Assembly: GCA_947447225.1 (NCBI GenBank)
Contig: CANFJV010000007.1
Location: 1-36,061 of the forward strand
Direction of reading: 5' to 3'
Length of the DNA: 36,061 nt
Origin: Acidimicrobiaceae bacterium
Lineage (GTDB): Bacteria; Actinomycetota; Acidimicrobiia; Acidimicrobiales; RAAP-2
Shown here: positions 1-36,061 of the stretch, piece by piece
How the letters are laid out: each line of letters opens with the position of its first letter
How positions within the stretch are numbered: position 1 is the stretch's first letter
The notes under the pieces: model-generated
The model's input: the letters and a program-made list of their open reading frames with translations, nothing else
The model's database searches: none
What the model was told of the DNA's origin: nothing
Made by a program: the position numbers and the translations under genes

Positions 1-1463
1 ACTGCGAAGCGCAACAGCACACACGTGGCAGCCGTTCCGGCCAAGATGATGGCGAGTGAGGGGACCGCTGGCTGCCAGATCTCGTCAACGAAGTAGAGCA
101 ACGGACCCTTTGTGCCAACGCTGTAGCGACGACCAACTGCATAGAGCACGCAGAGGTTGGCCAGCAGCGCACCAACAACGAGCGCGGTACCAAAGAACCG
201 TTCGATTCGAGGAGTGCGGCCCCGAGCTCCAATCATCGCTGCGGCGAAAATTGGAATGCCGACAAAAAGCGGCATGCCGTCTCGGCCCTGCCAGACATAG
301 CCAATCTTTGGTGCTTGGGTCGCCACCAAGATGCACGGGCCAAGAATGGCAAATGTGGTGATGAGCACCAAGATGACCTTGTGCCAGAACCGGCCAACGA
401 GGAGCGCCCACGTGACGAGAACGCCAATCGCCGCATACCAGGCCAAGTAAAACCAGTCCGACAGGCGAAAGGACAACCAGCCAATAATCACGATGCTTTG
501 ATCCATCCAGGTCCGAAGCTTCGTAAAGGAACCACCGAGCAGCATGGAAAAATTCGAATCTTTGAGACTCTCAATCTCTGCACTCGAGTGGGGAACGACT
601 TTGAACGAATCGTGGTTCGAGAGAAAGAAAAGGGCAGCAACGGCCGCCACAAGAAAGCAGCCAAGACCAAGTTGAAAGAATCGTTGCTTGCTGAGCTGCC
701 ACCATTTCTTTGGTGACAGCGAGACCAACAGCACGAGACCAATGATGGCGGTGTTGAGCGGAGACAGACTCCGAGACAACACGAGCACGCTGGCCGAAGC
801 AACAATGGCAACGATGAGCCCACGAGGTGTCGTTTCGCGGTAGTCGGTGACAAGAATCGCCCCAGCGGTCCACAGACAAATTGCAGCGGCAATCTCGAGC
901 CCACTTGGATTGATGATCGAGCCGAGGTAGAGCACTTGAGCCGTCATGGCGATCGCAAGGCCAGCCAGCAAGAAACGTCGCTTGGTGTACAGCAGCACAC
1001 AGGTCACCGCAGCGGCAAGCAGGCCTGCCACGAAGAGGTCGCCAACAATGCGCATGGCATAGAGGCCACCACTGCCCGTATCGAACACAAGTGGCACGCC
1101 AACGGCGTAGTAGTAGAGGGGCGGGTACTCGGCAGAGTGCGTATCGCTACTGACCAGTGGTCCAGGCCCTGGAATCTCTGGCGCACAATCAGCTGGGATC
1201 GTGGGTTCGCCCTTGAAACAGGCGGCATAGGAACCTTGATTCACCCCAATGGCTGCAGCGGGGGGGACAAAGACATGGCGAACAGCCCCGCCGTTTGCGT
1301 AGTGGCTTTGCGCGCCTGGTCGGCCGGCGTCAAGTGCTGCGGCCCAATTGACATGACTCTCTTCATCGGGTGCAGAAAACAGGGGATTGGCAAACGACCA
1401 CGCGGCAAGCAAGGTGAAAAAGGCAAGGAAGGAGACAATGAAGATTCTCCGGCCGCGTTGCAT
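1..1463 (-). CDS. DUF2142 family polytopic membrane protein, C-terminus cut by window edge
   Basis: An open frame runs from an ATG at 1463 to the left edge with no stop: 487 codons are visible and the last residues lie outside the window. The protein begins with a hydrophobic helix (residues 7-25) followed by PDEESHVNW at 32-40, which is the hallmark of DUF2142 (the PDExxH-type motif right after the first membrane segment). Many further membrane segments follow, in the pattern of GT-C-like integral membrane proteins. Known family members sit in surface-polysaccharide and glycosyltransferase clusters, but their reaction is not established. It is transcribed divergently from the GT2 gene at 1625, which supports a role in cell-surface glycan assembly (inference). 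The usual length is about 450-550 residues, so it is probably nearly complete. Confidence 0.85.
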   Translation of the reverse strand, partial: MQRGRRIFIVSFLAFFTLLAAWSFANPLFSAPDEESHVNWAAALDAGRPGAQSHYANGGAVRHVFVPPAAAIGVNQGSYAACFKGEPTIPADCAPEIPGPGPLVSSDTHSAEYPPLYYYAVGVPLVFDTGSGGLYAMRIVGDLFVAGLLAAAVTCVLLYTKRRFLLAGLAIAMTAQVLYLGSIINPSGLEIAAAICLWTAGAILVTDYRETTPRGLIVAIVASASVLVLSRSLSPLNTAIIGLVLLVSLSPKKWWQLSKQRFFQLGLGCFLVAAVAALFFLSNHDSFKVVPHSSAEIESLKDSNFSMLLGGSFTKLRTWMDQSIVIIGWLSFRLSDWFYLAWYAAIGVLVTWALLVGRFWHKVILVLITTFAILGPCILVATQAPKIGYVWQGRDGMPLFVGIPIFAAAMIGARGRTPRIERFFGTALVVGALLANLCVLYAVGRRYSVGTKGPLLYFVDEIWQPAVPSLAIILAGTAATCVLLRFA

Positions 1464-1624
1464 GACAGGAGCCTACCGGTGGGGGTGCACCAACTTGAGG
1501 CGACTGGCCGAAGAATTCACAAAGAGGTGGAGTAGAGATCTCCCCATGTGGGAGTGGCCGCCGGTAGCATGACCACGCAGTCGTTCGCCAGTTCAATACT
1601 GACGCGAGAGAGGAATTGGCCGGA

Positions 1625-3793
1625 GTGTCACAGCACAGCACAGGGCCAAACTCGCCGCAATCGTTCGAGCCGATTCCTCGAGACCGAGATCAACTCGCCA
1701 CGCTTCGTGACGTCATTCGGGTCTACGAAATGTCGTCTGCGGCGCTGCAAAGCGACGCAGCCCAGCAGCAATTGTTTTCCGGCTCACGGCTCTATCCAAT
1801 GGCCATGCTGGTACTGAAGGTCGCCAACCTCTTTGAGCGCTTCTTGAAGCGAATCCTTCGCCGCCGACCAGCGCTGAAGGACCAAGGTGTGGTGCCACTT
1901 GCGCCAACGGCTTCGGTGGCAATGTCAGCCTCTCCTGTCTTGGCTGCCCAACACCGCTCCCTTCCCGCTCGCATCATGCGAGTGTTTGGCCGCGGCATCG
2001 AAGAATTCGTGGCTGCATGCAAGGTCATTGTGCGAGGTCATCCAAGCGTCGCATCGTCAAATGATGAAGAAAAGACTGTCTACGAGCGCTGGTTTGAGCA
2101 CTACGGCACGTTGAGCGATGTCGGTGAGATCCTGCTTCGTCGCCGCCTGCAGCTCATCGAGGCGCCACCGAAGCTCTCAATTGTGATGGCGACCTACAAC
2201 ACCGATCATAAATTCTTAAAAGAAGCAATTTCCTCGGTGCAAGCCCAGGTCTATGAACACTTCGAACTCTTGATTGCCGATGACTGCTCACCTGATGTAC
2301 AGGTGCGATCGATCGTGTCGTCCTTTGCCAAAAAAGATGCTCGAATTCGCTTGATTGAGCGATCGGTGAACGGTGGAATTTCTGCTGCGACCAATGCGGC
2401 CATTGAGCAGGCAACCGGCGAGTGGATCGTCCTCATGGACCATGACGACACGATTGTTCCTCACGCGCTTGCTCGAGTTGCCTTAGCCATTAGTGAGAAT
2501 CCCGACGCCTCGTTTTTCTATTCCGATGAGGACAAGATTGACGAGCAGGGTCGGCCCTTCACGCCGTATTTCAAGTCGGACTTTGATCCGGTCTTGTTGC
2601 TCGGCCAGAACTACTTGTGTCACCTATCGACGGTCCGAGCGTCACTGGTGCATGACCTTGGTGGGTTGCGCTCAGCCTTTGACGGAGCACAAGATTGGGA
2701 CCTGTTCTTGCGGGTTACCGAAACGCTCCGTCGTGACCAGATTGTCCATATTCCGCACATCTTGTATCACTGGCGGAGTCACGATCAGTCCACCTCAAAG
2801 GCCAGTTCAGCCAAACCCTGGGCACTCGAAGCGGGCACTCGTGCCGTGACCGAGGCCTTGGCCCGTCGTGGAGTTGCCGGGACGATTGAGAACGTCAACA
2901 ACACGGGGTTTTGTCGCATTCGCTACGACTTGCCCGAGAACCCACCGCTCGTGTCGATTCTCATTCCAACGAGAGACGGCAAGTTCCTCGAGACGTGTTT
3001 GCGCTCGGTGCTTTCGAAGACGACCTATCCGCATATGGAAGTTGTGGTCATTGACAACGGTTCGGTGAAAAAAGAAACCGAAGCGTTGTTCGCCGAGCTC
3101 GCCGACAAGGTCGTCGTCGTGCGCGATGACAGCCCCTTTAACTACTCAGCCCTCCATAACCGGGCGGTTCCCTCGTGCAAGGGCGAGGTGCTGGTGCTGT
3201 TGAACGATGACACCGAAGTCATTGATGGCGGTTGGCTGAAAGAAATGGTTGCCCTGCTCTTACAGCCTGGCAATGGCGCGGTTGGGGCGAAGCTCCTCTA
3301 CCCAGATGGGCGCATCCAACATGGCGGTGTGGTCCTTGGGCCACTTGGCCTCGCCGACCACGTTGGAAAACTCGAAGAGCGTTCGAGCGACGGCTATTTC
3401 GGCCGCCACCATCTCCCGGCTGAATTCAGTGCCTGCACGGCAGCGTGTTTGGCCGTGCGTCGCTCGACCTGGGAACGCCTTGGTGGCCTTGAAGAGTTCT
3501 TCCAAGTCGCCTGGAACGATATTGATTTCTGCCTTCGCATTCGTGAGTCGGGTGAGTATGTTGCCTACACCCCGCTCGCTGAGCTCATTCACTATGAATC
3601 GGTCTCACGCGGCCTTGATGAGTCCGGCCCTGCGCTAAAGCGCTTTGCGAAGGAAGTGGTGGAAATGCGTGCTCGTTGGCTTGACCGCATTGTGGTGGAT
3701 CCGTATTACAACCCCAACCTCTCGCTCAACCGCCCATTGTGGGAACCCGCGTATCCACCACGGGTAAGTCCGGGCTACACCGGCATCGAATAG
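1625..3793 (+). CDS. Tandem-domain family 2 glycosyltransferase
   Basis: A protein of about 722 residues with two GT2 (GT-A fold) domains. The first starts near residue 183 (LSIVMATYNT, then IADDCSPD and the metal-binding MDHDDT). The second starts near residue 440 (VSILIPTRDG, VVIDNGS, LNDDTEV, and a C-terminal WNDIDFCLR). The N-terminal 180 residues look helical and have no domain I recognise. This arrangement is typical of bacterial enzymes that add sugars, often rhamnose or related residues, to surface polysaccharides; the substrate cannot be read from sequence. I chose GTG 1625 because GAGAGAGGA at 1606-1614 then lies 10 bases upstream; TTG 1616 in the same frame is too close to it. It overlaps the next glycosyltransferase by one base. 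Confidence 0.88.
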   Translation: MSQHSTGPNSPQSFEPIPRDRDQLATLRDVIRVYEMSSAALQSDAAQQQLFSGSRLYPMAMLVLKVANLFERFLKRILRRRPALKDQGVVPLAPTASVAMSASPVLAAQHRSLPARIMRVFGRGIEEFVAACKVIVRGHPSVASSNDEEKTVYERWFEHYGTLSDVGEILLRRRLQLIEAPPKLSIVMATYNTDHKFLKEAISSVQAQVYEHFELLIADDCSPDVQVRSIVSSFAKKDARIRLIERSVNGGISAATNAAIEQATGEWIVLMDHDDTIVPHALARVALAISENPDASFFYSDEDKIDEQGRPFTPYFKSDFDPVLLLGQNYLCHLSTVRASLVHDLGGLRSAFDGAQDWDLFLRVTETLRRDQIVHIPHILYHWRSHDQSTSKASSAKPWALEAGTRAVTEALARRGVAGTIENVNNTGFCRIRYDLPENPPLVSILIPTRDGKFLETCLRSVLSKTTYPHMEVVVIDNGSVKKETEALFAELADKVVVVRDDSPFNYSALHNRAVPSCKGEVLVLLNDDTEVIDGGWLKEMVALLLQPGNGAVGAKLLYPDGRIQHGGVVLGPLGLADHVGKLEERSSDGYFGRHHLPAEFSACTAACLAVRRSTWERLGGLEEFFQVAWNDIDFCLRIRESGEYVAYTPLAELIHYESVSRGLDESGPALKRFAKEVVEMRARWLDRIVVDPYYNPNLSLNRPLWEPAYPPRVSPGYTGIE

Positions 3794-5445
3794 TGAGCCA
3801 TCACGCCGTGCCGGCGCCGCACGACATCACCGACGACTCGCTTGCTGCCGCTCGGGCCCGCTTTGACGGATTTCGTCTTCAGATTTGGCAGTCGACCAGT
3901 GCACAGCGAGGCCACCCATTTCGCACCAAGGTCATTGCTCTTTTGCCAGTCGGCACACGTCGCTTTGCCGTGTTGTCGCGCACGGGATCACTGGTGTTGC
4001 GACTTTTGAGGAAACTTGGCCTTGAGCGCGACGCACTGCAACGGGTTGACCCTCAGTTCTTCCCAACGGGTTTTCAGTTCACGTCCGTAGTTGCCGGCAA
4101 TGATCCTGGACCCACCGTCTTGACGATCACTGCACCAGAGGATCCAACGTCGTGGGAAGCGGCGAACGGGGCACTTTCTGATCTCGACGTCGTGGTGGTC
4201 AACCTGAGTTCGTCAACATTGCAACCCGGTGGGGCAGCGGCCCTTCGTGACAGGCTCTTGTCAACCGGCGCTTCTGTGGTGACCGGTGATGACGTGATCG
4301 TCGGTGAAGGCGGCCAGGTAACTGGTCGGTTCCGGCCGAAGTATGTCGGTGCAGTGGCACTCCTTAGCTACGACGCCGTTGGCGGAGTCGCCTGTTTTGA
4401 TGGACGAGCACTGCAACAAATTGGTGGCTTTTCCACCACGCTTGGCGCGCTCGGGCTCCACGATGCAGTTGCGCGGTTGGTCAAGGCGGGAGGTGCGACG
4501 GCACATGTGGCACGTGTCGTCGCATCCTCACAGCCACGAACCGAACAAACACACCTTGCCCATGCAGCCTGGACCGTTGCGCACCTGTCCGCACTCGGTC
4601 TGCGCGCCAGTGCGAACGTCACCGCCACCGGAGCGATTGCATGGCGAGTGACACCGGACCTGTGGCCAAGTGTCACCATTGTCATACCCACCCGTGATCG
4701 CTTGGACTTGCTTGAGCGATGCCTCAACGGGGTTGAGCAAAGTTCGTATCCGAACTTCTCGGTCGTGATTTGCGACAACGACTCCGTAGAGCCGGCAACA
4801 CTTCGTTACTTGGACAACACCTCGCACACGGTGGTGAAGACTCCAGGACCGTTCAATTACTCCGCCATTGTGAACGCCGGAGTTGCCGAGACGTCATCGG
4901 ACTATGTCGTGACGCTCAACAACGACGTCGAGATCTCCGACGTTGATTGGCTGGAGCAACTCGTCTCGGTGGCACTGCTTCCCGGCGTTGGCATTGTTGG
5001 TTGTGCACTGCGTGAACCAAGTGGTGCGTACCAACATGAGGGCATCGCTATTGCGCCGTATCCGCAGCACCTCCGCCGCGACCTCAACTACATAAGGGTC
5101 GACGAGTTCTTGACCGCAACTCGTGAAGTGGCGGCGGTGACCGGTGCCTGCACCTTGGTGAAGCGCTCGTTATGGGAAGACCTTCGCGGCCTTGATCCAA
5201 CCCTTGCGGTCATTGGCAATGACGTCGATCTCTGCCTCCGAGCCGCAGTTGCCGCGATGGCGACGGTCTATCTCGCCCAACTTCAACTCACCCATGCGGA
5301 GAGCTCATCGAGGGGATCGCTGAATCCGCCAGAAGACATCTTTTCGCTGGTGGCGAGATGGGGACTGTTCGACGACTACGTCGACCCGTGGTTTCCGGAA
5401 GCCTTGCGCATCGTTGCCGACCAGGTCATCTGGTCGCCTCAGTAA
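3793..5445 (+). CDS. Family 2 glycosyltransferase with degenerate N-terminal half
   Basis: A protein of 550 residues if it starts at GTG 3793, which shares its first base with the TAG stop of the preceding gene (TAGTG), suggesting coupled translation. A longer start at 3739 would overlap that gene by 55 bases. The C-terminal half holds a clear GT2 domain: VTIVIPTRDR near residue 295, VVICDNDS, FNYSAIVNAG, the DXD-like LNNDVEI, and IGNDVDLCLR near the end. It resembles the second domain of the upstream protein. The first roughly 280 residues show only weak alternating strand/helix character and include LSSSTLQ and DDVIVGEGG, possibly a decayed first GT2 domain. It likely works with its neighbour on the same glycan; the sugar and acceptor are unknown. 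Confidence 0.85.
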   Translation: MSHHAVPAPHDITDDSLAAARARFDGFRLQIWQSTSAQRGHPFRTKVIALLPVGTRRFAVLSRTGSLVLRLLRKLGLERDALQRVDPQFFPTGFQFTSVVAGNDPGPTVLTITAPEDPTSWEAANGALSDLDVVVVNLSSSTLQPGGAAALRDRLLSTGASVVTGDDVIVGEGGQVTGRFRPKYVGAVALLSYDAVGGVACFDGRALQQIGGFSTTLGALGLHDAVARLVKAGGATAHVARVVASSQPRTEQTHLAHAAWTVAHLSALGLRASANVTATGAIAWRVTPDLWPSVTIVIPTRDRLDLLERCLNGVEQSSYPNFSVVICDNDSVEPATLRYLDNTSHTVVKTPGPFNYSAIVNAGVAETSSDYVVTLNNDVEISDVDWLEQLVSVALLPGVGIVGCALREPSGAYQHEGIAIAPYPQHLRRDLNYIRVDEFLTATREVAAVTGACTLVKRSLWEDLRGLDPTLAVIGNDVDLCLRAAVAAMATVYLAQLQLTHAESSSRGSLNPPEDIFSLVARWGLFDDYVDPWFPEALRIVADQVIWSPQ

Positions 5446-5600
5446 TGCGGCGGTCGCTCGTAGCGCTCGTTGTTGATCTGTTGGGTCAACTCAGCATTGC
5501 GGTTCATGAGTTGAGCAATACGCGCCTTCAGGTCGACGATTTCGGCGTTGAGCGCTGCAATAACGTCCGTCTCAGAACCCTGTTCGTTCGCTCGTTCCAC
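5439..5600 (-). CDS. Small predicted coiled-coil protein (53 aa)
   Basis: An open frame of 53 codons from GTG 5600 to TGA 5439. Upstream in frame there is a TAG, so this GTG is the only start for the full helix. The core (VIAALNAEIVDLKARIAQL and onward) has heptad spacing of Leu, Ile and Val with charged residues between them, which predicts one amphipathic coiled coil, and the tail is polar (NNERYERPPHY). AGGGTGA lies about 7 bases before the start. The 3' end overlaps the convergent glycosyltransferase by 7 bases. The clean heptad pattern argues that it is coding. I do not recognise a named family; it may be a self-associating or scaffold peptide. Confidence 0.6.
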   Translation of the reverse strand: MERANEQGSETDVIAALNAEIVDLKARIAQLMNRNAELTQQINNERYERPPHY

Positions 5601-5701
5601 GGCGTCACCCTAGGCGCAGGACGCTCATGAATGGAGGTCTGGTAAATTCGGACCACGTCGATGGGAAGTTCTCCATTGCCTGCTAGCCACGGAGGCGAAC
5701 G

Positions 5702-7438
5702 ATGTCGAACACGGTGAAGGTGGCCATTGTCGGCTCCGTCGCGTTGGTCCTCATCGTGGCCCTGTTGCTTCGCCTTCGCTATCACGCCCGTGGCGCCGGC
5801 CGCGTTCGTGCGCACCTTCGTGACGCGAACCCCACCGTTCGAATTTCTGCCCTCCACTCCATTGGTGAACTTGGCCTAGTTGAGTTCATTGATGAACTTC
5901 GCCCGCTGCTCCAGACCGAACACGACCCAGCGGTCCTTGATGCCTTGATGGTCGAGATCTTGCTGTCAAAGACCAGCTCGGTAAGCACGCGCAAGTTGGT
6001 TGAACTCCGCTCATGGGCGGTTGAGCGCCAGAACCGAGTCCATGGCGGTCGGCTCCCTGAGCGAAACATTGCTCCAGTTGGAACCCAAACACCAGTGGCC
6101 ACGGTGGCAATACCTCGAGATGAACAAGGACCACTTTTGACGGCGCCAGTGGAAGCACCCGAGCCACTGGGCATGGAAATTGCCGATGTTGACCTCTGGG
6201 CTCCAACCCCAGAACTTCCTCTCCCCGTGTTCAGCGTTCCCGGTGTCATGAGCGACACGCCAGGTGAAACTCAACACGAACAGCTGGAGCCGCAAGCAGC
6301 GTCAAATGAGAGTTCCTCAAACGACCATTCGAGTTCCGACATTGAACTCGACGACGAACTTGTCATTGTAGAAGTAGCGGAAATGCCCGTTGACCTCGAT
6401 GCCGCTTCAGAGGCGGCGGTTGCACTGAGCGTCGCTATGGAGGAGGCGCAACGCGAGGCCTTCGCCATTGAGGCCTCGGCTCGACGGGAAACTGAAGCAG
6501 TTGCACGAGCGGCCGAACATGAAGCGGAAGCCCTAGCAACGAGCGCTCGATTCGATGCAGAGAACCTAGCCAATGAAGCGGAACTGGTCGCTCGGCAACT
6601 CACGGAAGCTGCGGCAGCAGAGGCCGCCGCTCGACTCGAAGAAGCACATCAACTAGTTGCACAAATGAAGCGTGACGCACAGATCGCTGCAGCCGAGATT
6701 CGTGACGTTGCGCAACGTGATGTCGATCTCAAAGCTGCCCTCGATGCCGTTGCACCAGAGCAACTGCTTGAAGAAGCTGAAGCTGAAGCCGATGCGCTTA
6801 TTGAAGCCGCTCGACTCGCAAGCATGGAACTCGTTGAGCGCTCACGTCAAGAAGCCGAAGCACTTATCACTGAGGCCGCCGCCGAGCGCGAGGAGTTACT
6901 GCAGTCGGCGCAGTCGCAAGTGGCAACCGTTGAACACCACGCCGCGACTGAACGTCGAGCGTTACTTGATGCGACCTATGCGCAGTGCTTGGCGCTCATT
7001 GAACAACTCCCCATTGGGGCAAACCTTTCGGCAGATGACGCCCGGGCACTGCTTGAGTCGTGGCGAAGCGGCGCCGGTGAAGGCATCTCGTCGGCTCAAC
7101 CAAGCGTCTCGGTGCCAAGCGAGAACGCTTCAGGTGTGGGGAGCGACCCAGAACACTTCATAGTGATTGTGAAGTCGCCACGTGAGATCGCGAAAGCTGC
7201 AGCCAAAGCTGAAGCCAAAGCCAAGAAGAAGGCCAAGAAGAAAGCAAAGCGAGCGCGTGAACGAGCGAAAGCGCGGGCGGAGAAAGAGCGTCTCGCAGCG
7301 CTGGCCGAACGGGTAGAAGATGAAACTGCTGCTCGAACTGAGGCTCAGCGTGCTGTCGCAGTATCAGAATCGGTGCTTGGGGTCGAGCCCGTTGGTCGCC
7401 TCTCGATTCCTCGACCAAATGACGAGGAGCCTCGCTAA
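5702..7438 (+). CDS. Membrane-anchored HEAT-like / coiled-coil protein of unknown function
   Basis: A protein of 578 residues; the ATG is preceded by GGAGG at 5691-5695. Residues 5-26 form one membrane helix. Residues about 33-115 look like two or three HEAT-type repeats (PTVRISALHSIGELG, DPAVLDALMVEILL). Residues 115-235 are an acidic, proline- and serine-rich linker. Residues about 235-430 are a long Ala/Glu/Arg coiled coil resembling stalk proteins such as ATP synthase b or DivIVA in composition only. A strongly basic stretch near 500-530 (KAKKKAKKKAKRARERAK) follows. The topology predicts a cytoplasmic rod tethered to the membrane. I recognise no family; cell-envelope organisation or nucleic-acid/phospholipid contact through the Lys tail are only guesses. 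The stop overlaps the convergent SRPBCC gene by 4 bases. Confidence 0.75.
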   Translation: MSNTVKVAIVGSVALVLIVALLLRLRYHARGAGRVRAHLRDANPTVRISALHSIGELGLVEFIDELRPLLQTEHDPAVLDALMVEILLSKTSSVSTRKLVELRSWAVERQNRVHGGRLPERNIAPVGTQTPVATVAIPRDEQGPLLTAPVEAPEPLGMEIADVDLWAPTPELPLPVFSVPGVMSDTPGETQHEQLEPQAASNESSSNDHSSSDIELDDELVIVEVAEMPVDLDAASEAAVALSVAMEEAQREAFAIEASARRETEAVARAAEHEAEALATSARFDAENLANEAELVARQLTEAAAAEAAARLEEAHQLVAQMKRDAQIAAAEIRDVAQRDVDLKAALDAVAPEQLLEEAEAEADALIEAARLASMELVERSRQEAEALITEAAAEREELLQSAQSQVATVEHHAATERRALLDATYAQCLALIEQLPIGANLSADDARALLESWRSGAGEGISSAQPSVSVPSENASGVGSDPEHFIVIVKSPREIAKAAAKAEAKAKKKAKKKAKRARERAKARAEKERLAALAERVEDETAARTEAQRAVAVSESVLGVEPVGRLSIPRPNDEEPR

Positions 7439-7989
7439 ACCCCTGGAGGGATCTCTTCGCTCGGCGCCGTTGCCGTGGTGTTGTTCATTTCGCTTGGAGG
7501 CGCTTCGGCTGCTGCAGCATCGACCTCAAGATTGCGAAGCACTAATTCGCCAAAGCGGTCGAGGTTGCGACGCCACAATGCTTTAAAGATTGGCTTGGCG
7601 AAGGTTCCGGTGATTGTCCCACCGAAGTACCAGGGGAAACTCAGGCGCTCTTCCCAGCGAATGACGCAATGGCGCCCATGGTCACCTCGAACCACAAATC
7701 GGCCCGCACCGGTAATGAGACCTTTGTGATGCACCGTCATTTCTCGTTCTTCAATCCACGACGTGATGGTCATGACGTCATTCGTGCGGAACGGTCCAAT
7801 TTTTGTCTTGCACGTGAACGTCGTGCCAACGCCTTCTCGCTGCTCGTCGTGAAAGGTGATGGAGACGGCGTCTTTCATCCACAGCACGTGGCGATCAAGT
7901 TGACGAAGTTCCGCCCACACTGCACTTCGTGGCGCATGGATCGTGTGGGCAATGCGCACACGAGTGAATCCTCCAGAACCTTTACTCAC
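7435..7989 (-). CDS. SRPBCC (START/Bet v1-like) family protein
   Basis: A protein of 184 residues, GTG start at 7989 with GGAGG 7 bases upstream. The start overlaps the stop of the LLM gene (GTGA), so the two form a coupled operon. The N-terminus VRIAHTIHAPRSAVWAELR followed by LDRHVLWMKDAVS is the typical opening of polyketide-cyclase/dehydrase-like SRPBCC domains, which bind hydrophobic ligands in a deep cavity. FRTNDVMTITSWIEERE and the WEERLSF strand fit the remainder of the fold, and a long C-terminal helix (FAKPIFKALWRRNLDRF) follows. Residues after about 155 are a low-complexity Ala/Glu/Pro tail. Its substrate is unknown; the LLM partner suggests oxidation or binding of a lipid-like or aromatic compound (inference). 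Confidence 0.85.
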   Translation of the reverse strand: MSKGSGGFTRVRIAHTIHAPRSAVWAELRQLDRHVLWMKDAVSITFHDEQREGVGTTFTCKTKIGPFRTNDVMTITSWIEEREMTVHHKGLITGAGRFVVRGDHGRHCVIRWEERLSFPWYFGGTITGTFAKPIFKALWRRNLDRFGELVLRNLEVDAAAAEAPPSEMNNTTATAPSEEIPPGV

Positions 7990-8906
7990 CAGCGAACCTC
8001 CGTTAATGGTTGCAACGTTGAAAAATCTGACAATGGCGGTCCGTCATGAAGGTCGAAGAGGACCTGAATGCAGACATGATCGGCACCCGCAGCGCGGTGC
8101 GCCCCTATTCGCTCAGCAATTTCATCTGGACCGCCGCTTACGACAAGGGCTTCGCCAAGTCGTGCACTGCCGCCACGAATGAAGTCGTCATCGCCGAACC
8201 CAAGGCGCCGCCAATTGTTTTTGTAGTTGTCGAGACCGGTGTACATCTGCAAGTGATCTTTCGTGCGACGAGTGATGACCTCTGGGTCGCGGCTGACGAT
8301 GACTGCTTGCTCGACCGCTAAGAACGCGTTCGCCCCAAGGGCTGCTCGAGCAACCGCGGTGTGCTCAGGGGTCACGAGATACGGGAGCGCTCCACTGGTT
8401 TTGGTTGCGGCAAGATCCAGCATCTTTGGACCAAGTGCTGCGAGCACAACGCGAAGCTCGGTGGCCGACTCCCTCGAGAGATTGAGTGCCTCATTCATTT
8501 GGTCGAGGTAGGTCGCCATGGCGGCAACTGGTGGCCCATAGACGTGCTTTCGCATACCTTCTACTGCTGGACGATGACTGACCCCAAGTCCAGCAATGAA
8601 GCGATCATTCGACATCGCCGACAAGGTCTTGGTCGCCGCCGCAGTTGCGTTGGCATCTCGGGCATAGATCGAAGCAATGCCAGTGGCGACGACGAGTTCG
8701 GTGGTGGCGCTTAACAGTGCGCTTCCCGCGGTGAAGGCTTCTCGGCCGAAGGACTCGGGGTACCAGTAGGAATGGAAACCAAGGCCTTCAACGTCGCCGA
8801 TGTAGCGAGCAACATCTGTTGGGGCAACGAGCTCGTGGGCAAAACTCCACAGGCCAACCGTGCCGCGAAGTTTGTCGAACGGTGATGCGGGGGAAACGGG
8901 TGCCAC
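7986..8906 (-). CDS. LLM-class F420-dependent oxidoreductase (TIGR03620/MSMEG_4141-like)
   Basis: A luciferase-like monooxygenase fold protein of 306 residues. I placed the start at GTG 8906 because GAGGAG lies 6 bases upstream and the conserved domain begins a few residues later (FDKLRGTVGLWSF). An upstream in-frame extension to 9068 has no family similarity and would run into the divergent gene. Diagnostic segments are VEGLGFHSYWYPESFGREAF, TGIASIYARDANATAAA and FIAGLGVSHRP, which I recognise as the MSMEG_4141-type subgroup. Such enzymes use reduced coenzyme F420 (sometimes FMN) for hydride transfer; substrates of this subgroup are unassigned. It is followed without gap by the SRPBCC gene and is divergent from a second LLM gene. 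Confidence 0.87.
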   Translation of the reverse strand: MAPVSPASPFDKLRGTVGLWSFAHELVAPTDVARYIGDVEGLGFHSYWYPESFGREAFTAGSALLSATTELVVATGIASIYARDANATAAATKTLSAMSNDRFIAGLGVSHRPAVEGMRKHVYGPPVAAMATYLDQMNEALNLSRESATELRVVLAALGPKMLDLAATKTSGALPYLVTPEHTAVARAALGANAFLAVEQAVIVSRDPEVITRRTKDHLQMYTGLDNYKNNWRRLGFGDDDFIRGGSARLGEALVVSGGPDEIAERIGAHRAAGADHVCIQVLFDLHDGPPLSDFSTLQPLTEVRW

Positions 8907-8986
8907 AACCAACTCCTCGCCTGCTTTGTCTCGTAACCCTACAAGCGCGGACCGTGGAGCCTTGTTGGAACTGGCAACATAGCGAG

Positions 8987-10015
8987 GTGGAGATTGACTG
9001 CTCGCTGATGGGAATTGCACTTGACGAGGTGGGCACACGGGCTCGAACCTGGTCCGAACTCGGGGCAAGTGGCTGTTTTACCGCCGAAGGCCCGGCGGAT
9101 GTGTTCTTTCCCCTCGTCGCCGCTGGAATGGGTTCTGACTTAGCCCTCATGACCAATGCCGCAATTGGGTTTCCGAGAAACCCCATCCACTTGGCCCATG
9201 CCGCCTTTGACCTGCAGCGCCTCTCCAAGGGCAAGTTTCGCCTTGGCCTTGCGCCACAAGTGAAGACCCATATTGAGCGGCGTTTTGGCCTGACCTGGTC
9301 AAGTCCGGTTGAGCGCATGCAAGGACTTGTCGAAGCCGTGCGGGCAATTGGTGAAACCTGGAAGACCGGCGCGCCGTTGAAGGTCGACGGACCGTTTTAC
9401 CGACATTCACTGATGACCCCAATGTTCACTCCAGCAGAGATGGAGTATTGCGCCCCACCAATTCTTGTTGGAGCGCAAGGCCCAAAGATGGCCGAAATGG
9501 TTGGTGCGGTTGCTGATGGTTTGCTCGTCTTGCCATTCCACTCAAAGCGTTATCTCGAATCGGTGACCTTGGAAGCCGTTCAGCGCGGGCGCATTCGTGG
9601 CGCCGAGCTTCGAAGTTTTGAGGTGGTGTGCGGAGCAATTGTTGGCCTTGGCACGGATGCACAGAGTCTGAAGGTTGCGCACGATGGCGTACGTGGTCTG
9701 CTTGGGTTTTATGGCTCGACGCCGGCGTATGCCCCCGTCTTGGAGGCAGAAGGTCTCGGGCATCTTCATGAAGAACTGAAAAGTGCGGTGCGACGAGGGG
9801 ACTGGGGGTCGCTGCTTTCCATGGTCCCCGACGAACTCGTTGACGCGGTGGCAACGGTAGGGACCCCTGCGGAAGTTGCCGCCAAACTCACCGACCGATT
9901 TGGTGGGATTGCCGATCGATTGGCCTTGTTCATTCCTCATCTCGTCGACGATGGTGCGCTTGGTTTGTTGCTTCGAGAACTGCGAGCACGCGACCAACAG
10001 GCAGGCGTTCAATGA
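8987..10015 (+). CDS. LLM-class F420-dependent oxidoreductase (TIGR03617/MSMEG_2256-like)
   Basis: A protein of 342 residues from GTG 8987. I prefer this start because the family begins with a short strand (here VEIDCSLMGIALDEVG); an upstream extension to 8819 is antisense to the other LLM gene. No strong ribosome site is visible. Motifs AVAFPRNP-like (AIGFPRNPIHLAH), FDLQRLSKGKFRLGLAPQVK, HIERRFGL and FYRHSLMTPMF are characteristic of the MSMEG_2256-type subgroup. The predicted role is F420-linked oxidation or reduction of an unidentified substrate in the cytoplasm. Its stop overlaps the alpha/beta hydrolase start (ATGA), so the two are probably one operon. Confidence 0.88.
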   Translation: MEIDCSLMGIALDEVGTRARTWSELGASGCFTAEGPADVFFPLVAAGMGSDLALMTNAAIGFPRNPIHLAHAAFDLQRLSKGKFRLGLAPQVKTHIERRFGLTWSSPVERMQGLVEAVRAIGETWKTGAPLKVDGPFYRHSLMTPMFTPAEMEYCAPPILVGAQGPKMAEMVGAVADGLLVLPFHSKRYLESVTLEAVQRGRIRGAELRSFEVVCGAIVGLGTDAQSLKVAHDGVRGLLGFYGSTPAYAPVLEAEGLGHLHEELKSAVRRGDWGSLLSMVPDELVDAVATVGTPAEVAAKLTDRFGGIADRLALFIPHLVDDGALGLLLRELRARDQQAGVQ

Positions 10016-11250
10016 ACCTCGTGATCTTTGGTGCTTCTGTGTTGGTCGTCTTGGCGGTGGCAACTGCGTATGTACCGCTCCGGAGCGACAAACTCGGCCC
10101 GCAAAGTTTCACCATTGGGTGGTTGACCAGTGAACTTGCTGCACAGTTTGCCTTCGTACTCGCGGTGCTCGCGTGTGCACTTGGCACGACCTCGCTTACT
10201 CATGGTTGGCCAAAGGTGGTTTCGACGATGCTGCTCGTCATCTCCATTGTCGGACTCATTGGTCTTCATGTGAGTGCTAAGCGATCTCTTGACGTCGTGC
10301 GAAGTGGACTCGCCGCGGCTACGAACGCACCGATTGTGTTGACCAACGACCATGTTGCGCCAAAGTACGGACATCTCTTGCAGCGAATCGTGGCGCTTCC
10401 TGTTGGTCGTCGTTCAGTGGAGGTCGTGAAGAACCTCGCGTACGTCGATGATGGCAAGCGATCGCATCGTCTTGATCTCTACCGTTCAACGGCTGCGAGT
10501 GACGACTTACGGCCAGTGCTGCTCTACATCCATGGGGGAGCGTGGGTCATTGGCGACAAGCGAGAACAGGCTCGGCCAATGCTGTATGAGCTGAGTCAGC
10601 GGGGATGGCTCTGTTTGTCCATTAACTACACCCTCAGTCCTCGGGCGACGTGGCCTCAACATGTCGTCGACTGCAAAGCCGCAATTGCGTGGGCCAAGCG
10701 CGAGGTCGCAAACTTCGGCGGCGACCCGAATTTCATCGTGCTTGCCGGCGGATCTGCTGGCGGTCACCTCGCTGCGCTGTGTGCGCTCACGCCCAATGAT
10801 CCGCAGTTTCAACCTGGGTTCGAACAGGAAGACACCACGGTCGATGGCTGCATCTCGTTTTACGGCGTGCTCGAGATGACTGGCGACAAAGCCAGTTCTG
10901 GCATTCATGGTCGGTCGATGATGACCATGCTCGAAAAGACGGTCATGAAGACGTCACAGGCGGAAAATCCCGACGTCTTTGAGGCGGCCTCGCCACTGCA
11001 CCGGATCACGCCGTCAGCCCCGCCATTTTTGGTCTATCAGGGCCGAAATGACACGCTGGTGCCGGTTGAAGTTGCTCGGCAATTTGTTGACCGCTTTCGC
11101 GACGTCACGCAGAGCCAACTTGCTTACGTCGAACTTCCGCTTGCCCAGCATGCCTTTGACATCTTCTCGTCGCCGAGGTGCACTGCCACCACCGCTGGTG
11201 CGGTGGCGTTCTTAGAACACCTGCGAAGTGAGCGAAGCGAAACTGCCTAG
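10012..11250 (+). CDS. Membrane-anchored alpha/beta hydrolase (esterase/lipase family)
   Basis: A protein of 412 residues. Residues 1-90 contain about three hydrophobic segments, so the enzyme is probably anchored in the membrane. The hydrolase domain starts near 145: HGGAW at 174-178 (oxyanion hole, hormone-sensitive-lipase/BD-FAE type), GGSAGG with nucleophile Ser248, Asp347 in GRNDTLVP and His380 in QHAFDIF complete the triad. It resembles actinobacterial alpha/beta hydrolase-fold 3 esterases that cleave short acyl esters. ATG 10012 lies inside the upstream LLM stop (ATGA) with AGGCAGG 6 bases before it. The 3' end shares the tetramer CTAG with the convergent acetoacetate-decarboxylase-like gene. 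Confidence 0.88.
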   Translation: MNLVIFGASVLVVLAVATAYVPLRSDKLGPQSFTIGWLTSELAAQFAFVLAVLACALGTTSLTHGWPKVVSTMLLVISIVGLIGLHVSAKRSLDVVRSGLAAATNAPIVLTNDHVAPKYGHLLQRIVALPVGRRSVEVVKNLAYVDDGKRSHRLDLYRSTAASDDLRPVLLYIHGGAWVIGDKREQARPMLYELSQRGWLCLSINYTLSPRATWPQHVVDCKAAIAWAKREVANFGGDPNFIVLAGGSAGGHLAALCALTPNDPQFQPGFEQEDTTVDGCISFYGVLEMTGDKASSGIHGRSMMTMLEKTVMKTSQAENPDVFEAASPLHRITPSAPPFLVYQGRNDTLVPVEVARQFVDRFRDVTQSQLAYVELPLAQHAFDIFSSPRCTATTAGAVAFLEHLRSERSETA

Positions 11251-12023
11251 TCGTTCGACGGTGGTGTTGGGTCGTCGTAGCGCTGGTGGAGATAGGGGAT
11301 AATCCACTCGGCTGGAACCTTGGAGTGGATGCGGCCCTTTTGAATGGCGTTGCGCATGCCAACCGACACTTCAACGACTCGGCGAATTGGTAGGTCGGCA
11401 ACTGGGTCAACCGGAGACTCTCGAAGGAGAAGTTCACCTTCACAACGCTTTGCCCACTTCGTTGTTTCTTCCCGGGTGCAGTACACGAGCGATGGATCGC
11501 CGTCTAAACCAATGCCATCAGGTGAGGGAAGTGGCTTGAAGTAGAAGTCAGTGCGGGTCTCTGGTGGAGGCGAGGGAATCTCTGACGTGGCGGTTCCATT
11601 GAACTCTGCCCAGGTCACACCCATCCGACCCATGGTGGCATTCACCGTGTCGCCATCAACCGAGACCGTGACGTGGCCAATCTTCTTTGGCTCACCAAAG
11701 GTCTCTCGTCCAGTGATGACCGGACCTTCTGTCGTCATCACCATGACGAGGCAGTAGTAGCCAAGTGTGTCCTCATGGCGACACTGCACGGAAAAGCTGC
11801 CCGCACCAAACGAGCCATAACCAGGAATGTCGACCGACGCAAAGGTGACCTTGACCAGTGGCTGATTACTTGGCGTCAGTGGTCGAGGCAGGACGGCTGC
11901 CACGATCTCAGGATCGGTTTCATACGTCGCCACCACCATGGTTGACCATGCATCGACAGATTTCTTTTGCGCCTGTCGTTCGGCGAGTTGCGCTTCAGTC
12001 TTCGCTGCGTAACGAATTGCCAT
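11247..12023 (-). CDS. Acetoacetate decarboxylase family protein
   Basis: A protein of 258 residues with ATG at 12023 and a strong GAGGGGGAA upstream. The segment GRETFGEPKKIG at 105-116 matches the active-site loop of acetoacetate decarboxylase, in which the paired lysines (here 113 and 114) form and tune the Schiff base. PGYGSFGAG near 68 and CRHEDTLGYYCL near 81-92 align with the conserved beta-cone core. Many family members are not true acetoacetate decarboxylases but catalyse aldol or decarboxylation steps on related keto acids, so the substrate is open. It is divergent from the transporter operon, which could supply or accept a related acid (inference only). Confidence 0.87.
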   Translation of the reverse strand: MAIRYAAKTEAQLAERQAQKKSVDAWSTMVVATYETDPEIVAAVLPRPLTPSNQPLVKVTFASVDIPGYGSFGAGSFSVQCRHEDTLGYYCLVMVMTTEGPVITGRETFGEPKKIGHVTVSVDGDTVNATMGRMGVTWAEFNGTATSEIPSPPPETRTDFYFKPLPSPDGIGLDGDPSLVYCTREETTKWAKRCEGELLLRESPVDPVADLPIRRVVEVSVGMRNAIQKGRIHSKVPAEWIIPYLHQRYDDPTPPSND

Positions 12024-12167
12024 TGTCGTTCCCCCTCGATGGATGCGCCACCAACTTGACGTCCGTGGGCATCGTCACAGGTCTGCGACGTTCCGTCAAT
12101 TGCAGGGGCAAAACACAAGTCAAGAGGTGGCTCTGAATGCTTGCTGAAACCCCAAGTTCGTCAACTG

Positions 12168-12195
12168 TTGCGAAGTGGGTGAGAAGTGATAGAAC
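12168..12195 (+). promoter_or_regulatory. Candidate promoter of the HAAT transporter operon
   Basis: TTGCGA at 12168-12173 and TAGAAC at 12190-12195, spaced by 16 bases, each match four of six consensus positions. Transcription would start about 40 bases before the binding-protein ATG. The AGGGGGGG at 12226-12233 is the ribosome site. The call rests on short motifs only. Confidence 0.3.
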
Positions 12196-12239
12196 AAACA
12201 CACCGCAGAAGTGCGGGGTGACCTCAGGGGGGGTATGAA

Positions 12240-13718
12240 ATGCGAAACACTCGCATGAAGGCAATGGCGGCACTCGCCACGCTGTCGATGACAGCTAGTG
12301 GAGTGATCGTCTCGGTAGGTGGAGCCGCTTCAGCTGCTGCACCGGTCAAGTTCGGAACATTGGCGTCACCTTGTGGCAAAGGCTCTCCATCGGGTTCGCC
12401 CGACACTGGCGTGAGTCCTACATCGGTCAAGATTGGCTACGGCGACGACGCTGGTTACCACGACACCAACTCAGCCATGGGTAAGGCAGTTGCCGCACTC
12501 ATCAAGTGGTGTAACGCTCAAGGTGGCATCAACGGTCGCACCATTGTTGGTGACTACCAAGATGCTGCGATCTTCAACGCCAAGCAAGCGATCGACAACA
12601 TGATCTCGAACCACGACTTCATGGTTGTTGGACAGGGCTACGCCTTTGACAGTGCTGGCGAAGGTGACCGTTTGGCTGCGGACCTTGTCTCGGTTCCAGG
12701 CTTCACCGCTTCGACGGACACCCAAAACGCTTGGGAGATGTACCAAGCGATGCCAAACCCTGCTGACTACAACCCAGCTTCGTCGGCCTATGCCGGCAGC
12801 AAGCTCTTTGGTTCAGCAGCAGTGCAAAAGGCTTGCGCCTTCCGTACTGACGACCTTCCTGGTGGAGCTTCAAAGTCTTCCGACATCAAGGTTGAGTACT
12901 CCTACTCGAAGCAGGGTTGGAAGTGGGGCGATGGATCTGGTGGCGGATTCGGTGGATACAAGACTTCTGCCTCTGACTTCGCCTCTTACGGATGCGACCA
13001 GAACGTGTCGTTCTTGGCCAACATCAGCGCACCAGCAACGATCAACCAGGCTTCGCTCAACTTGAAGAACTCTGGAGCCAAGACCGTTTACTGGGCCGCT
13101 ACGCCAAACGCAACGTTCACGAGCTTCTTGGCTGACAACGCTGCCAACAAGTTCAAGCCATTCATCTTGACCGAGGCGTCGACCTACGACCCAAGCTTGG
13201 CCAAGTGGAACAAGAAGGGCTACGGCGACAACGTCTACACCCGTCTTGGATTCGCTCCACTGGAGTCTGCTTCCGCAGTCCCAGCGGTCAAGCAGTACAT
13301 CGCCTTGGTTGGTGCGTCAAACGCAAGTGCCATTGGTGAGCAAGCTGCATCATCGTTCTTGCTGTGGGCAACTGCGGCTAAGTCCTGTGGCAACACGCTG
13401 ACCCGCCAGTGCATGGTCAACTACCTCGGTAAGTCCTCGAACTTCACTGGTGCAAAGGCATGGACCGGTGGTGGTCTCCAAGGTGGAACGAACCCAGCGA
13501 CCAACATCTCGGCTTCGTGTGGAATTGTCGTTCACTTGAAGGGCACGAAGTGGGTCCAGGCCTACCCAACGAAGCTCGGTACGTTCGACTGCAAGTCGTC
13601 CTACGCACAAGACACCTCAGCAGTGTTGCCGTACCTCCCGAACGGGAACCAGACGGGCATCACGCTGAACAACCGCCACGTGGGCGCCGGCAACTCGGCA
13701 ATCAAGCCACAGGCATAA
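12240..13718 (+). CDS. HAAT-type ABC transporter substrate-binding protein
   Basis: A secreted protein of 492 residues. The first 34 residues are a signal peptide (basic MRNTRMK, hydrophobic core, cleavage near AASAAA). There is no lipobox cysteine, so it is not an obvious lipoprotein. The mature part carries the type I periplasmic-binding fold of the LivJ/LivK/AmiC group: VKIGYGDDAGYHDTN, LIKWCNAQGGINGR (the typical NxxGGINGR motif) and VGQGYAF. Ligands of this group include branched-chain amino acids, amides and urea; the ligand here is unknown. Codon choice is strongly biased (AAG, GGT, AAC, TTC, CCA) relative to its neighbours, suggesting very high expression. A 13-bp stem-loop separates it from the permease. 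Confidence 0.88.
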   Translation: MRNTRMKAMAALATLSMTASGVIVSVGGAASAAAPVKFGTLASPCGKGSPSGSPDTGVSPTSVKIGYGDDAGYHDTNSAMGKAVAALIKWCNAQGGINGRTIVGDYQDAAIFNAKQAIDNMISNHDFMVVGQGYAFDSAGEGDRLAADLVSVPGFTASTDTQNAWEMYQAMPNPADYNPASSAYAGSKLFGSAAVQKACAFRTDDLPGGASKSSDIKVEYSYSKQGWKWGDGSGGGFGGYKTSASDFASYGCDQNVSFLANISAPATINQASLNLKNSGAKTVYWAATPNATFTSFLADNAANKFKPFILTEASTYDPSLAKWNKKGYGDNVYTRLGFAPLESASAVPAVKQYIALVGASNASAIGEQAASSFLLWATAAKSCGNTLTRQCMVNYLGKSSNFTGAKAWTGGGLQGGTNPATNISASCGIVVHLKGTKWVQAYPTKLGTFDCKSSYAQDTSAVLPYLPNGNQTGITLNNRHVGAGNSAIKPQA

Positions 13719-13754
13719 CCCGCTCTGGCTGACCTATCAGCCTGCATGCATGCT

Positions 13755-13785
13755 GCGGACCCCGGTGATTGCCACCGGGGTCCGC
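13755..13785 (+). terminator. Strong intra-operon stem-loop after the binding-protein gene
   Basis: A perfect 13-bp stem (GCGGACCCCGGTG paired with CACCGGGGTCCGC) with loop ATTGC. No T-run follows, so it is either a leaky or factor-assisted terminator or an RNA-stabilising hairpin that gives more binding protein than permease. Confidence 0.75.
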
Positions 13786-13832
13786 TCGCATGAACAACCT
13801 GTCAACCCTTTACCTTTGGAGTTCTTCGGGCA

Positions 13833-16022
13833 GTGGCCAACTTCGTTGTTTTTCTGATCGCTGGCATCACCTCAGGCGTGCTCTTCGCCCTTGCGGCCAC
13901 TGGCCTGGTTTTGACATACACCACGTCGGGCATTTTCAACTTCGCCCACGGTGGCGTCGCCATGTTGGCGGCCTATGTCTTTTATCAAATGACCCAAGTG
14001 TGGATGTGGCCAACGTGGCTCGCATTCGTGGTGGTCTGCTTCATCCTTGCGCCGATATTTCAAATTGGCATCTATCGAGTCATCATGCGACGTCTTGCCG
14101 GCACCTCGGAGATCACCAAGATTGTGGTCACGATTTCGCTCATGTTGGCCATGTTTGGTCTTGCACAATGGGGTTGGGACCAAAGCACGCTTCATGCAAT
14201 CCCATTGTTTTGGGGGGTAGAAGGTGAATGGACCTTCCACATCGGCGGCCGCGATGTGTATCTCCAATACTTCCAAGTGTTCGCCATCGCTACTGCGCTC
14301 CTCCTCGGCGTGATCTTGTCGATCTTGTTTAAGCGGACCCGTGTGGGTATTGCGATGCGAGCTGTCGTCGACAGTCCGGATCTGTTGAAATTGAACGGTG
14401 GAGTGCCCGAAAAGATCGCTGCACTGAGTTGGGCCATTGGTGGGTCGATGGCGGCAGTTGCTGGTGTCTTAGTTGCGCAGGTCCAAGGCAACGTTGATGC
14501 AACGTCGCTCACGATTCTGCTCATCACGTGCGGCGTCACTGCCGCCATGATTGGTCGCCTCCGGTCTATCCCGATGACGGTGTTTGGCGGCGTGCTCATT
14601 GGTCTTGAGATGTCCTTCTTCAGTGGCTACGCCTCACTGCACTCCGCGTGGACGAGTTGGGCGCCATCATTTGGTGTCGCGATTCCGGTGATGAGTTTGT
14701 TTGTCGTGTTATTGCTGTTGCCCCAAGACCGCCTCCGAGGTGCCTCACTTTCTCGTCTTCGGGAACGCTTCGTCGTTCCAACCATGAAGACGTCGTGGAT
14801 CGCCGCAGGATCCTTATTGGCGTTTGTCGTAGGTATTTCCCAAATTATGGGTAGCGCTGATGCACAGACCTTGGCCGGCGGTATGGCACTTTCAATCATG
14901 GCGCTGTCAGTGACATTGCTCACTGGTTTCGCCGGAGAGATCAACTTGGCACCAATTTCTTTCGGTGCCATTGGTGCAATTGTCGCCTACCACCATGGTC
15001 TGATTGGCCCAGGCTTTCCTGATCAGCGCACCAGTTTGTGGGGAATCTTCCTCGGTATTGTCGTCACCATGATTGTCGGAGCGGTTGTTGCCATTCCTGC
15101 ACTTCGTCTTCGTGGGCTCCACTTGGCGCTTGCCACGATGGCGTTCGGCATCTTTTTGTCGGTGTTCATCTTGTCGTTCACTGGCACCGTCACGATTCCA
15201 CTCGTGCACATCCAATTGTCCTTTGTCGGCGGAGCAATGACGGTTCCGCCGGTCAAGTTCCTCCTTTGGTCGTTCGTGTCACCGAAGGCGCAACTCTTGT
15301 CGTCAACCGCATTGTTCTGCTTGCTTGGCATTGGACTCATTGCCATTCGGCGAAGTTCTTATGGTCGTCGACTTATTGCCATGAAAGACAGCCCTGCAGC
15401 TTCGGCAACGTTGGGGCAGAACCTCATGTGGCTCAAGATTTCTGCCTTCATGCTTTCGTCCGCACTCGCCGCTGTCGGTGGCATTTTGTACTGCATTGCC
15501 CTTGGTTCAGTACAGACATCAACCTTTGACATCATGTTCTCCTTCGCCCTCGTGATGGGAACCGTCGTTGGTGGTATTGGCTCGGTGTCTGGAGCACTCC
15601 TTGGTGGCGTGGGTCTTGGTGTGGGTCTGACTGCGATCCAACACACCTTCTTCAACCTGGCGAACGCGCACAATGACTGGGGCCAACTTCTCAGTTGGGC
15701 AACGGCATATCACTTAGCTGCACTTTTGCCCGCAACGATTGGTATCACCTTGGGTGGTAACCCAAGTGGCTCAGTTGCCAACATCGTTGAGAGCTATAAG
15801 CCGATCATCAAAGATCTCCCTATTCTCATCGGCACGCTCGTTGCCCTTGGTATTGCGTATGTGATGACCCTTACCCATGTGTGGGGCAACTGGTGGTTTG
15901 TGTTCTGCTTCGGCATCATCGGTATTATTTCGCCAGCGGTTGCCGAACGGAGAATGAAGGCTTCCAATTCGCAGCCTCCGCAGTCGAATAATGCCCAACC
16001 TGAAATGGCGGTACTGCAATGA
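13833..16022 (+). CDS. Fused LivH-LivM ABC transporter permease
   Basis: A polytopic protein of 729 residues from GTG 13833 (GGAG about 11 bases upstream). Residues 1-300 match LivH: GITSGVLFALAATGLVLTY and GIFNFAHGG, then a RxVGIAMRAVVD-type cytoplasmic loop. Residues about 320-620 match LivM: SIMALSVTLLTGFAGEINLA, ISFGAIGA, GRRLIAMKDSPAASATLG and a further RRSSYGRR loop. A C-terminal extension adds two membrane helices and a polar tail. LivH and LivM are usually separate; fused versions occur in actinobacteria. It forms the membrane channel of the transporter, with the EAA-like loops contacting the two ATPases downstream. The stop overlaps the next start (ATGA). Confidence 0.9.
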   Translation: MANFVVFLIAGITSGVLFALAATGLVLTYTTSGIFNFAHGGVAMLAAYVFYQMTQVWMWPTWLAFVVVCFILAPIFQIGIYRVIMRRLAGTSEITKIVVTISLMLAMFGLAQWGWDQSTLHAIPLFWGVEGEWTFHIGGRDVYLQYFQVFAIATALLLGVILSILFKRTRVGIAMRAVVDSPDLLKLNGGVPEKIAALSWAIGGSMAAVAGVLVAQVQGNVDATSLTILLITCGVTAAMIGRLRSIPMTVFGGVLIGLEMSFFSGYASLHSAWTSWAPSFGVAIPVMSLFVVLLLLPQDRLRGASLSRLRERFVVPTMKTSWIAAGSLLAFVVGISQIMGSADAQTLAGGMALSIMALSVTLLTGFAGEINLAPISFGAIGAIVAYHHGLIGPGFPDQRTSLWGIFLGIVVTMIVGAVVAIPALRLRGLHLALATMAFGIFLSVFILSFTGTVTIPLVHIQLSFVGGAMTVPPVKFLLWSFVSPKAQLLSSTALFCLLGIGLIAIRRSSYGRRLIAMKDSPAASATLGQNLMWLKISAFMLSSALAAVGGILYCIALGSVQTSTFDIMFSFALVMGTVVGGIGSVSGALLGGVGLGVGLTAIQHTFFNLANAHNDWGQLLSWATAYHLAALLPATIGITLGGNPSGSVANIVESYKPIIKDLPILIGTLVALGIAYVMTLTHVWGNWWFVFCFGIIGIISPAVAERRMKASNSQPPQSNNAQPEMAVLQ

Positions 16023-16762
16023 CCAGTCTCTTAGAAGTTTCCAATGTCTCGGTCTCCTTTCGCGGGACAAAGGCACTTGTTGATGTTTCGTTCGATTGCC
16101 AAGCCGGTCAAATCACTGGGCTTATTGGCCCGAACGGTGCCGGCAAGACGACGATGTTTAACGTCATCTCTGGTCTCTTGAAGCCGACGTCAGGAGCAAT
16201 TGTGCTCGATGGCGTCGACTTATCAAAGGCCAATCCAGCAAAGCGTGCTCGACAGGGAATCTCTCGAACGTTTCAGCGTCTTGAGTTATTCGTGTCACTC
16301 ACGGTGCGTGAAAACCTGGTTGTCGCCGGCGAGATTCGCAACTCCCTCGGGCGGGGCGAGAAGTTCGATGTCGGCGCTGAAGCCGACCGAGTGATGTCCT
16401 TGCTCGACTTGACCGATGTTGCCGACGTTGATGTGGCAGCACTTCCAACCGGTCGTGCTCGCGTGGTGGAAGTGGCTCGGGCGCTTATGACTCGACCGAA
16501 GCTCGTGCTGCTCGATGAGCCCGCATCGGGACAGTCTGAAGAAGAGACCGAGCGATTCGGAGAACTGCTTCGCAAAATGGTTGATGACAGCGGGCTTTCG
16601 GTGTGCCTCGTTGAACACGATGTGCCACTCGTCATGCGGCTGTGTGACCGAATTCATGTGCTGAATTTTGGTGAGTTGCTGGCCTCGGGCACCGCAGCTG
16701 AAATTCGCCAAAACACCGCGGTAGCTGATGCCTACCTAGGCGCCCCAGAGGAGACCATCTGA
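16019..16762 (+). CDS. livG: HAAT ABC transporter ATP-binding protein (LivG-like)
   Basis: A protein of 247 residues with Walker A GPNGAGKT at 37-44, a LivG-type ISRTFQRLELF Q-loop region, Walker B LVLLDEPASG near 163-172 and the switch His in CLVEHDV. The ABC signature, normally LSxGQ, reads LPTGRARVVE, so the Gln is replaced by Arg. LivG proteins tolerate variation here, but the loss of the usual SGGQ pattern is notable. It pairs with the following LivF-like ATPase to energise the fused permease. The start overlaps the permease stop by four bases. Confidence 0.9.
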   Translation: MTSLLEVSNVSVSFRGTKALVDVSFDCQAGQITGLIGPNGAGKTTMFNVISGLLKPTSGAIVLDGVDLSKANPAKRARQGISRTFQRLELFVSLTVRENLVVAGEIRNSLGRGEKFDVGAEADRVMSLLDLTDVADVDVAALPTGRARVVEVARALMTRPKLVLLDEPASGQSEEETERFGELLRKMVDDSGLSVCLVEHDVPLVMRLCDRIHVLNFGELLASGTAAEIRQNTAVADAYLGAPEETI

Positions 16763-17457
16763 TGTCGCTGCTTGAACTCAACAACGTCTCTGCTGCCTAC
16801 GGAACCATTGAAGTCGTGCACAACGTCTCGTTCAACGTTGAGGCCGGAGAAGTCTTGGCGCTCCTCGGCTCAAACGGTGGTGGCAAGTCCACGCTGATGA
16901 GTGTGGTGTCAGGAATTCACGCGCCAACGTCGGGCACCATTTCGTTCAACGGTCAAGACGTAACCAAGATGTCGGCTTCTGAGCGGGTGAAAGCTGGCAT
17001 CTGCGCGATCCCTGAAGGTCGAGGCATCTTCCCGAACTTGACGGTGAAGGAAAACCTTCGACTCGCCACCTACGCCGGTGTCTCGCAAGCCGACGTTGAA
17101 GCCATTGCCTTTGACCGCTTCCCCCGCCTTGAGGAGCGAAAGGGTCAGTTGGCCGGAACGATGTCGGGTGGAGAGCAGCAGATGCTGGCCCTTGCTCGTG
17201 CGTTTGTGGTGAAGCCAAAGTTGCTCATCTTGGATGAGTTGTCGATGGGTCTTGCGCCGCTGATTGTGGAAGACCTCTACTCACGGGTGGCTGCCTTGGC
17301 TGCAGAAGGCATGGCGCTGCTTGTGGTTGAGCAATTCGCTCGGACAATCTTGCCGTTGGCCAATCGTGCCGCAATCATGGCGCACGGCGTGATCACGCAG
17401 GTGGGAACACCCATCGAGATTGAGCACGCCTTGTCAGCCTCCTACCTCGGAGCCTGA
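16762..17457 (+). CDS. livF: HAAT ABC transporter ATP-binding protein (LivF-like)
   Basis: A protein of 231 residues; its ATG shares the last base of the livG stop (TGATG). Walker A is GSNGGGKS at about 34-41, the signature TMSGGEQQMLALARAF is canonical, Walker B is LLILDELSMGLAP (LivF usually has DEPSLGLAP), and the switch is VVEQF with Gln in place of the LivF-typical Gln/His. IPEGRGIFPNLTVKENL is the LivF-specific Q-loop region. This completes a five-domain HAAT importer. The gene ends 21 bases before the convergent valS stop, with no visible terminator. Confidence 0.92.
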   Translation: MSLLELNNVSAAYGTIEVVHNVSFNVEAGEVLALLGSNGGGKSTLMSVVSGIHAPTSGTISFNGQDVTKMSASERVKAGICAIPEGRGIFPNLTVKENLRLATYAGVSQADVEAIAFDRFPRLEERKGQLAGTMSGGEQQMLALARAFVVKPKLLILDELSMGLAPLIVEDLYSRVAALAAEGMALLVVEQFARTILPLANRAAIMAHGVITQVGTPIEIEHALSASYLGA

Positions 17458-17478
17458 CCAGTCACACGGCAGTTGGCG

Positions 17479-20079
17479 TTAGTTGGTTGCTTTTTCTTCG
17501 GCAGCCAAGGTGACCTCGAGGTGTAGTTCTGATCCTTCAGAGGTCGAGAACTTCTCAATGCCACCAGCTTCTCGAAGGTCACCTTCAACGGCCACAATTG
17601 CCGCGAGTTCTTGGGCCGAGCCGGTAATGGTGAGGTTCTCAACCTTGGCTCGCATGGAGCGCTTCTCGGTGGTCTTGGCTCGACGGACATCGAGCAACAC
17701 CCGACTGGCAAGTTCCAAGACCGCGACATCTCCGTCGGCGTCGGGGAACTCAGGTGCGGTCGGCCACGACGAGCGGTGAATGGAGCCCTCATTGGTCCAA
17801 CGCCACACTTCTTCGGTGGCGAATGGCAAAAATGGGGCAAAGAGTCGGAGCAGTACGGAGAGCGACAGTGCCAAGGTTGCTCGAGCTGAGGTCGAAGCGG
17901 GTGAGTCCTCTTGGTAGGCGCGACCTTTGACCAGTTCTAAGTAGTCATCACAGAACGACCAGAAGAATGACTCCGTCCGCTCTAATGCCCGGGCATAGTC
18001 GTAACCCTCGAAGGCAACCGTGGCGTCAGCGACGAGTTGCTTGAGCGCTGTTGCTTGGGCCAAGTCGACGGGCTCGGAGATCGCCGAGACGTCACACGGG
18101 CTGTGTTCTTCCAAGCGACCAAGGACGAACCGAGATGCGTTCAACAACTTGATGGCGAGGCGTCGTCCAACCTTCATCTGACTTTCGTCAACGGCCAAGT
18201 CGGTCCCGGGCCGCGCACTTGCTGCCCAGTAGCGAACCGCGTCGGCACCATGGGCTTCGAGCAAGGGGAGTGGCGTGATGACATTGCCCTTGGACTTACT
18301 CATCTTCTTGCGGTTGGGATCAAGCACCCAGCCAGAAATCAGCGCATCGGTGAACGGGAGTTGGTCATGGCCAAGGTGGGCACGAACAACGGTCGAGAAC
18401 AACCACGTGCGGATGATCTCATGCGCTTGGGGGCGCAAATCCATTGGGAAGGTGCGAGCAAACAAATCGTCATCTTCGCCATAACCCGTGGCGATTTGTG
18501 GGGTGAGCGATGATGTCGCCCAGGTGTCCATCACGTCTGGGTCACCGGTGAAGCCACCAGGCTGGTCGCGTTGATCAGCGCTGTAGCCAGTCGGCACATC
18601 AGACGAAGGATCAACCGGCAATTGCGATTCGGTCGGCAGAAGGGGCTCGGCGTAGTCAATTGAGCTGTCGTCGCGAACCGGATACCACAAGGGGATTGGC
18701 ACGCCGAAGAAACGTTGACGAGAAATATTCCAGTCCTGATTGAGACCTTCAACCCAGTTGGTGTAACGGTGACCCATATATGGCGGGTGCCACTCCAGTT
18801 GTTGGCCGCGTTGAAGCAAGGTGTCTTTAAGTCCCAAGGTGGCAATAAACCACTGGCGTGAGGACACAATCTCAAGTGGCCGGTCACCTTTTTCGAAGAA
18901 TTTGACCGGGTGGGTGATGGGCCGTGGTTGGCCAATGAGCGCACCGGATTCACGCAGCAACTCGACGACTCGAACTTGGCCAGAGTGAACGGTCTTGCCT
19001 TCGAGTTCTGCATAGTTGGAGGCGGCAGCATCCGGCGTCGTCGAAGCAATGGTCCCGTTGGCAAACGGGTTTGCCTCAAAGCGGCCATTTCGACCAATGG
19101 TCGTGCGAGCAGGGAGGTGCAGTTCGCGCCACCACACCACGTCCGTCGTGTCACCAAAGGTGCAGATCATGGCGATGCCGGACCCTTTTTCTGGGTCAGC
19201 GAGTTCGTGCGCCAAGACGGGGACTTCGACACCAAACAACGGGGTGATGACAGACGAGCCAAACAATGGCTGGTAACGAGCATCGTCGGGGTGAGCCACA
19301 AGTGCCACACAGGACGGCAGCAGTTCCGGCCGAGTGGTTTCAATCTCGACGGCGCCGTTGCCATCGGTGCGAGGAAAGGCGAGCCGGTGATAGGCGCCTG
19401 GCCGCTCACGGTCTTCAAGCTCTGCTTGCGAGACGGCAGTTTGGAAATCAACATCCCACAACGTTGGCGACGTGGCTTGGTAGACGGCACCTTTGGCCAA
19501 AAGCTCAATGAAGCTGCGTTGGCTGATGCGTCGTGCCTTGTCGCCAACGGTGGCATAGGTCATGGACCAGTCAATGGAGAGACCCAAAGTGCGCCACAGT
19601 GCCTCAAAGGCTGCTTCATCACGCTCAGTGAGCTGCGCGCAAAGGGCAACAAAGTTTGGCCGTGAAATCGGAATTGGCGGATTCGCTGGCTCTGACGGTG
19701 GATAGAAGTCCGGGTCAAAAGGGAGGCTTGGGTCACAGCGAACGCCGAAGTAGTTCTGGACACGACGTTCGGTTGGCAGGCCGTTGTCATCCCAACCCAT
19801 GGGGTAGAAGACTTCCTTGCCGGCCATTCGCTGGAACCGGGCGATGGTGTCAGCGTGGGTGTAGCTCGAAATATGCCCCAAGTGGAGCTCACCGGAAACT
19901 GTCGGAGGCGGCGTGTCAATGGCATAGACGTCTGCTCGCGCCTTGGTGCGGTCAAACGTATAGGTGCCTTCGGCCTCCCAGGCTCGTGCCCACGTGGTTT
20001 CAAGCCCCTCAAGTCCAGCGCGCTCAGGGATGCGGCTCTGCTTGTTGGCGTCGTTCAGTTCTGAAGATGGAGGGGTCAT
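17479..20079 (-). CDS. valS: Valyl-tRNA synthetase
   Basis: A class I synthetase of 866 residues that charges tRNA-Val. The start is ATG 20079 (TAGG 7 bases upstream); the frame is open to 20268 but that part is antisense to cysS. HLGH at 66-69 (PPPTVSGELHLGH) and KMSKS near 590 are the ATP-binding signatures. MGWDDNGLPTERRVQ marks the subtype found in some actinobacteria and proteobacteria rather than the E. coli type, and the C-terminal coiled-coil arm is short. Editing-domain segments such as IETTRPELLPSCVALVAHPDD are present. It starts 2 bases from cysS on the opposite strand. Confidence 0.95.
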   Translation of the reverse strand: MTPPSSELNDANKQSRIPERAGLEGLETTWARAWEAEGTYTFDRTKARADVYAIDTPPPTVSGELHLGHISSYTHADTIARFQRMAGKEVFYPMGWDDNGLPTERRVQNYFGVRCDPSLPFDPDFYPPSEPANPPIPISRPNFVALCAQLTERDEAAFEALWRTLGLSIDWSMTYATVGDKARRISQRSFIELLAKGAVYQATSPTLWDVDFQTAVSQAELEDRERPGAYHRLAFPRTDGNGAVEIETTRPELLPSCVALVAHPDDARYQPLFGSSVITPLFGVEVPVLAHELADPEKGSGIAMICTFGDTTDVVWWRELHLPARTTIGRNGRFEANPFANGTIASTTPDAAASNYAELEGKTVHSGQVRVVELLRESGALIGQPRPITHPVKFFEKGDRPLEIVSSRQWFIATLGLKDTLLQRGQQLEWHPPYMGHRYTNWVEGLNQDWNISRQRFFGVPIPLWYPVRDDSSIDYAEPLLPTESQLPVDPSSDVPTGYSADQRDQPGGFTGDPDVMDTWATSSLTPQIATGYGEDDDLFARTFPMDLRPQAHEIIRTWLFSTVVRAHLGHDQLPFTDALISGWVLDPNRKKMSKSKGNVITPLPLLEAHGADAVRYWAASARPGTDLAVDESQMKVGRRLAIKLLNASRFVLGRLEEHSPCDVSAISEPVDLAQATALKQLVADATVAFEGYDYARALERTESFFWSFCDDYLELVKGRAYQEDSPASTSARATLALSLSVLLRLFAPFLPFATEEVWRWTNEGSIHRSSWPTAPEFPDADGDVAVLELASRVLLDVRRAKTTEKRSMRAKVENLTITGSAQELAAIVAVEGDLREAGGIEKFSTSEGSELHLEVTLAAEEKATN

Positions 20080-20081
20080 GA

Positions 20082-21476
20082 GTGGCCTACCGTAGAGGAA
20101 TGCTGCGTTTGCACGACACGTTGACCGGAACCGTCTCCCCGCTCGAACTGCGTGAGCCAGGCTCGGTGACGATTTACGCCTGTGGACCAACAGTCTACGA
20201 CCTCCCTCACCTCGGCCACGGACGATATGTGCTTGTTTGGGACGTACTTCGTCGCCACTTGATCGCAAGTGGGCTAAGCGTTCGCTTTGTCTCGAACATC
20301 ACCGACATTGATGACCACATCATCGAGCGAGCAGCACAAGAAGGTCGAACTGAGCCAGACGTTGCTGCTGAGTTTGAACAGGAGTGGTTTTCGGCCATGG
20401 CGAAGTTGTCCGTGCTTCGCCCTGATGCAGTTCCCCATGCCACAGAATTCGTGGTGCAAATGGTGGAACTCATTGAGCGGCTGCTCGACGCGGGAGTTGC
20501 CTATCAAACCTCTGATGGGGTGTATTTAGAAGTCGCCCATGTGGCCGATTACGGGCTCTTGGCGGGTCAGCCACTTGAGAGTTTGCGAGCTGGTGCACGC
20601 ATTGAAGCACATGCAGAAAAGAAGTCGCCGCTTGATTTCGCCCTGTGGAAAGCAGCCAAGCCTGGCGAGCCGGTGTGGGATGCAAGCTTTGGCGCAGGTC
20701 GCCCAGGTTGGCATACCGAATGCGTGGTGATGAGCCTCGATCTGCTTGGTGAAGGATTTGACCTCCACGTTGGTGGTCAAGACCTGAAGTTCCCCCATCA
20801 TGAAAATGAGCGAGCGCAAGCGGTGGCCTTGGGCCACACCTTTTGCCGCCACTGGGGTCACTCCGGCTGGGTCATGGTGGGCAACGAGAAAATGTCGAAG
20901 TCACTCAAGAATTTCACTTCGCTTACCGATTTGCTTTCGACCAGCGACGCCCGGGCCTACCGGTTGCTGTGCGTACAGTCGCACTACCGAGCACCCTTGG
21001 AAGTGACTGGCGAAACGATTGCAGCGGCAGAAGTTGCCTTGCAGCGTCTCGACAATATGGCTCGACGGTTCCGCTTGGATGATCTGTCAGGTGAACCGGT
21101 TGTGCTGAGCGACTTCGAACTCGACGAAACGCTTCGTCAAGGATTTGTCGAAGCCATGGACGATGATCTCGACACACCAAAAGCATTCGCCACCTTGGCA
21201 ACGGCAGTGTCAGCGGCAAATGCCGCTGCTGATGACGGCGACGAAGCCCGAGGTTTGCGGCTCGCCAAAACGGTTGCCGTGCTACTCGGGTCACTTGGGA
21301 TTTTTTTGAAGTCAGGTTTGTCGGACATCGACGTTGCGGCGAGCACGCTCGCGAGCCAGCGAGACGAAGCGCGAAAGAACAAAAATTGGTCCGAAGCAGA
21401 CCGCCTTCGCGGTGAGCTCGAAGCACTTGGCTACACCGTTGAAGACCGTGCCGGGGAGACCTTTCTCAGCAGGTAA
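20082..21476 (+). CDS. cysS: Cysteinyl-tRNA synthetase
   Basis: A protein of 464 residues from GTG 20082, which has GGAGGGG at 20069-20075 with ideal spacing; ATG 20100 in the same frame has no well-placed ribosome site. Features are YACGPTVYD with zinc ligand Cys34, HLGH at 43-46, zinc Cys214 in HTECVVMS, the HHENE motif and KMSKS at 270-274. The C-terminal anticodon-binding part ends with the usual RDEARKNKNWSEADRLR helix, which distinguishes it from the shorter mycothiol ligase MshC. It charges tRNA-Cys in the cytoplasm. Its ribosome site lies inside the first codons of valS on the other strand. Confidence 0.93.
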   Translation: MAYRRGMLRLHDTLTGTVSPLELREPGSVTIYACGPTVYDLPHLGHGRYVLVWDVLRRHLIASGLSVRFVSNITDIDDHIIERAAQEGRTEPDVAAEFEQEWFSAMAKLSVLRPDAVPHATEFVVQMVELIERLLDAGVAYQTSDGVYLEVAHVADYGLLAGQPLESLRAGARIEAHAEKKSPLDFALWKAAKPGEPVWDASFGAGRPGWHTECVVMSLDLLGEGFDLHVGGQDLKFPHHENERAQAVALGHTFCRHWGHSGWVMVGNEKMSKSLKNFTSLTDLLSTSDARAYRLLCVQSHYRAPLEVTGETIAAAEVALQRLDNMARRFRLDDLSGEPVVLSDFELDETLRQGFVEAMDDDLDTPKAFATLATAVSAANAAADDGDEARGLRLAKTVAVLLGSLGIFLKSGLSDIDVAASTLASQRDEARKNKNWSEADRLRGELEALGYTVEDRAGETFLSR

Positions 21477-21600
21477 TCGTCATCGGGAGACGCGGGGTGT
21501 ATTCGCGGCTAGCGTTGAGTTTTGCAAAGGAGTTCGCTGTGCGTGTCCTCTTGCAGTGCTGGCGTCCGCCAGACAGTACAAGTGAAGGAGGATCGCTCCA

Positions 21601-21804
21601 GTGGCATCCGGAACGGTCAAGTGGTTCAACGCGGAGAAGGGTTTCGGCTTCATCTCCCAGCCTGATGGTGGTAGCGACGTGTTCGTGCACCACACTGCAG
21701 TGCAGATGCAGGGCTACCGAGTCCTCGAAGAGGGTCAGGCAGTCGAGTTCGAGGTCGAGCAGGGCCCTAAGGGTCTCATGGCCAAGGACGTTCGACCTAT
21801 CTAG
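21601..21804 (+). CDS. Cold-shock domain protein
   Basis: A 67-residue single-domain OB-fold RNA chaperone of the CspA family. The RNA-binding motifs KGFGFI (RNP1) and DVFVHHTA (RNP2) are intact, and it begins [12 protein letters not shown]. The GTG start is preceded by a near-perfect AAGGAGG (21583-21592 region) and an untranslated leader with a small 5-bp hairpin at 21559-21572. It binds single-stranded RNA or DNA and prevents secondary structure. A strong intrinsic terminator follows directly, so it is probably a monocistronic, highly expressed gene. Confidence 0.95.
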
Positions 21805-21827
21805 TCGACGTTGCAACGCAACTGAGG

Positions 21828-21855
21828 AGCGGCGCCGTTTTCGGCGCCGCTTTTT
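21828..21855 (+). terminator. Rho-independent terminator of the cold-shock gene
   Basis: A perfect 10-bp GC-rich stem (AGCGGCGCCG with CGGCGCCGCT), loop TTTT, followed by TTTTT. It lies 23 bases after the stop codon and is the clearest intrinsic terminator in the window. Confidence 0.9.
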
Positions 21856-21921
21856 CGCGTCCCCACCCTTTTCATCTGCCACCATGGGAGGGTTCTGCCG
21901 AGGGCGAAGACGGGAGGGAAC

Positions 21922-23007
21922 ATGACCATGTGGTCGTTGGCGATGATCACGAAAGATGCGACCGCAACCCTTGAAGCGGCGCTGAATTCGGTCAAGCCTT
22001 TTTGTGACGAGTTGATTGTGGTGGACACCGGATCAACCGACGGTACGCCAGATCTCGCCCGATCCCTCGGCGCCAAGGTTTCGTATTTTCAATGGAACCA
22101 TGATTTCTCTGCGGCGCGCAATCAGTCGTTTCTTCGGTCGAGTGGTGAATGGATCTACTGGATGGATGCCGACGATGTCGTCGCGGCAGAAAATGTCGAA
22201 CACTTTTTGGAGCTGAAGTCGTTTCTCGCTGGCAAGACCGAGTTCGATGCCGTGTGGACGAATGTGCGCTCCTTTGATGGACAAGGCACCTTGCTGCACA
22301 CGTGGTCGAAACCTCGAGTGGTGCGTCGAGCAGCGGGAATTTTGTGGAACGGCGTGGTGCACGAAACCTTGGAAGTCGCAACGAACCGGTCAACCTTTTG
22401 GCCAAACGCCTGGATTGACGATCATGCAACTGCTCTTCGTCCTCGAACGACGCGGAACTTAGAGCTCTTAGAACGAGCGGTGGCAAGTGGCGACCGGTCG
22501 CCCAACCACCTCTACAGCTTGGCCAATGAACTTCGCGATCACGAGCGCTTTGGTATGGCGGTCGCGACCTATCGCGACTTTCTTGACGTTGGCCATGGAT
22601 GGAAGCGAACTGACGCCCTCATGTCGCTGGCTCGTTGTCAACAACAACTTGGTTCAACCAATGGCGCTCGAGCAACGTTGCTGCGGGCCATTGGCGAAGA
22701 CCCAACACGTGCCGACGGCTTTATCGCTCTTGGCGAAATGGCCTATGAGCAACGCCAATGGAAAGCAGCGATTCCGTTTTACCAAGCGGTTGTTGGCATG
22801 GAGCGGCCATCGAGTGGGCTGAGCGTCGAGAGTCACTACAGTTGGTTTCCCTATGATCGCTTGGCGATTTGCTATGGCGAACTTGGGCGATACGACGAAG
22901 CCATTGGGGCGACGTATCAAGCACTTGCCACTTGCCCGGACGTCGATCGTCTGCAGGCCAACGTCGCGTACTTTGAGCAATGCAGGGCGGCGAATTCCGT
23001 TCACTAA
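21922..23007 (+). CDS. Family 2 glycosyltransferase with C-terminal TPR-like repeats
   Basis: A protein of 361 residues. The N-terminal GT2 domain shows SLAMITKDATATLE, ELIVVDTGSTDGT at about 30-42, WNHDFSAARNQSF and the metal-binding WMDADD at 80-85. This is the SunS/WaaE-like subgroup typified by D-FSxARN. Residues from about 170 form helical TPR-like repeats (NHLYSLANELRDHERFGMA, RADGFIALGEMAYEQRQWKAA, YDRLAICYGELGRYDEAI). Such proteins transfer sugars to lipids, peptides or polysaccharides; the acceptor is unknown. GGGAGGGA at 21912-21919 also suits ATG 21928, which would remove only two residues. Confidence 0.87.
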   Translation: MTMWSLAMITKDATATLEAALNSVKPFCDELIVVDTGSTDGTPDLARSLGAKVSYFQWNHDFSAARNQSFLRSSGEWIYWMDADDVVAAENVEHFLELKSFLAGKTEFDAVWTNVRSFDGQGTLLHTWSKPRVVRRAAGILWNGVVHETLEVATNRSTFWPNAWIDDHATALRPRTTRNLELLERAVASGDRSPNHLYSLANELRDHERFGMAVATYRDFLDVGHGWKRTDALMSLARCQQQLGSTNGARATLLRAIGEDPTRADGFIALGEMAYEQRQWKAAIPFYQAVVGMERPSSGLSVESHYSWFPYDRLAICYGELGRYDEAIGATYQALATCPDVDRLQANVAYFEQCRAANSVH

Positions 23008-23014
23008 CGCGATG

Positions 23015-23052
23015 TTCACCGAGTCGCTGTGGCGTGGTTACTATGAAGTAAC
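23015..23052 (+). promoter_or_regulatory. Candidate promoter with overlapping operator upstream of acyl-CoA dehydrogenase
   Basis: TTCACC at 23015-23020 and TACTAT at 23039-23044 are separated by 18 bases. A perfect inverted repeat GTTACT-ATGA-AGTAAC at 23037-23052 covers the -10 element, as expected for a repressor site. No regulator gene is adjacent. Confidence 0.4.
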
Positions 23053-23097
23053 TGGAGCCTCCCGTCCGGGAAGCCAACAACGTTGAAAGGCCTGGCT

Positions 23098-24312
23098 GTG
23101 GCTGATTTCTCAATGGAACTGAATGAAGATCAAAAGACGGTGCAGTCGTGGGTCCACGACTTCGCCGAGAACGTGATGCGTCCCGCCGCACACGAATGGG
23201 ATGAGCGCGAAGAAACCCCATGGCCCATCATTCAAGAGGCCGCCAACATTGGCCTGTACTCCATGGACTTCATGGCAGACGCATTCAGCGACCCCATGGG
23301 CCTCAAGATGGTCATTGCGTTGGAAGAACTCGCCTGGGGCGACGCAGGTATCACCTTGGCGCTCATGGGCACCACCTTGGCGGTTGCCGGCATCATGGCG
23401 AACGGAACCCCAGAGCAGGCAATGGAGTGGGTTCCGCAGTGCTTTGGTACGCCAGATGACTTGAAGCTTGCTGCATTCGGCGTGTCCGAGCCAGACGCAG
23501 GTTCTGACGTGTCGTCACTCAAGACACGTGCGGTCTACGACGCTTCGACCGACGAATGGGTCTTGAATGGCACGAAGACCTGGATCACCAACGGTGGCAT
23601 TGCCAACACCCACGTGATTGTCGCCTCCGTTGAGCCAGAACTTGCCGGCCGTGGCCAAGCTTCGTTCGTCATCCCTGAAGGCACCAAGGGCATCTCCATG
23701 GGGCAGAAGTTCCAAAAGATGGGTATCCGTGCGAGCCACACTGCTGAAGTCGTCCTCGACGACTGCCGCATTCCGGGACGCATGTTGCTCGGTGGCAAGG
23801 AGAAGCTCGATGAGCGCCTCGCCCGTGCCCGTGAAGGAAAGAAGTCTGGCGTCCAAGCTGCAATGAAGACCTTTGAGACGACCCGCCCTTCCGTTGGTGC
23901 TCAGGCTCTCGGTATTGCTCGTGCGGCCTATGAGTACTCACTCGACTACGCCAAAGAGCGGAAGCAATTTGGTCGTCCGATCATTGAGAACCAAGCCATT
24001 GCGTTCAAGCTGGCCAACATGAAGATGCACATTGATGCATCGCGTCTTCTCGTGTGGCGCGCAGCGTGGATGGGTGCAACCGGCCAACCCTTCACTGCTG
24101 GTGAAGGCTCGATGTCGAAGCTTTACGCCGGAGAGACCGCCGTTCGCGTCACTGAAGATGCCATTCAGATCCTTGGCGGCTACGGCTACGTGCGCGAGTA
24201 CCCGGTCGAGCGCTGGCACCGTGACTCGAAGATCTTCACCATCTTCGAAGGAACGAGCGAAATTCAGCAGCTGATCATTGCTCGAGCAATTTCGGGCATT
24301 CACATCAAGTAG
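23098..24312 (+). CDS. Acyl-CoA dehydrogenase
   Basis: A flavoprotein of 404 residues that introduces a C2-C3 double bond into an acyl-CoA. The start is GTG 23098 with GAAAGG 7 bases upstream; TTG 23083 has no ribosome site. The sequence has the standard order: N-terminal helices, AAFGVSEPDAGSD and NGTKTWITNG (FAD/substrate contacts), the KERKQFGRPI helix, ILGGYGYVREYPVERWHRD and the C-terminal FEGTSEIQQLI, whose Glu is the usual catalytic base of short/medium-chain enzymes. Chain-length preference cannot be read. There is no beta-oxidation partner next to it. Followed by a multi-hairpin 3' region. Confidence 0.93.
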   Translation: MADFSMELNEDQKTVQSWVHDFAENVMRPAAHEWDEREETPWPIIQEAANIGLYSMDFMADAFSDPMGLKMVIALEELAWGDAGITLALMGTTLAVAGIMANGTPEQAMEWVPQCFGTPDDLKLAAFGVSEPDAGSDVSSLKTRAVYDASTDEWVLNGTKTWITNGGIANTHVIVASVEPELAGRGQASFVIPEGTKGISMGQKFQKMGIRASHTAEVVLDDCRIPGRMLLGGKEKLDERLARAREGKKSGVQAAMKTFETTRPSVGAQALGIARAAYEYSLDYAKERKQFGRPIIENQAIAFKLANMKMHIDASRLLVWRAAWMGATGQPFTAGEGSMSKLYAGETAVRVTEDAIQILGGYGYVREYPVERWHRDSKIFTIFEGTSEIQQLIIARAISGIHIK

Positions 24313-24320
24313 CAGGAGAA

Positions 24321-24360
24321 ACTGCCTCTTGGCAGTGAACCTTTGCCGTCGTGGTTCACT
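24321..24360 (+). other. Two abutting RNA hairpins downstream of acyl-CoA dehydrogenase
   Basis: ACTGCC-TCTT-GGCAGT (24321-24336) and AGTGAACC with GGTTCACT (24334-24341 and 24353-24360) share three bases, so they cannot both form fully. They lie between the stop codon and the terminator hairpin. Confidence 0.55.
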
Positions 24361-24375
24361 GCACCAACGAACTGC

Positions 24376-24413
24376 ACACTGCGCCCCGCTCAAGCGGGGC
24401 GCAGTGTTGTTTT
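24376..24413 (+). terminator. Rho-independent terminator of the acyl-CoA dehydrogenase gene
   Basis: A near-perfect 15-bp inverted repeat (ACACTGCGCCCCGCT with AGCGGGGCGCAGTGT) with a tight centre, followed by TGTTTT. It lies 63 bases beyond the stop codon. Confidence 0.85.
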
Positions 24414-24814
24414 GGGAACAGTTCTTTGCGCCTCAACGTACTGAAGAGTACGAGCGAAATTCGCTGAAAGTGCGACGTTGAACCATTGACATTTCGCCGT
24501 TCGCAACGGTAAATAGTGGACCTGTTGCCACCGTAACCCACATTTGTTGCCTTGACTTCGCGAGCAGATATTTTCGAGAAAGAACGAAAACATCGATGCT
24601 TTCTTTACCGTGAAGTGGCGGTCATGGCCGTTCAATTACTGACGTTTCCGTTGACATGGTGGCACTTGCCGATCTCCTCAGTGCGGTGGTGTTGCCATGG
24701 CGTGTGGTCAATGTGTTGGGAGCCATGCCATCTGCGGCGACCTCCGACCTGCACCACCTCGTACATTTCTGATTGACTGACGAGCGATCTCACAGCACGT
24801 GGAGGAGGCGGGAG
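24414..24814 (+). other. Gene-poor intergenic stretch with promoter-like elements
   Basis: About 400 bases with no convincing gene on either strand; short frames here lack ribosome sites and protein-like composition, and the first part is more AT-rich than its surroundings. It holds a consensus TTGACA at 24486-24491 with a weak GTAAAT 17 bases on, and an inverted repeat CCGTT-CGC-AACGG (24497-24509) sits in the spacer. A second inverted repeat TTTTCG/CGAAAA lies at 24571-24590. This probably is a long leader or regulatory region for the secreted protein that follows, or hides a small RNA. Confidence 0.4.
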
Positions 24815-25987
24815 TTGCGGCGGAGACAGCGCAGTGCGTATGTGTTGGGCACGTTGTGTGCCGTGGTCCTTGCCACCCCTGCTGCAGCCACGGTGTCGCC
24901 AACCGTGTTGTCGGCCTATGGCGCTCCTGTGTCAGCAACGATTCCTTCTTCTGTGCTCGGTGGGGCGGTGTCACTCGGCGTTTCGCCCGACGGAGCGACG
25001 CGATACTTCGGCACCTATGGCGGTGGCCTCTATAAGACGGTGGTCGCAACTGGGGCGACCACCACACTTCGCCTTCCGGATTTCAATGGGAACAACATGC
25101 TCGGTCTTGATCTGCGACCTGACGGCAAAGTGCTGTTTGCTGCCGATCAAGCCATTTCCGCTCGTTCGGTCATTTTGACCTCGCTGCTCCCTATTGCTCC
25201 ACCGTCAAACCATGTGATCCCGGCGGCCTTTGCCTTTGACCTCAGCGTGGCACCCGATGGGAAGCACGTAGCTGTCTCTGGCGGGGAAGCGATTGTGGTG
25301 GTGGATCTCGCCAACTTCACGTCGAAAAGAATTTCTTTGCAGCGCACCGTTGAGTCAACGCTTCCAGTTGCAACGCTTTCTTATGGTCCAACTAGTACGC
25401 AGATCTTCTTCACCAACGGTGCTGATCGGGTCGAGAGAATTAGTAGCGACGGAACGGCTCGCACCACGCTCGTGACCGGTCTCAGCGAGCCAAGCCTTGG
25501 AGCGGTTGACAGATTCGGACGTATCTATGTCGGCACCAGCGATACGACAGGACCCCTGACCGGCCAGTTGCTCCGGTTCAATGGTGATGGGTCGGGGCGA
25601 ACGGTGTTGCTTTCGGGTTATGACCAAGTGGATCAAGTGGCACTTGATGCCACCGGGTCGTTGAGTTTCCTGGCCACGAAATATGTTGGCCAATCCGTGT
25701 CAAGGTCGGTCGTTCGATTGCCGCTTCGCAACCTCGCACCACTCACACCAAAAGTCACCGCGGTTGGGCTCGGTCGAGCGGCAATTTCGTTCGCTCGAAC
25801 CTCTGCTGCCCAAACCAGCTTCACCGTGACGTCTTCGACCATGCCGGCACGGTCATGCACCACTACTGGTCTTTCATGCACGGTGACGGGACTCACACAT
25901 GGCCAGCCGGTGTTTTTCACCGTGACGGCAAGTAACGGGTTTCAAAGTTCTCCCAAGTCAACACCCTCACAAACCGTAAAGCCGTAA
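24815..25987 (+). CDS. Secreted beta-propeller-like protein with C-terminal FN3-like domain
   Basis: A protein of 390 residues. I set the start at TTG 24815 because GGAGGAGG at 24801-24808 is 6 bases upstream and the result is a textbook signal peptide (MRRRQRSAY, hydrophobic core, cleavage near TPAAA). An in-frame TTG at 24773 has no ribosome site. The mature part has repeated blade-like units (LGVSPDGATRYFGTYGG, LDLRPDGKVLFAAD, LSVAPDGKHVAVSGG, DATGSLSFLATKY) of the YVTN/SMP-30 propeller kind. The last about 85 residues look like a fibronectin type III domain (FTVTSSTMPARSCTTTG, FFTVTASNGFQ). It is exported; function unknown, possibly binding or adhesion. Confidence 0.75.
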   Translation: MRRRQRSAYVLGTLCAVVLATPAAATVSPTVLSAYGAPVSATIPSSVLGGAVSLGVSPDGATRYFGTYGGGLYKTVVATGATTTLRLPDFNGNNMLGLDLRPDGKVLFAADQAISARSVILTSLLPIAPPSNHVIPAAFAFDLSVAPDGKHVAVSGGEAIVVVDLANFTSKRISLQRTVESTLPVATLSYGPTSTQIFFTNGADRVERISSDGTARTTLVTGLSEPSLGAVDRFGRIYVGTSDTTGPLTGQLLRFNGDGSGRTVLLSGYDQVDQVALDATGSLSFLATKYVGQSVSRSVVRLPLRNLAPLTPKVTAVGLGRAAISFARTSAAQTSFTVTSSTMPARSCTTTGLSCTVTGLTHGQPVFFTVTASNGFQSSPKSTPSQTVKP

Positions 25988-26027
25988 GTCCTCTCGGGCA
26001 AGAAAGGTGGGGGAGTATCCTCGCCCC

Positions 26028-28457
26028 ATGGAACTCAGCGCGTTGCCTTCCACCTCGATTGTGCTTGACCACGCACTCGATTCGCGCCCAGCCAAAGAGT
26101 TGCTCTTGGCCCCATTTGACAGCGGCGCGCGTCGTCGCCGTGGAAGTGATGGCGTCCGACTGTTGCTGGCGCTGTTGGGATTCTTCGTACTCGTCATTGC
26201 CGCAAAGGTTGGTTCGCACTTTGAGGTTCGACTTGTAGACCTTTTGACGCCAGTGCCGATTGGCCTGCGCTGGGTGGTGACCGGGCTGTGGTTCTTTGGC
26301 ACGTTCGTAACAACGGCCCTGGTGGCTGGACTCGGCCTTGCTGGCGCTGCTCGAGCAATGCTTCGCGACGGGCTTGTTGCCACTGCGCTGTCGATTCTTG
26401 GTGTCGTTGTTGCACGATGGCTACTTGGTGCGAGTGTGCCTAATGAGCAAAGCGTGATTGACGTCGGCGTCTCGGCCACCTTTCCCGTCATGATGTTGAC
26501 CGCTGCGGTGTCGGCGCAACTCGCGGTCACTCCCTATCTCAGCCGCCCCCTCCAGCGAACCATTCGGACCGTAGTCACCGTGACCGCTCTTGCTGCAGTC
26601 CTCCACGGAACTGCTTTGGCGACGGCGACCGCTGCGTCGATCTTGTTGAGTGTGGCGGCAGTTGCGGCAATGCATCTTTGCGTCGGCTCCCCCCTCGGAT
26701 TGCCGAGTGTGGAGCGAGTCCGCCGGCTGCTTTCAGGAACTGGCGCTGAAGTCGGATCCTTGCAACCCATAGCGAGCAAGCACTGGGGTTCTGTTGAATT
26801 CACTGGCGAGCTCAACGGTGCAGCGGTGCAAGTAAGCGTGTTTGGGCGCGATGCCGCAGAAGCGCAGTGGCTGTCAAAGATCGGTCGCTCATTCGTTTTC
26901 CGTGATTCGGGTCCGAGTTTGGCCGTCTCCTCACTGCAGCAGGTGGAACACGAAGCCCTCGTCACCTTGTTCGCTGCACGAACCATTGGCACCCGAGCTC
27001 CAGTCGTGTTGGCTGCTGGCCAAATTGACGGTGACAGCGTGCTCCTCACGACCCCACCTGCGGGTCAACTGCTGAGTGAACTCGGTGACTCGGTGACGGG
27101 GAACGAAGTCATCGCCAGAAATCTTCTCCAGACAATCGTTGATCTCACCGAGACGACCACCCATGGTTCGCTCAGTCCCACCACTGTGGTGGTGGATCAT
27201 GACTTCTCCGTTGGACTTATTGGATTCTCTCGCGGAACCCTTACGCCAACGAAAGACCGAGCCGATCGAGATGCTGCGGCTGGCCTTGCCCTTGTTGCAC
27301 TGCTGCTCGGAGCAGCGCGCGCGGGGGCTTTGGCTCACGAGATCTATGGAACGGATCGCCTGACGAGGGCGCTTCCTTTCCTCGAGCGAGCGGTTCTGCC
27401 AAAAGATCTCGCCAGCGCGACGAGACGCGAAAAAGGATTCTTGGCCAGCGTGCGAAGTGCAGGTGCGGCCGCTGCTGGCGTTGAGCCTCCAGAGCTCTAT
27501 GAGCCACGGAGAGTCTCATGGGCAAACCTGATCATGGCGCTTGGCACCGTGATTGGTGGCTGGGCACTGCTCGCAGTGTTCGTCAAAGTGGCAAGTTCAT
27601 TTTCGACCCTCAAGTCGGCAAGTTGGGGCTTTGTTGCGCTCACGTTCTTGTTTGCGCAGCTGTGCACCGTTGCGGTTGCGGCGACCACCGTGGGTTCGGT
27701 CATCAAGCCGCTTCCGTTCATTCGAGCGCAACTGTTGGAAATGTCCAATGCCTTTAGCTCGCTTGCTGCGGGCAATGTTGGCGTCCTTGGTACTCGGGTG
27801 CGGTTCTTTCAGCGCCAGGGCTATGACGCCACCATGGCAATTTCTTCTGCCGTTGTTTCCTCGACGGCTTCGTGGATTGCCAAAGGAGCGGCGCTGCTCA
27901 TTGCCCTGCCGTTTGCGCTTGGCGATTTCACGTTCTCGTTGTCGCAAAACACTGGATCATCGACCTCGAAGCTGATCCACATGGCGCTACTTGTCGTTGC
28001 TGGCGTTGGCATTGTTGCCGGACTTGCGCTGTTTGTCCCAAAGCTCCGCCGCCTTGCTGCCTCAAAACTTCGACCAAAACTCGATGAGGCAACGAGTCAT
28101 CTCAAGGTGTTGGCGACTCGGCCGTCGAAGTTGGTACTCATTTTTGGCGGCGCGTTTTTGGCGCAACTCCTCGTGGCCTTTGCGCTTGGGTCAGCACTGC
28201 ATGCCTTTGGTGCCAACTTGCCGTTGGCCGATCTCATTGTTGCACTGACCCTTGGGTCAATGCTCGGTGGGTTGTCGCCGGTTCCTGGTGGCCTTGGTGT
28301 GGTCGAAGCAGGCATGATCCTTGCATTGACGGCTGCGGGAGTTCCTGATGCCATCGCGGTTTCGGCCGTCTTTGTCCAGCGTTTGTTCACCTCATATTTG
28401 CCGCCGGTGTGGGGTTGGTTCACCCTTGTCGCCATGCGACGAAGGGATTTGTTATGA
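26028..28457 (+). CDS. Membrane protein: degenerate kinase-like domain fused to YbhN/MprF-type flippase domain
   Basis: A protein of 809 residues from ATG 26028 (GGGGGAG about 12 bases upstream; GTG 26007 is a weaker option). Several membrane helices lie in residues 35-220. A cytoplasmic domain at about 230-480 follows the kinase pattern of actinobacterial flippase proteins, but HGSLSPTTVVVDHDF near 379-393 replaces the catalytic HxD-type loop Asp with Ser, and the DFG-like site reads GFS (LIGFSRG). Residues about 496-805 form the lysylphosphatidylglycerol synthase/UPF0104 (YbhN, AglD) transmembrane domain with the typical GGLSPVPGGLGVVEAG motif. Known relatives move lipids or lipid-linked sugars across the membrane. 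The downstream phosphatase starts inside its stop codon. Confidence 0.82.
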   Translation: MELSALPSTSIVLDHALDSRPAKELLLAPFDSGARRRRGSDGVRLLLALLGFFVLVIAAKVGSHFEVRLVDLLTPVPIGLRWVVTGLWFFGTFVTTALVAGLGLAGAARAMLRDGLVATALSILGVVVARWLLGASVPNEQSVIDVGVSATFPVMMLTAAVSAQLAVTPYLSRPLQRTIRTVVTVTALAAVLHGTALATATAASILLSVAAVAAMHLCVGSPLGLPSVERVRRLLSGTGAEVGSLQPIASKHWGSVEFTGELNGAAVQVSVFGRDAAEAQWLSKIGRSFVFRDSGPSLAVSSLQQVEHEALVTLFAARTIGTRAPVVLAAGQIDGDSVLLTTPPAGQLLSELGDSVTGNEVIARNLLQTIVDLTETTTHGSLSPTTVVVDHDFSVGLIGFSRGTLTPTKDRADRDAAAGLALVALLLGAARAGALAHEIYGTDRLTRALPFLERAVLPKDLASATRREKGFLASVRSAGAAAAGVEPPELYEPRRVSWANLIMALGTVIGGWALLAVFVKVASSFSTLKSASWGFVALTFLFAQLCTVAVAATTVGSVIKPLPFIRAQLLEMSNAFSSLAAGNVGVLGTRVRFFQRQGYDATMAISSAVVSSTASWIAKGAALLIALPFALGDFTFSLSQNTGSSTSKLIHMALLVVAGVGIVAGLALFVPKLRRLAASKLRPKLDEATSHLKVLATRPSKLVLIFGGAFLAQLLVAFALGSALHAFGANLPLADLIVALTLGSMLGGLSPVPGGLGVVEAGMILALTAAGVPDAIAVSAVFVQRLFTSYLPPVWGWFTLVAMRRRDLL

Positions 28458-28987
28458 CCAAGAGTTCAAAGATCGTGGTGTTATGCACCGGCAACGCCGC
28501 ACGTTCGGTCATGGGTGGCTTCATGCTCGGCTATTTGGCCGACACTCAAGGTGTGAGCGTCGAGTTGATTACCGCAGGCACCCATGCCATTGAGGGTCAA
28601 CCCATGAGTAGCCGGACGAAAAATGCCATTGTGCAGTTCGACGGACTTGACGCGTTGCCGCTCGGCAAGCACCGCAGTCATCAGTTAACTGATGCCGATG
28701 CGCAGTGGGCCGATCTTATTGTTTGCATGGAAGCCGACCACGTTCGTTACGTCCGACGTGTTCACCCAGAAGCGGCAAGTCGCACCGCAACAGTTGGGCA
28801 CCTGACCGAAAACCTGGCCCCCGGAGAGGCGTCACTTCGCGAACGCGTGCTCGAACTTTCCCTCGACGACCATGACCTTGAGTCAACGCCAGAGATTGAT
28901 GATCCTGCTGGTGGTGACCAAGACGTGTACCACGCCTGTGCGGTGCAGCTCATGGAGCACTTGACCGTGTTGATCGAGCGCTGTTAG
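28454..28987 (+). CDS. Low-molecular-weight protein tyrosine phosphatase family protein
   Basis: A protein of 177 residues from ATG 28454 (ATGA overlap with the flippase stop; AAGGG just upstream). VVLCTGNAARS at 8-18 is the phosphate-binding C-x5-R-S loop with nucleophile Cys11 and Arg17. The general acid Asp-Pro is present at 150-151 (IDDPAGG), so the enzyme is probably active. The family includes tyrosine phosphatases that control exopolysaccharide export and thioredoxin-type arsenate reductases. The lack of the usual arsenate-reductase cysteine pair and ars genes favours a phosphatase. Tight coupling to a membrane protein with a kinase-like domain suggests a shared pathway. Confidence 0.85.
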   Translation: MTKSSKIVVLCTGNAARSVMGGFMLGYLADTQGVSVELITAGTHAIEGQPMSSRTKNAIVQFDGLDALPLGKHRSHQLTDADAQWADLIVCMEADHVRYVRRVHPEAASRTATVGHLTENLAPGEASLRERVLELSLDDHDLESTPEIDDPAGGDQDVYHACAVQLMEHLTVLIERC

Positions 28988-28988
28988 C

Positions 28989-29639
28989 TCAGAGTTTTTC
29001 TGGTTCGCCGTCCAAATTTGGCTGGACCCCACGAAGGCCACCCCATGCAAGCAGCGCAGCTGCTCGAGCCAACCCGTCACTTCGAGCGGTTCGCTCGGCT
29101 TCGGTTAAGACCTCACTGCCAATGAGCCAGCGTCGGGCCACACCTTCGGCCATGGAAACCACCGCAGCGGCCAAGACTTTTCGATGCAGCGGTGCAAGGC
29201 CGGCATCAATAAGGGGATCAATGCGATCAATGAGGGCATCTTCGATTTCTAAGACGGGGTCTTGCGCGCCGGCTTCGTGCCAACCAGTTCGGTCATAGAG
29301 CAACAAGAACGCATGGTTGTGTGCAGCGACGTAGGCAAAAAATGCGGTGAAGCCTTGGAGTACCTGGTCACGTGGAGTTTCCGCCACTGCCGTTGCTTTG
29401 CCAATGGCGTCTCCAAGATCGGTCGTTATCGACGACAGGAGTTCTTGGTAGAGGGCGCGCTTTGAAGGAAAGTGCTGGTAGAGCACGGGTTTGGTGACCC
29501 CTGCGCCATGGGCAATGTCATCCATGGTGGTGCTGGCAAAGCCGCGCTCGGCAAACACATGGGTGGCAACACTTAAGAGCTGCGAACGACGGTCGCCAGC
29601 AGACAGGCGGACCTTTGGTTCACGAAATGGAGTGTCCAC
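28989..29639 (-). CDS. TetR family transcriptional regulator
   Basis: A protein of 216 residues from GTG 29639, 25 bases after the folP stop on the same strand; a longer frame to 29711 overlaps folP. The N-terminal helix-turn-helix is typical: RRSQLLSVATHVFAERGF, TTMDDIAHGAGVTKPVLYQHFPSKRALY. The C-terminal domain (FTAFFAYVAAHNHAFLLLYD and on) is the variable ligand-binding and dimer part. It likely represses an unknown promoter in the absence of a small hydrophobic ligand. Its target may be the inverted repeat near 30617, but this is a guess. Ends one base from the convergent phosphatase gene. Confidence 0.87.
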   Translation of the reverse strand: MDTPFREPKVRLSAGDRRSQLLSVATHVFAERGFASTTMDDIAHGAGVTKPVLYQHFPSKRALYQELLSSITTDLGDAIGKATAVAETPRDQVLQGFTAFFAYVAAHNHAFLLLYDRTGWHEAGAQDPVLEIEDALIDRIDPLIDAGLAPLHRKVLAAAVVSMAEGVARRWLIGSEVLTEAERTARSDGLARAAALLAWGGLRGVQPNLDGEPEKL

Positions 29640-29664
29640 TCCGCAATTGTGCCATGCAAGTGCC

Positions 29665-30603
29665 CTACGGGGTCGGCCGGTCGTAGCGGAGGTGATCCGC
29701 AAGTGGGACATTCCACTCCAAGGTCCGCTCTCCCTTTAAGACTTCGTAGACCGAGAGGAAATCTCGAGTGGCCGCAACATCGTGGACACGAAGCAGGGTG
29801 TGAGGTGCTCGCTCGATGCAGTAGCCAATGGCAGCCAAGGTGCCAGCCGCACGACCACGTGGCGGTTGACGTGTTGCTGCACCAACGAAGTCCTTTCGAG
29901 ACAGGGCAAGAAGAATCGGCGCACCGAGGTCTTGGAGCTTGCCCAAGCCTTGGAGAGCAGCCACGGTTTGAGCTGGGGTTTTGGCGAAGTCAGGACCTGG
30001 GTCAACAATGAGGTGATCCTGAGAGATTCCGAGTTCGCCCAGGGTGGCAATTCGCTCCTTTAGGAAGTTGTAGACGTCGTGCTGCACCGCCTCGCTGTCG
30101 GCGTAAAACGCATCAGTTGGCTTTAAACGAACCTTTGGAGCGAGTCTCGTGTGCATGATGATGAAGCCCGCTCCAGCTTCTCCGGCAAGGCGAGCAAGAT
30201 CACGGTGCGCAAGTCCAGAAACGTCGTTAATGATCGAGGCTCCCGCCTCGAGGGCGGCCTTGCCGACTTCTGGGCGATAGGTGTCGACCGAAATCACGAC
30301 GTCGCTGCTGCGGCGGATGGTGGCAATGAGTGGCACTACTCGGTCGATCTCGACCGATACGTCGATTTCGGCTTGATCAGTGCGCGCTGATTGGCCGCCA
30401 ATGTCGAGGACGTGTGCACCATCAGCGACGAGAGATAAGGCATGGTCGACTCGTTGTTGGAGGCCTGCACTCGCAAGTTCCGCGTTATCGGAGAACGATT
30501 CGGGCGAAGCGTTCACGACGCCCATGATGCGCGGTGCGGACAGATCCAAGGTTCCTGTTGCATGGCGCAGATTCGTCACCGACGTAGTTTGCCAGCCTTG
30601 CAT
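29665..30603 (-). CDS. folP: Dihydropteroate synthase family protein
   Basis: A TIM-barrel protein of 312 residues, ATG 30603 with GAGGG upstream. PRIMGVVNASPESFSD is the pterin/pyrophosphate loop 1. The second motif reads GGQSARTDQ rather than GGESTRPG, the VDPG motif reads DPGPDFAKTP rather than DPGIGFGKT, and SRKDFVG replaces SRKSFIG. SVDTYRPEV and IINDVSG are intact. It would join p-aminobenzoate to a dihydropterin pyrophosphate in folate synthesis, but the altered loops resemble the FolP2-type homologues of actinobacteria whose sulfonamide target role is doubtful. No other folate gene is adjacent. Confidence 0.8.
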   Translation of the reverse strand: MQGWQTTSVTNLRHATGTLDLSAPRIMGVVNASPESFSDNAELASAGLQQRVDHALSLVADGAHVLDIGGQSARTDQAEIDVSVEIDRVVPLIATIRRSSDVVISVDTYRPEVGKAALEAGASIINDVSGLAHRDLARLAGEAGAGFIIMHTRLAPKVRLKPTDAFYADSEAVQHDVYNFLKERIATLGELGISQDHLIVDPGPDFAKTPAQTVAALQGLGKLQDLGAPILLALSRKDFVGAATRQPPRGRAAGTLAAIGYCIERAPHTLLRVHDVAATRDFLSVYEVLKGERTLEWNVPLADHLRYDRPTP

Positions 30604-30616
30604 TCGCCCTCAAGCG

Positions 30617-30634
30617 GTTGAAATTATTTTCAAC
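30617..30634. repeat. Inverted repeat (operator-like) between folP and gmd
   Basis: A perfect 7-bp palindrome GTTGAAA-TTAT-TTTCAAC 13 bases upstream of the folP start and about 86 bases before gmd, in a 117-base divergent region. The AT-rich two-fold symmetry fits a dimeric repressor site. Confidence 0.6.
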
Positions 30635-30720
30635 GTCATCACACCGTGGTTTTCAAGATTTCGGCTACGCTGACGGCACTTGCTTGTCAATCGGGGCATG
30701 CGCGTTGAAAGGGACTAAAC

Positions 30721-31692
30721 GTGGCAAAACGAGCGCTCATCACCGGCATCACCGGCCAAGACGGCTCATACCTCGCCGAGTTTCTCCTTGAGCGCGACTA
30801 TGAAGTAATTGGCATGGTGCGTCGGTCATCAACTGAGGGCTTGGAGCGCATTGCCCACATCGAAGACCGCATCAAGTTGGTTGGAGGCGACCTTCTTGAC
30901 GAAGGCTCAATGATCACCATGCTCGTGGATGAGAAGCCAGACGAGGTCTACAACCTGGCCGCTCAGAGTTTCGTGCAAACGTCGTTTAGCCAGCCAGTTT
31001 TGACGGCCAAGACGACGGCAGTCGGTGTGACGCGAATGCTCGATGCGATTCGCTTTGCCAATCCCGAAATTCGCTTTTACCAAGCTTCTTCGTCGGAAAT
31101 GTTTGGCAAGGTCTTGGAAGTCCCACAGCGAGAGACAACTCCGTTTTATCCACGCAGCCCCTATGGCGTGGCCAAGGTCTACGGCCACTGGATCACCGTG
31201 AACTACCGCGAGAGCTACGACCTCCATGCGTCGTCAGGAATTTTGTTCAATCACGAGTCTCCCCGCCGAGGACTTGAATTTGTGACCCGCAAGGTCACCT
31301 ACGCGGTCGCTCGGATTAAGGCCGGTCTTCAAGATCAACTTGCACTCGGCAACTTAGATGCACAACGCGACTGGGGTTTTGCCGCCGACTACGTCGACGC
31401 CATGTGGCGAATGGTGCAAGCCGATACTCCTGATGATTACGTGATTGCAACGGGCGAGACCCACTCGGTTCGCGAGTTGTGCGAAGTCGCCTTTAACGCC
31501 GTTGGTCTCAATATGGAAGACCACGTTGTCTTGGACGAGCAATTCCTTCGACCAGCAGAAGTTGACCTCCTTGTTGGTGACCCCTCAAAGGCGGAAGAAA
31601 AGCTTGGATGGGAGCGCAATGTTGGCTTCCGTCAACTCGTCGAGATGATGGTGGAGTCTGATCTCGCTCTGGTGCACCGCCAGCAAAACTGA
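30721..31692 (+). CDS. gmd: GDP-mannose 4,6-dehydratase
   Basis: A short-chain dehydrogenase-type protein of 323 residues with a GTG start and GAAAGGGAC 8 bases upstream. The NADP-binding loop [12 protein letters not shown] (residues 9-20), the RRSS segment contacting the cofactor phosphate, SSSEMFG, the catalytic Tyr148/Lys152 pair (YGVAK) and [10 protein letters not shown] are all intact. The last is the motif of GDP-mannose 4,6-dehydratases. It converts GDP-D-mannose to GDP-4-keto-6-deoxy-mannose, precursor of GDP-L-fucose, D-rhamnose and related sugars for surface glycans. No reductase partner is nearby; the next gene, ccdA, starts 2 bases after the stop. Confidence 0.94.
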
Positions 31693-31694
31693 GC

Positions 31695-32504
31695 GTGGCG
31701 GGTTCCCTCCTCGCAGGGGTATCTGCGAGCCCCTCCGGAGTACTGATTGCCTTTGGCGCTGGCATTGCTTCATTCCTAAGCCCCTGCGTGTTGCCGCTCG
31801 TCCCGGGGTATTGCTCAATCGTGACGGGACTGTCGATTGCCTCACTTGGTGAGCACGCTCAGCGCAAGCGAGTTCTTTCGTCCATGGCAACCTTTGTTGC
31901 CGGATTCACCGTGGTGTTTGTGCTGCTTGGCGCGGTGGCATCTTCAGTCGGGCGCAACCTCTCGGCACACAAAACGTTGTTTGCCCATTTGTCTGGTGTG
32001 TTGTTGATTCTCTTTGGCCTGGCCCTTCTTTTGGTGTCGCTTCCTGCTTCGCTCTGGCAGCGCATGGGAAGCCGTGCAGCGGGGTTGGCGATTTCGGTCA
32101 CCAAGGAGCGTCGACTCACGTTGGCGGTGGCACGATTTGGTCCACTTGCCGGTTTCGTGCTGGGCATGGCGTTTGCCTTTGCCTGGACACCTTGCATTGG
32201 GCCTGTGCTTGGTTCAATACTCGCCTTGGCCGCACAGTCTTCCTCCGTGCTCGGTGGCATGGTCTTGCTCCTTGCCTATTCGGCCGGTCTCGGCGTGCCG
32301 TTTTTACTTGCCGGTCTCGGCGTCGAACGCCTGACCGTGTTTTCTCGTCGCTATGGGCGCCTCTTTGCTGCAGTGCAACTCGGGGGAGCACTCGTCCTTA
32401 TCGTGTTTGGCATGCTGTTATTGACGAACCACGTGAGTTGGCTTTCGAGTGAATTTTCGAAATTGCTGACGTGGCTGCATCTTTCTGGTCTCACGACGAG
32501 TTGA
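31695..32504 (+). CDS. ccdA: Cytochrome c biogenesis protein CcdA (DsbD-type thiol transporter)
   Basis: A protein of 269 residues with six predicted membrane helices. The two redox cysteines are at 31 (SFLSPCVLPLVPGY) and 167 (AWTPCIGPVLG), the signature of the CcdA/DsbD transmembrane domain, which passes electrons from cytoplasmic thioredoxin to the outer face of the membrane and keeps apocytochrome cysteines reduced. GTG 31695 lies 2 bases after the gmd stop; no clear ribosome site, so translation is probably coupled. First gene of the cytochrome c maturation set. Confidence 0.93.
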   Translation: MAGSLLAGVSASPSGVLIAFGAGIASFLSPCVLPLVPGYCSIVTGLSIASLGEHAQRKRVLSSMATFVAGFTVVFVLLGAVASSVGRNLSAHKTLFAHLSGVLLILFGLALLLVSLPASLWQRMGSRAAGLAISVTKERRLTLAVARFGPLAGFVLGMAFAFAWTPCIGPVLGSILALAAQSSSVLGGMVLLLAYSAGLGVPFLLAGLGVERLTVFSRRYGRLFAAVQLGGALVLIVFGMLLLTNHVSWLSSEFSKLLTWLHLSGLTTS

Positions 32505-32505
32505 G

Positions 32506-33213
32506 ATGACCGTGCACCTTGAACCCGCGGCCACGTCGCTTGCGTTGGCTTTTTCGCTCAGCAATGTCGTCGCACTTGATGGTGCCTTCCCTGTGCTTGC
32601 CGGTGCCAGCGTCAGTGGTGCAATGGGCACGTTGACCGCAATTGTTGGTGGTAATGGTGCGGGAAAGACCAGCCTGCTTCGCACCCTTGCTGGACTGACG
32701 GCGGTGACGAGAGGATCAGCAATTGTCCTTGGACGTGACGTTTCAGGTGGCGGGAGCGAACTCGTGGGCCGAGTTGGACTGTTGGGTCACAACACTGGGC
32801 TCTATGACGAGTTGAGTCCGAGGGATAATTTGCGGTTTTTGGCCAAGGTCACTCGTTCGCCAAAGACTGCGGTTGACGAGGCGCTCGATGCCGTTGGCCT
32901 CAGTCGTCGAGTTGGCGTTACCCCACTTGCTCGTCTCTCTGCTGGCCAGCGTCGCCGAGCTGGACTTGCCGCAATGGTGCTTCGCTCCCCGGAGTTATGG
33001 CTGCTCGATGAACCACATGCGAGCCTCGACCCAGCAGCAAAAGACATGGTGGACCATCTCATCGCGCAGGCACTTCGGGCTGGGTCAACGGTCGTGCTCA
33101 CGAGCCATGAGCCAGACCTTGCTCGCTCAATGAGCCACGCGCTGGTGGAAATGGCCGGTGGTGTCGTCACGGCCATCCACCAAGGCAAAGGAGGCATTGT
33201 CGATGTTGCGTGA
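32506..33213 (+). CDS. ccmA: Heme exporter ATPase CcmA
   Basis: A protein of 235 residues with Walker A GGNGAGKTS, signature RLSAGQRRRAGLAAM, Walker B LWLLDEPHASLD and a TSHEP switch. The position between ccdA and ccmB identifies it as CcmA, which with CcmB and CcmC releases heme-loaded CcmE by ATP hydrolysis. ATG 32506 follows the ccdA stop by one base, and the 3' end overlaps ccmB by 11 bases. Confidence 0.92.
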   Translation: MTVHLEPAATSLALAFSLSNVVALDGAFPVLAGASVSGAMGTLTAIVGGNGAGKTSLLRTLAGLTAVTRGSAIVLGRDVSGGGSELVGRVGLLGHNTGLYDELSPRDNLRFLAKVTRSPKTAVDEALDAVGLSRRVGVTPLARLSAGQRRRAGLAAMVLRSPELWLLDEPHASLDPAAKDMVDHLIAQALRAGSTVVLTSHEPDLARSMSHALVEMAGGVVTAIHQGKGGIVDVA

Positions 33214-33871
33214 TGCCTGGGCGATTATGACGAAGGACTTGCGCATTGAGATGCGTGCTCGAGTTGGGCTGTGGCAAGTGCTCCCTTTTGCCGCGATCTC
33301 ACTCATTTTGTTTTCCTTTGCCCTTGGTCCAAAGGCCTCAACGTTGGCCCAAGGTGCTGCTGGGATGACCTGGGTTGGCGTGCTGTTCGCCACCTTTTTG
33401 GTCGTGGGTCGAAGTCAAAGCTTGGAAATGGGAACCGGGGTGAGCGAAGCCCAGCGGTTGGCCGGCGTTGATCCGGCCGGGATGTTTCTTGGGAAGACCG
33501 CTGCGGTAGGTATTCAGTTGCTGGCCATTGAACTGCTGCTTGGCCTTGGCGCAAAGCTGTTGTTGCACTTTGCCATCGAGCGATTTTGGATACTGATTGT
33601 TTCGTCGATCCTCGCGACCATTGGGCTGGCAGCGGTTGGAACGCTGTATGGCGCACTTGTTGCTGGTGCGCGAGCACGCGAGACGTTGCTTCCTATGCTG
33701 GTGCTGCCAGTACTTATCCCCGTGTTGATTTCGGCGGTTCGGTGTTGGCAGGCAGCATCGGTGTCTTCGGGACTCGCCATTGGTGAGTGGCTGAGCATCC
33801 TCGCTACCTTTGCGGTCGTGTATCTCGCAGCAGGCATTCTTCTCTACGGTCAGGTCCAGGAGTCCCAATGA
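33203..33871 (+). CDS. ccmB: Heme exporter membrane subunit CcmB
   Basis: A protein of 222 residues with six predicted membrane helices. The start is ATG 33203: AAAGGAGG at 33187-33194 is 8 bases upstream, and the protein then begins MLRDAWAIMTKDLRIEMRAR, the cytoplasmic N-terminus typical of CcmB. GMTWVGVLFATFLVVGRSQSLE, containing the W-x-x-x-L-F-A-T core, is diagnostic. It forms the membrane part of the CcmAB transporter complex. The frame is open further upstream inside ccmA but without a ribosome site. Confidence 0.92.
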   Translation: MLRDAWAIMTKDLRIEMRARVGLWQVLPFAAISLILFSFALGPKASTLAQGAAGMTWVGVLFATFLVVGRSQSLEMGTGVSEAQRLAGVDPAGMFLGKTAAVGIQLLAIELLLGLGAKLLLHFAIERFWILIVSSILATIGLAAVGTLYGALVAGARARETLLPMLVLPVLIPVLISAVRCWQAASVSSGLAIGEWLSILATFAVVYLAAGILLYGQVQESQ

Positions 33872-34602
33872 AGCGACATGGTCTCACCATCACCGGCGCC
33901 ATCTCGGCGGTAACGCTTGTGTTGACGGCGATCTTGGGCATTGCCATCACGCCCCCAGACGTCACGCAGAAGGAATACGCCCGCTTTTTATACCTTCACC
34001 CTCCAATGGCGTGGGTGGCGTACTTGGCCTTTGGCGTGGCAGCACTCAGTTCAATTTTGTATCTGTGGCCAAGGACTCGCCGACCATTTTTTGATTATCT
34101 GGCCTTGGCTTCGGTTGAATCTGGCGTGCTGTTCACTGGCCTCGTACTCGCCACGGGTTCAATGTGGGCCGAGCCAGTGTGGGGCACCTACTGGGTCTGG
34201 GATGCTCGCCTGACGGCCACGGCACTCATGTTTGTCATGTTCCTCGGCTACTTAGCGATTCGCCGGATGGGTGGCACGGCCGAGCAAATTGCTCGACGGG
34301 GTGCGATTGTGGCGCTCATTTCTTCGATCAACGTGCCGATTGTGCATTTTTCGGTTCTGTGGTGGAACACCTTGCACCAGGGTCCCTCCGTTCTCACGCC
34401 GGGGTTGAGTTCACAAGGCGTGCATGGTGCAATGGCGTGGACCATGTTGCTTTCCTTTGTGGCGTTCACCACCTTGTTTGTATGGATGATTCTCCGTCGC
34501 ATTCGGTTGGAGCAGCTCCGAAGTGGAGTGGGAGTAGGCGTTCTCGATGCCGCAATTGCCGCCCGTGTGGCCGAAGGTGACGCCGTGGAGGTCTCGGCAT
34601 GA
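33868..34602 (+). CDS. ccmC: Heme-handling protein CcmC
   Basis: A six-helix membrane protein of 244 residues, ATG in ATGA overlap with ccmB, with AGGAG 5 bases upstream. The tryptophan-rich heme motif WGTYWVWDARLT is present, with the flanking conserved histidines in FLYLHPPMAW and IVHFSVLWWNTLHQG. CcmC binds heme on the outer face and attaches it to CcmE. The C-terminal tail is polar and overlaps the ccmD start. Confidence 0.94.
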   Translation: MKRHGLTITGAISAVTLVLTAILGIAITPPDVTQKEYARFLYLHPPMAWVAYLAFGVAALSSILYLWPRTRRPFFDYLALASVESGVLFTGLVLATGSMWAEPVWGTYWVWDARLTATALMFVMFLGYLAIRRMGGTAEQIARRGAIVALISSINVPIVHFSVLWWNTLHQGPSVLTPGLSSQGVHGAMAWTMLLSFVAFTTLFVWMILRRIRLEQLRSGVGVGVLDAAIAARVAEGDAVEVSA

Positions 34603-34718
34603 TCAATGTGGTCGGAGCGTATGTGTTGTCGGGCGTGGTCCTAGGTGGCTATGTCATCTCACTCGTAGTGCGAACGAACCGAGCCAAGAGAGCTCGTGCG
34701 GAATCGAGTGATTCGTGA
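34599..34718 (+). CDS. ccmD: Small membrane protein CcmD
   Basis: A frame of 39 residues (MINVVGAYVLSGVVLGGYVI and on): one membrane helix followed by a basic tail RTNRAKRARAE. It starts with ATG overlapping the ccmC stop (GGAGG 7 bases upstream) and its TGA overlaps the ccmE GTG. Position, size, single helix and charge pattern match CcmD, which holds CcmC and CcmE together during heme release. Confidence 0.87.
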   Translation: MINVVGAYVLSGVVLGGYVISLVVRTNRAKRARAESSDS

Positions 34719-35173
34719 CCGTTTCGGCGCCCACACCTCGAGTGCCGAAACGTCACCGCGTGCGCAATGTTTCTGCCTTGGCTGTGATTTGCGGAGCAGT
34801 GGTGTTTTTGCTCGTGCAAGGAATTTCCGGATCGCTCAACTTCTACGAAACCGTCGGCGAAGCCTTACAGCACCGAGGCGAGCTCAAGACCACTACCTTT
34901 CGACTTGAAGGTGTGGTCGAGCCGGGCACCATCGTGGCCACCGACAAGGGTGCGAGATTCACCCTCGTTGAAGGCAAGCATCGAATTGCTGTCGTGAACG
35001 TGGGAACACCTCCGCAACTCTTCCAAGGCAATATTCCCGTCGTGGTGAGTGGTCACTTCACCACTGCGCCGGGAAATCACTTCCTGTCCAATCAGATTCT
35101 GGTGAAGCACTCATCGTCGTATGTTGCCGATCATCCCAATCGGGTGACGGCCAAAGACGGCACCGTCCGGTGA
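34715..35173 (+). CDS. ccmE: Heme chaperone CcmE
   Basis: A protein of 152 residues from GTG 34715 (GTGA overlap with ccmD). One N-terminal membrane anchor (about 20-36) precedes an OB-fold domain with FRLEGVVEPGTIV and VVVSGHF. The heme attachment motif is HxxxY: His132 and Tyr136 in LVKHSSSY, the histidine version rather than the cysteine version (CxxxY) seen in archaea and some Gram-positives. It carries heme from CcmC to the CcmF ligation complex. Confidence 0.92.
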   Translation: MTVSAPTPRVPKRHRVRNVSALAVICGAVVFLLVQGISGSLNFYETVGEALQHRGELKTTTFRLEGVVEPGTIVATDKGARFTLVEGKHRIAVVNVGTPPQLFQGNIPVVVSGHFTTAPGNHFLSNQILVKHSSSYVADHPNRVTAKDGTVR

Positions 35174-35195
35174 CCAAAGCACAGGTGCGGCCCGC

Positions 35196-36061
35196 GTGAA
35201 CGGACTTCTTGGCTCAATTGGTGTGTGGTTCGCCACGCTCGCCGCTCTCGCTTCGGCCCTATGGCGAGTGGCTTCACTCATCAAGCCCGCCAAGGTCCCA
35301 CGCTTTCGACCACTCGTCGTCGTTGGCGCTGTGCTGGCCGGTGGGCTCCTCGCGCTGTTCGCCATGGAGCGAGCCTTCGTGCTGCACGACTACACCTTGT
35401 CCTATGTGGCCGAGAACAATGCCACGTCGACGCCGTTGTTGTATGACTTCTCCGGGATGTGGTCGGCCCTTGAAGGCTCGATTTTGCTTTGGGCGGTGCT
35501 GTTGAGCGTGGTCACGTTTGCCGTGGTCATGACGTATCGAAAGAAAGCTGCTGACCCGGTCATTGGTTGGGCCACCGCGACGTTGCTCACCATCTGCGGA
35601 TTCTTTTTCGGCATCATGGTGGGCCCAGCCAATCCGTTTGCGGCGACGGTTGGCGAGATCCCGAGCAATGGTGCAGGCCCGAACGCACTCCTGCAAAACA
35701 ACCCACTCGTTGCTATTCACCCGCCGTTGTTATATCTCGGCTTTGTTGGTTGTTCAGTGCCCTTTGCCTTCGCCATTGGCATGCTCATCACTGGTCGGGT
35801 GAACGAAGACTGGTTGGTGGCGACGAGGAAGTGGATGCTCGTCACCTGGACGGCGTTGTCGGTCGGCATTGTGCTCGGAGCGTGGTGGAGTTATCAGGTT
35901 CTTGGCTGGGGCGGCTTTTGGGCTTGGGACCCAGTAGAAAATGCTGCGCTCATGCCGTGGCTGGTCGGGACCGCCTATCTCCACTCGGTCATTGTGCAAG
36001 AACGACGGGGGCTCTTTCGCGTCTGGAACCTCTCACTCGCCGTTTCGGCATTTTCGCTCAC
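35196..36061 (+). CDS. ccmF: Cytochrome c heme lyase subunit CcmF, truncated by window edge
   Basis: A frame open from GTG 35196 to the right edge, 288 codons visible of an expected roughly 600-680. Multiple membrane helices, LLYDFSGMWSALEGSILLWA, NPLVAIHPPLLYLGF and the tryptophan-rich WGGFWAWDPVENAALMPWL motif identify CcmF. It starts 22 bases after ccmE with CAGG upstream. CcmF takes heme from CcmE and, with CcmH, ligates it to apocytochrome c on the outer side of the membrane. ccmG/ccmH would be expected to the right. Confidence 0.93.
   Translation, partial: MNGLLGSIGVWFATLAALASALWRVASLIKPAKVPRFRPLVVVGAVLAGGLLALFAMERAFVLHDYTLSYVAENNATSTPLLYDFSGMWSALEGSILLWAVLLSVVTFAVVMTYRKKAADPVIGWATATLLTICGFFFGIMVGPANPFAATVGEIPSNGAGPNALLQNNPLVAIHPPLLYLGFVGCSVPFAFAIGMLITGRVNEDWLVATRKWMLVTWTALSVGIVLGAWWSYQVLGWGGFWAWDPVENAALMPWLVGTAYLHSVIVQERRGLFRVWNLSLAVSAFSL

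Follow-up and report, generated by a model that had tools for sequence, protein, structure and literature searches.

What does a membrane protein do that joins an MprF-type lipid-transport domain to what seem to be two inactive enzymes, and why does its gene overlap that of a phosphatase? We call the window the whole stretch of DNA analysed, 36,061 nucleotides of Acidimicrobiaceae contig CANFJV010000007.1. The protein is encoded by a single 809-residue open reading frame (ORF). An ORF for a low-molecular-weight phosphatase (LMW-PTP) follows directly 3′ on the same strand. The two genes overlap in an ATGA sequence; the phosphatase ATG starts at 28454 and the fusion TGA stop occupies 28455–28457. 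An earlier note on this DNA had described a pseudokinase–flippase fusion tightly coupled to the phosphatase. Its coordinates, the HGSLSP and GFS motifs and the stop/start overlap were all correct on re-checking. The features are as follows.

26028–28457, + strand: fusion of pseudo-PAP2, pseudokinase and MprF-type lipid-transport domains, 809 residues (ORF, Pfam, full-length homologs with 87–39% identity)
26118–26711, + strand: putative degenerate PAP2 membrane domain, residues ~31–228 (profile–profile match, motif columns)
26481–26495, + strand: FPVMM where intact relatives have FPSGH (alignment)
26712–27497, + strand: pseudokinase domain, residues ~229–490, expected to be cytosolic (AlphaFold model, structure alignment)
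26835–26837, + strand: S270 at the β3 Lys position (alignment with intact relatives)
26952–26954, + strand: E309, retained at the αC Glu position (nearly invariant in 36 homologs)
27162–27185, + strand: HGSLSPTT replacing HRDLRRAN, with S381 for the catalytic Asp and T386 for the Asn (alignment)
27222–27230, + strand: GFS (399–401) replacing DFG (alignment)
27510–28454, + strand: MprF/UPF0104-type lipid-transport domain, residues 495–809 (PF03706, structure alignment to MprF)
28454–28987, + strand: LMW-PTP-like phosphatase, 177 residues, with a C11TGNAARS P-loop (C-X5-R) and a D150-P motif (ORF, Pfam, motifs)

Just upstream of the fusion, at 24773–25987 (+), lies a gene whose 404-residue product matches nothing in Pfam. 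Homologs of this protein also adjoin the fusion elsewhere, upstream in L003 and downstream in L004 and L005.

Domains of the fusion protein

The transport domain is the sole Pfam match on the fusion protein. PF03706 (LPG_synthase_TM) matches residues 504–796 with 73.8 bits (cut-off 33.4) and the match covers model positions 2–302 of 302, that is, the full length. In a VIA alignment of the AlphaFold model, residues 495–809 align with P. aeruginosa MprF (9j8s) with a Z score of 20.8 over 259 residues at 4.1 Å. Together, these two matches bear out the YbhN/MprF-type lipid-transport domain proposed earlier. The chain stops after the TM domain and has no C-terminal synthase domain. It scores 38.1 bits against the NCBIfam MprF equivalog model (cut-off 600), which places it outside the bifunctional MprF proteins. 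The P. aeruginosa MprF domain is a promiscuous, energy-independent scramblase, and its preference is thought to be set by the fused enzyme (PMC11980842).

The kinase-like domain was modelled with AlphaFold, the input being the window protein plus seven relatives. Residues ~230–490 form a two-lobed kinase fold with the strand–helix order of kinases. Block means are mostly 73–91 pLDDT, with a weak stretch at ~274–300. Ranked by E-value, Foldseek put eukaryotic kinases on top with poor rmsd and VIA alignment was used instead. This aligned the domain with human PRPK (Z 14.0), Archaeoglobus Rio1 (13.8–13.9), the lanthipeptide kinase CurKC (13.4) and Bud32 (12.9). The kinase fold that the earlier note placed at residues 230–480 is thus present. 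No direct kinase match to the window protein was found in Pfam or NCBIfam. Two relatives, L031 (36.3 bits) and L181 (35.2 bits), exceed the Pkinase cut-off of 31.7, and a profile of 36 homologs matches PDB kinases, WbdD and Rio2 included.

Compared with the VKV, HRDLRRAN and DFG motifs of intact relatives, four catalytic positions are replaced: the β3 Lys (S270), the HRD Asp (S381), the loop Asn (T386) and the DFG Asp (G399). Hence, the window protein has none of the four residues expected of an active protein kinase. The αC Glu (E309), the loop His (H379) and Asp D415 of the F-helix segment persist, each in at least 90% of the 36 homologs. Judged from sequence, this division between kept and lost residues is the usual pseudokinase pattern. 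The pseudokinase–flippase fusion is therefore real; the losses of catalytic-loop Asp and DFG Asp were already noted, and those of the β3 Lys and loop Asn can be added.

The N-terminal membrane helices had also been recognised, but their PAP2 identity and the existence of intact triple-fusion relatives were overlooked. Residues ~31–228 have the profile of a degenerate PAP2 lipid-phosphatase domain. The assignment rests on sequence profiles because the domain, modelled alone, reached a pLDDT of 45, too poor for a fold search. Briefly, 12 proteins of the window's clade were compared, profile to profile, with nine PAP2-intact relatives; they match over 197 columns with a probability of 99.5% (E 3e-22). 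Pfam gives no direct PAP2 match on the window protein. The cut-off of 27.2 is exceeded by relatives L023 (58.4 bits), L031 (51.4), L038 (61.7), L178, L179, L180 (71.5) and L181. PAP2-matching relatives carry the motifs KX6RP, PSGH and RX5HX3D, the first motif residue being relaxed in some. In the window protein the six PAP2 catalytic residues checked are all replaced (R130, V137, M156, A190, A196 and A200) and PSGH reads PVMM. Given the PAP2 homology and these motif losses, we regard the window protein as a triple fusion with two dead enzymes.

Intact relatives and selection on the inactive domains

Seven distant actinobacterial relatives have a complete PAP2 domain, complete kinase motifs and an MprF domain in one chain. 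Hence, the window protein appears to descend from a triple fusion, with both enzymes now dead. We placed 84 homologs in a tree using the kinase and transport domains. The sample was gathered with two queries, the window protein and one intact relative; because it was query-driven, the following counts give no estimate of frequency. All ten catalytic residues (four kinase, six PAP2) are kept by seven of the 84 members and none of the ten by the window protein. The seven group in one 12-member subclade, and four further members keep the kinase residues but not the PAP2 residues. No PAP2-intact and no kinase-intact member occurs among the 50 proteins of the remaining half of the tree, to which the window protein belongs. 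Searches of genomes found homologs in 99 of 395 from the class (E 1e-20) and 37 of 296 from the phylum (E 1e-30).

Several features of individual genomes were also recorded. Three to five fusion matches occur per genome in several cases. L097 has two fusion paralogs, at 4896–7331 (+) and 10659–13184 (−), ~3 kb apart on opposite strands. In L178, an intact triple fusion at 4094–8400 (+) adjoins an ftsH-like protease gene with an overlapping start. The neighbours of intact members have no common theme, and include FtsH, the DNA polymerase III delta subunit family, thymidylate kinase/MFS, a chromate transporter and EamA. A gene of L084 at 753–2453 (+) lies close to a complete triple fusion; its product, 567 residues long, shows PAP2-like and kinase-like matches and none to PF03706. 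Going by this example, phosphatase–kinase pairs may also exist without the transporter. The L009 contig is labelled Streptosporangiaceae and its member groups within the clade formed by the window's family, which suggests a misassigned genome or transfer. Rv0585c of M. tuberculosis was considered as a candidate member of the family; its membership is not established in the literature found.

Selection was assessed from dN/dS for each domain. Between the window protein and L003 the ratios are 0.075 (PAP2-like), 0.067 (kinase) and 0.025 (transporter), values that are rough because synonymous sites are near saturation (dS 1.6–2.3). For L004 and L005 they are 0.055, 0.046 and 0.045, respectively. 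Hence, the dead domains are under strong purifying selection, with dN/dS of ~0.05–0.075, and both are probably regulatory or structural.

A purely structural role is one interpretation. The protein would then be an ordinary MprF/YbhN-type transporter, with the N-terminal and kinase parts a leftover scaffold that aids folding or assembly only. Of three pairs compared, two show slower evolution in the transporter than in either of the dead domains, and a structural role would also explain the faster variation of the latter. The lack of any PAP2-intact member in the 50-member half of the tree also fits, as does a free-standing PF03706 protein encoded in the same genome. However, dN/dS is low in both dead domains and E309, H379 and D415 are kept, so the fold itself is selected. 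We consider a mere scaffold possible but somewhat unlikely.

Linkage of the phosphatase to the fusion

The second protein has an LMWPc match of 60.6 bits in Pfam. It carries the P-loop CTGNAARS at 11–18, in agreement with C-X5-R-S/T, and DDPAGG at 149, which supplies the Asp-Pro general acid. Since both motifs are kept, the phosphatase is probably active. It belongs to a subfamily with the signature CTGNAARSVM in place of CTGNxCRSP.

Conserved adjacency of the two genes was expected if they form one system. We surveyed 61 genomes from the window's family and found the fusion in 27. Assigned by coordinates, the phosphatase gene lies immediately downstream of the fusion in 13 of these and ~2 kb from it in 2; in 10 others the two genes are unlinked, and the last 2 have no such phosphatase gene. 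Immediate linkage spans six genera and ~39–87% protein identity, and ATGA, GTGA or TAATG overlaps occur in the window (W), L003, L006, L007, L008 and L012. This linkage is above chance but not independent of descent. Within flanks of 1.5–5 kb, none was found outside the window's clade. The phosphatase occurs without the fusion in 27 of the 61 family genomes, and presence of the two genes is not significantly associated across the 61 (Fisher p 0.28). Hence, the tight coupling and adjacency previously proposed hold in part: they are real and cross genera, but are limited to a lineage, with many fusions unlinked and many phosphatases alone.

These data bear on whether flippase and phosphatase work as a single signalling unit. 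The target of the phosphatase would then be the flippase itself or a partner that the pseudokinase reads. The immediate downstream position and the start/stop overlaps are what such a unit would show. Set against this are the unlinked and missing phosphatases, the genomes with a phosphatase and no fusion, and the occurrence of the subfamily in 56 of 148 genomes of the order, several times beside or near an acyl-CoA dehydrogenase gene. Hence, we think a dedicated signalling unit unlikely.

In L133, L134, L141 and L144, which lack the fusion, the phosphatase gene is beside or near that for acyl-CoA dehydrogenase, and cysS or valS is also nearby. The CTGNAARSVM-type phosphatase may have a function of its own tied to this context. 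In the simplest history, the fusion gene would have inserted between the genes for the dehydrogenase and the phosphatase.

Possible functions and known systems

We propose that the family comprises actinobacterial three-module membrane proteins, with an N-terminal PAP2 domain, a Rio/Bud32-like kinase and a C-terminal MprF-type scramblase/flippase. The known topologies of PAP2 proteins and MprF suggest, by analogy, that the PAP2-like site would lie at the outer face, with the kinase in the cytosol. In intact members, a lipid could be dephosphorylated at the outer face, moved across the bilayer and rephosphorylated inside. In the window protein, the two pseudoenzyme domains would set the activity of a lipid transporter, or access of its substrate. 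They might do so by binding a lipid headgroup, nucleotide or partner without chemistry. As for the co-translated LMW-PTP, its substrate may be a phosphoprotein partner, or it may merely share the operon.

Since both enzyme modules are dead yet conserved, the window protein is most likely a regulated lipid transporter. Specifically, we favour, at slightly better than even confidence, a lipid scramblase/flippase of the MprF type under the control of two pseudoenzyme domains; its substrate and the control are what we infer. The earlier proposal of a phosphorylation- or lipid-phosphate-regulated transport module thus retains its fusion, while the phosphatase link is weaker than claimed. A broader reading is tentative. 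Triple fusions would be widespread in Actinobacteria and apparently undescribed, the intact forms running a lipid-phosphate cycle on one polypeptide and the large derived branch using pseudoenzyme sensors to gate scrambling.

The protein could instead still serve recycling of polyprenyl-phosphate or phospholipid carriers, partnering separate kinases and phosphatases without being a catalyst itself. Intact relatives do join PAP2, kinase and transporter, and the intact PAP2 domain of L181 resembles LpxE by sequence (PDB 6ebu, E 2e-6). However, no conserved cell-wall or isoprenoid gene neighbours were seen in the neighbourhoods examined, and we find this role doubtful. Activity of the kinase domain by an atypical mechanism, such as SelO-type AMPylation or that of other non-canonical kinases, is very improbable: the fold is intact and L071 and L015 keep partial kinase motifs (D, N and D), but the window protein has jointly lost the β3 Lys, HRD Asp, loop Asn and DFG Asp, and so has no obvious metal or nucleotide ligands left.

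A regulated transporter, our preferred reading, bears on how passive MprF-type scramblases are controlled: here one is joined in a single chain to a phosphatase and a kinase. The large lineage in which both enzymes lost catalysis yet are conserved amounts to a natural experiment in how pseudoenzymes regulate. From the intact relatives comes a prediction open to direct test, namely a lipid-phosphate recycling cycle in one protein. We found no description of a PAP2–kinase–MprF fusion, intact or dead, in the literature searched, coverage of which was partial (few subscription journals). Each single domain is already known; it is the combination that was not found described.

Comparison with known systems places each part. 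The kinase fold is like those of Rio/Bud32 (PRPK) and lanthipeptide-synthetase kinases (Z 13–14). Those kinases are known to retain their catalytic residues, whereas the window domain has lost four. PAP2 phosphatases of the LpxE/PgpB type are matched by the intact relatives; in the corresponding window domain every catalytic residue checked is missing. With Wzb and YwlE, the window phosphatase shares the C-X5-R P-loop and Asp-Pro motif of LMW-PTPs, but it has CTGNAARSVM, not CTGNxCRSP, and is ~30 residues longer. UPF0104/YbhN/AglD proteins have the same transport domain, some of them with a lipid- or sugar-modifying enzyme attached (PMC5898192). For AglD, a glycosyltransferase is the partner reported, whereas that in the window protein is a PAP2–kinase unit. 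MprF, a lysyl-/alanyl-PG synthase joined to a flippase/scramblase, has a transport domain homologous to that of the window protein (PF03706; Z 20.8 across 259 aligned residues). Unlike MprF, the window protein lacks a C-terminal aminoacyl-transferase and has instead, at its N-terminal side, an apparently dead PAP2 domain and a dead kinase.
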